A stretch of 64,000 nt of DNA from Pseudomonadota bacterium (GTDB lineage Bacteria > Pseudomonadota > Alphaproteobacteria > Rhodobacterales > Rhodobacteraceae), in NCBI GenBank assembly GCA_020161655.1, contig JAIUPC010000006.1:295014-359013 (forward strand). Reading direction: 5' to 3'. Positions 1 through 64,000 of the stretch are shown one piece after another (positions within the stretch are counted from its first letter, which is position 1; each line of letters begins with the position of its first letter). The translations under genes were made by a program, and so were the position numbers. The notes under the pieces were generated by a model. The model ran no database searches. It was not told the DNA's origin and worked only from the letters and a program-made list of their open reading frames with translations.

Positions 1-1618
1 GGATGTTCGGGAAAAGCGTCTCAAGATATTCGTTCGTCTCGACCACCCTGCCCGTCCGGATGCCAAGCTCCTCAAGGCCGTATCCGCTCAGGCGCGGCGC
101 ACGGCCGACGGCGACGATAATCTCATCGAAGGCGATCCGGCGTGATGCGCCCTCCTGCGTCACCTCGATCCATTTCCCGCCATCCGAGACGCCACAAGCC
201 ACCGCCTGATGCCCGGTCAGCACCGTGACCCCGTCGCGTTCCAGCGACGCCCGCACCAGCGCCGAAACCTCCTCATCCTCGCGGGCAAGTAGGCGCGGCG
301 CCATTTCAACCTGCGTGATGGCGGAACCAAGTCGGGCGAAGGCTTGCGACAGTTCGGTGCCGACCGGCCCGCCGCCAAGGACCACCAGCCGCGCCGGGGC
401 ATTGGGGCGATGGCGGAGCGCCTGCCACATCGTGTCCGAGGTCAGATAGCCGACGGTTTCAAGACCGGGGAGCGGCGGCACCACGGGCGCGGCCCCGGTG
501 GCCAGAACGATGGCGCGCGCAGTCAGCCGGCGCGTGCCGCCGCCCGCCAGCGCAATCTCCACCGTCCAGGGGTTGACCAGCCGGGCGTAGCCTTTGATGA
601 CCTCGACGCCCAGCCCTTCATAGCGTTCGACACTGTCATGCGGTGCGATATGGGCGATGATGTCATGCACGCGCTCTATCACCTTGGCGAAGGGGACCAC
701 AGGGTCGGTCGCCGCAAGCCCGTACCTGTCAGCATGGCGCATCTGATGCGCCGCCTTCGCGCTGCGGATCAGCGCCTTCGACGGCACGCAGCCGAAGTTC
801 AGGCAATCGCCGCCCATCTCGCCTGCCTCGACAAGCGCAACCTTCGCTTTCGTCGCCGCAGCAATATAGGCCGACACCAGCCCCGCCGCCCCGGCACCGA
901 TCACGATCAGGTTGAAATCGAAGCGCGGCGGGCGTTTCCACCCCCTGTAGACACGGCTGCGGTAGAAGAGCCGCACCAGCGCCCTGGCCACCCATGGGAA
1001 AAGCCCCAGAAGCGCGAAGGACATCAGAAGGGGCAGCGACACCAGCCCGTGAATGCTGTCGATCTGCGCAAGCTGGGTTCCCGCGTTCACATAGACGACT
1101 GTCGCCGCCAGCATCCCTGCCTGACTGATGAGGTAGAAGGTAAGCGTCCGAATGGGCGTCAGCCCCATCAGAAGGTTCACTGCAAAGAACGGTACGACCG
1201 GAATGAGGCGCAGGGTGAAAAGGTAGAAGGCACCGTCTTTCCTCAAGCCCTCGTCGATGGATTTTGCGCGCCCGCCAAGCCTCGCATGAACCCAGTCGCG
1301 CAGAAGATGGCGCGCAGCAAGGAAGGCCAGCGTCGCGCCGATGGTGGAGGCGAAGGACACCAGAACAAGGCCGCCCCAGAACCCGAAAAGCGCGCCCGCC
1401 GCCAGTGTCATCCAGATGGCGACCGGCAGCGACAGCGCCGTTGCGGTGACGTAGGCCAGAAAGAACAACACCACCACGAGGACGGAGCTTTGCTGCTGCC
1501 AGACCGTCACCTGACCATAAAGCTCGCCAAGGCGGGCCGGGTCGGCGTAATGCCCGAACTTCGCCCAGAAAACCAGGAGGACGACTGCCAGCAAAAGCGC
1601 AATGAACAGCCGTTTCAA
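1..1618 (-). CDS. TVP38/TMEM64-family membrane domain fused to FAD-dependent disulfide oxidoreductase, 3' end outside window
   Basis: I read 539 codons before the left edge. The start is TTG at 1618, preceded by a GGGAGAAGGG ribosome site; no ATG fits as well. Residues 1 to about 225 form a membrane domain of the TVP38/TMEM64 (SNARE-associated) type, with hydrophobic helices and a FTLRLIPVVPFFAVN segment typical of the family. From about residue 235 a flavoprotein begins with VIGAGAAGL (FAD Rossmann fold), then the redox-active pair in GGDCLNFGCVPSK near residues 270-275, and a second nucleotide fold with VVLGGGPVGTE. This is the mercuric reductase/dihydrolipoamide dehydrogenase family. The mercury-specific C-terminal cysteines lie in the missing part, so the substrate is open. 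The membrane domain may place the reductase at the inner face of the membrane. No neighbour in the window helps, because the next gene diverges. Confidence 0.85.
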   Translation of the reverse strand, partial: MKRLFIALLLAVVLLVFWAKFGHYADPARLGELYGQVTVWQQQSSVLVVVLFFLAYVTATALSLPVAIWMTLAAGALFGFWGGLVLVSFASTIGATLAFLAARHLLRDWVHARLGGRAKSIDEGLRKDGAFYLFTLRLIPVVPFFAVNLLMGLTPIRTLTFYLISQAGMLAATVVYVNAGTQLAQIDSIHGLVSLPLLMSFALLGLFPWVARALVRLFYRSRVYRGWKRPPRFDFNLIVIGAGAAGLVSAYIAAATKAKVALVEAGEMGGDCLNFGCVPSKALIRSAKAAHQMRHADRYGLAATDPVVPFAKVIERVHDIIAHIAPHDSVERYEGLGVEVIKGYARLVNPWTVEIALAGGGTRRLTARAIVLATGAAPVVPPLPGLETVGYLTSDTMWQALRHRPNAPARLVVLGGGPVGTELSQAFARLGSAITQVEMAPRLLAREDEEVSALVRASLERDGVTVLTGHQAVACGVSDGGKWIEVTQEGASRRIAFDEIIVAVGRAPRLSGYGLEELGIRTGRVVETNEYLETLFPNI

Positions 1619-1875
1619 CTTGGCCCTTCTCCCTGTGACGGCAACGCGGACTGCCGCCCGACGATGACTATAGGGCGTGACCGGCAGAATGCATCCGATG
1701 TGTCAGAGCCTCACGAGATTATCAGGCCAGTGCGAACTGCTGCGGATGGTTGCGGCGGGCATCCCATTGTTACCGCGTCTCTTGCGTCATCGCTGGTCAT
1801 GGGCGATTGAAGGGGTGAGGCGTATCCATTTGAGATCGCACCTGGCCGGATTGCCTGCCGGCGCCTGGGTATCAC

Positions 1876-2454
1876 ATGGCCGAAAGGAACAATGGAGCTG
1901 AGATCGACAGCCTCGTTGCGCAGATCGCGCGCGGGGACCGGATGGCGTTTGATCAGCTCTACCGCCATCTCGAACGCCCGCTTTTCCGGTTCATTGTCCT
2001 AAGATTGAACGATCGGCACCGCTCCGCCGACATCATGCATGACGTCTTTCTCGAAGTGTGGCGAAGTGCTGCTGCTTTCAGGGGGCAGTCGAGTGCGCGG
2101 ACCTGGATCTTTGCCATCGCCTGGCGCAAGGCGATGGAGATTCACCGCCGGAATGACAGGGTTGTCTATCAGGAGACGCTGCCGGAACAGATTGACGAGA
2201 GCACGGATGCTGCCACCGCCATTGCCCAGGCCGAGGATTCCAAGGCGGTTCGCGCCTGCCTTGACGGTTTGAGCGCCGAACACCGGATCGCGCTGGAGCT
2301 CACTTTCTTCGAGGAGATGAGCTATCCTGAGATCGCCGGCGTACTTGGTGTTCCTGAGGGTACGGTGAAGTCTCGCGTGTTTCACGCCAAGCAGCTGATG
2401 CTGCGGTGTCTGACGAGCAAGGGCGCAACCGGGGGCCGGAAGAGTTATGGGTGA
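1876..2454 (+). CDS. ECF (sigma-70 family) RNA polymerase sigma factor
   Basis: The 192-residue protein has the two-domain build of an extracytoplasmic-function sigma factor. Region 2 holds the core-binding segment DIMHDVFLEVW and an RTWIFAIAWRKA stretch that matches the -10 reading helix. Region 4 carries the helix-turn-helix YPEIAGVLGVPEGTVKSRV that reads the -35 element. Its last 8 bases overlap the next gene, an anti-sigma factor, which is the usual arrangement for such pairs. The 257-base gap upstream separates it from the divergent oxidoreductase and should contain its promoter; I could not fix a promoter sequence there. The signal is probably sensed in the envelope, because the third gene of the set is an exported protease. 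The regulon is unknown. Confidence 0.93.
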   Translation: MAERNNGAEIDSLVAQIARGDRMAFDQLYRHLERPLFRFIVLRLNDRHRSADIMHDVFLEVWRSAAAFRGQSSARTWIFAIAWRKAMEIHRRNDRVVYQETLPEQIDESTDAATAIAQAEDSKAVRACLDGLSAEHRIALELTFFEEMSYPEIAGVLGVPEGTVKSRVFHAKQLMLRCLTSKGATGGRKSYG

Positions 2455-3022
2455 CAGAGTGCGAAACGAAATCTCGGAATTGCTGCCGTTCTACCTGAAC
2501 GGCTCGCTCAGCGTCGAAGAGAAGGCGAAGGTGGAGCAGGCGCTTTCAGCCGATACCGGCCTTGAGGCGGAACTGAAGCTCCTCGACCGAATCCGAACCT
2601 CCGTGCACGAGGAACTTCCTGGCAATTCTCCCGGCGAGCTGGGGCTGGCGCGACTTGGCCGCGACCTCGCCCAAGCCGCACCGGTCCGCAGGCCGACGCT
2701 GGCGGCCCTGGCCGCCGCCTTCGCACTCGGCGCGATCCTGTCCGGGGTGATCGCGGTTGAGGCGATGCGGGCCCCTGATGAAACCTACCGCCAGGCAGGC
2801 GCCGCGCCGGCGGATGAAAGCCTGCTTGTCGCCTTCCGTGCCGACGCGACCGCCGGAGAGATTTCCGATCTGCTTGTCGCTGGCAATTATGTGATCATCG
2901 ACGGCCCCTCCGCGCTCGGCCTCTTCAATGTGGCCCCGCCCGAGGGCGTCGATCCTGCCGCCGCTGTCGCAGAGCTTGCCGCCGCCGGGGCCATTGTCGA
3001 GAGTGCGGAAATCGCCAGATGA
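2447..3022 (+). CDS. Membrane-bound anti-sigma factor with a periplasmic prodomain-like C-terminus
   Basis: This 191-residue protein starts inside the end of the sigma gene. Residues 1-45 (ELLPFYLNGSLSVEEKAKVE) resemble the sigma-binding domain of anti-sigma factors, but without the HxxxCxxC zinc ligands. One membrane helix follows at about residues 83-105 (TLAALAAAFALGAILSGVIA). The outer part, about residues 120-190, contains YVIIDGPSALGLFNVAPPEG and ends VESAEIAR. That pattern resembles the small alpha/beta inhibitor or prodomain fold (I9-like) of subtilisins, by shape and motif only. The next gene encodes a subtilisin and overlaps it by 4 bases. I infer that the C-terminus senses or binds that protease. 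The anti-sigma role is well supported by position and layout. Confidence 0.82.
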   Translation: MGDRVRNEISELLPFYLNGSLSVEEKAKVEQALSADTGLEAELKLLDRIRTSVHEELPGNSPGELGLARLGRDLAQAAPVRRPTLAALAAAFALGAILSGVIAVEAMRAPDETYRQAGAAPADESLLVAFRADATAGEISDLLVAGNYVIIDGPSALGLFNVAPPEGVDPAAAVAELAAAGAIVESAEIAR

Positions 3023-4308
3023 AGTTCGCACTTGCCTTGCTTCTTGTCGTGCTGGCCGGCTCTGTCTCAGGCGCTGCCGTCGCCGACGTGGCGGCGCATC
3101 TGAAACTGACCAGCCAGACGGATGCCAAGACAGCCAGATCCGAACCGCCGCCACATCCGGAACCAGAACCGCCGGCCAAGGTGCATAGCCAGCCTCCGCG
3201 CGCGGGGACCAAAACACCGACGGCGACACCTGCTTTCGGTCGGACTCGGATGCTCGGCAACGGTCAGTTCGAGTACCTCGCTGCGGGGACGCCTGCTGCC
3301 GTCGACCGCGCCGAGGATCTGGTGCGTCAGGCTCAGGGCCATATCCTGAGGCGTGAAGAGCTTCGCGGGCTTGGCCTCTCCCTCATCGCGCTTGATCTTG
3401 CGGGCCGCATTTCCTCTACCGACATGCAGCGCAGGATCGCCGCCGCCGGGCTGCCCGTCGCACTTGACCGAAACACGATTTTCGCCGCCTCTGGCGGGCG
3501 CGTCTATGCGCCCGAGCTAGTGGGGGCGAACGCTGGTGGCGCCTGCGCTCTGTCCCGCCCGGTCCGTATCGGGCTGATCGACGGCCCCGTCGACACCGCA
3601 CAGCGCGGTCTTTCCAATGTTCCCCTCGTCGCCCGGTCGGTTCTTGACGACGGCGATTCCCCGGCCAACACCGATCATGCGACCGGCCTCGTGTCGCTTA
3701 TCGCCATGCCACAGGGCATGTCGGACGTGTCGGGCCTGGCCGTCGGCGCCGACATCTTTTCTGCCGTCGCCTTCGCTCGTGACGATGCCGGCAACGGCAT
3801 GCGCCTTGACCACTTCGCGCGCGGCCTCGACTGGCTGGTCGCGGAGCGGGTGGATATCGTCAACATGTCCATCGCCGGCCCGGAGAACCGGGTGCTCGCC
3901 CGGCTGCTGTCGTCCGCCGATGCCGGCGGCGCCGTCCTTGTGGCGGCGGTCGGGAATGAGGGGCGCAGCGTCGTCGCCTATCCGGCGGCCGATCCCAATG
4001 TCATCGCCATCACGGCGGTGGATGCGCGCCAGCGCCTTTACGGCGCGGCCAATACCGGGGCAGAAACCGATTTCGCCGCACCTGGCGTCGACCTTCTGGT
4101 CGCAAACAGCAATGGCAACGGCTACCGCTCCGGCACCTCCTACGCGACCGCCATCGCCTCGGCCGTCATCGCCCATGAGATCGGACGCGGCGCGCGGGGG
4201 CGGCAGGGGGTCATCGCTTCCCTACGCCGCGACGTCCGAGACCTCGGCCAGCCCGGCCGTGACAGCCGCTTTGGCTGGGGCCTGATGCAGCTTTCTGGCT
4301 GCCAGTGA
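3019..4308 (+). CDS. Secreted S8 (subtilisin-like) serine protease
   Basis: The 429-residue protein has an N-terminal signal peptide (KFALALLLVVLAGSVSGAAVA), then a low-complexity proline- and lysine-rich linker to about residue 75. A prodomain-like stretch (about 80-160) follows, then the peptidase domain. The catalytic triad is visible: Asp in IGLIDGPVD, His in NTDHATGLVSLIA, and Ser in GTSYATAIASAV; the oxyanion region is AAVGNEGR. It should act in the periplasm or outside the cell. The gene overlaps the anti-sigma gene by 4 bases, so the three genes are one transcript. This makes it either a target of the sigma factor or part of its signalling chain. Three bases downstream a 625-base stretch without genes begins. 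Confidence 0.9.
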   Translation: MKFALALLLVVLAGSVSGAAVADVAAHLKLTSQTDAKTARSEPPPHPEPEPPAKVHSQPPRAGTKTPTATPAFGRTRMLGNGQFEYLAAGTPAAVDRAEDLVRQAQGHILRREELRGLGLSLIALDLAGRISSTDMQRRIAAAGLPVALDRNTIFAASGGRVYAPELVGANAGGACALSRPVRIGLIDGPVDTAQRGLSNVPLVARSVLDDGDSPANTDHATGLVSLIAMPQGMSDVSGLAVGADIFSAVAFARDDAGNGMRLDHFARGLDWLVAERVDIVNMSIAGPENRVLARLLSSADAGGAVLVAAVGNEGRSVVAYPAADPNVIAITAVDARQRLYGAANTGAETDFAAPGVDLLVANSNGNGYRSGTSYATAIASAVIAHEIGRGARGRQGVIASLRRDVRDLGQPGRDSRFGWGLMQLSGCQ

Positions 4309-4933
4309 TTTTTCTTTGAACCATTTCGGCGCTACCGCAACCAACAGACAATGGGTGCGGGTGGAATTCAGGGATAAGCGTCGGCTGGCTGGCTCACGGA
4401 ACGGCTGACCGATCCCTGATCGGGTGAGTGGACCTCGTAAGAGTAACCTTCCGATCCAGACGTTGGTCGTTGTGTCAGTAACCGGTGGTCGGAGTAACGA
4501 GTAACCGACAGTTCGATTGGCGGGAACGGATGATGCGGTGCGCATGCAAGGGCGTGCGGGGCATTGTCCGTTTCCGCCCTTTTCCTTTCGCACAGCCAGA
4601 GTTCGGTCAGTTGGCGCAATGCGGCACCTCCCGACTTTGAGCGCGCGGCTGAGACGCTAACGGTTCCAGAATTGCTGCCCCAGCCACCCCCCTGACGCCG
4701 CGCTGGCCAGGGTACTGAACCGGCGTTTGCACAAAAAATAAGCAGTTGGCAAAAAGATGCCGAAACGTCGGCATGAACTGCGGCAGATAAGCCTTCGCAG
4801 TCGCAGAAATTCGCGCATTTGCAGTTGCAGCAACAGCATTCCTCTTGCGTCGCGGCCAGAACCGGCATGAATGCGCGTCAAGAGCCGGCCGCTGAGTCGC
4901 GGCAGCCGCCTAGATCATTGCAAACCTTGAAGA
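4309..4933. other. Long intergenic region without a convincing gene
   Basis: This 625-base stretch separates the protease from opgG. Open frames here, such as a 166-codon one on the minus strand (4368-4868), have unnatural composition (a CCCC run at the start, no domain) and no ribosome site, so I do not call them. The part at 4480-4515 repeats GTAACCG-like words. A compact inverted repeat sits at 4757-4774. The 3' portion should contain the opg promoter. A small RNA or a decayed gene cannot be excluded. Confidence 0.5.
4757..4774. repeat. Short inverted repeat upstream of opgG
   Basis: Arms ATGCCGA and TCGGCAT are perfect 7-base complements around an AACG tetraloop, about 160 bases before the opgG start. 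No T-run follows, so it is not a classical terminator. It could be an operator or a leader-RNA hairpin. Confidence 0.4.
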
Positions 4934-6523
4934 ATGACCCTGAGAACTTCTCATATCTCTGCCCCGTCCCGGCGCACGTTTCTGTTCGCATTGGGGACCA
5001 CCGCCCTCAGCTTGCCCGCAGTCTGGACCGGCACGCCTCTTCTCGCCCAGGCTGCAGCGGGTGAGCCTTTCAGCTTCGATCTTCTGACCGAAGCTGCCCG
5101 CGTCCGCGCCGCCACCCCGGCGCCGGAGCCCGAAGAGTTGTCGCCGCTCTTCAAGGATCTGACCTACGACGACTACCAGTTCATCCAGTTCCGCCCCACC
5201 AAGGCGCGCTGGAGAGCTGTGGACAGCACATGGAACCTTCTGCCGTTCCACCTCGGCTGGCTCTTCAAGGAGCCGGTGCACCTTTATGAGGTGGTGAATG
5301 GCATGGCGACAGGGCTGTCCTTCACCACCGATGACTTCGACTATCGCGGCCCTCTGAAGCAGGATGTGCCGGCGGGCGAAGCACTTCCCGGCGTGGCGGG
5401 GTTCAAGCTCACGCACCCGCTCAATCGCGGCGACAAGATGGATGAGATCATCTCCTTCGTCGGGTCGAGCTATTTCCGGGCGCTGGGGCTTGGCAACAGC
5501 TACGGGCTGTCGGCGCGCGGCCTCGCCATCGACAGCGGCCTGACCAAGGCCGAGGAGTTCCCGCGCTTCAGCGGCTTCTGGCTTGAACACCCGGCACCGG
5601 GTGCCGAAACCGTCACTATCTACGCCTCGCTCGACAGCGCCAGCGTGACTGGCGCCTACCGCTTTGTCGTGACCCCCGGCGTCGAAACCGTGGTCGAAGT
5701 CACGGCGCGGCTCTTCTTCCGCAACGATGTCGAACAGCTTGGGGTGGCGCCGCTGACCTCGATGTTCCTCTTCGCCGATGTGAACCGGGCGCGGTTCAAC
5801 GACTACCGCCCGCGCGTCCATGACAGCAACGGCCTCAGGATCGTCCGCGCCGATGGCGACGTCATCTGGCGCGCGCTCGACAACCCGACCGGGCTCGCGA
5901 CCTCCTACTACAGTGAAACCCAGCCGCGCCGCTTCGGCCTGCACCAGCGCGGGCGGGAGTTCGAGGACTATCAGGACGCCGGCGCCCGCTACGATCTCCG
6001 TCCCTCGGTCGATATCGAGCCGGTCGGCGACTGGGGGCCGGGAAAGATCCGCCTTTTCGAGCTTCCGACCGATGTCGAGGTGCATGACAACATCGGTGCC
6101 TTCTGGGTGCCCGACCAGCCGGTCAAGGCCGGCGATGCGCGCGAGTTTGCCTATCGTTTGCATTGGGGTCGGCTGGATCCCGACTTTGCCGATGACCGCG
6201 CCATCGTTTCGGCGACGCGCGGCGGGATTGGCGGCGCGGCGGGGGTTGAAAATCCGCCGGACCTGCAAAAATTCGTTGTGGAGTTTCAGGGCGGGATGCT
6301 GGGCCGCCTGCCGGAGACCGACCAGAAGGTCGAGCCGGTCCTCGCGGTTGTCGGCGGCAAGGCAGAGGTTCTGACCCTGTCCAAGCTGCCGGGCGGCGAT
6401 ACCTGGCGCATGGTGGTCGATGTTTCGGCCGAGAAGGGCGCCGTCGTCGAGATGACGGCGCATGTCGCGGGTTACGGCAGGAAACTGTCCGAGATCTGGT
6501 CGTTCCAATGGGTGAAGTCATGA
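4934..6523 (+). CDS. opgG: Periplasmic glucan biosynthesis protein OpgG/MdoG family
   Basis: The 529-residue protein belongs to the MdoG/OpgG family needed to make osmoregulated periplasmic glucans, probably by modifying or branching the glucan on the periplasmic side. The N-terminus has a twin-arginine signal (SRRTFLFALG) and a likely cleavage after LLAQAAA, so export is probably by Tat. The family-typical opening FSFDLLTEAARVRAA and the segment YDDYQFIQFRPTKARW are present. Length matches the family (about 510-550). It is the first gene of an operon with opgI, opgH and opgC; its TGA overlaps the next ATG. The Tat signal is a feature of E. coli OpgD rather than OpgG, but the gene order fits opgG of R. 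sphaeroides. Confidence 0.92.
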   Translation: MTLRTSHISAPSRRTFLFALGTTALSLPAVWTGTPLLAQAAAGEPFSFDLLTEAARVRAATPAPEPEELSPLFKDLTYDDYQFIQFRPTKARWRAVDSTWNLLPFHLGWLFKEPVHLYEVVNGMATGLSFTTDDFDYRGPLKQDVPAGEALPGVAGFKLTHPLNRGDKMDEIISFVGSSYFRALGLGNSYGLSARGLAIDSGLTKAEEFPRFSGFWLEHPAPGAETVTIYASLDSASVTGAYRFVVTPGVETVVEVTARLFFRNDVEQLGVAPLTSMFLFADVNRARFNDYRPRVHDSNGLRIVRADGDVIWRALDNPTGLATSYYSETQPRRFGLHQRGREFEDYQDAGARYDLRPSVDIEPVGDWGPGKIRLFELPTDVEVHDNIGAFWVPDQPVKAGDAREFAYRLHWGRLDPDFADDRAIVSATRGGIGGAAGVENPPDLQKFVVEFQGGMLGRLPETDQKVEPVLAVVGGKAEVLTLSKLPGGDTWRMVVDVSAEKGAVVEMTAHVAGYGRKLSEIWSFQWVKS

Positions 6524-6696
6524 CGTTGCAAGGCAAGTCCGCAATCGACCTGAAGGCCGCGGGGACCGAGATCCCCGCCATCGCAGCGGTTCCCGAAGCG
6601 CCGCTGGCCATGCCGGTCCAGTCGCTGGACGCGGGCGGCATCGTGGCACTGCTGCGCGGCCTCTTCGGCACGGCCGGACGGGTCGTGAAGCACTGA
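6520..6696 (+). CDS. opgI: Small protein between opgG and opgH, candidate OpgI
   Basis: A 58-codon frame starts at the ATG that overlaps the opgG stop (ATGA) and ends one base before the opgH start. An in-frame ATG 12 bases earlier is also possible. The peptide is mildly hydrophobic and has no recognised domain or clear signal peptide. In R. sphaeroides three genes, opgG, opgI and opgH, were all found necessary for glucan backbone synthesis, and only two resemble E. coli mdoG/mdoH. This frame sits exactly where opgI should be, so I assign it by position. I cannot compare the sequence directly. Coupled overlaps on both sides argue that it is translated. Confidence 0.68.
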   Translation: MTLQGKSAIDLKAAGTEIPAIAAVPEAPLAMPVQSLDAGGIVALLRGLFGTAGRVVKH

Positions 6697-6697
6697 C

Positions 6698-8473
6698 ATG
6701 GCGCAGGGGGCGCATCTCCTGCTTCTTCGGACGCTGGCCGTCACCCTGCCGGTCCTCGCGGGCGGCGGCGCGGCAGCGCTGTTCCTGCAGTATTCTTCGG
6801 CGGGCGGGCTGACCCCCTATGCCTTCATCAGCGCCGCTTTGCTGACGCTTTCCACTGCGTGGCTGGCCTGGGGAGCCGCCCTTTCGCTGATCGGTCTCTG
6901 GCCGGCACGCGGTCGGGCGCCTTCGACGGCACCGATCCAGGGCAAGACCGTCGTCCTCATGCCGGTCTGCAACGAAGATCCCGCACCGACCTTCGCCCGC
7001 GTGGCCGCGATGATCGAGGCGCTGAAGTCCGCTCCTGCCGAGGTCGACTTCGCCATCCTGTCCGACAGCTACAAGCCCGAGGCCATCGCCGGCGAAGCCT
7101 TCTGGTACAACCGCCTCCTCGCCGAAACCGGTGCCGAGGGGCGGCTCTTCTACCGCCGCCGCACCAAGAACACCGGGCGCAAGGCCGGCAATATCGCCGA
7201 GTTCTTCCGCAAGAGCGGTGCCGCCTATGACTATGCGCTGATCCTTGACGCCGACAGCCTGATGGAAGCGGAAACCATCGTCGAGATGATCCGCCGGATA
7301 GAGGCTGATCCGAAGCTTGGGCTCTTGCAGACGCTGCCGACCGTGGTGCGCGCCCAGTCGGTCTTCGGGCGCGCCATGCAGTTCGCCGCCGCCTTCTATT
7401 CGCCGGTCTTCGCCCGTGGCCTCGCGCGCCTCCAGGGCACCGCCGGGCCGTTCTGGGGCCATAACGCCATCGTCCGCACCCGCGCCTGGGCCGCGGCCTG
7501 TGGCCTCCCTGAACTTGACGGCCCGCCGCCCTTCGGCGGCCATATCCTCAGCCACGACGTGGTCGAGGCTGCACTTCTGGCCCGCGCCGGATGGACCGTG
7601 CGCCTCGACCCCGATCTTGGCGGTTCCTACGAGGAAGGCCCCGAAAGCCTGATCGAACATGCCAAGCGCGACCGGCGCTGGTGCCAGGGCAACCTCCAGC
7701 ACAGCCGGATCGTGCCGGCTGCAGGCCTCTTGGGCTGGAGCCGCATGTCGCTTGTCCTCGGCATCATGGCCTATGTCGCGCCGGTCTTCTGGGCCGGCTT
7801 CCTGATTTCCTCGCTCCTCGACCGCGCGACGCTGCCGCCGCCGGACTATTTCCCCGACCCGCACCAGTTCTTCCCGGTCTTCCCGAGCGACGAGACAGCG
7901 AAGGCCATCGGCCTTTTCATCGGCATCATCGGCCTTCTCATCATGCCGAAACTCTTGATCCTCTTCGAAGCGGCGCTGACCGACCGCCTCCTCGCTTTCG
8001 GGCGCCCGTTCAGCGTCACCGTCTCGGCACTTGCCGACCTCCTGCTGTCGAGCCTGATCGCCCCGATCCTGATGGCGTTCCAGTCGCGCTCGGTGTTCCA
8101 GGTGCTTCGCGGCGCCGATGGCGGCTGGCCCGCCAACCGCCGGGGTGACGCGCGGGTGACGGTCATGGAAGCCTTCGAGACCTGCCATTTCATGGTCTCA
8201 ATCGGCCTCGTCGGACTTTTCGCCTCGGGCTACTTTATCCCGGAACTGCTGCCCTGGCTGGTGCCGGTGCTCGGGCCGATGATCCTTGCGCCCTTCCTGA
8301 TCGCCTGGACTTCGCGTTCGGCCAAGGGGAGCGCGATCTTCGCAACACCCGAGGAGCGGGTGACGCCGCATATCCTCGCCCGCCATGACGCGATCCTCGC
8401 GGACTGGGGCCAGGCAGCAGATGATGCGGCAAACGCAACCCCGTCAGAGGGAAGGGGGACGGCTGATGCGTGA
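6698..8473 (+). CDS. opgH: Glucan glucosyltransferase OpgH/MdoH (GT2 family)
   Basis: This 591-residue inner-membrane enzyme polymerises glucose from UDP-glucose into the backbone of periplasmic glucans. Two N-terminal membrane helices (about 5-65) precede the cytoplasmic GT2 domain: KTVVLMPVCNEDP at about residue 85, the metal-binding DAD in ILDADSLME near 182, and the acceptor/catalytic region LSHDVVEAALLARAG. The processivity motif is present as RDRRWCQGN near 323. Further membrane helices fill 345-560. It is shorter than E. coli MdoH (about 850 residues), lacking its long N-terminal extension, and this shorter form fits the alphaproteobacterial type. It overlaps opgC by 8 bases. Confidence 0.93.
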   Translation: MAQGAHLLLLRTLAVTLPVLAGGGAAALFLQYSSAGGLTPYAFISAALLTLSTAWLAWGAALSLIGLWPARGRAPSTAPIQGKTVVLMPVCNEDPAPTFARVAAMIEALKSAPAEVDFAILSDSYKPEAIAGEAFWYNRLLAETGAEGRLFYRRRTKNTGRKAGNIAEFFRKSGAAYDYALILDADSLMEAETIVEMIRRIEADPKLGLLQTLPTVVRAQSVFGRAMQFAAAFYSPVFARGLARLQGTAGPFWGHNAIVRTRAWAAACGLPELDGPPPFGGHILSHDVVEAALLARAGWTVRLDPDLGGSYEEGPESLIEHAKRDRRWCQGNLQHSRIVPAAGLLGWSRMSLVLGIMAYVAPVFWAGFLISSLLDRATLPPPDYFPDPHQFFPVFPSDETAKAIGLFIGIIGLLIMPKLLILFEAALTDRLLAFGRPFSVTVSALADLLLSSLIAPILMAFQSRSVFQVLRGADGGWPANRRGDARVTVMEAFETCHFMVSIGLVGLFASGYFIPELLPWLVPVLGPMILAPFLIAWTSRSAKGSAIFATPEERVTPHILARHDAILADWGQAADDAANATPSEGRGTADA

Positions 8474-9653
8474 TTCCGTCCCCTACCGTCAGGCGGCAAC
8501 GCCAAAACAGCGCGACGGCCGCATCGACGTGCTCCGCGGCCTCGCTCTGGTGATGATCTTCGTCAACCACGTGCCGGGGACGGTCTTCGAGGACTGGACC
8601 AACCGCAACTTCGGCTTTTCCGATGCGGCGGAAGCCTTCGTGATGATCTCGGGCGTCTCGGCAGCACTGGCCTATTCCGGCGGAATGGAGCGCGCACCGC
8701 TTTGGCCGGGGATCGCCAAGATCTGGCGGCGGGCCTGGACGCTGTACCTCGTCCACCTCTTCCTGTCGTTCTGGGCCATCGCCATCGTCTTCGCCACCTG
8801 GCGCTTCGGCGGCTCGATCACCCTCGCGCTGAAGGACAACTTCCAGTTCCTCTTCAGCGACCCCTACGGCGTCCTGATCGGCGTCCCGACGCTCGGCCAC
8901 CAGTTTGGTTACGTGAACATCCTGCCTATGTATGCGGTCCTGCTTCTCGCCACGCCGGCGCTTCTCATGGCCGGCATCCGCTGGCCGCTCCGCACGTTCG
9001 CCGCGTCGGTCGCGCTATGGTTCATCGCCGGGATGACACGCTTCGACCTGCCGGCCTACCCGCTTCCCGGTGGCTGGTTCTTCAACCCCTTCGCCTGGCA
9101 GCTGCTTTTCGTCACCGGCCTTCTGACCGGCCTTGCGATGAAGCGCGGCGCCCGTTTCGTGCCGGTCTGGCGCCCGCTCGTCGTCCTAGCCTGGGGCTTC
9201 GTCGTTCTCGCCCTCGTCTGGCTGAAGTGGGACGCGCTCGGCAGCTTCATGAACCGGAACCTCGGCTGGGCCGCGGTGAACGGCGTGCCGTGGCTCTTCG
9301 TCGCCTTCGACAAGACCTATGTCTCGCTCCCGCGGCTCCTGCACGTCCTCGCGCTGGCCTATGCCGTCAGCACGATCCCCGGCTTCCGCCGCTTTGCCGA
9401 CAACGCGGTCGTGGCGCCCCTTGCCGTGATGGGGCGTCAGGCGCTGCCGGTCTTCGCGATGGGCACGCTCCTGTCCTTCGCCGCGCGGGCGGTGAAGGAA
9501 ATCGCCCTCGTCCCGTCGACAGGCCTCGACCTGGCGCTGGTCGTGGGCGGGATCGTGGCGATGATCCTTTTCGCCGCCTTCCTCGACCGCAAGCGGCAGA
9601 AGCCGGTCGCGGCCCGCGCGGGCCGCGACCTTTCGGTTCCTGCCGAAGCCTAG
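8466..9653 (+). CDS. opgC: OpgC family membrane succinyltransferase
   Basis: I choose the ATG at 8466, which overlaps the opgH stop and follows a GGAAGGGGG ribosome site, over an upstream in-frame ATG at 8385 that lies inside opgH. The 395-residue protein has about ten membrane helices and opens with GRIDVLRGLALVMIFVNH, the hallmark of OpgC/acyltransferase-3-like membrane proteins. In R. sphaeroides OpgC adds succinyl groups to the glucan backbone and makes it anionic. It closes the operon. A 26-base perfect palindrome lies within the last codons, and the stop codon interlocks with that of the convergent gene inside one CTAG. Confidence 0.92.
   Translation: MRDSVPYRQAATPKQRDGRIDVLRGLALVMIFVNHVPGTVFEDWTNRNFGFSDAAEAFVMISGVSAALAYSGGMERAPLWPGIAKIWRRAWTLYLVHLFLSFWAIAIVFATWRFGGSITLALKDNFQFLFSDPYGVLIGVPTLGHQFGYVNILPMYAVLLLATPALLMAGIRWPLRTFAASVALWFIAGMTRFDLPAYPLPGGWFFNPFAWQLLFVTGLLTGLAMKRGARFVPVWRPLVVLAWGFVVLALVWLKWDALGSFMNRNLGWAAVNGVPWLFVAFDKTYVSLPRLLHVLALAYAVSTIPGFRRFADNAVVAPLAVMGRQALPVFAMGTLLSFAARAVKEIALVPSTGLDLALVVGGIVAMILFAAFLDRKRQKPVAARAGRDLSVPAEA
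9605..9630. terminator. 26-base perfect palindrome within the 3' end of opgC
   Basis: The arms GGTCGCGGCCCGC (9605-9617) and GCGGGCCGCGACC (9618-9630) are exact complements with no spacer. The element lies inside the last 16 codons of opgC and TTTCGG follows it. Because opgC and the minus-strand gene end at the same CTAG, a hairpin here could stop transcripts from either side. There is no long T-run, so an intrinsic terminator role is inferred, not proven. Confidence 0.5.
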
Positions 9654-10726
9654 TGGCGGCTGCGGGCACCGGTCTTGTAGAGGCTGCCGGTCTTCGTCTC
9701 CAGATAGGGTTCCAGCGCGATCTCTTCCTGCTTGAGGAAGCCTGACTGCGGCAGCTTGCCCGCGCGCACCATCTCGATCACACCGACGACCGAGGCCGAG
9801 GTGGTCCAGGCGATCGCCGTCCGGCTCTTGCCGCCGATCTCGACCGGATAGTAGGAGCGGACGAATTCCTTCCGGCGCATCTGCCCGTTCTGCATCCCCT
9901 CGGCGGCGACATGGACATAGACGACGTCCTCGTCCACCGGCGGCTTGGCATTGGTCAGGATACGCCCCGCCTCGGTCCGGTTTTCGCGCATCAGTAGCTC
10001 ATGGAAGAAGAAGTTCATCAGCTTCACGTGGCCGGGATAGCGCATCGTCTTGTAGTCGAGGTTCTCGATCTTGTCGGCATAGGTTTCGCACATGGTGCCA
10101 AGCCCGCCGGAGGTCGTGAAAGCCTCAAGCTGCATCCCGTCGATATAGATCGTCTCAAGCCATTCCATCGCCGAAACGGTCTTGAGCTGACCTTCCTCGA
10201 TCACCTCGCAGTCGTTGAGGTATTCATTCACCACGCCCTCGGGCGACCAGTTGAAAGCATAGCCGAGAAGCCCGGTCGGGTTCTGCGGCAGGGCGCCGAC
10301 GCGGAGGCGGATCGAGCGGACCTTTTCGAACTGGTCGGCGAGATGCGCGCCGACAATGCCGACGAAGCCGGGGGCAAGGCCGCATTGCGGCGCCATCAGG
10401 CCCTTCGAGGTCTTGGCAAGTTCGCGGATATGCTTGGTCGTCGGCACGTCTTCGGTCAGGTCGAAATAGTGCAGGCCAAGCTTGTGCGCGACGGTCGAGA
10501 CGCCGATGTTGAGGTGATAGGGCAGGCAGGACAGGATCGCCTCCTGGCCCTTCAGCACTTCGGCCAGACCGCCCGTGTCCTTCAGGTCAACGGCGCGGGT
10601 GGGGAACGGGGCCGCGACCGCGCGGGCGTCGATGCCCGTCACCTCGAACCCGGCCTCGACCAGCAGTTCGGCGGCCAGATGGCCGACCTTTCCAAGCCCC
10701 AGAACCGCAATTTTCGTAAATGCCAT
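9650..10726 (-). CDS. Saccharopine dehydrogenase-family protein, probable lysine 6-dehydrogenase
   Basis: I choose ATG at 10726, five bases after AGGAGA; a second ATG sits one codon upstream. The 358-residue protein has a Rossmann motif KIAVLGLGKVGHLAAELL at its start and a C-terminal saccharopine-dehydrogenase-type domain. Its length fits lysine 6-dehydrogenase (about 360-390), which oxidises lysine directly to aminoadipate semialdehyde with NAD and release of ammonia, better than the roughly 450-residue saccharopine dehydrogenase domain of plants. The next gene upstream is an aminoadipate-semialdehyde dehydrogenase, which would take its product. The two are separated by 162 bases with a hairpin, so this gene may also have its own promoter. 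A saccharopine-cleaving role cannot be ruled out. Confidence 0.75.
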   Translation of the reverse strand: MAFTKIAVLGLGKVGHLAAELLVEAGFEVTGIDARAVAAPFPTRAVDLKDTGGLAEVLKGQEAILSCLPYHLNIGVSTVAHKLGLHYFDLTEDVPTTKHIRELAKTSKGLMAPQCGLAPGFVGIVGAHLADQFEKVRSIRLRVGALPQNPTGLLGYAFNWSPEGVVNEYLNDCEVIEEGQLKTVSAMEWLETIYIDGMQLEAFTTSGGLGTMCETYADKIENLDYKTMRYPGHVKLMNFFFHELLMRENRTEAGRILTNAKPPVDEDVVYVHVAAEGMQNGQMRRKEFVRSYYPVEIGGKSRTAIAWTTSASVVGVIEMVRAGKLPQSGFLKQEEIALEPYLETKTGSLYKTGARSRH

Positions 10727-10829
10727 CATATGTCTCCTGACGTCTTTGCAGGGCACATTCGCCGGTTCAGGCGTCGATTGCGCGCGCCAAACCGGCGATC
10801 TGGATGGTGTTTCGTTAAAATATGACGGC

Positions 10830-10859
10830 CCGGCCCATCAAGATGACGGATCGGGCCGG
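10830..10859 (-). terminator. Probable terminator or attenuating hairpin after the semialdehyde dehydrogenase gene
   Basis: The arms CCGGCCC (10830-10836) and GGGCCGG (10853-10859) pair over a 16-base loop. On the minus strand the stem is followed by GCCGTCATATTTTAAC, a loose T-rich tract. It lies between the stop of the aldehyde dehydrogenase and the start of the lysine dehydrogenase-like gene. Confidence 0.45.
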
Positions 10860-10888
10860 AAGGCAGTTTTTGACGCCGGGTAAGGCCG

Positions 10889-12385
10889 TCAGATGTCGAA
10901 CTTCACGCCCTGCGCAAGCGGCAGCGCATCGGAATAGTTGATCGTGTTGGTCTGCCGCCGCATATAGCCGCGCCAGGCGTCCGAACCGGATTCACGGCCG
11001 CCGCCGGTTTCCTTCTCTCCACCGAACGCGCCACCGATCTCGGCCCCAGAAGGCCCGATGTTGACGTTGGCGATGCCGCAGTCCGACCCGGCGGCAGAGA
11101 GGAAGGATTCCGCCTCGCGCATGTTCAGGGTGAAGATGCAGGAGGACAGGCCCTGCGGCACGTCGTTCTGGATCGCGATGGCCTCCTCGAGCGTATCGTA
11201 GCCGAGGACATAGAGGATCGGCGCGAAGGTCTCGGTGCGAACCGTATCGGTCTGCGACGGCATCTCGACGATGGCGGGCGCGACATAGGCCCCGCCCGGA
11301 ACGCCCGCTGTCACGACCTTGCCGCCATGAACCGCGCCACCTTCGGACGCCGCCTGACCCAGCATCGCCTGCATCCGGTCCTTCGCGGCGACGTCGATCA
11401 GCGGCCCAACGAGCGTACCTTGCGCACGCGGATCGCCGACCGGCAGCGTCGCATAGGCCTTGGTCAGCTTCGCCACCAGCTCATCCTTGACCGAGTTATG
11501 CGCGATCAGGCGGCGGAGCGAAGTGCAGCGCTGCCCGGCGGTGCCGACCGCCGAAAAGACAATCGCCCGCACCGCCATGTCGAGATCGGCCGAAGGCGCC
11601 ACGATCATCGCGTTGTTGCCGCCAAGCTCAAGGATCGGCCGGCCCCAGCGGGCGGAAACCTTCGGGCCAACGATTCCGCCCATGCGGGTCGAACCGGTGG
11701 CGGAAACGATCGGCACATCCTTGGAGTTGACCAGCGCCTCGCCGATGGCCGGGCCGCCGATCACGAGTTGGCACAGCCCCTCGGGCGCATCGCCGAAGCG
11801 CTTCAGTGCCCGATCCATGATCTTCTGCGTCGCCAACGCCGTCAGCGGCGTCTTTTCCGACGGCTTCCAGATCACCGGATCGCCGCAAACGAGCGCGAGC
11901 GCCGCGTTCCAGGCGTAGACGGCAACCGGGAAGTTGAAGGCGGTGATGATCGCGCAGGGCCCGAGCGGATGCCAGGTCTCCATCATCCGGTGGCCGGGGC
12001 GTTCGGAGGCGATGGTCAGACCGTAGATCTGCCGCGAAAGGCCGACCGCGAAATCGCAGATGTCGATCATCTCCTGCACTTCGCCAAGACCTTCAGAGGT
12101 GATCTTTCCGGCTTCCAGCGTCACCACCGCGCCAAGTTCGGCCTTCGCGGAGCGGAGTTCCTCGCCCAGAAGCCGCACCAGTTCACCCCGGCGTGGGGCC
12201 GGCACCTGACGCCAGGCGCGGAACGCCTCTTGCGACCGGGCGATGATCTTCGGCATCTCGGCGGCAGCGGTTTCGCGCACCTTCGCCACTTCCGCCCCGT
12301 CGATGGGCGAATTCACGGCCATCGAGCCGCCCTTCAGTTCCGCCTCGGTCAGGCCAGCGGCCTTCAGCACATCCGTATGGCTCAT
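10889..12385 (-). CDS. L-aminoadipate-semialdehyde dehydrogenase (antiquitin/ALDH7-like)
   Basis: The 498-residue protein is an aldehyde dehydrogenase with the general base Glu in LELGGNNAMIV (about residue 252) and the catalytic Cys in GTAGQRCTSLRRL (about 287). The WHPLGPCAIITAFNFP and QRCTSLRRL segments are typical of the ALDH7/antiquitin group, which oxidises 2-aminoadipate 6-semialdehyde to 2-aminoadipate in lysine breakdown. A GGAGACTGAC ribosome site precedes the ATG at 12385. The neighbours (lysine dehydrogenase-like protein, 2-oxoacid dehydrogenase E1, glutaryl-CoA dehydrogenase) cover the steps before and after, which supports this substrate. The aminotransferase that turns aminoadipate into 2-oxoadipate is not in the window. 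Confidence 0.87.
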   Translation of the reverse strand: MSHTDVLKAAGLTEAELKGGSMAVNSPIDGAEVAKVRETAAAEMPKIIARSQEAFRAWRQVPAPRRGELVRLLGEELRSAKAELGAVVTLEAGKITSEGLGEVQEMIDICDFAVGLSRQIYGLTIASERPGHRMMETWHPLGPCAIITAFNFPVAVYAWNAALALVCGDPVIWKPSEKTPLTALATQKIMDRALKRFGDAPEGLCQLVIGGPAIGEALVNSKDVPIVSATGSTRMGGIVGPKVSARWGRPILELGGNNAMIVAPSADLDMAVRAIVFSAVGTAGQRCTSLRRLIAHNSVKDELVAKLTKAYATLPVGDPRAQGTLVGPLIDVAAKDRMQAMLGQAASEGGAVHGGKVVTAGVPGGAYVAPAIVEMPSQTDTVRTETFAPILYVLGYDTLEEAIAIQNDVPQGLSSCIFTLNMREAESFLSAAGSDCGIANVNIGPSGAEIGGAFGGEKETGGGRESGSDAWRGYMRRQTNTINYSDALPLAQGVKFDI

Positions 12386-12386
12386 G

Positions 12387-13424
12387 TCAGTCTCCTTTGG
12401 TGACGAGGGCGCGCTGGTCTTCCATACCCATGGAGACCAGAAGCGGCGCCGTCTGTTGCCGTGTCTGGAAGTCGGTCTTCGATCCCATGCCGCGCCAGTT
12501 GGCCAGGATCAGGCTCTGCGCCACCGCCCCGCCCAGGGTGGTGCCGGGGCCGGTGACAATGAAGAGGTCCGGCGCGAATTCGCGCGCGGCAGTACGGATG
12601 GCATGGGTGAAGTCATAGGGCTCCACCACCTGATGGCCAAGCGTGTAGTCCCAAAGCGCGCCCGCATCCGTAGCCCCCGGCCACCAGATGGCGCCCCGCC
12701 CGTCGATCATTGGCAGGTCGGGCTGGCCGAAGAGCTGCTGCGACAGCCGCGCCCGCCCGCGCTCCGCGACCGGCGCCTGAAGTGCTGTGTGGAAGGCGGC
12801 GTGGTTGGAGAGCCGCATCGGGAATCGACCCTGTTCCGGCGGAACCTCGGCCTCGAACGCCTTCAGCCCGGCCTCGTTCCCGGCCAGGACCAGCATGCCG
12901 CCAAGGTCGATGGACAGGCCGAACACATGATCCGACCGCGCGCCGATCTCTGCGACCTTCGCCATCAGCGCGGCCTTGCGCGCCGGGTCCGGCACCCAGT
13001 CCTCGCCCACGCAAGGGTAGACCAGTTGCCCGCCGATCAGCGCCTCCTGCATCAGCGTGCCCATGGTGTTGACCACCTCGAACCCGGCTTCGGCGGAAAG
13101 CGCACCGGCACAGGCGAGCGCGGAGTACCAGCCCATCGAATTGCCTGTCACCGCCACGATCTCGACCTCATCCCGGTCGATGGCGCGGAAGTCGCCAATC
13201 GTCGCGGCGTAGATCAGGGCCGAGGCATTGTCGCCCCGCGTATGCTTGGCCACCGAATAGCTGGTACTGCCATCGAGCGCGCTCAGGCCCTCTTGCCCCA
13301 GCGCCCCACGCGTGGCATCGAACCCGGCCAGAAGCGCACGGTCACGGAAGTGACGCTTCAGATAGCCAAGTTCGGTCTTGGTATAGGTGCCCCGGCCGGG
13401 ACAGATGACGACAGCGGTCTTCAT
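12387..13424 (-). CDS. FabD-like acyltransferase domain protein lacking the malonyl-binding arginine
   Basis: The 345-residue protein aligns by eye with malonyl-CoA:ACP transacylase along its whole length. The nucleophile elbow is GNSMGWYSALACAG (Ser96; FabD has GHSLGEYSALVCAG) and the catalytic His is H212 in NHAAFHT. The arginine that holds the malonyl carboxylate in FabD (Arg117, in MRGKFMQEAV) is replaced by Met121 in TMGTLMQEAL, so a malonyl substrate is unlikely. It overlaps the E1 gene by 4 bases and lies one base before the semialdehyde dehydrogenase gene, so it is made together with lysine-degrading enzymes, not fatty acid synthase. Its real role is unknown; transfer of an acyl group produced in this pathway is one possibility. 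Confidence 0.8.
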   Translation of the reverse strand: MKTAVVICPGRGTYTKTELGYLKRHFRDRALLAGFDATRGALGQEGLSALDGSTSYSVAKHTRGDNASALIYAATIGDFRAIDRDEVEIVAVTGNSMGWYSALACAGALSAEAGFEVVNTMGTLMQEALIGGQLVYPCVGEDWVPDPARKAALMAKVAEIGARSDHVFGLSIDLGGMLVLAGNEAGLKAFEAEVPPEQGRFPMRLSNHAAFHTALQAPVAERGRARLSQQLFGQPDLPMIDGRGAIWWPGATDAGALWDYTLGHQVVEPYDFTHAIRTAAREFAPDLFIVTGPGTTLGGAVAQSLILANWRGMGSKTDFQTRQQTAPLLVSMGMEDQRALVTKGD

Positions 13425-15610
13425 CTCGCGACCCCCATCAGGCCCATCGCGGCAGCAAAGATGCCGTCCGCCGAGGGCATCGTCGCCGCATAGGCCGGGC
13501 CGGTGGCGATGAAACTGTCCTCCGCCGTGATCCGGGCATGCGGCACATCGGTCCTTTCGGTGAAAAGCGCCATCAGCGCCTCGGCAACCCCGCCCGAACG
13601 TCGGGTTTCATCGACGATGAGGATACGTTTCGTGCCCTTCACCGCCTCGACCAGCGCCTCTGACGGCAAGGGCGACAGCCAGCGCATGTCGATGACCCGC
13701 GCCTTCACCCCGGCCTCGGCCAGCCGCTTTTCGGCCTGCCGCGACAGGTAATAGCCATTGCCATAGGTCACGATGGCAAGATCGGTGCCGTCGCCATGCA
13801 CCCCGACCTCGCCCTGCGGAATCGTCTCGTTCCGGGCAGGATAGGCTCGCATCCAGCCGCCGTCTTTCTCTCTGTGGAGGTCGCGCATCGGGTAAAGGGC
13901 GATAGGCTCAAGGAAGACCACCAGCCGCTGTTCCTCACGCGCCAGCCGCACGCATTCGCGCAGCATCTTTGCCGCATCGGCGCCGTTCGACGGACAGGCG
14001 AGGATCAGGCCGGGAATGTCGCGCAGCACTGCAACGGAGTTGTCGTTGTGGAAATGCCCGCCGAAGCCCTTCTGGTAGCCAAGCCCGGCGATCCTGAGCA
14101 CCATCGGGTTGGTGTATTGTCCGTTCGAGAAGAAGGGCAACGTCGCCGCCTCGCCCCTGATCTGGTCCTCGGCATTGTGGAGATAGGCGAGGAACTGGAT
14201 CTCCGGCATCGGTATGAAGCCGTTCTGCGCCATGCCGATGGCGAGGCCGAGGATCGACTGTTCATCGAGAAGCGTGTCGATCATCCGGTCCGGCCCGAAA
14301 CGGGCATGGAGCTTTTGCGTCACGCCATAGACGCCGCCCTTGCGGCCCACATCCTCGCCCATCATCACGACCTCGGGATGCTCCAGCATCAGATCGGTCA
14401 ACGCCCAGTTGATGATCCGCGACATGATCTGCGGCTCATCCATCGCCTTCAGGTCGCCGCCGAATGCCGCCGCCCGCGCCTCGTCCGACTGGCCATTGGT
14501 GGGCTTGCAGACCCGCTTCGGCGGGATGATCGCGGCCATGACTTCGGCAGCCGTCCTCAGCCTTGGTCGCGTCACCACCTCGGTCGCCACGCGGGCAACG
14601 CGGGCGTTGGTCTTTTCGTAGATCGCCAGCGCCTCGGCTGGACGAAGCGCGCCGGCCTCACCCAGAAGCCGGACCGAATGCAGGAGGGGGTCCATCGCCT
14701 CTTCGGCCTCGACCTCCTCGCGCGGCAGATAGGTCGTCGGCACGTCAGCCCCGGCATGACCGTAAAGCCGCACCGTTCCGACATGGAGGAAGGCGGGTTT
14801 GCGCCGATTCCTGACATAGGCCGCAGCCTCGGACGCAACGCGGAAGGTCTCGTAGATATCAAGCCCGTTGCAGGCGAAATACTTCAGCCCCGGCCGGTTC
14901 TCGAACCCCGCCGCGATCCAGCCGCGCGGGGTCTTCGTCGAAATGCCGATGCCATTGTCCTCGCAGACGAAGAGCAGCGGCAGCGGAATCGACTGGTAGG
15001 ATGTCCATCCGGCGGTGTTGAAGGCACCCTGCGCCGTCGAATGGTTGGCCGAGGCATCGCCGAAGGAGCAGCAGACGATAGCATCGTCGGGCAGTTCCTG
15101 ATGCTCGGGCCGGTGCCGCCGCGCGGCGCCGATGGCATAGGCCGCGCCCACCGCCTTCGGCAGATGCGAGGCGATGGTCGAAGTCTGTGGCGGAATGGAA
15201 AGCGGCTTCGACCCCAGCACCTTGTGCCGGCCGCCGGAAATCGGGTCCTCGGACGATGACGCGAAGCTCAGAAGCATGTCCCAGGCGATCGTCTGCCCAG
15301 GCACCTGCGCCGCGCGTGCGATCTGGAAGGCTGCATCGCGGTAATGGAGAAAGGCCATGTCGGTCGGCCGAAGCGCCGCCGCCACCGCCGCCATCCCCTC
15401 ATGCCCCGACGAGCCGATGGTATAGAACCCCTGCCCCGCCTTCTGCATGGCCCGGCTCTGCCGGTCGAGCGCGCGGCTGAGGCAGCCAGACCGAAACACC
15501 GAAACCGCTTCCGTTGCCGGAAGCGGTCCCGTTGGCGCAGCACCTTGGGGCAGGTCGCCACTGGCAACCCGTCTCAGGAAGTTCTCGTGAACGATGTCGG
15601 CTCTATCCAT
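13421..15610 (-). CDS. Fused alpha-beta E1 of a branched-chain-type 2-oxoacid dehydrogenase, candidate 2-oxoadipate dehydrogenase
   Basis: The 729-residue protein joins both E1 subunits. The alpha half (1 to about 340) contains the thiamine diphosphate motif GDASANHS...VCEDN and GSSGHEGMAAVA. The beta half (about 385-729) contains VVMMGEDVGRKGGVYGVT and LRIAGLG. The family usually acts on branched-chain 2-oxoacids or acetoin. Here the neighbours are aminoadipate-semialdehyde dehydrogenase and glutaryl-CoA dehydrogenase, so the missing step between them, 2-oxoadipate to glutaryl-CoA, is the most likely reaction. No E2 (lipoyl acyltransferase) or E3 gene lies nearby; it would have to borrow them. 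An AAGGGA ribosome site precedes the start. Substrate is inferred from context. Confidence 0.85.
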   Translation of the reverse strand: MDRADIVHENFLRRVASGDLPQGAAPTGPLPATEAVSVFRSGCLSRALDRQSRAMQKAGQGFYTIGSSGHEGMAAVAAALRPTDMAFLHYRDAAFQIARAAQVPGQTIAWDMLLSFASSSEDPISGGRHKVLGSKPLSIPPQTSTIASHLPKAVGAAYAIGAARRHRPEHQELPDDAIVCCSFGDASANHSTAQGAFNTAGWTSYQSIPLPLLFVCEDNGIGISTKTPRGWIAAGFENRPGLKYFACNGLDIYETFRVASEAAAYVRNRRKPAFLHVGTVRLYGHAGADVPTTYLPREEVEAEEAMDPLLHSVRLLGEAGALRPAEALAIYEKTNARVARVATEVVTRPRLRTAAEVMAAIIPPKRVCKPTNGQSDEARAAAFGGDLKAMDEPQIMSRIINWALTDLMLEHPEVVMMGEDVGRKGGVYGVTQKLHARFGPDRMIDTLLDEQSILGLAIGMAQNGFIPMPEIQFLAYLHNAEDQIRGEAATLPFFSNGQYTNPMVLRIAGLGYQKGFGGHFHNDNSVAVLRDIPGLILACPSNGADAAKMLRECVRLAREEQRLVVFLEPIALYPMRDLHREKDGGWMRAYPARNETIPQGEVGVHGDGTDLAIVTYGNGYYLSRQAEKRLAEAGVKARVIDMRWLSPLPSEALVEAVKGTKRILIVDETRRSGGVAEALMALFTERTDVPHARITAEDSFIATGPAYAATMPSADGIFAAAMGLMGVAR

Positions 15611-15623
15611 GAAATCCCTTGCG

Positions 15624-15655
15624 CTTCATCTTGCCCGAAATACCTCCGCCGGAGG
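15624..15655. repeat. Rhodobacteraceae-type intergenic repeat with GC hairpin
   Basis: The block CTTCATCTTGCCCGAAATA (15624-15642) is followed by the hairpin CCTCCG-C-CGGAGG (15643-15655). I recognise this layout as a frequent intergenic element in Rhodobacteraceae genomes, where the hairpin stands next to a GGCAAGATGAAG-like word. Here it lies between the gcdH stop and the E1 start. It may end part of the gcdH transcripts. Only this copy was seen in the window. Confidence 0.55.
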
Positions 15656-15708
15656 CATCAGGTGCCGGGGCCGGGCGCTTTCATCGAAGGCCCGCCCCGG
15701 CGCAACCG

Positions 15709-16917
15709 TCAGAAAAACGCCTGCAACCCGGTGATCGCGCGGCCAAGGATCAGCGCATGGACGTCATGCGTGCCCTCGTAGGTATTCACCGTCTCGAGGT
15801 TGACCATGTGGCGCATGATCTGGAAATCCTCCTGGATGCCGTTGCCGCCATGCATGTCCCGCGACACACGGGCGATATCCAGCGCCTTGCCGCAGTTGTT
15901 GCGCTTGACGAGCGAGATCATCTCGGGCGCCGCCTTCGCCTCGTCCATCAGGCGGCCGACACGCACGGATGCCTGCAGGCCGAGCGTGATCTCGGTCATC
16001 ATGTCGGCCAGCTTCTTCTGGTAAAGCTGGGTCTGCGCCAGGGGCCGGTTGAACTGCTTGCGATCAAGGCCATACTGGCGTGCCGCGTGCCAGCAGAACT
16101 CGGCGGCGCCGAGGACGCCCCAGGAAATGCCGTAGCGGGCGCGGTTGAGGCAACCGAACGGACCTTTGAGCCCCTCGACATTCGGCAGAAGCGCGTCTTC
16201 GCCGACTTCGACATTCTCCATCACGATCTCGCCGGTGATCGAGGCGCGAAGGCTGAGCTTGCCGCCGATCTTCGGCGCCGAAAGCCCCTTCATGCCCTTG
16301 TCGAGAACGAAGCCGCGGATCTTGCCGCCATGCGCGTCGGACTTGGCCCAGACCACAAAGACATCGGCGATAGGCGCGTTCGAGATCCACATCTTCGACC
16401 CGTTCAGCACATAGCCGTTCGCCGTCTTGGTGGCGCGGGTCTTCATGCCGGCGGGGTCCGAGCCTGCATCGGGCTCAGTGAGGCCGAAGCAGCCGATGTA
16501 TTCGCCGGAGGCAAGCTTCGGCAGGTACTTCTTGCGCTGCTCTTCCGAGCCATAGGCATAGATCGGATACATCACCAGCGAGGACTGCACCGACATCATC
16601 GAGCGGTAGCCCGAATCGACCCGCTCCACTTCCCGCGCGATCAACCCGTAGGCCACGTAGGAGGCGCCGATGCCGCCGTATTCCTCGGGGACGGTGACGC
16701 CGAGAAGCCCCATCTCGCCCATCTCGCGGAAGATCGCCGGATCGGTCGATTCCTCGCGATAGGCAGCGATCACGCGGGGTTGCAGCTTTTCCTGCGCATA
16801 GGCGCGGGCGCCGTCGCGGAGCATCCGCTCTTCCTCGGACAGCTGGTCTTCCAGCCTGAGAGCATCTTCCCAATCGAAGCGGGACAGGTCGGGGGCGTCT
16901 TTCGGTTTCAGGGCCAT
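15709..16917 (-). CDS. gcdH: Glutaryl-CoA dehydrogenase
   Basis: The 402-residue protein is an acyl-CoA dehydrogenase that oxidises and decarboxylates glutaryl-CoA to crotonyl-CoA. I use the ATG at 16917 behind GAGGAAG; an upstream in-frame ATG would add 13 residues. The segment [15 protein letters not shown] contains the Arg that binds the distal carboxylate of glutaryl-CoA in characterised enzymes, and the catalytic base Glu is in [14 protein letters not shown] near residue 381. [12 protein letters not shown] is the FAD/substrate loop. These features separate it from ordinary acyl-CoA dehydrogenases. It opens the lysine operon, and a LysR regulator diverges from it 104 bases away. Confidence 0.94.
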
Positions 16918-17021
16918 CACTTCCTCGCATCTGGCTGGGCGGCGTGTGATATGCACTATGCGCCATTGTTTTCGCCGGTAACAGCGCTATTGTCGCGTTA
17001 TCCTATGCATGGAACACATAC

Positions 17022-17939
17022 ATGGCGACTCCCCGCCGGCTGCTTCCCTCGATTTCTCTCCTCACCGCCTTCGAAGCGGTGATCCGCACTGGCTCGACCT
17101 TGGCCGCCGCGCGCGACCTTGACCTGACGCAGGGTGCGGTCAGCCGGCTGATCCAGAACATGGAGGCGCAGCTTGGCGTGACGCTTTTCCTGCGCGAAGG
17201 CCGGCGGCTTCTGCCAACCGATCAGGCGCTGGCCTATGCCCGTGACGTCGGCAAGGCGCTTGACCTCATTTCGCGCGGCTCGATGCGGGTCCGGTCGAAC
17301 ACGGGCGGCGGCACCCTGTCGCTTGCCATCCTGCCGACCTTCGGCACGCGCTGGCTGGCGCCGCGGCTGCCGCGCTTTCTGGCCGTGCATCCCGGCATCA
17401 CCATCAACCTTGGCACAAGGCTGAAGCCCTTTGACTTCGACGAGGAGGGTTTCGATGCCGCGATCCATTTCGGCCGGGATGACTGGTCGGGCGCTGGTTC
17501 GGCGCGGCTTTTCGACGAAAGGCTTGTGGCCTGCTGCGCGCCGGAGTTCCTGGCAAGGCACCCCCTCACCGGCCCGCGCGACCTGATCGGACTGCCGCTT
17601 TTGCAGCTTGAGACCCGCCCCAATGCCTGGGCGCGCTGGTTCGCCCATCACGGCGTCACCGGCCCGGTGCAGCAAGGCATGCTCTTCGACCAGTTCGCCC
17701 CGATGATCCAGGCGGTGATCCATGGGCTTGGCGTCGCCCTGCTGCCGGAGTTCCTGGCGAAGCCGGAACTGGCCGATGGCCGCCTCGTCCGCGCCTCTGG
17801 TGACCCGGTCGAGGGGCCCGAGGCCTATTACCTCGTCTGGCCCTCGGTCGGGGCCGGTTATCCGCCGCTCATCGCCTTCCGCGACTGGCTTCTTTCCGAA
17901 GCCTCGGACCCGGATGGCGAGGCGATGTTGCCCCGTTGA
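17022..17939 (+). CDS. LysR family regulator, probably of the lysine/glutarate genes
   Basis: The 305-residue protein has a standard LysR N-terminal helix-turn-helix (ISLLTAFEAVIRTGSTLAAARDLDLTQGAVSRLI) at residues 10-45 and a substrate-binding domain behind it. The effector domain motifs (LSLAILPTFGTRWLAPRLPRF; FDAAIHFG) are of the GcvA-like group. It is divergent from gcdH across about 100 bases, the classic position for a regulator of the neighbouring catabolic operon; glutarate or 2-oxoadipate would be a sensible effector but this is inference. The intergenic region is AT-rich at 16965-17015 and should hold both promoters. Confidence 0.87.
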   Translation: MATPRRLLPSISLLTAFEAVIRTGSTLAAARDLDLTQGAVSRLIQNMEAQLGVTLFLREGRRLLPTDQALAYARDVGKALDLISRGSMRVRSNTGGGTLSLAILPTFGTRWLAPRLPRFLAVHPGITINLGTRLKPFDFDEEGFDAAIHFGRDDWSGAGSARLFDERLVACCAPEFLARHPLTGPRDLIGLPLLQLETRPNAWARWFAHHGVTGPVQQGMLFDQFAPMIQAVIHGLGVALLPEFLAKPELADGRLVRASGDPVEGPEAYYLVWPSVGAGYPPLIAFRDWLLSEASDPDGEAMLPR

Positions 17940-17970
17940 CCTTTCCGCGCGGCAGGCCCACGTTTCGCGC

Positions 17971-18531
17971 ATGAATGCGCGCTCCGACATCCACGACCGT
18001 CTCGCTGCCTCCCTGAAGGAGGCGCGCAAGGCCAAGGGTCTCAGCCTTGATGCCGTCGCGAAGCTTTCCGGTGTCAGCCGGTCGATGGTCAGCCAGATCG
18101 AGCGCGGCGAATCGAGCCCGACCGTGGCGACGCTGTGGAACCTGACGCAGGCCTTGCAGGTCGATTTCGCCGGGCTTCTGGAAGGCCGCACCGCGCCGGG
18201 GATCGAGGTGATCCGGGGCGATGCCGCACCGGTGATCGGCGGGCGCGGTCGGGGCGTGCGCATCCGCATCCTTTCGCCCGCCGAGGCCGCCGGCGAGCAT
18301 GAGGTCTATGACCTCAGGTTCGAAGCCGGGGGTGCGCTGGACAGCGATCCGCACGGGCCCGGCTGCAGGGAGCATCTGACGGTTCTGGAAGGGGAAATTT
18401 CGGTCCTGTCCGGCGAGGATAGGGCGCGCCTCGCGGTTGGGGATACCGCGCGCTACTTCGCCGACCGACCGCACAGGATCCAGTCCGTCGAGGGGCCGGC
18501 CCGGGCGATCCTGATCGTCCAGAACAGTTAG
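17971..18531 (+). CDS. XRE family regulator with C-terminal cupin domain
   Basis: I start at the ATG at 17971, because upstream codons in this frame lie inside the LysR gene. The 186-residue protein has an XRE-type helix-turn-helix (LSLDAVAKLSGVSRSMVSQIERGESSPTVATL, about residues 24-55) and a C-terminal cupin fold (about 115-183) with HLTVLEGEISV and RPHRIQSVEGP, a common small-molecule sensing module. It stands 98 bases before kbl-tdh on the same strand. I infer that it controls threonine breakdown, possibly sensing an amino acid. Other roles remain possible, since such regulators are numerous. Confidence 0.88.
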   Translation: MNARSDIHDRLAASLKEARKAKGLSLDAVAKLSGVSRSMVSQIERGESSPTVATLWNLTQALQVDFAGLLEGRTAPGIEVIRGDAAPVIGGRGRGVRIRILSPAEAAGEHEVYDLRFEAGGALDSDPHGPGCREHLTVLEGEISVLSGEDRARLAVGDTARYFADRPHRIQSVEGPARAILIVQNS

Positions 18532-18556
18532 GCGCCGACGCGGGCGCTTCCATTTT
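18532..18556 (+). terminator. Weak terminator after the XRE-cupin gene
   Basis: The arms GCGCC (18532-18536) and GGCGC (18543-18547) follow the stop codon directly and are followed by TTCCATTTT. The stem has only five pairs, so termination is probably partial. Confidence 0.4.
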
Positions 18557-18629
18557 AGCGGATTTCATTCCGCCATATTGACGAAAAGCCGCCAGACGAG
18601 TATTCCGCTATTCAGGAGGAACATCTGCA

Positions 18630-19820
18630 ATGACGGACAAGACAGCTTTTCTTTCCCACCTCGGCGACACCCTGCGCGGCATCGAAGCCGATGGGCTGAT
18701 GAAGCGCGAACGCCTCATCACCTCGGCTCAGGGCGCGCATGTGAAGGTCGCCGGGCGCGACATGCTGAACCTCTGCGCCAACAACTACCTTGGCCTTGCC
18801 GACCACCCGGCGCTGATCGCCGCTGCGAAGGAGGCGATGGACGGGCATGGCTACGGCATGGCCTCGGTCCGCTTCATCTGCGGCACGCAGGACCTCCACC
18901 GCGAGCTTGAGGCGCGCATCGCCCGCTTCCTCGGCAAGGACGATTCCATCCTCTTCGCCGCCTGTTTCGACGCCAACGGCGGCTTGTTCGAGCCGCTTCT
19001 GGGGCCGGAGGATGCGGTCATATCAGACGCGCTCAACCATGCCTCGATCATCGACGGCATCCGGCTCTGCAAGGCAAAGCGCTACCGCTACGCCAATTCC
19101 GACATGGCCGATCTGGAAACCCAACTGAAGGCCGCCCGCGCCGATGGCGCGCGGTTCATCATGGTGGCGACGGATGGCGTCTTCTCGATGGACGGCTACC
19201 TCGCGAACCTGAAGGACGTGACCGCCCTCGCCCGGAAATACGGCGCGCTTGTCATGGTCGACGACTGTCACGCGACCGGCTTCATGGGGCCGCAGGGGCG
19301 CGGTACGCCCGCCCATGCCGGGGTCGATGTCGATATCCTGACCGGCACGCTTGGCAAGGCGCTCGGCGGCGCGCTTGGCGGCTACATCGCCGGGCCGCAA
19401 CCGGTGATCGACCTGCTGCGCCAGCGCGCCCGGCCCTATCTTTTCTCGAACGCGCTGCCGCCCGCCGTGGTCGCTGCCGGGATCGCAGCCCTTGATCTTG
19501 TCGAGGCGGCGGATGACCTGCGGGCACAGCTTTTCGCCAATGCGCGGTACTGGCGCGCGGGCCTGACTCATGCGGGCTTCCGGCTTCTGCCCGGCGAGCA
19601 CCCGATCATCCCCGTCATGCTTGGCGATGCCAAGCTCGCGCAGGCGATGGCGTCGGAACTTTACAACCGGGGCGTCTATGTCTCCGGCTTCTTCTTCCCG
19701 GTGGTGCCGAAGGGCCAGGCGCGCATCCGCACGCAGATGAACGCCAAGCTGACCAAGGACGATCTGGATTTCGCGCTCGACGCCTTCAGGGGCGCGGGCA
19801 AGGCTGTGGGGGCGATCTGA
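18630..19820 (+). CDS. kbl: Glycine C-acetyltransferase (2-amino-3-ketobutyrate CoA ligase)
   Basis: The 396-residue PLP enzyme cleaves 2-amino-3-oxobutyrate with CoA into glycine and acetyl-CoA, the second step of threonine degradation. It has the alpha-oxoamine synthase features: [30 protein letters not shown], and the PLP lysine in [14 protein letters not shown] near residue 242. Length matches E. coli Kbl (398). A strong AGGAGG ribosome site lies before the ATG. The stop overlaps the tdh start as TGATG, so the two enzymes are coupled in translation. This matters because the intermediate between them is unstable. Confidence 0.96.
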
Positions 19821-20857
19821 TGCGCAATGACATGAAGGCACTGGCGAAGGCGAAACCGGAGGTCGGCCTCTGGATGGAGAACCGGGAGGTGCCAGAGATC
19901 GGGCCGGATGACGTGCTGATCCGCATCAAGAAGACCGGCATTTGTGGCACCGACATCCATATCTGGAACTGGGACGAATGGGCGGCGAAGACCGTCCCCG
20001 TCGGCCTTGTCACCGGCCATGAATTCGCCGGCGAGATCGTGGAGATTGGCAAGAACGTCGAAGGCCTGACCATCGGCCAGCGCTGCTCCGGCGAGGGGCA
20101 TCTCATCGGCAAGCAGTCGCGTCAGAGTCGTGCCGGGAAGTTCCATCTTGACCCCGCCACGCGCGGCATCGGCGTCAACGAACAGGGCGCCTTCGCGGAA
20201 TACCTGCGCCTGCCCGCCTTCAACGTGGTGCCGCTGCCTGATGAGATCGACGATGACATCGGCGCGATCCTCGACCCCCTGGGCAATGCCGTCCATACCG
20301 CGCTGAGCTTCGACCTTGTCGGCGAGGACGTCCTCATCACCGGCGCCGGCCCCATCGGCATCATGGCCGCCGCCGTCGCCCGCCATGTCGGCGCGCGGCA
20401 TGTCGTCATCACCGACATCAATCAGGACCGGCTCGATCTTGCTGCTGCCGTGACTGACGTGACCCCGGTCAATGTGGCCAAGCAGGACCTGCGCGAGATT
20501 GAGGGCAAGCTGAAGATGAAGGAAGGCTTCGACGTCGGCATGGAAATGTCCGGAAGCCAGATCGCCCTCGACCAGATGGTCGAGAACATGGTGATGGGCG
20601 GCCGCATCGCCATGCTCGGCATCCCGCCGGGCAAGTCGCCGGTGGACTGGAGCCGCATCGTCTTCAAGGCCATCACCATCAAGGGCGTCTATGGCCGCGA
20701 GATCTTCGAGACCTGGTACAAGATGATCGCAATGCTCGAAAACGGCCTCGACATCCGCCGCGTCATCACCCACCGCTTCCCGGTGAAGGACTTCCGCACC
20801 GGGTTCGAGACGATGCGGTCGGGCAAAAGCGGCAAGGTCGTGCTCGACTGGGCCTGA
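19820..20857 (+). CDS. tdh: L-threonine 3-dehydrogenase without the structural zinc cysteines
   Basis: The 345-residue zinc-type alcohol dehydrogenase oxidises threonine to 2-amino-3-oxobutyrate with NAD. Catalytic zinc ligands are present: Cys42 (CGTDIH), His67 and Glu68 (GHEF). The NAD fold shows [13 protein letters not shown]. The four cysteines that bind the structural zinc in E. coli Tdh are all replaced: in [20 protein letters not shown] the positions are Gly97, Ser100, Ser103 and then Asp111. The surrounding residues stay conserved, so this is loss of the metal site and not a misread frame. Coupling to kbl makes the function secure. Confidence 0.95.
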
Positions 20858-20922
20858 CCGCCTGTTCTCTTTGGCGGCGGGATAGCCTATATGATGCTGT
20901 CTTGCCGCCCGAGGACGAACCC

Positions 20923-22113
20923 ATGACCGACGAAACCCCAACCGCGCCCATCACGCAGGACGTGCTGACCATCCCCCGGAAACTGCCGGAGGGGGGTAGG
21001 GTGAACATCGTCGGCCTGACGCGGGACCAGTTGCGCGACGCGCTGGTTGCGGCGGGCACGCCCGATCGGCAGGCGAAGATGCGGCTCGGCCAGGTCTGGC
21101 AGTGGGTCTATCACTGGGGCGCGCGCGATTTCGCGGCGATGAGCAACCTCGCCAAGGACTACCGCGCGCTTCTGGCCGACAAGTTCGAGATCGACCTGCC
21201 AGAGGTAGTGACCCGGCAGGTCTCGGCCGATGGGACGCGCAAGTACCTCCTCAGGATTGCCGGCGGCCATGAGGTCGAGATGGTCTATATCCCCGAGGAA
21301 AACCGGGGAACGCTCTGCGTCTCATCTCAGGTCGGCTGCACGCTGACCTGTTCCTTCTGCCACACTGGCACGCAGAAGCTGGTGCGCAACCTGACGGCTG
21401 GGGAAATCGTCGGGCAATTGATGCTCGCCCGCGACGACCTGAACGAATGGCCGGAACCCGGCGCGCCGAAGGATGAGACGCGGCTCATTTCCAACGTCGT
21501 GCTGATGGGCATGGGCGAGCCCTTGTACAACTTCGAGAATGTCCGCGACGCGATGAAGGTGGTTATGGACGGCGAGGGGCTTTCCCTGTCGCGCCGCCGC
21601 ATCACACTGTCGACCTCTGGCGTGGTGCCCGAGATTGCCCGCACCGCCGAGGAAATCGGCTGCCTTCTGGCCGTCAGCTTCCATGCGACGACCGACGAAA
21701 TCCGCGACAGGCTAGTGCCGATCAACAAGCGCTGGAACATCGAGACGCTGCTGGCGGCACTTCGCGACTACCCGCGCCTGTCGAACTCCGAACGCATCAC
21801 CTTCGAATATGTGATGCTGAAGGGCGTGAACGACAGCGACGCGGATGCCAAGCGCCTCATCAAGCTGATCCGCGGCATTCCGGCCAAGATCAACCTCATC
21901 CCCTTCAACGAATGGCCCGGCGCGCCCTATGAGCGGTCGGATTGGGAGAGGATCGAGGCTTTCGCCGATATCGTCTACAAGGCCGGCTATGCCTCGCCGA
22001 TCCGCACCCCGCGCGGCGAGGACATCATGGCCGCCTGCGGGCAGCTGAAATCGGCGACCGAGCGGTCCCGCAAGAGCCGCGCGGAAATCGCCGCCGAGGC
22101 CGGGCTGACCTGA
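20923..22113 (+). CDS. rlmN: Dual-specificity 23S rRNA/tRNA adenine-C2 methyltransferase
   Basis: The 396-residue radical SAM enzyme methylates A2503 of 23S rRNA and A37 of several tRNAs. The cluster-binding motif is [11 protein letters not shown] near residues 139-146. The C-terminal methyl-carrying cysteine lies in MAACGQLKS near 371, and [10 protein letters not shown] and [17 protein letters not shown] are typical of RlmN. The ATG at 20923 follows GAGGACG; a start seven codons earlier is possible. It is a housekeeping gene with no functional tie to its neighbours. Confidence 0.96.
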
Positions 22114-24664
<2,551 letters not shown>

Positions 24665-24666
<2 letters not shown>

Positions 24667-24680
24667 GGCGGCAGCGCCTC
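24665..24680. terminator. Hairpin between convergent gyrB and lactonase genes
   Basis: The arms GAGGCG and CGCCTC pair over a GCAG tetraloop and fill the gap between the two stop codons. It is a plausible bidirectional end, though no T-run is visible on either strand. Confidence 0.45.
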
Positions 24681-25524
24681 AGAGGATGACGCGATGTTCC
24701 GGCAGTCCCGCGATGGGGCTTGGCGCGGCATAGACCACGCCGTCAGCAACCGTCGGATCGGCAAGGTCTTCGCGCGCCGAGGTAATGTAGATCGTCCTCA
24801 GGTCCGGCCCGCCGAATGCAGGACATGAGGCGTTGCGCGCGCCGACCGGAATGACGCGATCAAGCGTTCCGTCGGGCAGGTAACGCACGACGCGGGAGGC
24901 GCCCCATTGCGCATTCCAGATGCCACCCTCACGGTCGCAGACCGAACCATCGGCATTCAGCCCTTCGGCGCGAAGGTCGACGAAGACCTCGGGCGCGCCT
25001 TGCGGCCAGCCTTCGGAATCGAGGCTTTGGCGCTGGATCAGACCCTGTTTCGTATCGGCGAAATAGGCGGTGCGACCATCGGGTGAAAAGCAGATCGCGT
25101 TCGGGATGGAGATGTCGCCGTAAAGCTTTTCGATGCGGCCCCGGTGATAACGGTAGATCGCTCCGGCACCCGGTTCTGCCTTCTTGCCCATGGTGCCGAT
25201 CCAGAAGCCGCCAAAGGCATCGGCACGGCCATCGTTGGATCGCGTGGCCGCATTGTCAGCCTCAAGCGGCAGGAGCCTTTCGTGGCGACCGCTTTCGATG
25301 TCGAAGCGGTGAAGTCCGGTCTCGGACGCGATCAGCAGCGTATCACGGTCGACCCAGCCGGCAGCCGAGACGATTTCATCGAACCGCCATTCCAGCGCCC
25401 GGTCGCCATCGCGCGAGAGCAGCCGGCGGCCTAAGATGTCGAACCAGAAAAGCTGGCCGCGTTCGGGGTGCCAGAGCGGCCCCTCGCCCAAAGTGCAAAG
25501 GCGCGCGTCGAAAACCTCGGCCAT
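24679..25524 (-). CDS. SMP-30/gluconolactonase-family sugar lactonase
   Basis: The 281-residue beta-propeller protein belongs to the SMP-30/LRE family that opens aldonolactones with a bound divalent metal. Conserved pieces are GEGPLWHP with the ligand Glu, RSNDGRADAFGGFWIGTMG, the PNAICFSPDG turn and FADT. The ATG at 25524 overlaps the dgoA stop (TGATG); a GTG one codon earlier is the alternative. As last gene of the arabinose/galactose operon, it should hydrolyse L-arabinono- and D-galactonolactone made by the dehydrogenase encoded at 29517-30452. Confidence 0.9.
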   Translation of the reverse strand: MAEVFDARLCTLGEGPLWHPERGQLFWFDILGRRLLSRDGDRALEWRFDEIVSAAGWVDRDTLLIASETGLHRFDIESGRHERLLPLEADNAATRSNDGRADAFGGFWIGTMGKKAEPGAGAIYRYHRGRIEKLYGDISIPNAICFSPDGRTAYFADTKQGLIQRQSLDSEGWPQGAPEVFVDLRAEGLNADGSVCDREGGIWNAQWGASRVVRYLPDGTLDRVIPVGARNASCPAFGGPDLRTIYITSAREDLADPTVADGVVYAAPSPIAGLPEHRVIL

Positions 25525-26132
25525 CACGGCTTCCCCTTGTCATACTCGGCGACGATGGTTCTGGCCTTTTCAGACACGGTTTCGGCGCTGTCCCCCGGCC
25601 GATAGATCGCCGTGCCGATGCCGAAACCGTCGGCCCCCGCCGCAAACCACTGGGCGAAGTTCTCCGGCCCGGCGCCACCGACGGCCAGCACCTCAGTTCC
25701 CTTTGGCAACACCGCACGGATTGCCTTCAGCCCCTCCGGCCCGACGAGCATACCGGGGAATATCTTCAGCCCGTCGGCCCCCGCCCTCAGCGCCGCGAAA
25801 CACTCTGTTGGCGTCATCACGCCGGGATAGGACAGAAGGCCCAGCGCCTTCGTTGCGCGAATCACATCCGCATTGGCATCGGGCGACACGATGAGCTTGC
25901 CGCCAACCTCGGCCACGCGGGCCACATCCTCGGGCGTAAGAACCGTCCCGGCGCCGATGATCGCCTCACCGCCAAAGCGCCGCGCCATCCGTCCGATGCT
26001 GTCCAGAGGTTCCGGCGAGTTGAGCGGCACCTCGATCTTGGTGATCCCGGCGTTGATGAGCGCGGCCGCAACCGGCTCCGCCTCTTCCGGCCTGATCCCC
26101 CTCAGGATGGCGACGATGTTCCGATGTGTCAT
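25524..26132 (-). CDS. dgoA: 2-dehydro-3-deoxy-6-phosphogalactonate aldolase
   Basis: The 202-residue TIM-barrel aldolase splits 2-keto-3-deoxy-6-phosphogalactonate into pyruvate and glyceraldehyde 3-phosphate. It has the KDPG/KDPGal family pattern: IVAILRGI with the catalytic Glu context following, IGAGTVLTPEDV, and the Schiff-base Lys in GLKIFPG (about residue 124). The companion kinase DgoK overlaps it by 4 bases, which favours the galactonate-specific enzyme over the Entner-Doudoroff KDPG aldolase. Confidence 0.93.
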   Translation of the reverse strand: MTHRNIVAILRGIRPEEAEPVAAALINAGITKIEVPLNSPEPLDSIGRMARRFGGEAIIGAGTVLTPEDVARVAEVGGKLIVSPDANADVIRATKALGLLSYPGVMTPTECFAALRAGADGLKIFPGMLVGPEGLKAIRAVLPKGTEVLAVGGAGPENFAQWFAAGADGFGIGTAIYRPGDSAETVSEKARTIVAEYDKGKP

Positions 26133-27037
26133 TCTGCGTGCTCCCCTCGCCGTGCAGCGGCAAGCCCGCCAAGCGTCATTGCGGTCACATCCTCGACCTC
26201 TGCCGCCACACCCTGGGCCGCCAGCGCCTCACGATACAGCCCCGAAAGCCGCGGCGCGCCGATCAGCACCACATCCTGACCCAGCCAGTAAGGCCGCGTC
26301 GCCGCAAGCTCCAGTCCGATCAGAAGGCCCGAAAGCCGCGCCCGCGCGGATGCGGGCTGCAACCCAGACAGAAGCGTTTCCGCCCGGATGCCGAAGAGCC
26401 GCGCGGCAAGTTTCTGCGGGTCGGACAGGGTATCGGCGACAGCCGCCCGGAAGGCATCAAGGTCGAAGGTCTCTGCCTGCACCGAATGCCTGAGAACCGA
26501 ACGGTCGGCCAGGAGCGCGAACATCTCGCCGGTCATGCAGGTCTGAAAGCTGACGACCTCGCCCGCGCTGACATACGCCCATTTGGTATGGGTGCCGGGC
26601 AAGGCGATGACTCCGTCGAAATCGGGCCGCTGCGCCTGATAGCCGGCGATCTGCGTCTCCTCGCCGCGCATCACATCCGCCGGGCGCTTCTGCGCGAGGC
26701 CGGGGAGGATGGTGACGGTAAAGCGCCGGTCTTCGGGCGTGATCCGGGTCACCTCCGGCCCGAGAGGCGGACAGGGAACGTTGCGATACTGCGCCTCGCG
26801 CCAGCCCTGCCTTGCGCCGACCATGCCGCAAGCGAATACCGGGACAACGCCATCGGCAGGCAGCCAGTCCGAAATCAGCCGGATCAGCGCAGGTTCGAAG
26901 CCCGAAGGCTCAAGCGTGCCCATGCCCTCGGCCGACGATGCCTCCGCCAGAATCCGGTCGTCGCCGCCCATGGCCCAGGCGCGCATCGCGCTCGTGCCCC
27001 AGTCGACGGCGATCCATGCTACGTGGTTCAGCGCCAT
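26129..27037 (-). CDS. dgoK: 2-dehydro-3-deoxygalactonokinase
   Basis: The 302-residue kinase phosphorylates 2-keto-3-deoxygalactonate with ATP to give the DgoA substrate. The DgoK family opening WIAVDWGTSAMRAW, the LPGTHTKWA motif and the CGMVGARQGW segment are present, with usual family length (about 290-310). It lies 4 bases after the semialdehyde dehydrogenase and overlaps dgoA by 4 bases. Together the two genes form the hexose arm of the operon. Confidence 0.93.
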   Translation of the reverse strand: MALNHVAWIAVDWGTSAMRAWAMGGDDRILAEASSAEGMGTLEPSGFEPALIRLISDWLPADGVVPVFACGMVGARQGWREAQYRNVPCPPLGPEVTRITPEDRRFTVTILPGLAQKRPADVMRGEETQIAGYQAQRPDFDGVIALPGTHTKWAYVSAGEVVSFQTCMTGEMFALLADRSVLRHSVQAETFDLDAFRAAVADTLSDPQKLAARLFGIRAETLLSGLQPASARARLSGLLIGLELAATRPYWLGQDVVLIGAPRLSGLYREALAAQGVAAEVEDVTAMTLGGLAAARRGEHAE

Positions 27038-27041
27038 GGCC

Positions 27042-28571
27042 TCAGTCCCGAAGGTCGCAGGGCAGAAGCGCTTCGGGCAGGTTCTGGTAGCAGACCGGCC
27101 TCAGGAACCGCCGGATCGACAGCGTACCGACCGAGGTTGCGCCGAAATTGGTCGACGCCGGATAAGGCCCGCCATGCACCATCGCGTCGGCAACCTCGAC
27201 CCCGGTCGGGAAGCCGTTCGCCAGCACCCGCCCCGCCTTCCGCTCCAGGACCGGCATCAGCCTTTGGCCAAACGCGGTATCGCCCGCGTCGAGATGGAGC
27301 GTCACGGTCAGCTGCCCTTCAAGCGCGCGGGCGATCGTCAGCATTTCCTCGGCATCGCTCACCCGCACGATCAGGCCGAGCGGACCGAACACCTCTTCGC
27401 CGAGTGCATGGCTCGCAAGCCACTTCGCGCCGGTCGTCTCGTAAAGATTGGGGCTGGCGAAGCGGCCATCGCTCACCGTCTCAAGGACGCCTTTCACCCC
27501 CGGCGCCCCGGCGATCCGGCCCTGACCCTGCCGATAGGCGGCGGCGATGCCGTCGGTGAGCATGGTCTGCGGGCCGACCTTTTCGACCGCGGCACGGGCA
27601 GACGCCACGAAGGCATCGGCGGCGGGTCCGTCAACAACCACCGCGATGCCGGGATTGGTGCAGAACTGGCCCGCGCCCTGGGTCAGGGACCCGGCCCAGC
27701 CCTGTGCGATGGCGTACCCGCGCGCAGAAAGCGCCTCGGGCAGAAGGAACATCGGGTTCACCGATCCGAGCTCCCCGAAGAACGGGATCGGATCGGGCCG
27801 CTGGGCACAAAGGTCGAAAAGCGCGCGCCCCCCGGCGAGCGATCCGGTGAAGCCGACGGCGCGGATCAGGGGATGCTGGACCAGCGTCTGGCCGACATCG
27901 CGCCGCCCGCCCTGGATGAGGGAGAATGTGCCGGGATGGACGCCACATTTCTTGATGGCAGCAAGGACTGCCTCGGCCACGATCTCACCCGTACCGGGAT
28001 GCGCGGAATGGCCCTTCACCACGACCGGACAGCCGGCGGCGAGCGCCGCCGCCGTGTCGCCACCCGCCGTCGAGAAGGCGAGCGGGAAGTTGGAGGCGCC
28101 GAAGACCGCCACCGGACCAATGGGTCGTTCGACCAGCTTCAGGTCCGGGCGCGGCAGGGGCTGCCGGTCGGGCAGCGCCGCATCATGGCGGCGGTCGAGA
28201 TGGTCGCCCTTCAGGATATGGCTGGCGAAGAGCCTGAGCTGGCCGACCGTGCGGCCCCGCTCGCCCTGAAGCCGCGCCACCGGCAGGCCGGTTTCCGAGG
28301 TACCGATCTCGGTGATCGCATCCGCCCGCGCCTCGATCTCATCTGCGATGGCATTGAGGAAGGCCGCGCGTTCCTCCCGCGTGGAATAGCCATAGCTCCA
28401 GAACGCCTCTTCCGCCGCCTCGCAGGCACGGTTCACCAGATCGACCGTGCCGACCGAGAACTGATGCACGGCACCATGGGCAGGCTCGGACGCGAAACTT
28501 GCGCTGCCGCCGACCCATTCGCCGGCAATCAGGTGCCGGCCATGCGGCGTGAAGGTCAGGGTATCGGCCAT
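27042..28571 (-). CDS. 2,5-dioxovalerate (alpha-ketoglutarate semialdehyde) dehydrogenase
   Basis: I begin at ATG 28571, eight bases after AGGAG; an in-frame ATG lies upstream but before the ribosome site. The 509-residue aldehyde dehydrogenase is of the type that makes 2-oxoglutarate from its semialdehyde. The catalytic Cys sits in GAGQFCTNPG and the general base Glu in FFGELGSVNPMF; FGASNFPLAFS is the family's substrate-channel motif. The QFCTNPG and GSVNP pattern differs from betaine- or succinate-semialdehyde enzymes. It follows the keto-deoxy-arabonate dehydratase by 14 bases and would perform the last step of L-arabinose oxidation into the TCA cycle. Confidence 0.9.
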   Translation of the reverse strand: MADTLTFTPHGRHLIAGEWVGGSASFASEPAHGAVHQFSVGTVDLVNRACEAAEEAFWSYGYSTREERAAFLNAIADEIEARADAITEIGTSETGLPVARLQGERGRTVGQLRLFASHILKGDHLDRRHDAALPDRQPLPRPDLKLVERPIGPVAVFGASNFPLAFSTAGGDTAAALAAGCPVVVKGHSAHPGTGEIVAEAVLAAIKKCGVHPGTFSLIQGGRRDVGQTLVQHPLIRAVGFTGSLAGGRALFDLCAQRPDPIPFFGELGSVNPMFLLPEALSARGYAIAQGWAGSLTQGAGQFCTNPGIAVVVDGPAADAFVASARAAVEKVGPQTMLTDGIAAAYRQGQGRIAGAPGVKGVLETVSDGRFASPNLYETTGAKWLASHALGEEVFGPLGLIVRVSDAEEMLTIARALEGQLTVTLHLDAGDTAFGQRLMPVLERKAGRVLANGFPTGVEVADAMVHGGPYPASTNFGATSVGTLSIRRFLRPVCYQNLPEALLPCDLRD

Positions 28572-28585
28572 CAGGTTGGCTCCTG

Positions 28586-29503
28586 TCATTTGCCCCATTT
28601 GAGCGCGATCACGTCAAGCTCGGCTGCGAGTTGCAACAGCCGGGCCTTGGTGCGTTCGCTCATCGGCTTCAGCGGATGGCGGACATGATCGCTGCGGATC
28701 ACGTCGCCCGCCGCGAAGACCGTCTTGCAGGCGCGAAGCCCGCATTGCCGGTTTTCGTGGTTGATGAGCGGCAGGCACAATTTCCACTGCTCAAGCGCCG
28801 CGTCAACCCTGCCGGCACGGTAATCGACGACGATGGGCCGGATCTTTTCGGGAAAAAGGCCCGAGGTCATGGTGCCGGTTGCCCCCGCGTCAAGGTCGGC
28901 AAGAAGTGTCACCGCCTCCTCCCCGTCGAAGGGGCCGATGATGTCCTTGCCGCCCGCCTCGATCAGCGCGGCGAGCTTGTCGGCGGCGAAGGGCACCTCG
29001 ATCTTGAAATAGCTAAGGTTCTCGATCTCGCGCGCCATGCGGACGAGAAGCGGCACCGAAAGCGTCACGCCAGAGAGGGGCGCGTCCTGCACCATGATCG
29101 GAATGCGGATCGCATCGCTGACGGCGCGGAAATGCTCGATGATCCCCTGCTCTGCCGGAACGAGGCCGACGCCGTGATAGGGCGGCATCATCATCACCAT
29201 CGACGCACCCAGCGCCTCGGCGGCCCTGGCGCGGGCGACGGCGATCCCGGTGGCGAAATGGCTGATGGTGACGATGACCGGGACCCGGCCCGCAACATGT
29301 TCAAGGCTGATTCGCATGACCGTGGCGCGTTCCTCGTCCGACAGCACGAACTGTTCGGAGTAGTTCGCGAGGATGCAGATCGCATCGACGCCCTGATCGA
29401 TCATGCAATCAAGCGAACGGCGCACCCCTTCTTCGTCAAGACGGCCATCGGCATGAAAGGGCGTGGGCGCGACGGGAAGAATCCCGGTCAACGGCTGTTT
29501 CAT
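28586..29503 (-). CDS. DapA-family dehydratase, probable 2-keto-3-deoxy-L-arabonate dehydratase
   Basis: The 305-residue protein is of the dihydrodipicolinate synthase family. The Schiff-base lysine is in LSYFKIEVP (about residue 171), with a conserved Tyr in MMMPPYHGV. The family contains aldolases and dehydratases that cannot be told apart by motif alone. Its place right before ketoglutarate semialdehyde dehydrogenase and after an arabonate-type dehydratase fits L-2-keto-3-deoxyarabonate dehydratase, as in Azospirillum brasilense. Spacing to neighbours is 13-14 bases on each side, so it is part of the same transcript. Confidence 0.85.
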   Translation of the reverse strand: MKQPLTGILPVAPTPFHADGRLDEEGVRRSLDCMIDQGVDAICILANYSEQFVLSDEERATVMRISLEHVAGRVPVIVTISHFATGIAVARARAAEALGASMVMMMPPYHGVGLVPAEQGIIEHFRAVSDAIRIPIMVQDAPLSGVTLSVPLLVRMAREIENLSYFKIEVPFAADKLAALIEAGGKDIIGPFDGEEAVTLLADLDAGATGTMTSGLFPEKIRPIVVDYRAGRVDAALEQWKLCLPLINHENRQCGLRACKTVFAAGDVIRSDHVRHPLKPMSERTKARLLQLAAELDVIALKWGK

Positions 29504-29516
29504 TGTCTATCCTTGC

Positions 29517-30452
29517 TTAAACCGACCAGTGGAAAGGGGCGACGATATCGCGCCGGCCCAGCGTGAAGGCATCGGCGACATGGCGCATCGGCGAAAGGTC
29601 CATGTCGATGCCGCCGTTTTCGACGAGCCGCGCCATCCTGGCGTAGAGCCGGGGGTATTCGCCGGAAAGCGGCACATCCTCGGGCGAGGGCTGCTCTCTC
29701 CCGTCGATCACCAGCCGCGCCCCGCCATCGAGAAGCGTCAGCGTGCCGCCATCGGTTTCGGCCTCGATCGTCCAGGTCTGGTCGCCTTCCTGACGCCAGT
29801 CGAAGGTGGCGGAAACCTCGGCCCCGGCAGGATGGAAAAAGGCCAGATCGGCGGCGATCGGCGTCTGGCGGTTCTCCGGGAAGGCCAGTGTCGCGGCGGT
29901 GAGGTGGATCGGGTCGGGCAGGATCTCGGTGACGATGGAGAGCGCATTGATGCCGGGATCGAAGACGCCGATGCCACCCGGCTGCCAGATCCATTCCTGC
30001 CCAGGATGCCAGCGGCGCACATCCTCTTTCCAGGTGACGGTGAACCGCCGGAGCACCTTGCCTTGAAGCCACGCCTTCGCGGCCTGCACGCTTTCCGCCT
30101 CGCGCGAATGCCAGGTGGCGTAAAGCGACAGGTGGTTTGCCCGCGCCATAGCCTCAAGCGAATGGCATTCCGACAGCGTGGCGCCCGGCGGCTTTTCCAG
30201 CATCACATGCCGTCCGGCCTTCAGCGCGGCGGCGGCATAGGCAAAGCGCGGCACCGGCGGCAGGCAGAGCGAAACGACGCGGATGTCGGGCCTTTCGGCC
30301 AGCATGGTGTCGAAATCACTATAGGCCGGCACACCTTCGACCGTGCCATGTCGCGAGACTGTCGCCGCCAACGTCCAGTCGGGCGAGCCGTTGATCGCCG
30401 GGACATGCTGGTCGACGGCGATCTTGCCGATGCCAACGAGAGCGACTTCCAT
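29517..30452 (-). CDS. Gfo/Idh/MocA-family D-galactose/L-arabinose 1-dehydrogenase
   Basis: The 311-residue protein starts at the ATG that overlaps the previous stop (TGATG). It opens with VALVGIGKIAVDQHVPAI, an NAD(P)-binding fold, and carries the EKPPGATLSE motif with the conserved Lys of the Gfo/Idh/MocA family. The GIGVFDPGINALSI segment resembles galactose/arabinose 1-dehydrogenases of rhizobia and Azospirillum. Such enzymes oxidise L-arabinose and D-galactose at C1 to lactones, because the two sugars share the relevant stereochemistry. The presence of both pentose and hexose downstream genes in the operon agrees with a dual substrate. Confidence 0.87.
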   Translation of the reverse strand: MEVALVGIGKIAVDQHVPAINGSPDWTLAATVSRHGTVEGVPAYSDFDTMLAERPDIRVVSLCLPPVPRFAYAAAALKAGRHVMLEKPPGATLSECHSLEAMARANHLSLYATWHSREAESVQAAKAWLQGKVLRRFTVTWKEDVRRWHPGQEWIWQPGGIGVFDPGINALSIVTEILPDPIHLTAATLAFPENRQTPIAADLAFFHPAGAEVSATFDWRQEGDQTWTIEAETDGGTLTLLDGGARLVIDGREQPSPEDVPLSGEYPRLYARMARLVENGGIDMDLSPMRHVADAFTLGRRDIVAPFHWSV

Positions 30453-32194
30453 CAATGCGAATCCTTCCCGACCGGCGCACCCCGGCAGCCTTTCAGGAAG
30501 CCGAGATCGGCGCCCGTATCGGCGCCCTCGACATGCGCCTGATGGAGCCAGGCATAGCCGCTGTCGGCCGTCTCATGCCCCGGCTTCCACGCGGCGAGCC
30601 GCTCGGCCAGCTCGGCATCGGAAATGTCGAGATGCAGGCGCCGGTTCGGCACGTCGAGCTCGATCATGTCACCGGTCTTGACCACGGCCAGCGGGCCACC
30701 CGCCGCCGCTTCGGGCGAAGTATGCAACACGACAGTGCCATAGGCCGTCCCCGACATGCGCGCGTCCGAGATGCGCACCATGTCGGTGATGCCCTTCTTC
30801 AGCACCTTGGGCGGCAGGCCCATGTTGCCTACCTCGGCCATGCCGGGATAGCCCTTCGGCCCGCAGTTCTTCAGCACCATCACGCAAGTCTCGTCGATGT
30901 CGAGCGCATCGTCCTCGATCCGTGCCTTGTAGTCATCGATATCCTCGAAGACGACCGCGCGGCCGCGATGGACAAGCAGATGCTCGGACGCGGCGGAAGG
31001 CTTCAGTACCGCCCCCTTCGGCGCGAGGTTGCCCTTGAGGACGGCAATCCCGCCCTGCTGGGTCAGAGCCTTCTCCAGCGGCAGGATCACATCGTCGTTC
31101 CAGTTGACGACGTCCTTGACCTCATCCCAGATTGCGCCGCCCGACACGGTCAGCGCTTCCTTGTTGAGAAGCCCCGCCTCGCCCAGACGCTTCAGGACGA
31201 CGGGCAGGCCACCGGCATAGAAGAACTCTTCCATCAGGTATTTGCCCGAAGGCATCAGGTTGACGATGGTCGCCACGCCCCGCCCGCAGCGGTCCCAGTC
31301 ATCGAGCGTCAGGTCGATGCCGACACGACCGGCAATGGCCAGAAGGTGGATCACGGCATTGGTCGATCCGCCGATGGCGCCGTTGGTACGGATGGCATTC
31401 TCGAAGGCCGCCTTCGTCATGATGTCGGAAGGCTTCAGATCATCCTTCACCATCTGCACGATCCGGCGCCCGGAAAGCTGTGCCATCACGCGGCGGCGGG
31501 AATCCACTGCCGGGATCGCGGCATTGCCGGAAAGCGCCATCCCCAGCGCCTCGGCCATGCTCGCCATGGTGGAGGCGGTGCCCATCGTATTGCAGGTGCC
31601 GCTCGAACGGCTCATCGATGCTTCGGCCTCAAGGAACTCGGCTTGCGTCATCTCGCCGGCCTTCACGGCTTCGGAGAACTTCCACAGATGGGTGCCGGAA
31701 CCGACCCTTTCCCCGCGGAAATAGCCGTTCAGCATCGGCCCGCCGGTGACGACGATGGACGGGATGTCCGTCGATGCCGCCGCCATCAAGAGGGACGGCG
31801 TGGTCTTGTCGCAGCCGACCAGCAGGACCGCGCCGTCGATGGGCTGGCCGCGCATCTGTTCCTCGATCGACATGGCGGCGAGGTTGCGGAACATCATCGC
31901 CGTCGGCCGGAAGGTGTTTTCAGAGGCCGAGAAGACCGGAACCTCGACCGGGAAGCCGCCCGCCTCCCACACGCCGGCCTTCACCTTCTCGGCAAGCTCG
32001 CGCAGGTGGCCGTTGCAGGGCGTGAGGTCCGACCAGGTATTGAGGATGCCGATGACCGGGCGCCCGTCGAAAAGATCATGCGGATGCCCCTGGTTCTTCA
32101 GCCAGCCGCGATGGTAGATCACGTCGCGCGAGGTGCCGCCGTACCAGGCCTGGCTGCGCAGCTTGCGGGGCCATTTGGCGGGTTTGAAAGTCAT
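30452..32194 (-). CDS. IlvD/Edd-family dehydratase, probable L-arabinonate/D-galactonate dehydratase
   Basis: The 580-residue iron-sulfur enzyme removes water from a sugar acid to give the 2-keto-3-deoxy acid. Three cluster cysteines are visible: TPCNGH, VGCDKTTPS and SGTCNTMGT. Length and the start RSQAWYGG fit the sugar-acid branch of the family and not dihydroxyacid dehydratase. A related Rhizobium leguminosarum L-arabinonate dehydratase also accepts D-galactonate and D-fuconate. No separate enolase-type galactonate dehydratase is present here, so this enzyme probably feeds both arms. It follows gguB by 3 bases. Confidence 0.9.
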   Translation of the reverse strand: MTFKPAKWPRKLRSQAWYGGTSRDVIYHRGWLKNQGHPHDLFDGRPVIGILNTWSDLTPCNGHLRELAEKVKAGVWEAGGFPVEVPVFSASENTFRPTAMMFRNLAAMSIEEQMRGQPIDGAVLLVGCDKTTPSLLMAAASTDIPSIVVTGGPMLNGYFRGERVGSGTHLWKFSEAVKAGEMTQAEFLEAEASMSRSSGTCNTMGTASTMASMAEALGMALSGNAAIPAVDSRRRVMAQLSGRRIVQMVKDDLKPSDIMTKAAFENAIRTNGAIGGSTNAVIHLLAIAGRVGIDLTLDDWDRCGRGVATIVNLMPSGKYLMEEFFYAGGLPVVLKRLGEAGLLNKEALTVSGGAIWDEVKDVVNWNDDVILPLEKALTQQGGIAVLKGNLAPKGAVLKPSAASEHLLVHRGRAVVFEDIDDYKARIEDDALDIDETCVMVLKNCGPKGYPGMAEVGNMGLPPKVLKKGITDMVRISDARMSGTAYGTVVLHTSPEAAAGGPLAVVKTGDMIELDVPNRRLHLDISDAELAERLAAWKPGHETADSGYAWLHQAHVEGADTGADLGFLKGCRGAPVGKDSH

Positions 32195-32197
32195 CGG

Positions 32198-33397
32198 TCA
32201 GCCCTGCTTGCTCTTGTTGTAGACGTCGAAGATCACGGCGGCGAGAAGCACCAGACCCTTGATGACCTGCTGATAGTCGATGCCGATGCCCATGATCGAC
32301 ATGCCGTTGTTCATGACGCCCATGATGAAGGCGCCGACGACGACTCCGACGATCTTGCCGACACCGCCCGACATCGACGCGCCGCCAATGAAGACCGCCG
32401 CGATAACGTCAAGCTCGAACCCGACGCCGGCTTTCGGCGTGGCCGAGTTGAGGCGCGCGGTCACGATCATGCCGGCAAGGGCCGCGAGCGCGCCCATGTT
32501 GACGAAGGCGAGGAAGGTCAGCCGGTCGGCATTGATGCCCGACAGACGCGAGGCCTTGAGATTGCCGCCGATGGCATAGATGCGTCGGCCCATCACGGTA
32601 GATTCGGTGAAGAAGGCATAGGCCACGATCAGGATCGACATGATGATGAGGACGTTCGGCAACCCGCGGAAATAGGCAAGCTGGACGCCGACGAAGACCA
32701 GCGCGCCGGCAATGACGGCATTGCGGATCCAGAACATCGCCGTTGGCTCCTGCTGGATGCCGTAGGCCGCGTTCCGTTGCCGCGCCCGGACCGCTAGCCA
32801 GACCAGCGCCGCAGCGGCGGCCGCGACAAGGACGATGGCGGTCACGTTCGGCTTGTCGACGCCGAAGAGGTCGGGGATAAAGCCGGTCGAGAGCGACTGG
32901 AAGGATTTCGGGAAGGGGCCGATGTTCTGACCGCCCAGAAGCCAGAGCGTCAGCCCCCGGAACACCAGCATCCCCGCCAGCGTCACGATGAAGGACGGGA
33001 TACGCCAGTAGGCGATCCAGTAGCCCTGCGCCGCGCCAATGAGCATCCCGGCAACGATGCAGAGCGGAATGACCACAATCACCGGCAGTCCGACATTTAC
33101 CGTCAGAACCGCCGAAATCGCGCCGACAAAGGCCGCGACGGACCCGACCGACAGGTCGATATGCCCGGCAACAATGACGAGGAGCATCCCCAGCGCCATG
33201 ATGATGATGTAGCTGTTCTGAAGGAACAGGTTGGTGATGTTCACCGGCTTCAGAAGCGTTCCGCCGGTCACGATCTGGAAGAAGATCATGATCGCGAGAA
33301 GCGCCAGCAGCATCCCGTATTCGCGCAGATGGCTGCCAAGATAGGCAAGGACGCCTTTGCGGGCGGGGGCTGTTCCGGGTTCTGTCGTGTTCGCCAT
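32198..33397 (-). CDS. gguB: Sugar ABC transporter permease (GguB/XylH type)
   Basis: I start at the ATG at 33397 behind GAGGGA; a TTG 26 codons upstream overlaps gguA and is less likely. The 399-residue membrane protein has about ten or more helices and the family markers DLSVGSVAAFVGAISA, PSFIVTLAGMLVFRG and ARLNSATPKAGVGFELD. It is the permease of a carbohydrate ABC importer and pairs with GguA (10 bases upstream) and the binding protein ChvE. The last helix is followed by a short basic tail (NKSKQG). Confidence 0.92.
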   Translation of the reverse strand: MANTTEPGTAPARKGVLAYLGSHLREYGMLLALLAIMIFFQIVTGGTLLKPVNITNLFLQNSYIIIMALGMLLVIVAGHIDLSVGSVAAFVGAISAVLTVNVGLPVIVVIPLCIVAGMLIGAAQGYWIAYWRIPSFIVTLAGMLVFRGLTLWLLGGQNIGPFPKSFQSLSTGFIPDLFGVDKPNVTAIVLVAAAAAALVWLAVRARQRNAAYGIQQEPTAMFWIRNAVIAGALVFVGVQLAYFRGLPNVLIIMSILIVAYAFFTESTVMGRRIYAIGGNLKASRLSGINADRLTFLAFVNMGALAALAGMIVTARLNSATPKAGVGFELDVIAAVFIGGASMSGGVGKIVGVVVGAFIMGVMNNGMSIMGIGIDYQQVIKGLVLLAAVIFDVYNKSKQG

Positions 33398-33407
33398 TGT
33401 CAGTCCC

Positions 33408-34928
33408 TCAATTGCGCAGGATATGGGCCATGATGCGTTCCTGGCTTGCCTCCGCGGCCGCCAGTTCGCCGACAAGCCGGCCTTCGTTCATCACGTAGAT
33501 GCGGTCGCACATGCCCAGAAGCTCAGGCATCTCGGAGGAGATCATGACGACGCCGCGGCCCTGAGCCACGAGATCATTCATGATGCCGTAGATCTCGAAT
33601 TTCGCGCCGACGTCGATGCCGCGTGTCGGTTCATCAAGGATCAGCACCTGCGGGTCGGCGAAAAGCCATTTCGAGAGGACGACCTTCTGCTGGTTGCCGC
33701 CAGAAAGGTTGACGACGCGCTGATAGACGCCGGGCGTGCGGATGCGCATGGCCTTGCGGTAGCGTTCCGCCACCTGCTGTTCTTCGGCCTTGTTGAGAAC
33801 CCCGCCCGAGGAGATGCCTTCCAGATTGGCAAGCGAGATGTTCCGCAAAATCGGCTCTTCAAGGATGAGGCCAAGCTCCTTCCGGTCCTCGGTCACGTAA
33901 GCCAGCCCCGATCCGACCGCGCTTTTCACGCTCGACACATCGACCGGCTTGCCGTTCATGAGAACGCTGCCCGAGATGTTGCGCCCGTAGGAGCGGCCGA
34001 AAATGCTCATCGCAAGTTCGGTCCGCCCCGATCCCATCAGCCCGGCGATCCCCACGATCTCCCCCGCGCGGACGTTGAAGTTCACGTCCTTGATGACCTG
34101 CCGTTCGGTCTGTTCAGGGTGCCAGGCGTTCCAGCCCTTCACCTCCATCAGGACTGGGCCAACTTTCCGCTCCCGCTCCGGGTAGCGATGCGCCATGTCG
34201 CGGCCGACCATGTCGCGGATGATCCGTTCTTCGGAAATCGGCTCTGCACGGGCATCCATCGTCGAAACGGCGGTGCCGTCGCGGATCACCGTCACGCGGT
34301 CGGCGACGCGGCGCACCTCGTTCAGCTTGTGGCTGATAATGATCGATGTGACACCATGCAACTTCAGCTCCAGAAGCAGATCGAGCAGCTTCTGGCTGTC
34401 GTTTTCCTGCAAGGCTGCCGTCGGTTCATCAAGGATGAGAAGCCGCACATCCTTGGCCAGCGCCTTGGCGATTTCCACCAGCTGCTGCTTGCCGACCCCG
34501 ATCTTGCCGACAAGACGCGACGGCGGTTCGTTCAGGCCGACACGGGCGAGGTGCTTTTCGGTCTGGGCGAAGGTTTCGTGCCAGTCGATCACGCCGCCTC
34601 CGGCGCGTTCGTTGCCAAGGAAAAGGTTCTCGGCGATCGACAGCAGCGGCACCAGCGCCAGTTCCTGGTGGATGATGATGATCCCGACCGACTCGCTGTC
34701 ACGGATCGTGCGGAACTCGGCCAGCTTGCCGTCGTAATGAATCTCACCCTCGTAGCTTCCCGCCGGATAGACCCCGGAAAGCACCTTCATCAGGGTCGAT
34801 TTGCCGGCACCGTTTTCGCCCACGAGCGCGTGGATCTCACCCGGCATCACCGTCAGGTTCACGGTGTCGAGCGCCTTCACACCGGGAAACGTCTTGGTGA
34901 TGGAACGCATTTCCAGAAGTGGCTGCAT
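33408..34928 (-). CDS. gguA: Sugar ABC transporter ATPase with two nucleotide domains
   Basis: The 506-residue protein has two fused nucleotide-binding domains. The first carries Walker [10 protein letters not shown] (about residue 40) and [10 protein letters not shown]. The second has a degenerate Walker A ([12 protein letters not shown]) but an intact [15 protein letters not shown] signature and [13 protein letters not shown], as is normal for this transporter class. It energises uptake through GguB. It stands between chvE and gguB, in the order known from Agrobacterium (chvE-gguA-gguB). Confidence 0.95.
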
Positions 34929-34953
34929 CCCGGTCCCTCCCCCTTTTTGGCAA

Positions 34954-34980
34954 CCCCGCCCGCGATTGCCGCAGGCGGGG
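34954..34980 (-). other. Intercistronic stem-loop between chvE and gguA
   Basis: The arms CCCCGCC (34954-34960) and GGCGGGG (34974-34980) pair over 13 bases just after the chvE stop. Such a hairpin behind a binding-protein gene commonly protects its mRNA and lowers expression of downstream transporter genes. Confidence 0.55.
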
Positions 34981-34998
34981 CCTTCTCATGTCAGCAGA

Positions 34999-36054
34999 TT
35001 ACTTGACCTGATCGGCGGTATAGTAGCCGGACTCGATCAGAATCTTCTCCCAGTTCGTGCCGTCGACCGAAACCGGCTCAAGCAGGTAGGAGGGGACGAC
35101 CTTGACGCCGTTGTCATAGGTCTTGGTGTCGTTGATCTCCGGCTCGCCGCCCTTCAGCATCGCATCGACCATGCCGACAGTTACCTTGGCGAGTTCGCGG
35201 GTGTCCTTGAAGACGGTCGAATACTGCTCGCCCGCGATCATCGACTTGACGGAGGGCACTTCGGCGTCCTGCCCGGTGACGATCGGCATCTTCATGTCGC
35301 CCGAGCCGTAACCAACGCCCTTGACCGCCGAAAGGATACCGATCGAGAGGCCGTCATAGGGGCTCAGCACGCCCTGAACCTGCTTGTCGGTGTAGTTCGC
35401 CGACAGGAGGTTCTCCATCCGCGCCTGTGCCGTTGCCGGGTCCCAGCGCAGCGTGCCGACCTTGTCCATGCCGACCTGGCCGGAACCGATGACGATCTCG
35501 CCCGAGTCGATCATCGGCTGCAGGACGCTCATCGCGCCGTCGTAGAAGAAGAAGGCGTTGTTGTCGTCCGGCGAACCGCCGAAAAGTTCGACGTTCCACG
35601 GCTTCACATCCGGGAAGCGTTCCTTCAGGCCGGCGACAAGGCTCGACGCCTGCTGGACGCCGACCTTGAAGTTGTCGAAGGTCGCGTAATAGTCGACGCT
35701 GCCGCTGTCGCGGATCAGGCGGTCATAGGCAATGACCTTGATCCCCGCCGCAGCGGCGTTGTCGAGCGCGTTCGACAGCGTGGTGCCGTCGATGGCGGCG
35801 ATGACCAGAACGTTCACGCCCTTGGTGATCATGTTCTCGATCTGGGCGAGCTGGTTCGGGATGTCATCTTCGGCATACTGCAGGTCGGTCTCGTAGCCGG
35901 CGGCCTGGAACTGCTCGACCATCGAATTGCCATCGGCAATCCAGCGCGCCGAGGATTTCGTCGGCATGGCGATGCCCACGGTACCTTCGGCATAGGCGCC
36001 GGCGGCAAAGGCGATAACGGCGGAAGCCGTCGCCAGAAGCGTCTTCATCTTCAT
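34999..36054 (-). CDS. chvE: Multiple-sugar-binding periplasmic protein ChvE
   Basis: The start is ATG 36054 behind GGAGG. The 351-residue protein has a signal peptide ([20 protein letters not shown], cleaved before [10 protein letters not shown]) and a type-1 periplasmic binding fold. The segments [16 protein letters not shown] and [16 protein letters not shown] resemble ChvE of Agrobacterium, which binds L-arabinose, D-galactose and related sugars. It leads the ten-gene operon. The gbpR gene diverges from it, with a large inverted repeat in the 165-base gap. Confidence 0.94.
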
Positions 36055-36172
36055 GTTATCCTCCACATGGATGCGCATGCGGTTCAGCGTGCCGCCAATG
36101 CGCTTGCTTGCTTGATTGTCTTGAAATGTTGAGAGGGCCCTCCAACCCTTCAGAAAGGCTAGCCCAGCCTTG

Positions 36173-36222
36173 CATACCTGACAAATTGGATTATTCATGG
36201 TTTGCATATCCAATTTGGTATG
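36173..36222. promoter_or_regulatory. Candidate GbpR operator in the chvE-gbpR gap
   Basis: AAATTGGAT (36183-36191) and ATCCAATTT (36208-36216) are perfect 9-base inverted arms, 16 bases apart. They are flanked by a second pair, CATACC (36173-36178) and GGTATG (36217-36222). The right arm reaches the probable gbpR start codon, so binding would repress gbpR while touching the chvE promoter side, as expected for LysR-type control. Confidence 0.65.
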
Positions 36223-37149
36223 TATACCCCCATGACCCTCGCCCGGAAACTGAAGCCGCCCTACCTAAGGCTGGTCCTCAAGATCGCCGAGACCGGCCAG
36301 TTGCAAATCGCCGCCGCCTCGCAAGGCATCTCGCAGCCTGCCGCCTCCCGCATCCTGACGGAGATTGAAACCGAGGCGGGGACGCCACTCTTCTTCCGAC
36401 ACGCCAAGGGCATGGAGCCGACGCCCGCCGGCGCGGCCTTCGTCAAGCACGGGCGGGCCATTGTGACGGAACTCGACAACCTCGATGCCGAGATGGCGAA
36501 CATGAAGTCCGGCCTTGTGGGCGAGGTTCGCGTCGGGTCGGTGACCGGTCCGGCGGTGCGCTGCCTGGTTCCCGCGATCCGGCAGATCAAGGAAAGCACG
36601 CCGGGGATTGAGCCGACGATCGACGTTGCCCCCTCCGTTGAACTCGTGCGCGGGCTTGAGGAAGGCCGGTTCGACTTCATCCTTGCCCGTCTGCCGCCGG
36701 AATATGACAGCCGCGCCTTCCGCCTGACCCCGGCGCGCGGCGAGGTCGTGTCGCTTCTGGTGTCCCGGTCGCATCCGCTGGCGGGACGGCAAAGCGTCTC
36801 GCTGGGCGAGCTTGCCGGTTACGAATGGGTCATTCAGGAACGTGGCTCACCGATCCGTTCGGCGGTCGAGCAGGCCTTTCACGCGGCGGGCGTCCCGGTG
36901 CCGGGCAATATCACCAACACCTCCTCGCTTCTCATCATGCTGGCGATCCTCGAATCCTCGCAGGCCGTTGCCACGCTCAGCGAAGAGGTCGGGGGCCTTC
37001 TGACGCGCGGCACGCTCGGTTTCCAGATGGAGGCGCTGAAGCTTGTCGAAAGCGTTACTGTGCCGCCCTATTTCATCATCCAGAACCGCTCGCAGCAACT
37101 GTCCCGCGCCGCCGAACGGGTGCTGGAAAGGGTGGTCAAAGCTCTTTGA
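36220..37149 (+). CDS. gbpR: LysR family galactose-binding-protein regulator GbpR
   Basis: The protein has about 309 residues. Two starts are possible, ATG 36220 and ATG 36232; neither has a clear ribosome site, and the second would begin [12 protein letters not shown] winged helix-turn-helix ([23 protein letters not shown]) is followed by a sugar-effector domain. The divergent position next to chvE-gguAB is the one gbpR has in Agrobacterium and rhizobia, where it activates chvE in response to L-arabinose and D-galactose. The last codon lies 4 bases from the convergent glpK. Confidence 0.88.
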
Positions 37150-37153
37150 AGGG

Positions 37154-38641
37154 TCAGAGCATCTGCGTCGCGGCCACGGCCTGTTTCCAGCGGGCATAGC
37201 GCGCGTCGCGGTCCTTCGCGGCCATGGCAGGTTGGAAGGTACGCTCTAGCGCCCAGCCCTTGGCGAACCCCTCCTGATCCGGGTAAATCCCGGCCCGCAT
37301 CCCAGCGAGCCAGGCCGCACCAAGCGCGGTCGTCTCAAGGATCTGCGGGCGGTCGACCGGCGCCCCGATGATGTCCGACAGGAACTGCATCGCCCAGTCC
37401 GACGCCGACATGCCGCCATCGACGCGGAGCGTCGCCTGCCCGGCGGGGTCTGCCCAGTCGGCACGCATCGCCTCCAAGAGGTCTCGGGTCTGGAAGCCGA
37501 CGCTTTCCAGTGCGGCGCGGGCAAGTTCGGCGGGCCCCGAACTCCGCGTCAGGCCATAGACCGCGCCCCGGCAATCGGCGTTCCAATAGGGCGCGCCAAG
37601 ACCGGTGAAGGCGGGCACCAGGATCACCGACTGTTCCGGATCGGCGGCCTCGGCCAAAGGCTGCGTCTCGGTCGCGTGGCGGATGATCTTCAGCCCGTCG
37701 CGGAGCCACTGGACCACGGCGCCGGCGATGAAAATAGACCCTTCCAAGGCATAAACGGGCTTTCCGTCAAGCTGGTAGGCGATGGTCGTCAGAAGCCGGT
37801 TCTTCGACATGACCGGCTTTGTCCCGGTGTTGAGCAGCGCGAAGCAGCCGGTGCCATAGGTCGATTTCATCATGCCGGGCGCAAAGCAGGCCTGACCGAT
37901 GGTCGCCGCCTGTTGGTCGCCGGCGATGCCAAGGATCGGGATCGGCCGGCCGAAAAGATCGGGCCGGGTCGTGCCATAGTCGGCGGCGCAATCGCGCACT
38001 TCGGGCAGCAGCGACATCGGGATGCCGAGCCGGTCGCAAAGCGTCTTCGACCAGCGGCCCTTGACGATGTCGTAAAGCATGGTCCGCGCCGCATTGGTCG
38101 CGTCCGTGGCATGGACCTTGCCGCCGGTCAGGTTCCAGACGAGCCAGCTGTCGACCGTGCCGAAGGCCAGTTCGCCCGCCTCCGCCCGCGCCCGCGCGCC
38201 CTCCACATTGTCGAGAAGCCAGGCGAGCTTGGTGCCGCTGAAATAGGGGTCAAGGAGCAGGCCCGTGCGCGCCGTCACCTCAGGCTCGAATCCTTCGGAC
38301 TTCAGCTTGCGACAGAACTCCGACGTCCGGCGGTCCTGCCAGACTATGGCATTATGAAGCGGCTTGCCGGTACTGCGGTCCCAAAGAATGGTCGTTTCGC
38401 GTTGGTTCGTGATGCCGATTGCGGCGATGTCGTTGGGGCCAAGCCCCGCCCGTTCGATGGCGGAGCGGCAGGTCGCGGCGGTCGTCGACCAGAGGTCAGC
38501 GGGGTCATGTTCGACCCAGCCGCTTGACGGGAAATGCTGCGGAAACTCTTCCTGCGCGGTCGCCACGATCTTCATCGCGGCGTTGAAGATGATGGCGCGG
38601 CTCGAGGTCGTGCCCTGATCTATGGCGAGGACATGTTTCAT
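37154..38641 (-). CDS. glpK: Glycerol kinase
   Basis: The 495-residue protein phosphorylates glycerol to glycerol 3-phosphate. FGGY-family motifs are clear: [14 protein letters not shown] at the start, [29 protein letters not shown] and the ADP site [15 protein letters not shown]. Length equals typical bacterial GlpK. I choose ATG 38641, where the IDQGTT motif begins; longer in-frame starts fall into the intergenic hairpin. It is the last gene of the glycerol operon, 91 bases after glpV. Confidence 0.96.
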
Positions 38642-38699
38642 GGGTCGCATTCCGTCCTGAAAGGGAAAAGCGCGGCGGGGGAGCATCCGCCACGCTGAT

Positions 38700-38723
38700 G
38701 GCCGGGGCCCGTAAGCCCCGGCC
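38700..38723 (-). other. Intercistronic stem-loop between glpV and glpK
   Basis: GGCCGGGGC (38700-38708) and GCCCCGGCC (38715-38723) form a 9-pair stem with a six-base loop directly after the glpV stop. It probably stabilises the binding-protein message and reduces read-through into glpK. Confidence 0.6.
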
Positions 38724-38732
38724 GGTTTCAGG

Positions 38733-40457
38733 TCACTGCCAGGACTTGATGAGCTCGTCGTAGGAAACGGTCTCGCCCTGAGGCTTTTCGTTCTCGAGCT
38801 TGGCAACCGGCGCGCCGGGCGCGTCGAGCCATTCCTGCGGGTCCTTCTCTTCGTTCATCTTCGGACCGATGTCGCCCTGAACGCCGGCGCGCTCAAGCCG
38901 CTCAAGCACCTTCTCCTGCTCGGCGCAGAGGGAATCGAGCGCTTCCTGCGGCGTCTTGGCGCCCGACATGGCGTCACCGATGTTCTGCCACCAGAGCTGT
39001 GCCAGCTTCGGATAGTCAGGAACGTTGGTGCCGGTCGGCGACCACTGGACACGGGCCGGCGAGCGGTAGAACTCGACCAGACCACCAAGTTTCGGCGCGC
39101 GTTCAGTGAAGGACGGGTGCTGGATCGTGCTTTCGCGGATGAACGTCAGGCCGACGTGGGCCTTCTTCACATCGACGGTCTTCGAGGTGACGAACTGGGC
39201 ATAAAGCCAGGCCGCCTGTGCGCGATCCACCGGGGTGGATTTCATCAGGGTCCAGGAACCAGCGTCCTGATAGCCGATCTTCTGGCCATTCTGCCAGTAG
39301 GCGCCGTGCGGCGAGGGGGCCATACGCCATTTCGGCGTGCCGTCCTCGTTCATCACTGGTGTTCCGGGTGCAACCGAGGCAGCAGTAAAGGCGGTGTACC
39401 AGAACATCTGCTGGGCAATTGCGCCCTGGGCAGGAACCGGTCCAGCCTCGCTGAAGGTCATGCCCTGCGCTTCCGGCGGCGTGTATTTCTGCAGCCACTC
39501 GATCGCCTTGGTCACGGCATAGACCGCCGCGGCATCGTTGGTCGAGCCGCCGCGCGCCACGCAGGAGCCGACGGGTTGCGACTGCTCGTTCACCCGGATG
39601 CCCCATTCGTCAACCGGCAACCCGTTCGGTTCGCCCACGTCGCCCATGCCTGCCATCGACATCCAGGCGTCGGTGTAGCGCCAGCCGAGGCTCGGGTCCT
39701 TCTTGCCGTAGTCCATGTTGCCATAGACGCCGGTGGCCGGCCCGCCCGCATAGGACATGTCACGACCGGTGAAGAACTCGGCGATGTCCTCATAGGCCGA
39801 CCAGTTGACCGGAACGCCAAGGTCATAGCCGTATTTGGCCTTGAAGTCGTCCTTGGTCTTCTGGTCGTTGAACCAGTCGTAGCGGAACCAGTAGAGGTTG
39901 GCGAACTGCTGGTCCGGAAGCTGGTAGACCTTGCCATCCGGCCCGGTCACGAAGCTGATGCCGATATAGTCCTGCAGGTCGAGGCCGGGGTTGGTCACCG
40001 ATGCGCCCTCGCCAGCCATCCAGTCAGTCAGGTTGCGGGCCTGCTGATAGCGCCAGTGAGTCCCGATCAGGTCACTGTCGTTGACGTAGGCGTCATAGAT
40101 GTTCTCGCCCGACTGCATCTGCGTCTGCAGCTTTTCGACGACGTCGCCTTCGCCGATCAGGTCGTGCGTAAGCTTGATGCCGGTGATCGCGGTAAAGGCC
40201 GGAGCCAGAACCTTGGATTCATAGCTGTGCGTGTCGATGGTCTCCGAGACGACCTTGATCTCCATGCCCGCATAGGGCTTGGCTGCATCGATGAACCACT
40301 GCATCTCGGCTTCCTGGCCGGCGCGGTCGAGCGTGGACAAGTCACCGATTTCGGCGTCGAGGAAGGCTTTCGCCTCTTCAATCCCGGCGAATGCCGGACC
40401 GGTAAGCAGCATGAGCGCCACACTCATTGCTGTTGTTGACTTGAATGGCAGTTTCAT
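38733..40457 (-). CDS. glpV: Glycerol ABC transporter substrate-binding protein
   Basis: The 574-residue periplasmic protein starts at ATG 40457 behind AAGGGAGG. It has a signal peptide ([24 protein letters not shown], cut before GIEEA) and a large extracellular solute-binding fold (family 1), longer than usual sugar-binding proteins because of an extra N-terminal helical part. This size, the position in the operon and the linked glp genes fit GlpV of the R. leguminosarum glycerol ABC system. It would deliver glycerol to GlpPQ. Confidence 0.9.
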
Positions 40458-40498
40458 TCGTACCTCCCTTTGAAAGACCATTCGTTTATCGGCGCCCC

Positions 40499-40514
40499 CC
40501 GGCCCACGGGCCGG
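40499..40514 (-). other. Short GC hairpin before glpV
   Basis: CCGGCCC and GGGCCGG are inverted complements two bases apart, between the stop of the small membrane protein gene and glpV. A stem of six pairs with a four-base loop is likely. It may be a processing or partial termination site within the operon. Confidence 0.4.
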
Positions 40515-40539
40515 ACCGCGCCTTCTCTCAGTTGCCGTC

Positions 40540-40812
40540 TCAGACCCAGCGGAAGACCGCGAAGGCGTAGATCAGGCAGACGATCAGCGCGCCCCATTGC
40601 GGTGCGCTGACAAGACCGAGCCAGGCCAGATTGATGAAGGCCGAACCCAGAAGAGTGATGAAAAGCCGGTCGCCGCGCGTCGTCTCGATCCTCAGGATGC
40701 CGGTGCGCGGCGTTTCCGGGAACTTGATCGCGAGGATCGTGAAGGTGAGAAGAAGGCAGGCGATGACCACGAAGAAGATCGCGGTCGGTACAGTCCAGGC
40801 CATCCATTGCAT
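40540..40812 (-). CDS. glpU: Small membrane protein of the glycerol transporter operon (DUF2160 type)
   Basis: The 90-residue protein has three hydrophobic helices (about 5-28, 51-68, 70-88) separated by a basic loop TRGDRLFITL. It matches the short DUF2160-type proteins that stand between the permease and binding-protein genes of glycerol ABC operons (named glpU in R. leguminosarum). Its function is not known; an accessory role in transporter assembly is a guess. It lies 24 bases after glpQ. Confidence 0.82.
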   Translation of the reverse strand: MQWMAWTVPTAIFFVVIACLLLTFTILAIKFPETPRTGILRIETTRGDRLFITLLGSAFINLAWLGLVSAPQWGALIVCLIYAFAVFRWV

Positions 40813-40836
40813 AGTGGAATCCTCCCTATTCCAGGG

Positions 40837-41688
40837 TCACACACGGCCGAGGGCGAAGCCCTTGGCGATGTAGTTGCGGACGAAATAGATCACGAGCGCG
40901 CCGGGCACGATGGTCAGCACCCCGGCCGCCGCCAGCACGCCCCAGTCGAGGCCCGAGGCGGAGACGGTCCGCGTCATCGTCGCGGCGATCGGCTTCGCGT
41001 TGACCGAGGTCAGCGTACGGCTGAGCAGCAGTTCCACCCATGAGAACATGAAGCAGAAGAAGGCCGCGACACCGATCCCGCTGGCGATGAGCGGCATGAA
41101 GATGCGGATGAAGAAGCGGCCGAAGCTGTAGCCGTCGATATAGGCGGTCTCGTCGATTTCCTTCGGCACGCCGCGCATGAACCCCTCAAGGATCCAGACC
41201 GCGAGCGGCACGTTGAATAGAGCATGGGCAAGCGCCACCGCGATATGCGTGTCGAAAAGCCCGACCGAGGAGTAAAGCTGGAAGAACGGCAGCGCGAAGA
41301 CCGCGGGCGGCGCCATCCTGTTGGTCAGGAGCCAGAAGAAGAGGTGCTTGTCGCCCAGAAACGAATACCGGCTGAAGGCATAGGCGGCGGGCAGTGCCAC
41401 CGTGATCGAGATGACGGTGTTCATCAACACGTAGATCAGGCTGTTGACGTAGCCCATGTACCAACTGGGGTCGGTCAGGATTGTCCGGTAGTTGGCAAGC
41501 GTGAAGTCCTGCGGCCAGAGCGAGAAGACATTCAGGATCTCCGTGTTTGTCTTCAGGCTCATGTTGATGAGCCAGTAGATCGGCAGCAGCAGGAAGACGA
41601 AGTAGGCGATCATCACCAGCGCCCGGCCATTGACGCGGGGCAGGCTCATCCCGCGCGCGGCGGTCGGGTTTGCAGTTGCGTCAGCCAT
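40837..41688 (-). CDS. glpQ: Glycerol ABC transporter permease GlpQ
   Basis: The 283-residue permease has six helices and the cytoplasmic EAA loop EIDETAYIDGYSFGRFFIRIFMPL that contacts the ATPase. It belongs to the MalG-like carbohydrate permease group. The ATG at 41688 shares its first base with the glpP stop (TGATG); a GTG one codon earlier is an alternative. Here glpQ names a permease, unlike E. coli glpQ (a phosphodiesterase). Confidence 0.9.
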   Translation of the reverse strand: MADATANPTAARGMSLPRVNGRALVMIAYFVFLLLPIYWLINMSLKTNTEILNVFSLWPQDFTLANYRTILTDPSWYMGYVNSLIYVLMNTVISITVALPAAYAFSRYSFLGDKHLFFWLLTNRMAPPAVFALPFFQLYSSVGLFDTHIAVALAHALFNVPLAVWILEGFMRGVPKEIDETAYIDGYSFGRFFIRIFMPLIASGIGVAAFFCFMFSWVELLLSRTLTSVNAKPIAATMTRTVSASGLDWGVLAAAGVLTIVPGALVIYFVRNYIAKGFALGRV

Positions 41689-42559
41689 CACACGCCATCC
41701 CTTTTGTCGAGGTTGGTCATCACGGTGTAGAAGACCCAGGAGATCAGCAGGATCACCAGAAAGTACATGATCGAGAAGGCGGCAGCGGGACCGAGGTCGA
41801 ACTGGCCGATGGCCATCTTCACTAGGTCGATGGAGAGGAAGGTCGTCGCGTTGCCCGGACCGCCGCCGGTGACGACGAAGGGTTCCGTATAGATCATGAA
41901 GCTGTCCATGAAGCGCAGTAGTATCGCGATCATCAGGACGCCCTGCATCTTCGGAAGCTCGATGTAGCGGAACACCTTCCAGCGGCTCGCCTGGTCGATC
42001 TTCGCCGCCTGATAGTAGGCATCGGGAATCGACTGGAGTCCGGCATAGGCCAGGAGCGCAACGAGCGAGGTCCAGTGCCAGACATCCATGACGATGACCG
42101 TGACCCAGGCATCCACCACGTCATTGGTGTAGTTGTAGTCGATGCCGAGAGCCGCGAGCGTGTATCCTAGAAGCCCGATGTCTACGCGGCCGAAGATCTG
42201 CCAGATGGTGCCGACCACGTTCCACGGAATGAGCAGCGGCAGCGCCATCAGGACGAGGCAGACCGAGGCCCAGAAGCCCCTTTTCGGCATGTTCAGAGCC
42301 ACAAATATGCCCAGCGGCACCTCGATGGCAAGGATGATGGCAGAGAACATCAGCTGCCGGCCAAGCGCATCCCACATGCGGTCGCTTTCCAGCATCTCGC
42401 TGAACCATTCGAGCCCGGCCCAGAAGAATTCGTTGTTACCGAAGGTGTCCTGCACCGAATAGTTGACCACGGTCATCAGCGGGACCACCGCCGAGAAGGC
42501 CACGAGGATCAGCACCGGCAGCACAAGGAACCAGGCTTTCTGATTGACGGTCTTTTCCA

Positions 42560-42560
<1 letters not shown>
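41688..42560 (-). CDS. glpP: Glycerol ABC transporter permease GlpP
   Basis: The 290-residue permease has six predicted helices, MalF-like, with the EAA-type loop IPDAYYQAAKIDQASRWKVFRYIELP. It should form the membrane channel with GlpQ. Its ATG overlaps the glpT stop (TGATG) in the same manner as the next junction, a sign of tight translational coupling across the transporter genes. Confidence 0.9.
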
Positions 42561-43636
<1,076 letters not shown>

Positions 43637-43651
43637 CGGTCTATCCCCTCC

Positions 43652-44740
43652 TCATGCCGCGAGCGCGTAGGCGGCAGGCGCGACAAGCCGCCCGTCCTCG
43701 CCAAAAATGTAGATATGCGCCGGGTCGAGGAAGACGCTCATGTCCTCGCCCAGCTTCAGATTGCGGATGCCGTGCAAGACGCCAACCCAGCGCCCGCCGC
43801 CGTGGTCGAAGTGGACGAAGGTCTCCGACCCGGTGATTTCGGTGACATGCAGCTTGGCCGTGAAGCTCAAGGCATCGGGCGTGTGCCGCTCGATCTCCAC
43901 ATGGTTCGGGCGGAAGCCGGCTAGGTAGCGGCCATCGGAGATGTCGTGCAGGCGGCCCGTGGCGGTGGCGCTCTGGCCATTGCCGAACAGCAGCTTGGTC
44001 CCGGTCTTCGACACCGGCATGAAGTTCATCGGCGGATCGCTGAAGACGCGCGCCGTGGTCGCATCGACCGGCTTGCGGTAAACCTCGGGCGTCGGCCCGA
44101 ACTGCGTCACCCGGCCTTCCCAAAGCGTCGCGGTATTGCCGCCGAGAAGCAGTGCCTCTTCCGGTTCGGTCGTCGCATAGACGAAGATCGAGCCGGATTC
44201 CTCGAAGATCTTCGGGATCTCGACCCGCAGCTCCTCGCGGAGCTTGTAGTCGAGGTTGGCGAGCGGTTCATCGAGAAGGACGAGGCCGGCGTTCTTCACG
44301 AGCGCCCGCGCCAGCGCGCAGCGCTGCTGCTGGCCGCCGGAAAGCTCCAGGGGCTTCCGGCCCAGAAGTGGCGACAGCTTCATCAGGTCGGCGGCCTTTT
44401 TCACCGCCGCGTCGATCTCGGCGGCGGTCTTGCCCAGAAGCCGCATCGGCGAGGCTATGTTGTCGTAGACCGTCATCGAGGGGTAGTTGATGAACTGCTG
44501 GTAGACCATCGCCACCTTGCGGTCCTGTACCCGCATCCCGGTCACATCCTGACCGTTCCACAGGATTCGACCCTGATTTGGCTTGTCGAGACCCGCCATC
44601 AACCGCATCAGCGATGTCTTGCCCGATGAGGTCGGCCCAAGAAGGACGTTCATCGTCCCGTTCTGCAGGGTAAGGGTCGTCGGATGGATATGGGTCTGGC
44701 CGCCAGCGACCTTGGTGACCCCATCAAGCGTCAGTGTCAT
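43652..44740 (-). CDS. glpS: Glycerol ABC transporter ATPase GlpS
   Basis: The 362-residue MalK-type ATPase has Walker A GPTSSGKTSLMR (about residue 36), an intact LSGGQQQRCALARAL signature, Walker B LVLLDEPLANLDY, and a C-terminal regulatory domain. The H-loop position reads TTEPEEAL where most members have THDQ, so the switch histidine is replaced by glutamate. With GlpT, whose signature is degenerate, it may form a heterodimer with one good catalytic site. It lies 15 bases after glpD. Confidence 0.9.
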   Translation of the reverse strand: MTLTLDGVTKVAGGQTHIHPTTLTLQNGTMNVLLGPTSSGKTSLMRLMAGLDKPNQGRILWNGQDVTGMRVQDRKVAMVYQQFINYPSMTVYDNIASPMRLLGKTAAEIDAAVKKAADLMKLSPLLGRKPLELSGGQQQRCALARALVKNAGLVLLDEPLANLDYKLREELRVEIPKIFEESGSIFVYATTEPEEALLLGGNTATLWEGRVTQFGPTPEVYRKPVDATTARVFSDPPMNFMPVSKTGTKLLFGNGQSATATGRLHDISDGRYLAGFRPNHVEIERHTPDALSFTAKLHVTEITGSETFVHFDHGGGRWVGVLHGIRNLKLGEDMSVFLDPAHIYIFGEDGRLVAPAAYALAA

Positions 44741-44755
44741 TCCCGTCCCTCCCCG

Positions 44756-46351
44756 TCATTCCGCCGCATGGTTGGCGCTGCCGCGACGGGCCTTCGCCAT
44801 CCAGGCTTCCAGCGCCGAGATTTCCTCAGGCGTCAGGCGCAGTCCCAGTTTCGATCGCCGCCAGATCACATCCTCGGCGGTCAGCGCGTATTCGCGGCCC
44901 ATCAGCCAGTCGATCTCGCGCGCCGTCAGCGTTGCGCCGAAGTCCTGGCCAAGATCGGCGGCAGAGCGTGCATCCCCTAAAACGTCGACCGCTTCGGTGC
45001 CGTAGGCCCGGACCAGCCGCTTTGCCCAGAAATCCGTCAGGAACGGATAGCGCGCCTTCAGCTTTCCGATCAGCTTCGCCACGCCGTCATGCGCGAAATC
45101 GCCGCCCGGCAGCGGCACGCCTGCCGTCCAGGGCTTCGCCGCCCGCCCAAGCGTCGCCCCGATCTTTTCAAGCGCGCTTTCGGCGAGGCGGCGGTAAGTG
45201 GTGATCTTGCCGCCGAAGACGTTCAGGACCGGCGCACCGGCCGACGTATCGACCTTCAGCGTATAGTCGCGCGTCGCTGCGGTGGCCGAGCTTGCGCCAT
45301 CGTCGTAGAGCGGGCGCACCCCGGAATAACTCCAGACGATATCGGCTGGCGTCACTGGTTTTTCGAAGTATTGCGAGGCGAAAGTGCAGAGATAGTCTCT
45401 TTCCGCATCGGTGCAGAAGGGGCGAAGATCGGGGTTTTCATGTTCGGCATCGGTGGTGCCAATCAGGGTGAAATCCGTCTCATAGGGGATCGCGAAGATG
45501 ATCCGGCCATCCTCGCCCTGGAAGAAATAGCACTTGTCGTGGTCGAAAAGCCGCTTCGTCACGATATGGCTGCCACGTACCAACCGCACGCCCTCGGTCG
45601 AGTTCAGGCGCAGCGTGTCGTGGATGATCTCGCCAACCCATGGACCGCCGGCATTGACCAGCATCCGCGCCCGGATGACGCGGGGGCCGGAGGCGTCCTT
45701 GACCGACACTTCCCAGATGCCATCCACCTGCCGCGCGCCGGTGACCGCTGTCCGCGTCAGGATCTTCGCCCCCCGCGCCGCCGCGTCGCGGGCATTGAGG
45801 ACAACCAGCCGCGAATCCTCGACCCAGCAGTCGGAATACTCGAAGGCGTGGCGGAATTTCTTCTTCAAGGGCTTGCCCGCCTGATCGGAAGCCAGATCCA
45901 CCGTGGACGTACCGGGCAGGATCTTCAGCCCGCCGCCGAGATGATCATAAAGGAACAGGCCCATGCGGATCAGCCAGGCAGGACGACGGCCCTTCATCCA
46001 TGGCATCACCACATTCAGGATGCGCGAGGTGGGGGTATCCCCCTCGAACCGCATTTCCTTGCTGTAGGGCAGGACAAAGCGCATCGGCCAGCTGATATGC
46101 GGCATGGCGCGCAGAAGCGTCTCACGCTCGATCAGCGCCTCGCGGACCAGACGAGCCTCGAAATACTCAAGATAGCGGAGCCCGCCGTGAAAAAGCTTGG
46201 TCGAGGCGGAGGAGGTTGCCGAAGCAAGATCGTTCATCTCGGCGAGACAAACCGAAAAGCCCCGCCCCGCCGCATCGCGCGCGATCCCGCAGCCGTTGAT
46301 GCCCCCGCCAATGACGAAGAGATCGTATAGCTGATCGTCGGATGCAGACAC
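44756..46351 (-). CDS. glpD: Aerobic glycerol-3-phosphate dehydrogenase
   Basis: The 531-residue flavoprotein oxidises glycerol 3-phosphate to dihydroxyacetone phosphate at the inner membrane and passes electrons to quinone. It begins with the FAD fold DLFVIGGGINGCGIARDAAGRG and has the GlpD pattern SSASTKLFHGGLRYLEYFE and RVIRARMLVNAGGPW. Length fits E. coli GlpD (501) with a slightly longer tail. It is the first gene of the operon, so it and the transporter share the glpR-controlled promoter region upstream. Confidence 0.95.
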   Translation of the reverse strand: MSASDDQLYDLFVIGGGINGCGIARDAAGRGFSVCLAEMNDLASATSSASTKLFHGGLRYLEYFEARLVREALIERETLLRAMPHISWPMRFVLPYSKEMRFEGDTPTSRILNVVMPWMKGRRPAWLIRMGLFLYDHLGGGLKILPGTSTVDLASDQAGKPLKKKFRHAFEYSDCWVEDSRLVVLNARDAAARGAKILTRTAVTGARQVDGIWEVSVKDASGPRVIRARMLVNAGGPWVGEIIHDTLRLNSTEGVRLVRGSHIVTKRLFDHDKCYFFQGEDGRIIFAIPYETDFTLIGTTDAEHENPDLRPFCTDAERDYLCTFASQYFEKPVTPADIVWSYSGVRPLYDDGASSATAATRDYTLKVDTSAGAPVLNVFGGKITTYRRLAESALEKIGATLGRAAKPWTAGVPLPGGDFAHDGVAKLIGKLKARYPFLTDFWAKRLVRAYGTEAVDVLGDARSAADLGQDFGATLTAREIDWLMGREYALTAEDVIWRRSKLGLRLTPEEISALEAWMAKARRGSANHAAE

Positions 46352-46392
46352 TACGCGGACCTCCCTTCCTCGTATGCGTTCGCTTCATATCG

Positions 46393-46406
46393 TGTTCGCG
46401 CGAACA
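46393..46406. promoter_or_regulatory. Candidate GlpR operator, palindrome TGTTCGCGCGAACA
   Basis: A perfect 14-base palindrome about 40 bases before the glpD start. Its half-site TGTTCG equals the core of GlpR operators known from E. coli (TGTTCG...CGAACA). A further half-site, TTTGTTCGAA, stands at 46417-46426. Confidence 0.65.
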
Positions 46407-46436
46407 TCGCAAATAGTTTGTTCGAATAAGTTCGCC

Positions 46437-46466
46437 AATGTTCGTTTGTAGTGAAAAACGAACATT
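46437..46466. promoter_or_regulatory. Candidate GlpR operator with 11-base arms
   Basis: AATGTTCGTTT (46437-46447) and AAACGAACATT (46456-46466) are exact inverted arms, eight bases apart. They contain the ATGTTCG/CGAACAT halves of the GlpR consensus. It lies in the 305-base glpD-glpR gap, which otherwise holds no gene and should contain both divergent promoters. Confidence 0.7.
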
Positions 46467-46656
46467 CACTGCGTTACGGCGGCAACCGCAGGCGCAGAGG
46501 ACAAACCCGAATACTGATGAAGTGCATTGGCAGATGAATCGGACGCGAGGCGCGCGCATCGTGTTCGACTGTGATCGTTTGCGATAGGTTACTCAACGAA
46601 TCGGGTGCTGTCGACTCTGCGCACCCGTCGCGATAGCCGGGTCGGGGAGGTCCAGC

Positions 46657-47418
46657 ATGTCACATTCCTTCCGTCTGCCGGAAATCCTCGACATCGCGCG
46701 CCGCGACGGCAAGGTTACGGTCGAACATCTGGCCGAACATTTCGGCGTCACCCATCAGACCGTCCGCCGCGACCTGACCGAACTGGCGGAATCGGGCCGG
46801 CTTGAGCGGGTCCACGGCGGCGCCATGCTGCCCTCAAGCACCACCAACATCGGCTATGAAGACCGCCGCGCGCTCAATTCCGAAGCCAAGCACGCCATTG
46901 CCCAGGCCTGCGCCGCGGCGATCCCCGAAAGCATCTCGGTTTTCCTGAACCTCGGCACCAGCACCGAGGCCGTCGCACGCGAGCTTCTGCGCCACCACGA
47001 CCTGATGGTGGCGACCAACAACATGAACGTCGCGAACATCCTTGCCGGCAATCCGAACTGCCAGGTCATCGTCACCGGCGGCATGCTCAGGCGGTCCGAT
47101 GGCGGGCTGGTCGGCAACCTCACCTCGCAGACGATCCAGCAGTTCAAGTTCGACCTCGCGGTGATCGGCTGCTCCGCCGTCGATCAGGATGGCGATGTCC
47201 TTGACTACGACGTGCAGGAGGTCGGCGTCAGCCAGACCATCATCCAGCGCACCCGCAAGACCTTCCTTGTCGCCGATCATTCGAAATTCCGCCGCAGCGC
47301 TCCGGCGCGGATCACCTCTTTGGCTGAGATAGACACACTTTTCACCGATGTTCCGCTCAGCCCCTCGCTGGCGGCGCGCTGCCAGGAATGGAATACAAAG
47401 GTGGTTCTGGCAGAGTAG
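46657..47418 (+). CDS. glpR: DeoR family glycerol-3-phosphate regulon repressor
   Basis: The 253-residue protein has a DeoR-type helix-turn-helix (ILDIARRDGKVTVEHLAEHFGVTHQTVRRDLTEL, about residues 7-40) and the sugar-phosphate sensor domain with NLGTSTEAVA and the C-terminal VADHSKFRRSAP motif. A GGGAGG ribosome site precedes the start. It diverges from glpD, and TGTTCG-type operators stand between them. Glycerol 3-phosphate is the expected inducer. Confidence 0.94.
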   Translation: MSHSFRLPEILDIARRDGKVTVEHLAEHFGVTHQTVRRDLTELAESGRLERVHGGAMLPSSTTNIGYEDRRALNSEAKHAIAQACAAAIPESISVFLNLGTSTEAVARELLRHHDLMVATNNMNVANILAGNPNCQVIVTGGMLRRSDGGLVGNLTSQTIQQFKFDLAVIGCSAVDQDGDVLDYDVQEVGVSQTIIQRTRKTFLVADHSKFRRSAPARITSLAEIDTLFTDVPLSPSLAARCQEWNTKVVLAE

Positions 47419-47423
47419 CGCGG

Positions 47424-48257
47424 CTAGGCCCTTGCGGATGTAGCCCCTGCGAGAAAGCACTCGAACTCCGCATCCGCCATCGGCACGTTGTGCCGGGGAG
47501 CAGGGTAGGCGCCCGACTGCACATCGGCGATGAACTCGCCAAAGGCGGCGACACGCTCTGCCTGAAGGCGGGCATATTCCGCCGCGAAGTTGCGGTAGGT
47601 CTTGGCATGGCGCGGTCTGTGGCCATCGGTATGGCCAAGCACATCCTCGGCGAAAAGATACTGCGCGTCGGCCCCCGGCCCCGCGCCCATGCCGAGCATG
47701 ATCATCGTGGTGTTCTTCGAAATGAACTCCCCCACCCGGTCCGGCACCACCTCAAGCTCCGCGCCGAAACAGCCGATCTCCTCAAGCCGGTTCACCGCCG
47801 CCAAGACCTTCAGCGCCTCCTCCGCCGTCTTCCCCACGGCACGGAAGCCGGTCCAGGTGATGTAGGAGGGGATCAGGCCGACATGGGCGACGACGGGGAC
47901 GTGGTTGTCGCAAAGCGCCTTCTGGATGTCATGGGAGGCCGCGCAATAGAAGCAGTCGCCGCCCATCGCCGTGAAATGGAAGGCGGCGCGCAGGTAATCC
48001 TCGGCGGTGGCGAGGTGCCGGCCATCGAACTTGCCCCAGCCGCCATAGGGCAGACCGACCTGCACGAAACACCGCCCCGCCGCTTCGCGCATCTCGGGCG
48101 AAAAGAAGCGGCCCTCGATGGAAAGCATGTCTATTCCGGCAGAACTTGCAGCGGCGGCCTCGTCCAGCGTGGTGACGTAGAGCATCGACAGCTTCTCGCC
48201 CCGCACCTTCATGGCGCGGATGTCGGCGACGGTGGGGCGGGTGTTTCGATGGACCAT
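47424..48257 (-). CDS. PanB-like (ketopantoate hydroxymethyltransferase superfamily) protein with missing metal ligands
   Basis: The 277-residue protein aligns by eye with PanB over its whole length: AHVGLIPSYITWTGFRAVG matches the GHLGLTPQ region, the catalytic base Glu is kept in ELEVVPDRV, and MGAGPGADAQ and VQSGAYPAPRH match the C-terminus. However, the ligands for magnesium and substrate are gone: Asp45 is Glu48 (SIEG), Asp84 is Gly68 (VGLPY), Lys112 is Phe103 and Glu114 is Cys105 (CFYC). It cannot be an ordinary pantothenate enzyme. It is the last gene of the ABC/hydroxylase operon, four bases after the isomerase. The reaction is unknown; carbon-carbon cleavage or C1 transfer on a sugar-derived oxoacid is possible. 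Confidence 0.83.
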   Translation of the reverse strand: MVHRNTRPTVADIRAMKVRGEKLSMLYVTTLDEAAAASSAGIDMLSIEGRFFSPEMREAAGRCFVQVGLPYGGWGKFDGRHLATAEDYLRAAFHFTAMGGDCFYCAASHDIQKALCDNHVPVVAHVGLIPSYITWTGFRAVGKTAEEALKVLAAVNRLEEIGCFGAELEVVPDRVGEFISKNTTMIMLGMGAGPGADAQYLFAEDVLGHTDGHRPRHAKTYRNFAAEYARLQAERVAAFGEFIADVQSGAYPAPRHNVPMADAEFECFLAGATSARA

Positions 48258-48261
48258 TTTT

Positions 48262-49041
48262 TCAGACCGTGAATGCGTTGCGGAAAGCGTGAAGCGCCGC
48301 TTCGGGGTCGCCCGAGGCGAAGGCTTCCATGCCGACGGGCCCGGCATAGCCCATCGCCTTCAGCGCCTTGGCGATTCCGTGAAAGTTAACCTCCCCCGTC
48401 CCCGGCTCGCAGCGGCCCGGAACATCGGCGACCTGAACCTCGCCGATCCACGGCAGGCACTTGCGGCAAAGCTCGATCAGGTTCCCCTCGCCGATTTGCG
48501 CGTGATAGAGATCGAGATTGAGCCTGAGGTGCGGGTGATCGATGGATGAGACCAGCGCCAGCGTGTCCTCGGCCCGACCGAAGGGCACGCCGGGATGGTC
48601 GACCGGCAGGTTCAGGTTCTCAAGCGTGAAGGTCACGTCCTCAGCCTCGGCCATGTCGGCCACACGCGAAAGCGTGTCGCGCGCCTTCAGCCACATCGCC
48701 CCGGTCACGACCTCCACCGGCTCTACCGGCAAACCGCCATCGCCAAGCCCGGTGCCGTGGAGATTGAGGCGCTGGACGCCCAGCCGCTTGCCGACCTGAG
48801 CCGTCTCCCGCGCCGTAGCCAGAAGTTCCGCCGCGCCATCGTCGTCGGTCAGCCGCCCACGCAGATAGCCGTTCATGATGGTGAAGGTGGCGCCGGTCTT
48901 TTCCAGCGCTGCAAGGTCATGGTCCGGCCAGTTCCAGAGACCGACGCCGAAGCCCAACTCTTTCAGACGGCTGGCGCGCCAGTCGATCGGCCTGTCCTGC
49001 CAGATCATCTCGGCGCAGGCGGCAAGAGGGAATTGCGTCAT
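48262..49041 (-). CDS. Sugar phosphate isomerase/epimerase-like TIM barrel (hydroxypyruvate isomerase type)
   Basis: The 259-residue protein is of the AP-endonuclease-2/xylose isomerase-like fold. Likely metal ligands are Glu in FTLENLN, Asp and His in LNLDLYHAQ, and Glu in GMEAFASGD. It resembles hydroxypyruvate isomerase, IolI and MocC in build, so it may be an isomerase or epimerase of a keto sugar or keto-inositol. The Rieske ferredoxin gene ends three bases before it. Substrate cannot be set from sequence. Confidence 0.85.
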   Translation of the reverse strand: MTQFPLAACAEMIWQDRPIDWRASRLKELGFGVGLWNWPDHDLAALEKTGATFTIMNGYLRGRLTDDDGAAELLATARETAQVGKRLGVQRLNLHGTGLGDGGLPVEPVEVVTGAMWLKARDTLSRVADMAEAEDVTFTLENLNLPVDHPGVPFGRAEDTLALVSSIDHPHLRLNLDLYHAQIGEGNLIELCRKCLPWIGEVQVADVPGRCEPGTGEVNFHGIAKALKAMGYAGPVGMEAFASGDPEAALHAFRNAFTV

Positions 49042-49044
49042 GTC

Positions 49045-49356
49045 TCAGACCTCGATCCAGACGTCGCCATCCACGATGCGGACGGGGAAGGTCTTCAGGT
49101 TGATGCAGGCGGGGGCGCGGGTGGCCTCGCCGTTTCTGTAATCGAACTGGGCGTTGTGTTTGGGGCATTCGACGATGCCGTCCATGACAAGGCCGTCGCA
49201 GAGATGGACATGCTCGTGGCTGCAGATGCCGTCCATGGCAAAGAACTCGTCCTCCGGGCTGCGGATGATGACGAAGGTCTCTTTGCCGTGATCGAAGCGG
49301 ATCAGGTCCTCGGTCTCGATATCGTCGGTCGCGCAGGCGCGTATCCATGCCGCCAT
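49045..49356 (-). CDS. Rieske [2Fe-2S] ferredoxin (MocE type)
   Basis: The 103-residue soluble protein carries both Rieske cluster motifs: CSHEHVHL (Cys-X-His) and CPKHNAQFD (Cys-X2-His). It has no membrane anchor and no catalytic oxygenase domain, so it is an electron carrier. The likely acceptor is the di-iron membrane hydroxylase encoded at the head of the same operon. No ferredoxin reductase gene is present in the window. It resembles MocE, the ferredoxin of rhizopine breakdown in R. leguminosarum. Confidence 0.92.
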   Translation of the reverse strand: MAAWIRACATDDIETEDLIRFDHGKETFVIIRSPEDEFFAMDGICSHEHVHLCDGLVMDGIVECPKHNAQFDYRNGEATRAPACINLKTFPVRIVDGDVWIEV

Positions 49357-49457
49357 GGGTCTTGTCCTTTACTGGTGATGGGGTGACCGGGTCGGGGAGG
49401 ACCGGCCCGGCCGTCCTCAGGCGCCCGGCGGGAGCGGCCGGGTGCCTCGGGGTCCTG

Positions 49458-50264
49458 TCATTCGGCCGCCTCGCCGTGGCTGGCCATGTGGCTTTCGATC
49501 TCGGCTTCCAAGGACGCCATCGAGGCGCCGCCAGCCATGAGGTCGGTGATCTCCTCGCGGGACTTCTCGCCCTTGCGGAAATCGGCGGCGACCGCGCCGC
49601 GGATCAGGACCGCGAAATGGTCGCCCACGGCCATCGCATGCATCACCTGATGGGTAATGAAGACAACGGCGAGGCCGCGCCGCTTCGCCTCGTTGACGAT
49701 CCGAAGCACATGGGTCGCCTGCTTGACGCCCAGCGCGGCGGTGGGTTCGTCAAGGATCAGCACCCGCGCGCCGAAGTGGACGGCACGGGCGATGGCGAGC
49801 GATTGCCGCTCCCCACCCGACAAACCGCCGACCAGCCGGTCGCCGTCGTCGATCCTCGTGATGCCGAAGTCGCGCACGGCCTTGACGGCAATCGCGTTGG
49901 CTTTTCGGCGGTCATAGACCCTGAATGGCCCCCAGCCCTTCGTCGGCTCAACGCCCACGAAAAAGCAGCGGCCGATGGACATCAGGGGAAAGGTCCCGCC
50001 GAACTGGTGCACCGTGGCGATGCCCTTGTCCGCTGCCGCGCGCGGGCTCGGGAAGCTGACCGCCGCGCCGTCCATCTCGATGCTGCCGGAACTTGGCTGG
50101 TGGACACCCGACAGGATCCGGATCAGCGTTGACTTCCCCGCCCCGTTGTCGCCGAGAAGGCAAAGCACCTCCCCCGCCCTCACCTCAAGCGTGATGTCGT
50201 GGAGCACGTCGATGGGGCCAAAGCTCTTGTTCACGCCGCGAAGGGCCAGGATCGGCACGCTCAT
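49458..50264 (-). CDS. Single-domain sugar ABC transporter ATPase
   Basis: I start at ATG 50264, overlapping the permease stop as ATGA. The 268-residue protein has one nucleotide-binding domain: Walker [14 protein letters not shown] (about residue 39), signature LSGGERQSLAIARA and [10 protein letters not shown]. Unlike GguA it has no second domain, so it must act as a homodimer, as in the FrcA type of rhizobial fructose importer. The Q-loop region reads TVHQFGGTFPLMS. It serves the permease and binding protein encoded just upstream. Confidence 0.92.
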   Translation of the reverse strand: MSVPILALRGVNKSFGPIDVLHDITLEVRAGEVLCLLGDNGAGKSTLIRILSGVHQPSSGSIEMDGAAVSFPSPRAAADKGIATVHQFGGTFPLMSIGRCFFVGVEPTKGWGPFRVYDRRKANAIAVKAVRDFGITRIDDGDRLVGGLSGGERQSLAIARAVHFGARVLILDEPTAALGVKQATHVLRIVNEAKRRGLAVVFITHQVMHAMAVGDHFAVLIRGAVAADFRKGEKSREEITDLMAGGASMASLEAEIESHMASHGEAAE

Positions 50265-51265
50265 GCCTTGGCCTCCTTCTTCGGCGCGTAGGAAAGCGCC
50301 ATCTTGCGGAAGGTGTTGTTCATCAGGACGGCGCCGAGGAGCAGCACCCCGATGACGAGGTTCGACCAGGTCTGGTCGAAGCTGGTGTAGTAGATGCCTT
50401 GCGTCACCACGGCGAAGGTGATGGTGCCGAAGAAGATGCCGATCACCGACCCGAAGCCCCCGGTCAGAAGGACGCCGCCCACCACGACCGCGATGATGGT
50501 GTTGAAGATCAGCGTCAGCTGCGGCGTCGCCTGCACCGACTGGAAGAGGATCGCCTGGCTCATCCCCACAAATGAGGCGCAGACCGAGGACAGCACGAAT
50601 AGGAGGATCGTCATCCGCGCCGTGGGAATACCGGCATTCCGCGCGCTCTCCTTGTCGCCGCCCATGGCGAAGATCCAGTTCCCGAAGGGCGAAAGGTGCA
50701 TGAAGAAGTAGAAGGCAGCGGTAATGGCAATCCACCACAGGATCAGCACCTGAAAGCCCGCGCCGAAATACATGCCGAACATGGTCTTGACCATCTCGGG
50801 CGCCTTGATGGCGATCGAGGTGGTCCCGGTCAGCACGACCGTCGCGCCAAGAAGGATGCCCGATACGGCGAAAAGCGTGCCAAGCGTGACGATGAAGGAT
50901 GGCACCCCTGTCTTCAGCACCAGATAGCCGTTCACCAGCCCGACGATCGCGCCGAAAGCCAAGGCCGCCAGCATTCCCAGAATGATCGGCTGTTCGTAAT
51001 ACCCCGACACCAGCGCGGTGATGAGCGCCCCCGCCGTGATCGTGGCGCCGACCGAGATGTCCAACTCGCCTGCGATCATCAGAAGCCCGACCGGGATGGC
51101 GACGATGCCCAGCGTCGCCGAGCGGCTGAGCCAGCTTCCGACGCTTGACGGATAAAGAAACTCGATCCCGCCGACGATGGCGAAGAAGACGGTGACGCCG
51201 ATCAGGCCGATCAGGGCCCCGGCCTCGGGCCTGCGCAAGAGATTACCTGGGAATGGCGTTGTCAC
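50261..51265 (-). CDS. Sugar ABC transporter permease (RbsC/FrcC type)
   Basis: The 334-residue membrane protein most likely starts at GTG 51265, because the ribosome site AGGAGA lies six bases before it; the ATG five codons upstream contains that site. Family segments are GELDISVGATITAGALI, PSFIVTLGTLFAVSG and ILFQSVQATPQL. It has eight to ten helices. It is the membrane part of the second carbohydrate importer in the window and has a 70-base gap with a hairpin before it. Confidence 0.9.
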   Translation of the reverse strand: MTTPFPGNLLRRPEAGALIGLIGVTVFFAIVGGIEFLYPSSVGSWLSRSATLGIVAIPVGLLMIAGELDISVGATITAGALITALVSGYYEQPIILGMLAALAFGAIVGLVNGYLVLKTGVPSFIVTLGTLFAVSGILLGATVVLTGTTSIAIKAPEMVKTMFGMYFGAGFQVLILWWIAITAAFYFFMHLSPFGNWIFAMGGDKESARNAGIPTARMTILLFVLSSVCASFVGMSQAILFQSVQATPQLTLIFNTIIAVVVGGVLLTGGFGSVIGIFFGTITFAVVTQGIYYTSFDQTWSNLVIGVLLLGAVLMNNTFRKMALSYAPKKEAKA

Positions 51266-51297
51266 GGGGACTCTCCTCATGGGGCGGCGGGGATGGG

Positions 51298-51319
51298 CCC
51301 GCCGCAGGATGGCGGCGGG
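51298..51319 (-). other. Intercistronic stem-loop between the binding-protein and permease genes
   Basis: CCCGCCGC (51298-51305) and GCGGCGGG (51312-51319) form an 8-pair stem with the loop AGGATG in the gap after the binding-protein stop. This is the third binding-protein gene in the window with such a hairpin behind it. Confidence 0.58.
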
Positions 51320-51335
51320 TCCTGGGGTCAAGCTA

Positions 51336-52301
51336 TCAGCGCGCGCCGATCTTGACGCCGGCGATGGTGGCATCGACATTGGCGGCGTCGATGATGCCCG
51401 GCCCGGTCAGGACCGGGGCGGTCGGCAGATCGGTGCCGAAGTCGATGTTGGAGGCCAAGAGCGTCACCGCCAGAAGCGCCTGAAGGTAGGGCTGCTGGTC
51501 GATGGCGAAGGCCTGCTGGCCGCCCTTGATCCGGTCAAGCGTCGCTTCGTTGAAATCAAAAGAGCCAAGCTTGACGGTGCCGGTCTTGCCCGCCTGTTCG
51601 ATGCCCACGGCAGCGGCATCGGCTTCGCCCGCGCCGATGGTCAGCGCGCCGTCCACATCGGCATTCTGCGAAAGATAGGCCTTCACCGCCTCGGCGATGG
51701 CCGCCGGATCGCCGAAGGAAGTCGAGGGCAGCGGCAGTTGCTCGGCTGTCGCCCCGGCTTCGGTCATGGCGTCGATCATGCCCTTGCAGCGCGCCTCGAT
51801 GTTGGCGGTGCCGGGCAGGGTGTTGACGCAGACGCCCTTCTTGGCGCCAAGCTTGACGAGTTGCGCACCACCCGCGCGGCCGGCGATGTATTCGTCTGAT
51901 CCGACGTAGTTCAACGCCCCGAGTTCCTTCGCCTTGTCGATCGTGCCGGCGTTGAAGAGGATGACCTTGATGCCCTTGGCGACGGCTTCCTGAATGGCCG
52001 GGTCCTGGCTTTCATAGACCCAGTCCGGCACCGCGATACCCTGCGGGTTCTGGCTGATCGCCACGCGGATGATGTCCGCCGCATCCGCCGCGAAGTTGTC
52101 GTAGCTTTGCATCCTCAGGTACTCGACCTTGCCGCCATTGGCCTCGACCACAAGGCGCGCATCATCTACGCCCTTCTTGATCTTGTTCCAGAACTGGTCC
52201 GAGTTCATGCCGCCGATGATGGCGATTTCGGCGGCAAGGGCGCTGGTCGCCATCATCGCCACAGCCGCCACCCCGGTCAGGATCGTTTTCGCGAATTTCA
52301 T
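51336..52301 (-). CDS. Periplasmic sugar-binding protein (RbsB type)
   Basis: The 321-residue protein starts at MKFAKTILTGV with a signal peptide ending in MMATSALAA before EIAIIGG. It has a type-1 periplasmic binding fold with MNSDQFWNKIKKGVDDARL and NYVGSDEYIAGRAGG. These resemble binding proteins for ribose, inositol or rhizopine. It is the sensor of the importer whose ATPase and permease follow. The true ligand is unknown; the rest of the operon suggests a methylated or alkyl-substituted polyol. Confidence 0.92.
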   Translation of the reverse strand: MKFAKTILTGVAAVAMMATSALAAEIAIIGGMNSDQFWNKIKKGVDDARLVVEANGGKVEYLRMQSYDNFAADAADIIRVAISQNPQGIAVPDWVYESQDPAIQEAVAKGIKVILFNAGTIDKAKELGALNYVGSDEYIAGRAGGAQLVKLGAKKGVCVNTLPGTANIEARCKGMIDAMTEAGATAEQLPLPSTSFGDPAAIAEAVKAYLSQNADVDGALTIGAGEADAAAVGIEQAGKTGTVKLGSFDFNEATLDRIKGGQQAFAIDQQPYLQALLAVTLLASNIDFGTDLPTAPVLTGPGIIDAANVDATIAGVKIGAR

Positions 52302-52389
52302 CTTCTTTCCTCCTCTGCGTTTGTTATTGCGAACCGGGGTCGCGCCCGTGCCCGCTCTCCCTTCCGTCCCGGTTTCCATTCCGGGTTCT

Positions 52390-53415
52390 TCAAAGCTCTG
52401 TCGTCTGGCCTTGCGCCTTGTTCATCCGCGCCTTCTTCTTCTGAAAGCGGGCGTTCATCAGCGCGTCACCCTCGCGGGTGCCGTCGTGCCAGGTGCCCAG
52501 CCATTTATCCAAGGGGATGAGGCCGTCGCCGCCGTAGTTCACCTCGAAATACTTGTGGTGGAGGTAGTGGGCATAGGCATGGCTATCCATTGCCTTGTCC
52601 TCGGTCAGCTCCAGTTTGTCGAAGCCGATATGGCCGTTCACCGCCCCGAAACCGGCGATATGCAGCTGGAACAGAGCCACGATCGGGTTCGACGGGAGGA
52701 TCAGGTGCCAGAAGGCGACGCCGTGGTAGAGGAACCCTTCCAAGGGGTGCATCGACAGCGACGACCAGGGCGAGGGGTTCACCGAATTGTGGTGGACCGA
52801 ATGCACCCATTTATAAAGCAAGGGCGTGTGGATCAGCCGGTGGATGGCGAAGAAGTGCACCTCGTGCAGCATCGGCGCGAAGAAGACGAGGAGGGCGAGG
52901 TGGACCGGGTGATCGGCCCAGGTAAGCCACGGCACCCAGCCGTTGGCAAAGACCCAGAGGAACAGCACCTCGACCAGCGTCCAGAGCGGGATGGTGACGA
53001 AGAACGACCTGAGGAAGTTGTCGATGTTCTGGCTCTTGAACCAGAACACGTCCGAAGGCTGTTCGGCCGGGAACTTTGCGTTGTACTTGAAGCGTGTGCC
53101 TTGCTTGCGCTTGACATAGTAGAAAAGCTCGACCGAGCCATAAAGCACGAAGATCGCCGCCGCGTTGACGGCGTAAAGCCAAAGCGCCCAGCCCCAGCCG
53201 AGCGTCTTCGTCACCTCAGGCTCGGGGATGATGAAGTACCAATAGGCCAGCGCCGTCGCCATGTGGAAGGCATTCCACGGCCAGATGTATTCCGGTAGCC
53301 ATTTCAGCACGGCCATGATCTTCGGCGGCCATGCCCAGTAGGGCGGGATCACTAGCCTTCCGTTCGGCGACCAGTCGCCCTTCTTGTTGCGCGTGCCGTA
53401 TTTCAGGTCGTCCAT
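52390..53415 (-). CDS. Membrane di-iron fatty acid hydroxylase/sterol desaturase family protein (MocD-like role)
   Basis: The 341-residue protein starts at ATG 53415 behind GGAGGG. It has four or more membrane helices and the three histidine clusters of the family: HEVHFFAIHRLIH (about residue 190), HSVHHNSVNP and HYLHHKYF. These bind a di-iron centre that activates oxygen. It heads an operon with a sugar importer and a Rieske ferredoxin, so the substrate is probably an imported small molecule and not a lipid. A comparable oxygenase-ferredoxin pair acts in the demethylation of rhizopine in R. leguminosarum (mocD/mocE). Lipid hydroxylation remains an alternative. Confidence 0.9.
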   Translation of the reverse strand: MDDLKYGTRNKKGDWSPNGRLVIPPYWAWPPKIMAVLKWLPEYIWPWNAFHMATALAYWYFIIPEPEVTKTLGWGWALWLYAVNAAAIFVLYGSVELFYYVKRKQGTRFKYNAKFPAEQPSDVFWFKSQNIDNFLRSFFVTIPLWTLVEVLFLWVFANGWVPWLTWADHPVHLALLVFFAPMLHEVHFFAIHRLIHTPLLYKWVHSVHHNSVNPSPWSSLSMHPLEGFLYHGVAFWHLILPSNPIVALFQLHIAGFGAVNGHIGFDKLELTEDKAMDSHAYAHYLHHKYFEVNYGGDGLIPLDKWLGTWHDGTREGDALMNARFQKKKARMNKAQGQTTEL

Positions 53416-53665
53416 TCTTCCCTCCGCGATGCCACGCATCCGCCGGTTGCCGTGAGGGGATGACCCGGAAAAACCTGTCCCGCCGCCCGGCCAGTTGCCG
53501 GTCGTGCCGCGCGCCCTTCGGGGCCGCTTCATGGTTCAGGTCGTTTCCCTTGATGCGCCGACGGTCGTTACCGGATTCGGTCGCATTCCCCGTTGCCGCG
53601 ACAATGCGTCCTTGACATTAATCAAATCAAGGACTGATGATCTTCTTAACATCATATCGTTTCAT

Positions 53666-53695
53666 TCATATCATTCCTGACCACTAATGATATGA
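53666..53695. promoter_or_regulatory. Candidate operator of the LacI regulator
   Basis: TCATATCATT (53666-53675) and AATGATATGA (53686-53695) are perfect 10-base inverted arms with ten bases between. A partial copy, ATCATATCG, lies at 53651-53659. It sits in the 302-base divergent gap, 22 bases before the LacI gene start. The rest of the gap holds no gene and should include both promoters; the AT-rich segment starts near 53605. Confidence 0.68.
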
Positions 53696-53717
53696 GGCGT
53701 ATCAAGGTGGCGGGCAC

Positions 53718-54740
53718 ATGCGCAGACCGACGATCCACGATCTCGCTTCGGCCGCAGGCGTTTCCGTCGCCACGGTGAACCGCGTCCTCGCTGGGTCTGG
53801 CGCCGTCCGCGCGGCCACGCGCGAAAAGGTCAGCGCGGCGGCGGCGGCCATCGGCTTTTACGGCCTGGGCGCGATCCAGTCGCGCAATGCCGCCCAGCGC
53901 CCGAAGTACCGCTTCGGCGTGGTGCTCCTGCAACCCCACCGCCCCTTCTACAAGAACATCGCCGCCGCCCTGCGCACAGCCGCCGCCGACTTCGCCGAGG
54001 CTGAGATCGACCTCAGGATCGAGCATCTTGAAGACCTCTCACCGCAGAACACCGCCGACCGGGCGCAGGCCCTTGCCGCCGAATGTCAGGCCATCGGCAT
54101 CGTCTCTGCCGTCCATCCCATCGTGACCGATGCCCTCAGCCATATTCAGGCCAGGGGCGTGAATGTCTTCGCGCTCGTCGCGCCGCTCTCCACCACCGGC
54201 CACCTGCCCTATGTCGGCCTCGACAACTGGAAGCTTGGTCGCACCGGCGCCTGGGCCTTCGATCATCTCAGCCGCAACCACGGCAAGATCGGGCTGCTGC
54301 TCGGCAGCCCGCGCTACAGGAATCAGGAAATGTCGGAGGCCGGCTTGCGGTCATATCTCCGCGAGCATGCCCCCGATTTCACCTTGTTGGAGCCGCAATC
54401 GACCTTCGAATCCGCCGACGTGGCGCAGGACATCACCGAGAAACTGCTGGCCAGTCACCCTGACCTCGCCGGCCTTTACGTGAACGGCGGCGGCGTCACC
54501 GGGTCCATCGCCGCGATCAGGAATGCGGGCCGGTCGGGTGAGATCGTGGTCGTCGGCCACGACCTGACCACCGTTACCCGTGGCGCGCTTCTTGATGGCA
54601 CCATGGCCCTCGTCCTGTCACACCCCCTCGACCGGCTGGCGCGCGAGACCATTGCCGGGATGCTGCACGCCTGCACTGCCACAGGCGAGAACCTGACCAG
54701 AATCGTGCCGTTCGAGGTCTACACAAGGGAAAACATCTGA
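53718..54740 (+). CDS. LacI family transcriptional regulator
   Basis: The 340-residue protein begins with the LacI helix-turn-helix PTIHDLASAAGVSVATVNRVL and the hinge, then a type-1 binding-protein effector domain (about 65-340). The effector domain resembles those that bind ribose- or inositol-like sugars. It diverges from the hydroxylase/ABC operon, and a symmetric 30-base site lies just before it, so control of that operon is likely. Confidence 0.92.
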   Translation: MRRPTIHDLASAAGVSVATVNRVLAGSGAVRAATREKVSAAAAAIGFYGLGAIQSRNAAQRPKYRFGVVLLQPHRPFYKNIAAALRTAAADFAEAEIDLRIEHLEDLSPQNTADRAQALAAECQAIGIVSAVHPIVTDALSHIQARGVNVFALVAPLSTTGHLPYVGLDNWKLGRTGAWAFDHLSRNHGKIGLLLGSPRYRNQEMSEAGLRSYLREHAPDFTLLEPQSTFESADVAQDITEKLLASHPDLAGLYVNGGGVTGSIAAIRNAGRSGEIVVVGHDLTTVTRGALLDGTMALVLSHPLDRLARETIAGMLHACTATGENLTRIVPFEVYTRENI

Positions 54741-54827
54741 AGCCCATGCTTTTTCGGAAAGGCCCGCGCAAAAAGCCGCTGTCTTTTCTCCAGCGCATAG
54801 TAAGGTTGCCTCAAGGGAAGTGCAGCC

Positions 54828-57800
54828 GTGGCATCCGCCCGAGGGCTGCCCGGGAAAGGCTCTGACGTGAGCTTGCGCGCTTGGCTCGAAGGACTTGGGC
54901 TTGCCGACTATGTCGCGGCCTTCGACGCCAACCACATCGACGAACGCATCCTGCCGACCCTGACCAAGGACGATCTTCTCGACCTTGGCATCGCCTCTCT
55001 CGGCCACCGGAAAATCCTTATGGCCGCGATCGAGGGGCTTCAGTCACCTGCTGCGCCCCCGCCGCCAAAGTCCGAAGGTGAACGACGCCCCGTCACCGTG
55101 CTTTTCGCCGACCTCACCGGCTACACCGCGCTCAGCCGGACGCTCGACCCCGAAACGCTGCATGGCGTGATCGAGACCTATTTCGCCTTCGCCGACCGGA
55201 TCATCGAGGAATACGGCGGCTATATCGACAAGCATGTCGGCGACAGCGTAATGGCGGTCTTTGGCGCGCCGGTTGCCCATGGCAATGATGTCGAACGCGC
55301 CGCCCGCGCGAGCCTTGACATCGTGAACGGCCTCGGCGGCCTTGCCCTGCCGGGCGGCCTGACGATCTCGGCCCATGCCGGGCTGGCCTATGGCGAGGCG
55401 GTCGCGGCGCAAACGGGAAGCGCCGCCCATGCCGCCTATACCGTGACCGGCGATGTGGTGAACCTCGCCGCCCGCTTGACCGGCCTTGCAAAGGCGGGTC
55501 AGGTCGCGGTGTCGGATACCGCGCAAAGCCATCTCGCCGCGCTCTTCCGCCTGACCTCCGCCGGTGAGGCCGAAGTGAAGGGGCTGGCCGCGCCCGTCGC
55601 CTACTGGCTTCTCGATGGCATGTCGCCGCGCGAACCCGCCGCCGCGCCCAATTTCGCCGGGCGGCACGCGGAACTCCTGCAGCTTCGCGCCATCGCGCAA
55701 TCGGTTCTCGCTGGCGGCCCCGCCACACATGCCCATCTGCGCGGCGAGGCGGGCATCGGCAAATCGCGCCTGACGGAAGAGGTTGTCGGCTGGGCACGTG
55801 ACGCTGGATTCGACGTTGTTTCAGCCGGATTTCTCGATTTCGGCGTGGAACAGGGTCGTGACGCGACCCAGCGCCTCGCGCAGGCGCTTTACCGGCCAAA
55901 CGACTTCCCTGAAGGGCCGCACCTTCACGTCCACGCCCGCGACCTTCTTGGCACCGTGACCGCGCCTGAGGATGCAGCCCTTCTGACCACGCTCGACCCC
56001 GCCGCCCGCCTTGCCGGTCAGGCGGAGGCGCTGGCCGAGATGTTGACGGCGCGGGGGGCGGAGAAACCCCTGCTCGTGGTCATTGAGGACATGCATTGGG
56101 CCGGCCCGCAGCGAAGCGAGATGATCGCGGCGATGATCCGCGGCGCAAAATCCGCGCGCTGCCTTTTCCTGACCACTTCGCGCCCCGAAAACGATCCCGC
56201 CTCCACTGGCTTTCCGCCCGTCCTCGCCCCCGCCGCGACGCTTGAGATCGGCCCCCTTCGGCTGGCCGAGGCGCGGGCGATGGCGGAAGGGCTGGCCGAG
56301 GTCGATGCTGGCCTTGTCGATGAGCTTGTTGCCCGAAGCGGCGGCCACCCCCTCTTCCTTGAGCATCTCCTCCGCTACTCGACCGAGGAGAATGCCGAAC
56401 AGGTCCCGGATTCGGTGCGCAACGTCGTCCTTGCCGGGGTCGACGGCCTGGATGCGATTGCCCGGCGCGTCTTGCAGGCCGCCGCCATCCTTGGCCAGCG
56501 CGGCTCGACCGAGGCACTTGCCGCTGTGGCCGGCAGTCAGTACGACCCCGCCGCCATCCGCAACCGCTACATCGTGCCCGTCGATGCGGGCGAATACCGC
56601 TTCACCCACGCGCTCGTCCGGGATGCGATCTACGATACGCTTCTTGGCCCGGTCCGGCGCAACCTCCACGCCCGCGCCGCCACCTTTTTCGCCGGGCGCG
56701 ACCTGCCGCTTCACGCCCGCCATCTGGCCCTCGCCGGCGATCCGGGTGCCGCTGAGGCCTACCGCGCCGCCGCCGCCCAGGCCATCGACACGGCGGCCTT
56801 CGACCTCGCGGTGGAACTGGCGGCAGCGGGGCTGACATTGCCTGCACCGCCTGCTACCACATCGGACCTCGCGCTCTTGCAGGGCAGGGCGCTCTTTTCC
56901 CTTGGTCAGACACAGGATGCGATTGATGCCTTCGAACGGGCAGTCGAAGCCGCCGGAGACAGTGTCAGCCGCGCCAGGGCGGAAATCGCGCTCGCCAGCG
57001 CGTTGCGTGTAGTGGAGCGGTCGGACGACGCCTTTCGGCTTCTGGCTGTGGCAGAGGCGCAGCTGGAAAAAACCGAAGCCTGGAGCGATCTCGCCGATCT
57101 CTGGAGCCTGCGCGGCAACCTGCATTTCCCAAGGGCCGAGATTGCCGAATGCCGCGCGGCGCATGAACAGGCTCTGGTTTTCGCCGAAAAGTCCGGCTCG
57201 GTCGATCATATCGCCCGCGCGCTTGGCGGGATCGGCGATGCTGCCTATGCCGCCGGGACGCTGCACCGCGCCATCTGGGCCTTCGACCGCTGTGTCGAGC
57301 TGGCTGAAAAGCACGGACGCCTCGCCATCGTCGCCGCGAACCGCAACATGAGGGCCATCTCGCGGATCTTCGCCGGCCCTGTCGCCGGGTTGGAACAGGA
57401 AGCCGAGGCCGCCATCGCCGCTGCCCGCCGCATCGGCCATGCCCGCGCCGAGGTCATCGCCTGCCACGCCGCCATGTGCCTGAGGCTCTTCAACGGCAAG
57501 CCCGGCGAAGCCCTGCCCTATTTCGACCGCGCGCAGACCCTCTCCGAACGCATCGGCGCCCGGCGCTTCATCTCTGAGAACCTCGCCTTCCTCGGCGAAG
57601 CGCTGCGTCAGCAGGGCAAGACCGGTGAGGCGCGCGACCGGCTTGAGGCGGCACTGACTCTCTCGCGCGAGACGGGCCTTCGCTACATCGGCCCGCTGGT
57701 GCTCGGCTATCTTGCACGGGTCTGCTCCGATGATCCCGCCCGCCGCCGCGCGCTGATCGAGGAGGGGGCCGCGCTCATCGCCGACGACAGGCTTGCCCAC

Positions 57801-58073
57801 AACGTCCTCTTCTTCGGAATGAATGCCATCGAGTGCAACCTTGAGGACGGCGATCTTGCCGCCGCCCGCCACCATGCTGCGACGCTCGAAGCCGGTTTCC
57901 GCGAAGATCCCCTGCCCTTCGTCGACTTCCTGGTATCACGCGCGCGGGCAATCATCCGGCAGCGGGAGGGTGAGGATGCGGCCGACGCGCTGAGACAGGC
58001 TGCCGACCTTGGCCGCAAGCTTGGCTACCTGGCGCTCCTGCCGGAACTCGAAGTCGCGACCGGCGCGACCTGA
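54828..58073 (+). CDS. SAM domain-class III nucleotide cyclase-AAA ATPase-TPR signalling protein
   Basis: The start is GTG 54828 after AAGGGAAG. The 1081-residue protein holds, in order, a SAM domain (about 10-65, WLEGLGLADYVAAFDANHI), a class III cyclase domain (about 85-260), a STAND/AAA-type ATPase (Walker A GEAGIGKSRL near 306) and helical TPR repeats to the end. The cyclase keeps the metal aspartates (FADLTGYT and GDSVMAVFG) and the transition-state Asn and Arg (VTGDVVNLAARL), so it may be active. Substrate residues cannot be settled by eye. The TPR array and ATPase suggest ligand-driven assembly. It does not obviously belong to the following three genes. Confidence 0.88.
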   Translation: MASARGLPGKGSDVSLRAWLEGLGLADYVAAFDANHIDERILPTLTKDDLLDLGIASLGHRKILMAAIEGLQSPAAPPPPKSEGERRPVTVLFADLTGYTALSRTLDPETLHGVIETYFAFADRIIEEYGGYIDKHVGDSVMAVFGAPVAHGNDVERAARASLDIVNGLGGLALPGGLTISAHAGLAYGEAVAAQTGSAAHAAYTVTGDVVNLAARLTGLAKAGQVAVSDTAQSHLAALFRLTSAGEAEVKGLAAPVAYWLLDGMSPREPAAAPNFAGRHAELLQLRAIAQSVLAGGPATHAHLRGEAGIGKSRLTEEVVGWARDAGFDVVSAGFLDFGVEQGRDATQRLAQALYRPNDFPEGPHLHVHARDLLGTVTAPEDAALLTTLDPAARLAGQAEALAEMLTARGAEKPLLVVIEDMHWAGPQRSEMIAAMIRGAKSARCLFLTTSRPENDPASTGFPPVLAPAATLEIGPLRLAEARAMAEGLAEVDAGLVDELVARSGGHPLFLEHLLRYSTEENAEQVPDSVRNVVLAGVDGLDAIARRVLQAAAILGQRGSTEALAAVAGSQYDPAAIRNRYIVPVDAGEYRFTHALVRDAIYDTLLGPVRRNLHARAATFFAGRDLPLHARHLALAGDPGAAEAYRAAAAQAIDTAAFDLAVELAAAGLTLPAPPATTSDLALLQGRALFSLGQTQDAIDAFERAVEAAGDSVSRARAEIALASALRVVERSDDAFRLLAVAEAQLEKTEAWSDLADLWSLRGNLHFPRAEIAECRAAHEQALVFAEKSGSVDHIARALGGIGDAAYAAGTLHRAIWAFDRCVELAEKHGRLAIVAANRNMRAISRIFAGPVAGLEQEAEAAIAAARRIGHARAEVIACHAAMCLRLFNGKPGEALPYFDRAQTLSERIGARRFISENLAFLGEALRQQGKTGEARDRLEAALTLSRETGLRYIGPLVLGYLARVCSDDPARRRALIEEGAALIADDRLAHNVLFFGMNAIECNLEDGDLAAARHHAATLEAGFREDPLPFVDFLVSRARAIIRQREGEDAADALRQAADLGRKLGYLALLPELEVATGAT

Positions 58074-58113
58074 CTGCTGGCCACACATACGGCCAACCTT
58101 GCCGTGTCTCTAC

Positions 58114-58133
58114 CCCTGTGTTTCGCCACAGGG
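58114..58133 (+). terminator. Terminator-like hairpin after the cyclase gene
   Basis: CCCTGTG (58114-58120) and CACAGGG (58127-58133) pair over TTTCGC. It is about 40 bases after the stop codon and lacks a full T-run. Confidence 0.45.
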
Positions 58134-58287
58134 TTGAAGCTGCGCGCAAGAGACGGCGACGTTCACGGTTCGGTCGCAGCCACGGCGATTGACAGGTTCC
58201 GCCGGCTTGGACACGATGCCGCATTATTAAGCTCTCGCGGTCGAAACGCGCGCAACCGCTCTGCGCAATGTAGGAGACGAGACTACA

Positions 58288-59058
58288 ATGCGCCAACATC
58301 TCTTTCGTCGTCTTGGTTCCTTTCTGAGTATCCCCCTTGCCGCAAGTCTCGCCATGTCCACTGCCCCTTCGATGGTGCGGGCGGATGAGGCCGTGCACAT
58401 GGAAACTGCCCTGCGCCTGGCTTCGCTTCTCAGGTCGGCGCGATCGGTGATCGCGTCGGAACAGGCGCTCATCAACGACCCTGCCATCGGCGACAAAGGC
58501 CTGACCGGCGACCATGTCCTTGAGCTTGCCACCAAGGCCTATCTCGAAGCCAATGGCACCGAGCCCTTGCACGATGGTCAAGACCCCCTGGAAGCGCGGC
58601 TGATCGAAGCGCAGATGCAGGCGATCCGCACGGTGATGGCCGACAATCAGGCGACGATCAACGCCGACGGCATTGCCTTCAAGGGCTTCGTTCCCGCCGT
58701 CTTCGGGCGCCTCGTGAATGAAAGCTTCGCCAGCTTCGTCGGCACCGAGGCGCAGGTCAAGGTGACGGCGCCGCCCGATCTTGTCCGCAACCGCAAGGCC
58801 ATGCCGGATGAGTGGGAAACGAAGATCATCGCCGATGACCTCATGTCCCCGGACTGGCCGAAGGGCCAGGTCTATGCCGAACTGACCGAGCTTGGCGGAA
58901 AGCCGGCCTACAGGGTGCTGGTGCCGGAATATTACGGCACCGGCTGCCTTTCCTGCCACGGCGAGCCGAAGGGTGAGATCGACATCACCGGCTATCCGAA
59001 AGAGGGCGGCCGCGAGGGCGATCTCGGCGGGGTCATCAGCATCAGCATCTTCCGCTGA
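58288..59058 (+). CDS. Secreted Tll0287-like (DUF3365-type) c-type haem protein
   Basis: The 256-residue protein has a signal peptide (FLSIPLAASLAMSTAPSMVRA, cut before DEAVH). The body resembles the Tll0287-like haem domain (DUF3365). A single c-type haem site, CLSCH, is at residues 220-224 near the C-terminus. Such domains also occur as sensor inputs of signalling proteins. The gene lies 42 bases before a hybrid histidine kinase, so I infer that it senses redox state or a gas in the periplasm for that kinase. It could instead be an electron carrier. Confidence 0.83.
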   Translation: MRQHLFRRLGSFLSIPLAASLAMSTAPSMVRADEAVHMETALRLASLLRSARSVIASEQALINDPAIGDKGLTGDHVLELATKAYLEANGTEPLHDGQDPLEARLIEAQMQAIRTVMADNQATINADGIAFKGFVPAVFGRLVNESFASFVGTEAQVKVTAPPDLVRNRKAMPDEWETKIIADDLMSPDWPKGQVYAELTELGGKPAYRVLVPEYYGTGCLSCHGEPKGEIDITGYPKEGGREGDLGGVISISIFR

Positions 59059-59100
59059 GATGCGACACCCGGCGCAGCATAACGGCGCTGCGGAGGCTTG

Positions 59101-62100
59101 ATGGCGAGGTATTCGATCCTCCTCAGGCTGGTGCTGCTGTCGGGTGTGCTTCTGGCCTTCCTTCTGGCGACCAACGCCTTCCTGTCGTCGCGCCTTGCAC
59201 GCAACGCCACCGCCATCTCCGACGGTGCGGCGGCGATCCAGACGCTGACGCGCGCGAATGCGGCAAGCACGCATTTCGGTGAGTTGAAATACTGGCTCTC
59301 CGACCTGTCGGTCAGCCTGCTCGTCCGGTCCGAACGCAATGCCAAGGATGCCCGCGCGGCGCTGGAGGAAGAGCTTGCAGCACTTGAGGGCATCGCACCG
59401 GACCGCGTGGCGATCATCCGAACCGAGGTTGCCGCGCTCTTCGAGCAATCCATGCGCGCCGTTGATGCCTATACCAATGACCAGCGGGTGATCGGCAATT
59501 CGCTGGTGGCCAAGGGACAGGAACATATACGCCGCGTCGATGACGAACTTGGCGCACTGGTGGCCGAGCTTGAGTCGCAGGCGGTGGCGAAAAGCGATGC
59601 GGCCCATGCCGAGGCGGCCAGCGCGGTCAGCCTGTCGAAATGGATCGTCATTGCTGCTGGCATCACCGGCCTTCTCCTGACGCTGGTGATCGTCGGCTCG
59701 ATCACCTCGCCGCTCAGGCAATTGCTTCGGGCGATGGAGGAGATCACCGGCGGCAATCTTGGCGCGCGGCTGCCAAAGGCCGGCAGCGACGAAATCGGCG
59801 CAATGGGCAAGACGCTCGGCCTCTTCCGCGACAGTCTGGCGGAACGCGAGCGGTTGGCGGTGCTGCGCGAGGAAGCCGACCGCGAGGTTCTCAGGACCAA
59901 GACGCAACTGACCGAGGCGATCGCGGCGATCAGCGAGGGCTTCGCGCTTTTCGACGCCGACGACCGCCTGGTGATCTGCAACCAGCGCTACAAGGACATG
60001 TATGCGAAGATCGGGCTGGTGCTGACGCCCGGTGTCACCTTCCGCGACATCGCCGCAGATGTCGTGGCGACCGAGATCGTCGAAGACGCCGCGCCGGAAA
60101 GCTGGGTCGACCGCCGCGTGACCCAGCACCTTCACCCTGAAGGCCCGTTCGAGCAGAAGCGCACCGACGGCACCTGGATGAAGATCAGCGAACGCCCGAC
60201 CGAGGCGGGCGGCATCGTCGGCGTCTTCACCGACATCACCGAAGTGAAGGAGCGCGAGGCGAAGCTTCAGGAGCTTGTCGAAAGCCTCGCCGAGGCGCGC
60301 GACGTGGCCGAGCGCGCGACCGTCGCGAAAAGCCAGTTCCTCGCCAACATGAGCCATGAGATCCGCACACCGATGAACGGCGTCATCGGGATGAGCAACC
60401 TCCTGATGGACACGGATCTTTCGCCCGAGCAGATGGAGTTTGCCCGCACAGTCAACGAAAGTGCCGAAAGCCTGTTGACGGTCATCAACGACATTCTTGA
60501 CTATTCCAAGGTGGAGGCCGGCAAGCTTGAACTGGAGCGACTGCCCTTCAACCTCCGCGACTGCGTGGAAAGCGCGCTCGATCTGGTGGCGATGGCGGCG
60601 GCGCGCAAGGGGCTGGATCTGGCCTATTTCATCGAGCCGGACGTGCCCGACACCATCGTCTCGGACCCGACGCGGCTGCGGCAGGTTCTCCTCAACCTTC
60701 TCAACAACGCGCTGAAATTCACCGAGAAGGGCGAGGTTGTCCTGACCGTCGCCCGCGATGGCGAAACGGCGCATGGCGAGTGTCGGCTTCTGGTCTCGAT
60801 CCGCGACACCGGCATCGGCATTCCGGCGGACCGGCAGGCGATCCTGTTTCAGTCCTTCACCCAGGCCGATGCGACGACGACGCGCCGCTATGGCGGCACC
60901 GGGCTTGGCCTTGCGATCAGCCAGCGGCTCGTCGACCTCATGGGCGGGCGCATCTGGCTGGAAAGCGTCGAAGGTCAGGGCACCACCTTCCGCTTCACCA
61001 TCACCGCGCCGGTCGGCGAACCGATCGGCACCACCGGGCTTGATGCGGCGCGACCCGACCTTGCCGGCAAGCGCCTGCTGATCGTCGACGACAATGCGAC
61101 CAACCGGCATCTCCTGTCGCGGCTGGCCGAGACCTGGTCGATGGTGCCGGTTGAGGTCGCCCTCCCCGAAGATGCCGCCGCCGCCTTTGCCGGCGGGCGC
61201 TTTGCCGCCGCGATTCTCGACATGCACATGCCAGGGATGGACGGCGTCGAACTCGCGCGGGCGCTGCGCCTGACCGAGGCCGGGCGCGACCTGCCGATGA
61301 TCCTTCTAAGCTCGCTCGGACAGGCCAACGATCACAGCCGCGCCGAACTCGATGAGATCGGCTTTGCCGAGGTCCTGTCGAAGCCGGTCAAGCCCTCGCC
61401 GCTTCTCAATGCCCTTGTCAGCATCTTTGCCGGGCGCCCGGTGCGGGTGATCGACCGGGCCGAGCGCAAGAAGCCGGCATTCGACGCCAGCCTCGCCGAA
61501 AGACTGCCGCTGCGCATTCTCCTCGCCGACGATCACCCGACGAACCAGAAGCTGGGCCGGACGATCCTGAAGCGGCTTGGCTATGCCTCGGACCTCGCCC
61601 GCAACGGGGTTGAGGTTCTGGAGGCGGTGGCGCGGCAGACCTACGACCTTGTCCTGATGGACATCGAGATGCCCGAGATGGACGGGCTTGAAGCAACGCG
61701 CCGCCTCATCGCCACCTATCCCGAAGCGACGCGGCCGAAGATCATCGCCGTCACCGCCAATGCGATGGAAGGCGACCGCGAGAAATTCATCAAGGCCGGG
61801 ATGAGCGGCTATGTCAGCAAGCCGATCCGCGTGCCCGATCTGGTCGAGGCGCTGATGACCACATTCGGGCGCAAGGCGAAGGAGACCCCCGCGATGCCGC
61901 AAGACGACACCAACGAGGCATTTGACGTGAGGGCGATTGAGCGGCTTCTCGACACCATCGGCGGCGACCGGGAATCGCTTGGCGAGCTTGTCGAGAGCTT
62001 TCTCGAGGAAGGCCCCGGCCTGATTGGCCGCATTGGCCGCGCCGCAAGGGACGGCGATGCCGAAGGTCTGAGACAAGCCGCCCATACGATGAAATCCAGT

Positions 62101-62265
62101 GCCGCCGACTTTGGCGCAATGCCTCTGTCGCAACTCTGCGCGATGCTTGAGAAAATGGGCCGGTCGGGGCAGCTCGACGGGGCTGAGACGCTGGCAGAGC
62201 AATCCGCGCTGTCCTACCGCGCGGCGGCGGAGGCCTTGCACCAATACATGAACGGCCAGGAATAG
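59101..62265 (+). CDS. Hybrid histidine kinase with HAMP, PAS, two receivers and HPt
   Basis: The ATG at 59101 follows GGAGG. The 1054-residue membrane kinase has two helices (about 10-30 and 180-205) around a helical periplasmic sensor, a HAMP segment, and a PAS domain (about 270-380). The phosphorylated His419 lies in NMSHEIRTPMNG; the ATPase shows NLLNNALKFTEKG and GGTGLGLAIS. Two receivers follow with phospho-Asp in AILDMHMPGMDG and LVLMDIEMPEMDG, then an HPt domain with His995 in AAHTMKSSA. It is thus a complete phosphorelay and lacks only a final receiver with an output, which the next gene could supply. A haem protein gene precedes it. Confidence 0.93.
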   Translation: MARYSILLRLVLLSGVLLAFLLATNAFLSSRLARNATAISDGAAAIQTLTRANAASTHFGELKYWLSDLSVSLLVRSERNAKDARAALEEELAALEGIAPDRVAIIRTEVAALFEQSMRAVDAYTNDQRVIGNSLVAKGQEHIRRVDDELGALVAELESQAVAKSDAAHAEAASAVSLSKWIVIAAGITGLLLTLVIVGSITSPLRQLLRAMEEITGGNLGARLPKAGSDEIGAMGKTLGLFRDSLAERERLAVLREEADREVLRTKTQLTEAIAAISEGFALFDADDRLVICNQRYKDMYAKIGLVLTPGVTFRDIAADVVATEIVEDAAPESWVDRRVTQHLHPEGPFEQKRTDGTWMKISERPTEAGGIVGVFTDITEVKEREAKLQELVESLAEARDVAERATVAKSQFLANMSHEIRTPMNGVIGMSNLLMDTDLSPEQMEFARTVNESAESLLTVINDILDYSKVEAGKLELERLPFNLRDCVESALDLVAMAAARKGLDLAYFIEPDVPDTIVSDPTRLRQVLLNLLNNALKFTEKGEVVLTVARDGETAHGECRLLVSIRDTGIGIPADRQAILFQSFTQADATTTRRYGGTGLGLAISQRLVDLMGGRIWLESVEGQGTTFRFTITAPVGEPIGTTGLDAARPDLAGKRLLIVDDNATNRHLLSRLAETWSMVPVEVALPEDAAAAFAGGRFAAAILDMHMPGMDGVELARALRLTEAGRDLPMILLSSLGQANDHSRAELDEIGFAEVLSKPVKPSPLLNALVSIFAGRPVRVIDRAERKKPAFDASLAERLPLRILLADDHPTNQKLGRTILKRLGYASDLARNGVEVLEAVARQTYDLVLMDIEMPEMDGLEATRRLIATYPEATRPKIIAVTANAMEGDREKFIKAGMSGYVSKPIRVPDLVEALMTTFGRKAKETPAMPQDDTNEAFDVRAIERLLDTIGGDRESLGELVESFLEEGPGLIGRIGRAARDGDAEGLRQAAHTMKSSAADFGAMPLSQLCAMLEKMGRSGQLDGAETLAEQSALSYRAAAEALHQYMNGQE

Positions 62266-62285
62266 GCCGTGTGGGGGAGAGTGAG

Positions 62286-63791
62286 ATGAAAGGTGACCGT
62301 GGTCGCGTGCTGGTGGTCGATGACCACAAACCGAGCCGGATGAAACTTGCGCTTGCGGTGCAGAACCTTGGCCATGAGGCCGCAAGCGTCGATAGCGGCA
62401 TGGCCTGTCTCGAAGCCCTGAGGAGCAGCCGGTTCGACATGGTCCTTCTGGATATCGTCATGCCCGGCATGGACGGTTTCCAGGTGCTGGCCGAGATCAA
62501 GCGCGACCCCGCCCTGCGCGATATTCCCGTCATCGTCATCACCGCACTGGACGAGATGGAGGACGCGGCCCGCGCCATCGAGCTTGGCGCAGATGACCTT
62601 CTCACCAAGAACTTCAACCCGGTCCTTCTGAAGGCCCGGGTCGGCGCCGGCCTTGAAAGGAAGCGTCTCCGCGATCAGGAGCTAGAATACCTCCGCCAGG
62701 TCGACCGGCTCGCCGCCGCCTCGGGGCTCATCGAGGGCAAGGATTTCGACCCCGCCCACCTTGGCCTTACTGACATCGCCGCGCGCGACGACCGGCTTGG
62801 CAACCTGGCCCGCGTTTTCCTCGGGATGGCGGGTGAGGTCTACCGGCGCGAACAGAACCTCAGGAAGCAGATCAGCCTGCTGAAGGGCGGCTTCCTCATC
62901 ATGCTTCTTGGCGTCTGCTGGGGGCTGATCCCGTCCCTGTCGCGCATCATCATGACCGACGGGCTCAATCCCCTGGGCGTGGCGTTCTGGACCCTTGGCA
63001 TCAGCGCCACGATCATGCTCGTCCTGTCGGTCCTGACCGGCCGGCTGCCGGAGGCAAGCTGGCCAGCGGTCCGGCGCTACCTGATCCTTGGCCTTTTCGG
63101 CGCGGTCCTGCCGCATCTGTTCCTGTTCTGGGTGGCGGGACATGTGCCCGCGATGATCATCGCTATCGTGCTTGCCGCCGAAAGCTTCATCGTATTTATC
63201 CTGGCTGCCGTGCTTGGCCTTGAAGCCCCGAACCTCAAGCGCTTCATCGGGCTCAGCTTCGGCCTCGCCTGCGTCGTGCTCATCATGGTGCCGGGCAGCG
63301 ACGGCACCGGCGTTTCAAGCTGGTTCTGGATCGCGGCGACGCTCGGGATTCCCTTCTGCTACGCGATCGAGGATATCGTGGTCGCCGCCCTGCCCGCGGA
63401 AGGCACCGATGTGATCGGGACGACGACGGGTTTCTCTCTCGCCGCCGCGGCGATCCTGATGCCGGTCACGGTTGTCTCCGGCTCGATGATCTATCCGGCG
63501 GAGGCCATGGCGCAATATGGCCTGCCCTTCCTGATGATCGCCTGCCTCAGCTCGTTCAGCACGCTTCTGCTGATCTTCACCATCCGCACCACCGGCGCCG
63601 TCTTCGCCAGCCAGACCGGCTACGCCATGACTGCCGGCGGCATCCTCTGGAGCGTCATCCTTCTTGACGAGGAGATGTCGGTCTGGATCTGGGCGGCCCT
63701 CGCCTGCCTCGTCTCGGGCCTGGCGCTGGTGATGCCGAAGGAGACGGAGGTGCAGATTCCGGGCGACCTTGAGTTTCGGTCTGAGAGTTGA
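62286..63791 (+). CDS. Response-regulator receiver fused to an EamA/DMT-type transporter
   Basis: The ATG at 62286 follows GGGGGAGAG; a GTG five codons earlier is possible. The 501-residue protein starts with a receiver domain (about 8-122): VLVVDD, phospho-Asp56 in MVLLDIVMPGMDG, Thr86 and Lys108. A linker (about 130-198) with LRQVDRLAAASGLIEG, ARDDRLGNLARVF and GEVYRREQNLRKQ resembles the signalling coil that usually joins receivers to cyclase or phosphatase outputs. Here it leads into ten membrane helices (about 201-490) of the EamA/drug-metabolite transporter family. All three parts are in one frame without a break. The gene starts 20 bases after the kinase stop. Phosphorylation might gate a carrier; substrate unknown. 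Confidence 0.9.
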   Translation: MKGDRGRVLVVDDHKPSRMKLALAVQNLGHEAASVDSGMACLEALRSSRFDMVLLDIVMPGMDGFQVLAEIKRDPALRDIPVIVITALDEMEDAARAIELGADDLLTKNFNPVLLKARVGAGLERKRLRDQELEYLRQVDRLAAASGLIEGKDFDPAHLGLTDIAARDDRLGNLARVFLGMAGEVYRREQNLRKQISLLKGGFLIMLLGVCWGLIPSLSRIIMTDGLNPLGVAFWTLGISATIMLVLSVLTGRLPEASWPAVRRYLILGLFGAVLPHLFLFWVAGHVPAMIIAIVLAAESFIVFILAAVLGLEAPNLKRFIGLSFGLACVVLIMVPGSDGTGVSSWFWIAATLGIPFCYAIEDIVVAALPAEGTDVIGTTTGFSLAAAAILMPVTVVSGSMIYPAEAMAQYGLPFLMIACLSSFSTLLLIFTIRTTGAVFASQTGYAMTAGGILWSVILLDEEMSVWIWAALACLVSGLALVMPKETEVQIPGDLEFRSES

Positions 63792-63933
63792 CCATGCCAA
63801 TGATGCTGCGCCGGTCCTGACGGAAACCTCCGGCACCCCTGATATAAATTGTGTTCATCCTGACCTGCCACTGGTCTTTCATCCAGCCACGACCGGAGCC
63901 CGGTGGTCATTTACGCCGTTCGGCGCGGGTTGA

Positions 63934-63986
63934 GCAATCGCCCGGCGCGCGGAACTTTCGTCGCGTGCAGCGGGTCGGGCGATTGC
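63934..63986. repeat. Inverted repeat with 11-base arms near the right edge
   Basis: GCAATCGCCCG (63934-63944) and CGGGCGATTGC (63976-63986) are perfect complements 31 bases apart. They lie about 145 bases behind the transporter gene, in a region with no gene that I can call (63792-64000). It may be a terminator, an operator or the end of an element that continues outside the window. Confidence 0.45.
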
Positions 63987-64000
63987 GGTGGTCAGGTGCA

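Follow-up and report, generated by a model that had tools for sequence, protein, structure and literature searches.

A receiver–EamA fusion beside hybrid histidine kinases with HPt: a candidate phosphorelay ending in a membrane carrier

Can a two-component relay act directly on a membrane carrier? The question is raised by one end of a 64,000-nucleotide stretch of DNA from a member of the Rhodobacteraceae (the whole stretch that was analysed, hereafter the window), where a response-regulator receiver domain (REC) and a DMT-type carrier of the EamA family are joined in a single protein behind a hybrid histidine kinase. Relays of this sort normally terminate in a gene switch; the one encoded here ends in a predicted membrane carrier, and its signal may steer transport directly. 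Below we describe the fusion, its occurrence in other genomes and the genes that accompany it, and weigh the proposed relay against other explanations.

A receiver and an EamA carrier in one frame

The fusion is encoded by one intact frame of 501 amino acids at window positions 62286–63788 on the plus strand, followed by a stop codon (62286–63791 in all). Its ATG at 62286 lies 20 bases past the stop codon of the kinase gene, with GGGGGAGAG just 5′ of it, and is the likelier start; the frame in the list of open reading frames runs from 62271 to 63791 and begins with a GTG at 62271, a start that is also possible. The contig ends 209 bases 3′ of the fusion gene, and the window ends there too.

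Pfam places a receiver domain (Response_reg, PF00072) at residues 8–119 (62307–62642, plus strand; score 97.3 bits, cut-off 30.2, E 7.8e-28) and EamA as two separate stretches (whole-protein score 69.1 bits, cut-off 28.2, E 6.1e-19; the second half scored alone reaches 27.7 bits, just below the cut-off). A preliminary description of the locus, made from the sequence alone, had proposed a complete receiver joined to EamA in a single protein, and this holds: both domains exceed the Pfam cut-off in one frame, the residues Asp56, Thr86 and Lys108 that it had named are in place, and Asp12 and Asp13 round off the site. The receiver contains the full set by which response regulators are recognized, namely the DD pair, the acceptor aspartate (Asp56), T/S and lysine. 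The carrier part (residues about 200–490; 62883–63755, plus strand) has the two repeats and the ten membrane helices expected of DMT/EamA proteins, the helix count being taken from a low-confidence model; the ten helices of the preliminary description were thus predicted again, but in the half of the model where confidence is low. Among the 29 fusions collected below, the seven scanned with Pfam gave no other domain above its cut-off. The EamA carrier is the only recognizable output of the fusion, which is real, recurrent and unusual.

Receiver and carrier are connected by a helical linker (residues about 120–200; 62643–62885, plus strand), weakly HAMP-like by sequence comparison and predicted by the structure model to be continuous with the first membrane helix. 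The model gives pLDDT block means of 89–97 for the receiver (residues 11–130) and of 37–57 for the carrier half, for which the alignment held 12 rows, two of them covering EamA; for the EamA part, a single relative (L017, described below) could contribute. One long helix, residues 170–225, leads from the linker into the first of ten membrane helices. Because the carrier half is of low confidence, it is only this predicted helix that suggests a coupling of the linker to the first membrane helix. No solved structure matched the EamA part by sequence, up to an E value of 10.

The linker was found in the 22 copies listed, being more diverged in L120 and in the second fusion at each of L097, L099 and L118. 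An alignment of linker and HAMP profiles by hhalign was in register (probability 8%, P 0.0043), and the Pfam HAMP model gave no match in the window and E values of 0.11 and 0.022, short of the cut-off, in two relatives; we rejected the assignment to HAMP as too weak to claim. The nearest non-carrier relative of the linker that was found belongs to a REC-HD protein of the Chloroflexota (L018), where it precedes an HD domain; the earlier description of the coil as the kind that normally drives a cyclase or phosphatase was stated too firmly on this point.

The fusion recurs, patchily, around one family

In total, 29 copies of the receiver–linker–EamA architecture were collected at 25 loci, mostly within the family of the window, the Rhodobacteraceae. 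Identity to the fusion is 73–97% in five members of the same genus (97% and 73–76%) and about 33–42% in the remoter copies. An assembly error, with receiver and EamA encoded only as separate genes in related genomes, had been named as the finding that would undo the fusion; it was rejected on the 29 copies in the same frame.

The frequency of the fusion was estimated in genome samples of increasing breadth. Full-length or near-full-length relatives were present in the genus sample in 8 genomes out of 22 (besides the window, five at 73–97% and two at 38–41% identity with several copies), in the family sample in 7 out of 295 (E ≤ 1e-60, the window's own counted) and in the order sample in 13 out of 390 (E ≤ 1e-100), seven of these being new. 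The class sample returned the window's own copy alone among 385 genomes at E ≤ 1e-50, and the phylum sample gave three fusions in 349 genomes, all within the window's family; its fourth match (G875) consists of the EamA part only, with an internal stop. Among 80 loci kept from the genome collection, the single fusion is L017, from an uncultured Rhodobacteraceae bacterium (81% identity in the best segment); the linker matched in L017 and L018 only, the carrier part in L017 only, and the reading frames of these loci held no EamA gene elsewhere than in L017.

Outside the window's family, the fusion was seen only in Mesorhizobium, where it rests on at least three plasmid records, labelled complete, with 42% identity across 98% of the query; two of them were retrieved for study. 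A relaxase gene and traG lie about 7–8 kb downstream of the fusion on the Mesorhizobium plasmid, which would fit transfer between lineages. As far as sampled, the distribution is patchy, with its centre in the family of the window.

A hybrid kinase and an HPt domain accompany the fusion

The gene upstream of the fusion in the window encodes a hybrid histidine kinase with the Pfam order HAMP-PAS-HisKA-HATPase-REC-REC-HPt (59098–62265, plus strand), whose HPt domain occupies residues 963–1040 (61984–62217, plus strand; motif AHTMK). The preliminary description had placed the fusion right behind such a kinase and had seen no other partner for its HPt. Both observations stand, as the two genes are 20 bases apart and the window holds, among the 26 receiver matches listed, only the two receivers of the kinase and that of the fusion. 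The HPt profile found only two places in the 4.08-Mb genome of the window, one of them this kinase; with HPt domains so few, the company of the fusion with an HPt is not background. The same genome has 54 EamA matches, two halves for most carriers and hence roughly 27 carriers, and among the receiver matches listed only the EamA match of the fusion is overlapped by one. No Rfam element reached its gathering score between positions 57900 and 64000.

The preliminary description had asked whether a hybrid kinase with HPt is always the neighbour of the fusion. It is at 23 of the 25 loci, counted as a kinase core plus receiver together with an HPt, and both loci without the full set (L102 and L120) hold broken kinases. 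The first 18 loci (the window, L017, L097–L102 and L113–L122) have kinase and HPt at 16, and a fresh test on all seven loci new from the order sample found them at seven of seven. Gene order varies and the set stays together: kinase–HPt–fusion is commonest, L143 has HPt–fusion–kinase, the fusion of L144 is convergent, another gene parts the kinase from HPt and fusion in L141, and in L099 two fusions come before the kinase, with pieces of a third after the HPt. The HPt is encoded in the kinase frame in the window, L113–L117 and L144 and in a separate frame elsewhere, and its H-x-x-K motif is present at 22 of the 22 loci inspected (15 + 7; L122 left out). In L017 (5583–8745), HPt and kinase are read in different frames and overlap at the kinase end (8380 versus 8393); either the two have separated naturally or the genome assembly contains an error here.

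L097, L099, L118 and L119 each have two intact fusions beside a single kinase and HPt. The members of each pair are different REC-EamA copies, and the linker of the second is markedly diverged in the first three of these loci; the third copy in L099 (16073–17181) lies after the HPt in pieces, in two frames. The cluster of L102 (5102–10490, in a single-contig genome) is decaying: its kinase is split over two frames that overlap, a transposase separates the kinase from an N-terminally truncated fusion, and there is no match to HPt. L120 contains kinase pieces only.

Other potential recipients of phosphate were sought with one receiver query at E 1e-4, which diverged receivers may escape, and 22 of the 24 retrieved stretches contained no extra receiver protein. 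The remaining two encode a REC-guanylate cyclase between HPt and kinase (L141, 11868–12923, plus strand) and a single-domain receiver between the kinase and the convergent fusion (L144, 9446–9805, plus strand), each of which could share the HPt; a receiver piece in L099 belongs to the split REC-EamA copy and so was not counted as extra. Among the receivers matched by this query, none beside the clusters shares its protein with a DNA-binding domain. Near the clusters of L097, L099, L101, L102 and L139 lie DNA-binding proteins that lack a receiver, and L140 and L142 contain a second kinase gene within the stretch. The neighbours that were named, a part of the total, include no recurring metabolic gene near the fusions, and for this reason we name no substrate.

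Sensor-type partners vary

The gene before the kinase in the window encodes a Tll0287-like protein (58288–59058, plus strand; Pfam) with a CxxCH haem-binding motif and, as judged by eye, a signal-like N-terminus. This protein is likely to be the sensory partner of the kinase, and its haem motif is kept in seven of the seven members of the window's clade. Directly before it lies a gene for a 1081-amino-acid protein (54828–58073, plus strand) with SAM, guanylate cyclase, AAA_16 and TPR matches. Farther upstream, at about 37200–46300, the DNA is 77% like plasmid-borne glycerol genes (glpD, glpK and an ABC transporter) of Paracoccus and Pseudosulfitobacter. Over positions 30000–54000, these two genera gave the best plasmid matches, but numerous Rhizobium records matched as well, in partial agreement with a place in the Rhodobacteraceae.

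A gene for a solute-binding or haem-type protein was found near the fusion at 21 of the 25 loci. The partner is Tll0287-like at seven loci, which form the window's own clade (the window, L017 and L113–L117), DctP-type at five (L098, L100 and L138–L140) and SBP_bac_3-type at four (L101, L141, L142 and L144; on the opposite strand in L141 and L142). At five more (L097, L099, L102, L118 and L119) it is a 256-amino-acid protein with no Pfam match in the two scanned, whose family matches the SBP_bac_3 protein of L141. None was found at L120, L121, L122 and L143; the kinases of L121 and L143 bear GAF domains instead. The DctP genes had no TRAP membrane genes among the neighbours scanned. Inputs vary freely and the receiver–carrier stays constant, as would be expected if the latter were the output.

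Relay residues and carrier positions are conserved

The 29 copies from 25 loci were aligned; L121 and L122 are near-identical, and the N-terminal part is missing from L102, and from L144 when read from its first start codon. Asp12 and Asp13 are present in all 27 copies that are long enough and Asp56 in 28 of 28, position 86 is Thr or Ser in 29 of 29 (Thr in two), and Lys108 is found in 29 of 29. Over 15 loci, mean identity is 60% in the receiver, 57% in the linker and 43% in the carrier part, the least conserved part of the fusion; for the kinase core, the kinase sensor part and the HPt it is 69%, 34% and 43%.

In the carrier part, 27 positions are fixed in at least 27 of the 29 fusions. These were compared with three free-standing EamA carriers of the window's genus (L002, L111 and L112), which align to the carrier part only, at 27–32% identity, and share fixed positions with it: 18 are identical in all three, including G201, E313, R319, G322, G437, F440, Q443, Y446, W455 and E462, five are common to some of them, and four (301, 303, 304 and 348) differ in all three. 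With 18 of the 27 in common, the carrier part resembles a working carrier rather than a bare anchor.

Distances of the six parts (receiver, linker, EamA, kinase core, kinase sensor and HPt) correlate in 15 of 15 pairings over 15 loci (r 0.88–0.95; as high in 0 of 2,000 permutations), although shared descent of the cluster would also produce such a correlation.

A candidate relay and its alternatives

Genomic evidence gives good support to a relay that runs from a sensor over kinase and HPt to the receiver–carrier. A periplasmic sensor, here the haem-type Tll0287-like protein and elsewhere solute-binding proteins, would act on the membrane hybrid histidine kinase; phosphate would pass from the kinase histidine to the kinase receiver, to the HPt histidine and on to Asp56 in the cytoplasmic receiver at the N-terminus of the fusion. 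The resulting change in the receiver would be carried by the helical linker, predicted to be continuous with the first membrane helix, and alter the activity of the ten-helix EamA carrier. That phosphorylation gates the predicted carrier is our best inference; it might raise or lower transport, and the putative substrate might be moved in either direction. Among DMT carriers of this kind, exporters are common. The reading as a whole, in which a carrier serves as the response regulator of a phosphorelay, we regard as more likely than not.

Information might flow the other way. The EamA part would then be a solute sensor or flux-reporting carrier that sets the gain or loss of phosphate by the receiver, and the fusion would act on the kinase like a transceptor, as feedback or as a sink for phosphate. 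Conservation of the phosphotransfer residues is expected here as well, and carrier–kinase fusions such as CbrA, in excerpts of one report (PMC13022988), show that carriers can serve as sensors. The kinases, however, own sensor parts, a sensor-like protein gene is present at 21 of 25 loci, and at 22 of the 24 retrieved stretches the one receiver query found no second receiver protein to bear the output, which makes this flow unlikely in our view. Alternatively, the fusion may be just one target among several in a conventional two-component system that acts mainly through a regulator, either unlinked or nearby; such an arrangement is compatible with a relay onto the carrier. L141 and L144 do have a second receiver protein, and unlinked partners are invisible to neighbourhood analysis; but no protein with receiver and DNA-binding domain was found beside the clusters by the one query at E 1e-4, which could miss diverged ones, and we rate this arrangement as distinctly unlikely.

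The lower conservation of EamA (43% mean identity, where the receiver has 60% and the linker 57%) would suit a mere membrane anchor, whereby a membrane-bound receiver acts on another protein or drains phosphate. An anchor would not need the 18 of 27 fixed positions that match the three free-standing carriers, and we consider this role improbable. A misassembled gene fusion or a functionless relic might be suspected from the patchy distribution, the decayed clusters of L102 (with its transposase) and L120 (with its kinase pieces) and the split third copy in L099. Yet the frame is the same in 29 copies, including Mesorhizobium plasmids called complete and genus members at 97% and 73–76%; for the fusion as such, chance or artefact is refuted, and as an account of the system we give it hardly any credence. 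On this balance we retain the relay onto the carrier as the preferred reading.

If the relay does end in the carrier, the clusters could represent a class of complete two-component circuits without transcriptional output, in which an external binding protein senses a solute or the redox state and, within seconds, the relay switches one or two carriers open or shut; the whole would be a closed membrane 'solute-stat'. We offer this wider proposal tentatively and would put it somewhat short of an even chance; if true, one HPt would set two different carriers at four loci.

Comparison with known systems

Response-regulator outputs are known to be DNA-binding, enzymatic or protein-binding, and the carrier would apparently be a new one. 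A carrier output would extend the list of two-component outputs by a transport class, would place membrane transport under direct, fast and reversible control by a signal-sensing kinase, and would offer transport physiology a natural, genetically separable switch, a single aspartate, on a DMT carrier. Current annotation conceals the fusion, as the Mesorhizobium copies are called just 'response regulator'. Judged by titles and the beginnings of abstracts, none of the literature matches listed concerns a receiver–carrier fusion; the output censuses of Galperin (2006, 2010) lay outside this scope. In the available text of one study (PMC12487129), response regulator, receiver domain and EamA appear as separate gene families, and that of an archaeal census (PMC5847659) lacks the word 'transporter'.

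A similar layout of genes is found in relays of the TorT/TorS type, which consist of a periplasmic binding protein, a hybrid kinase, an HPt and a response regulator. The present clusters likewise have a binding-protein gene beside a hybrid kinase with HPt, and the best NCBIfam match of the window's kinase is the TorS model, at 503.1 bits below its cut-off of 676.5. The TorS sensor domain (PF21689) exceeds the cut-off in L100 and L101, falls below it in L098 and has no match in the window's kinase at E 0.001. Unlike in TorT/TorS systems, the regulator here is a carrier and not a DNA-binding protein. The best match of the fusion among solved structures is PleD; PleD, REC-HD and other receiver-enzyme regulators differ from it in having enzyme outputs.

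Post-translational action of a receiver on a membrane-bound protein has a precedent in EpsW of Myxococcus, which alters EpsZ, according to excerpts of the report (PMC12802240); EpsW is a separate single-domain receiver, however, and it acts on a glycosyl transferase instead of a carrier. CbrA and the SLC5-STAC histidine kinases unite a carrier and two-component parts in one protein, as passages of one paper describe (PMC13022988; see also PMC9100948). In CbrA the carrier stands on the input side, on a kinase, whereas in the fusion it stands on the output side, on a receiver; and where the SLC5-STAC class is defined by carrier, STAC and kinase domains, Pfam gives the fusion a receiver and EamA only. 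The nearest working analogue of the fusion as a regulated carrier is LacS of Streptococcus thermophilus, a secondary carrier whose fused soluble IIA domain receives phosphate from HPr(His~P) and controls transport (PMC10703360, in part). LacS differs in belonging to the PTS and not to a two-component relay, its carrier is of another family, and its soluble domain is attached at the opposite end.
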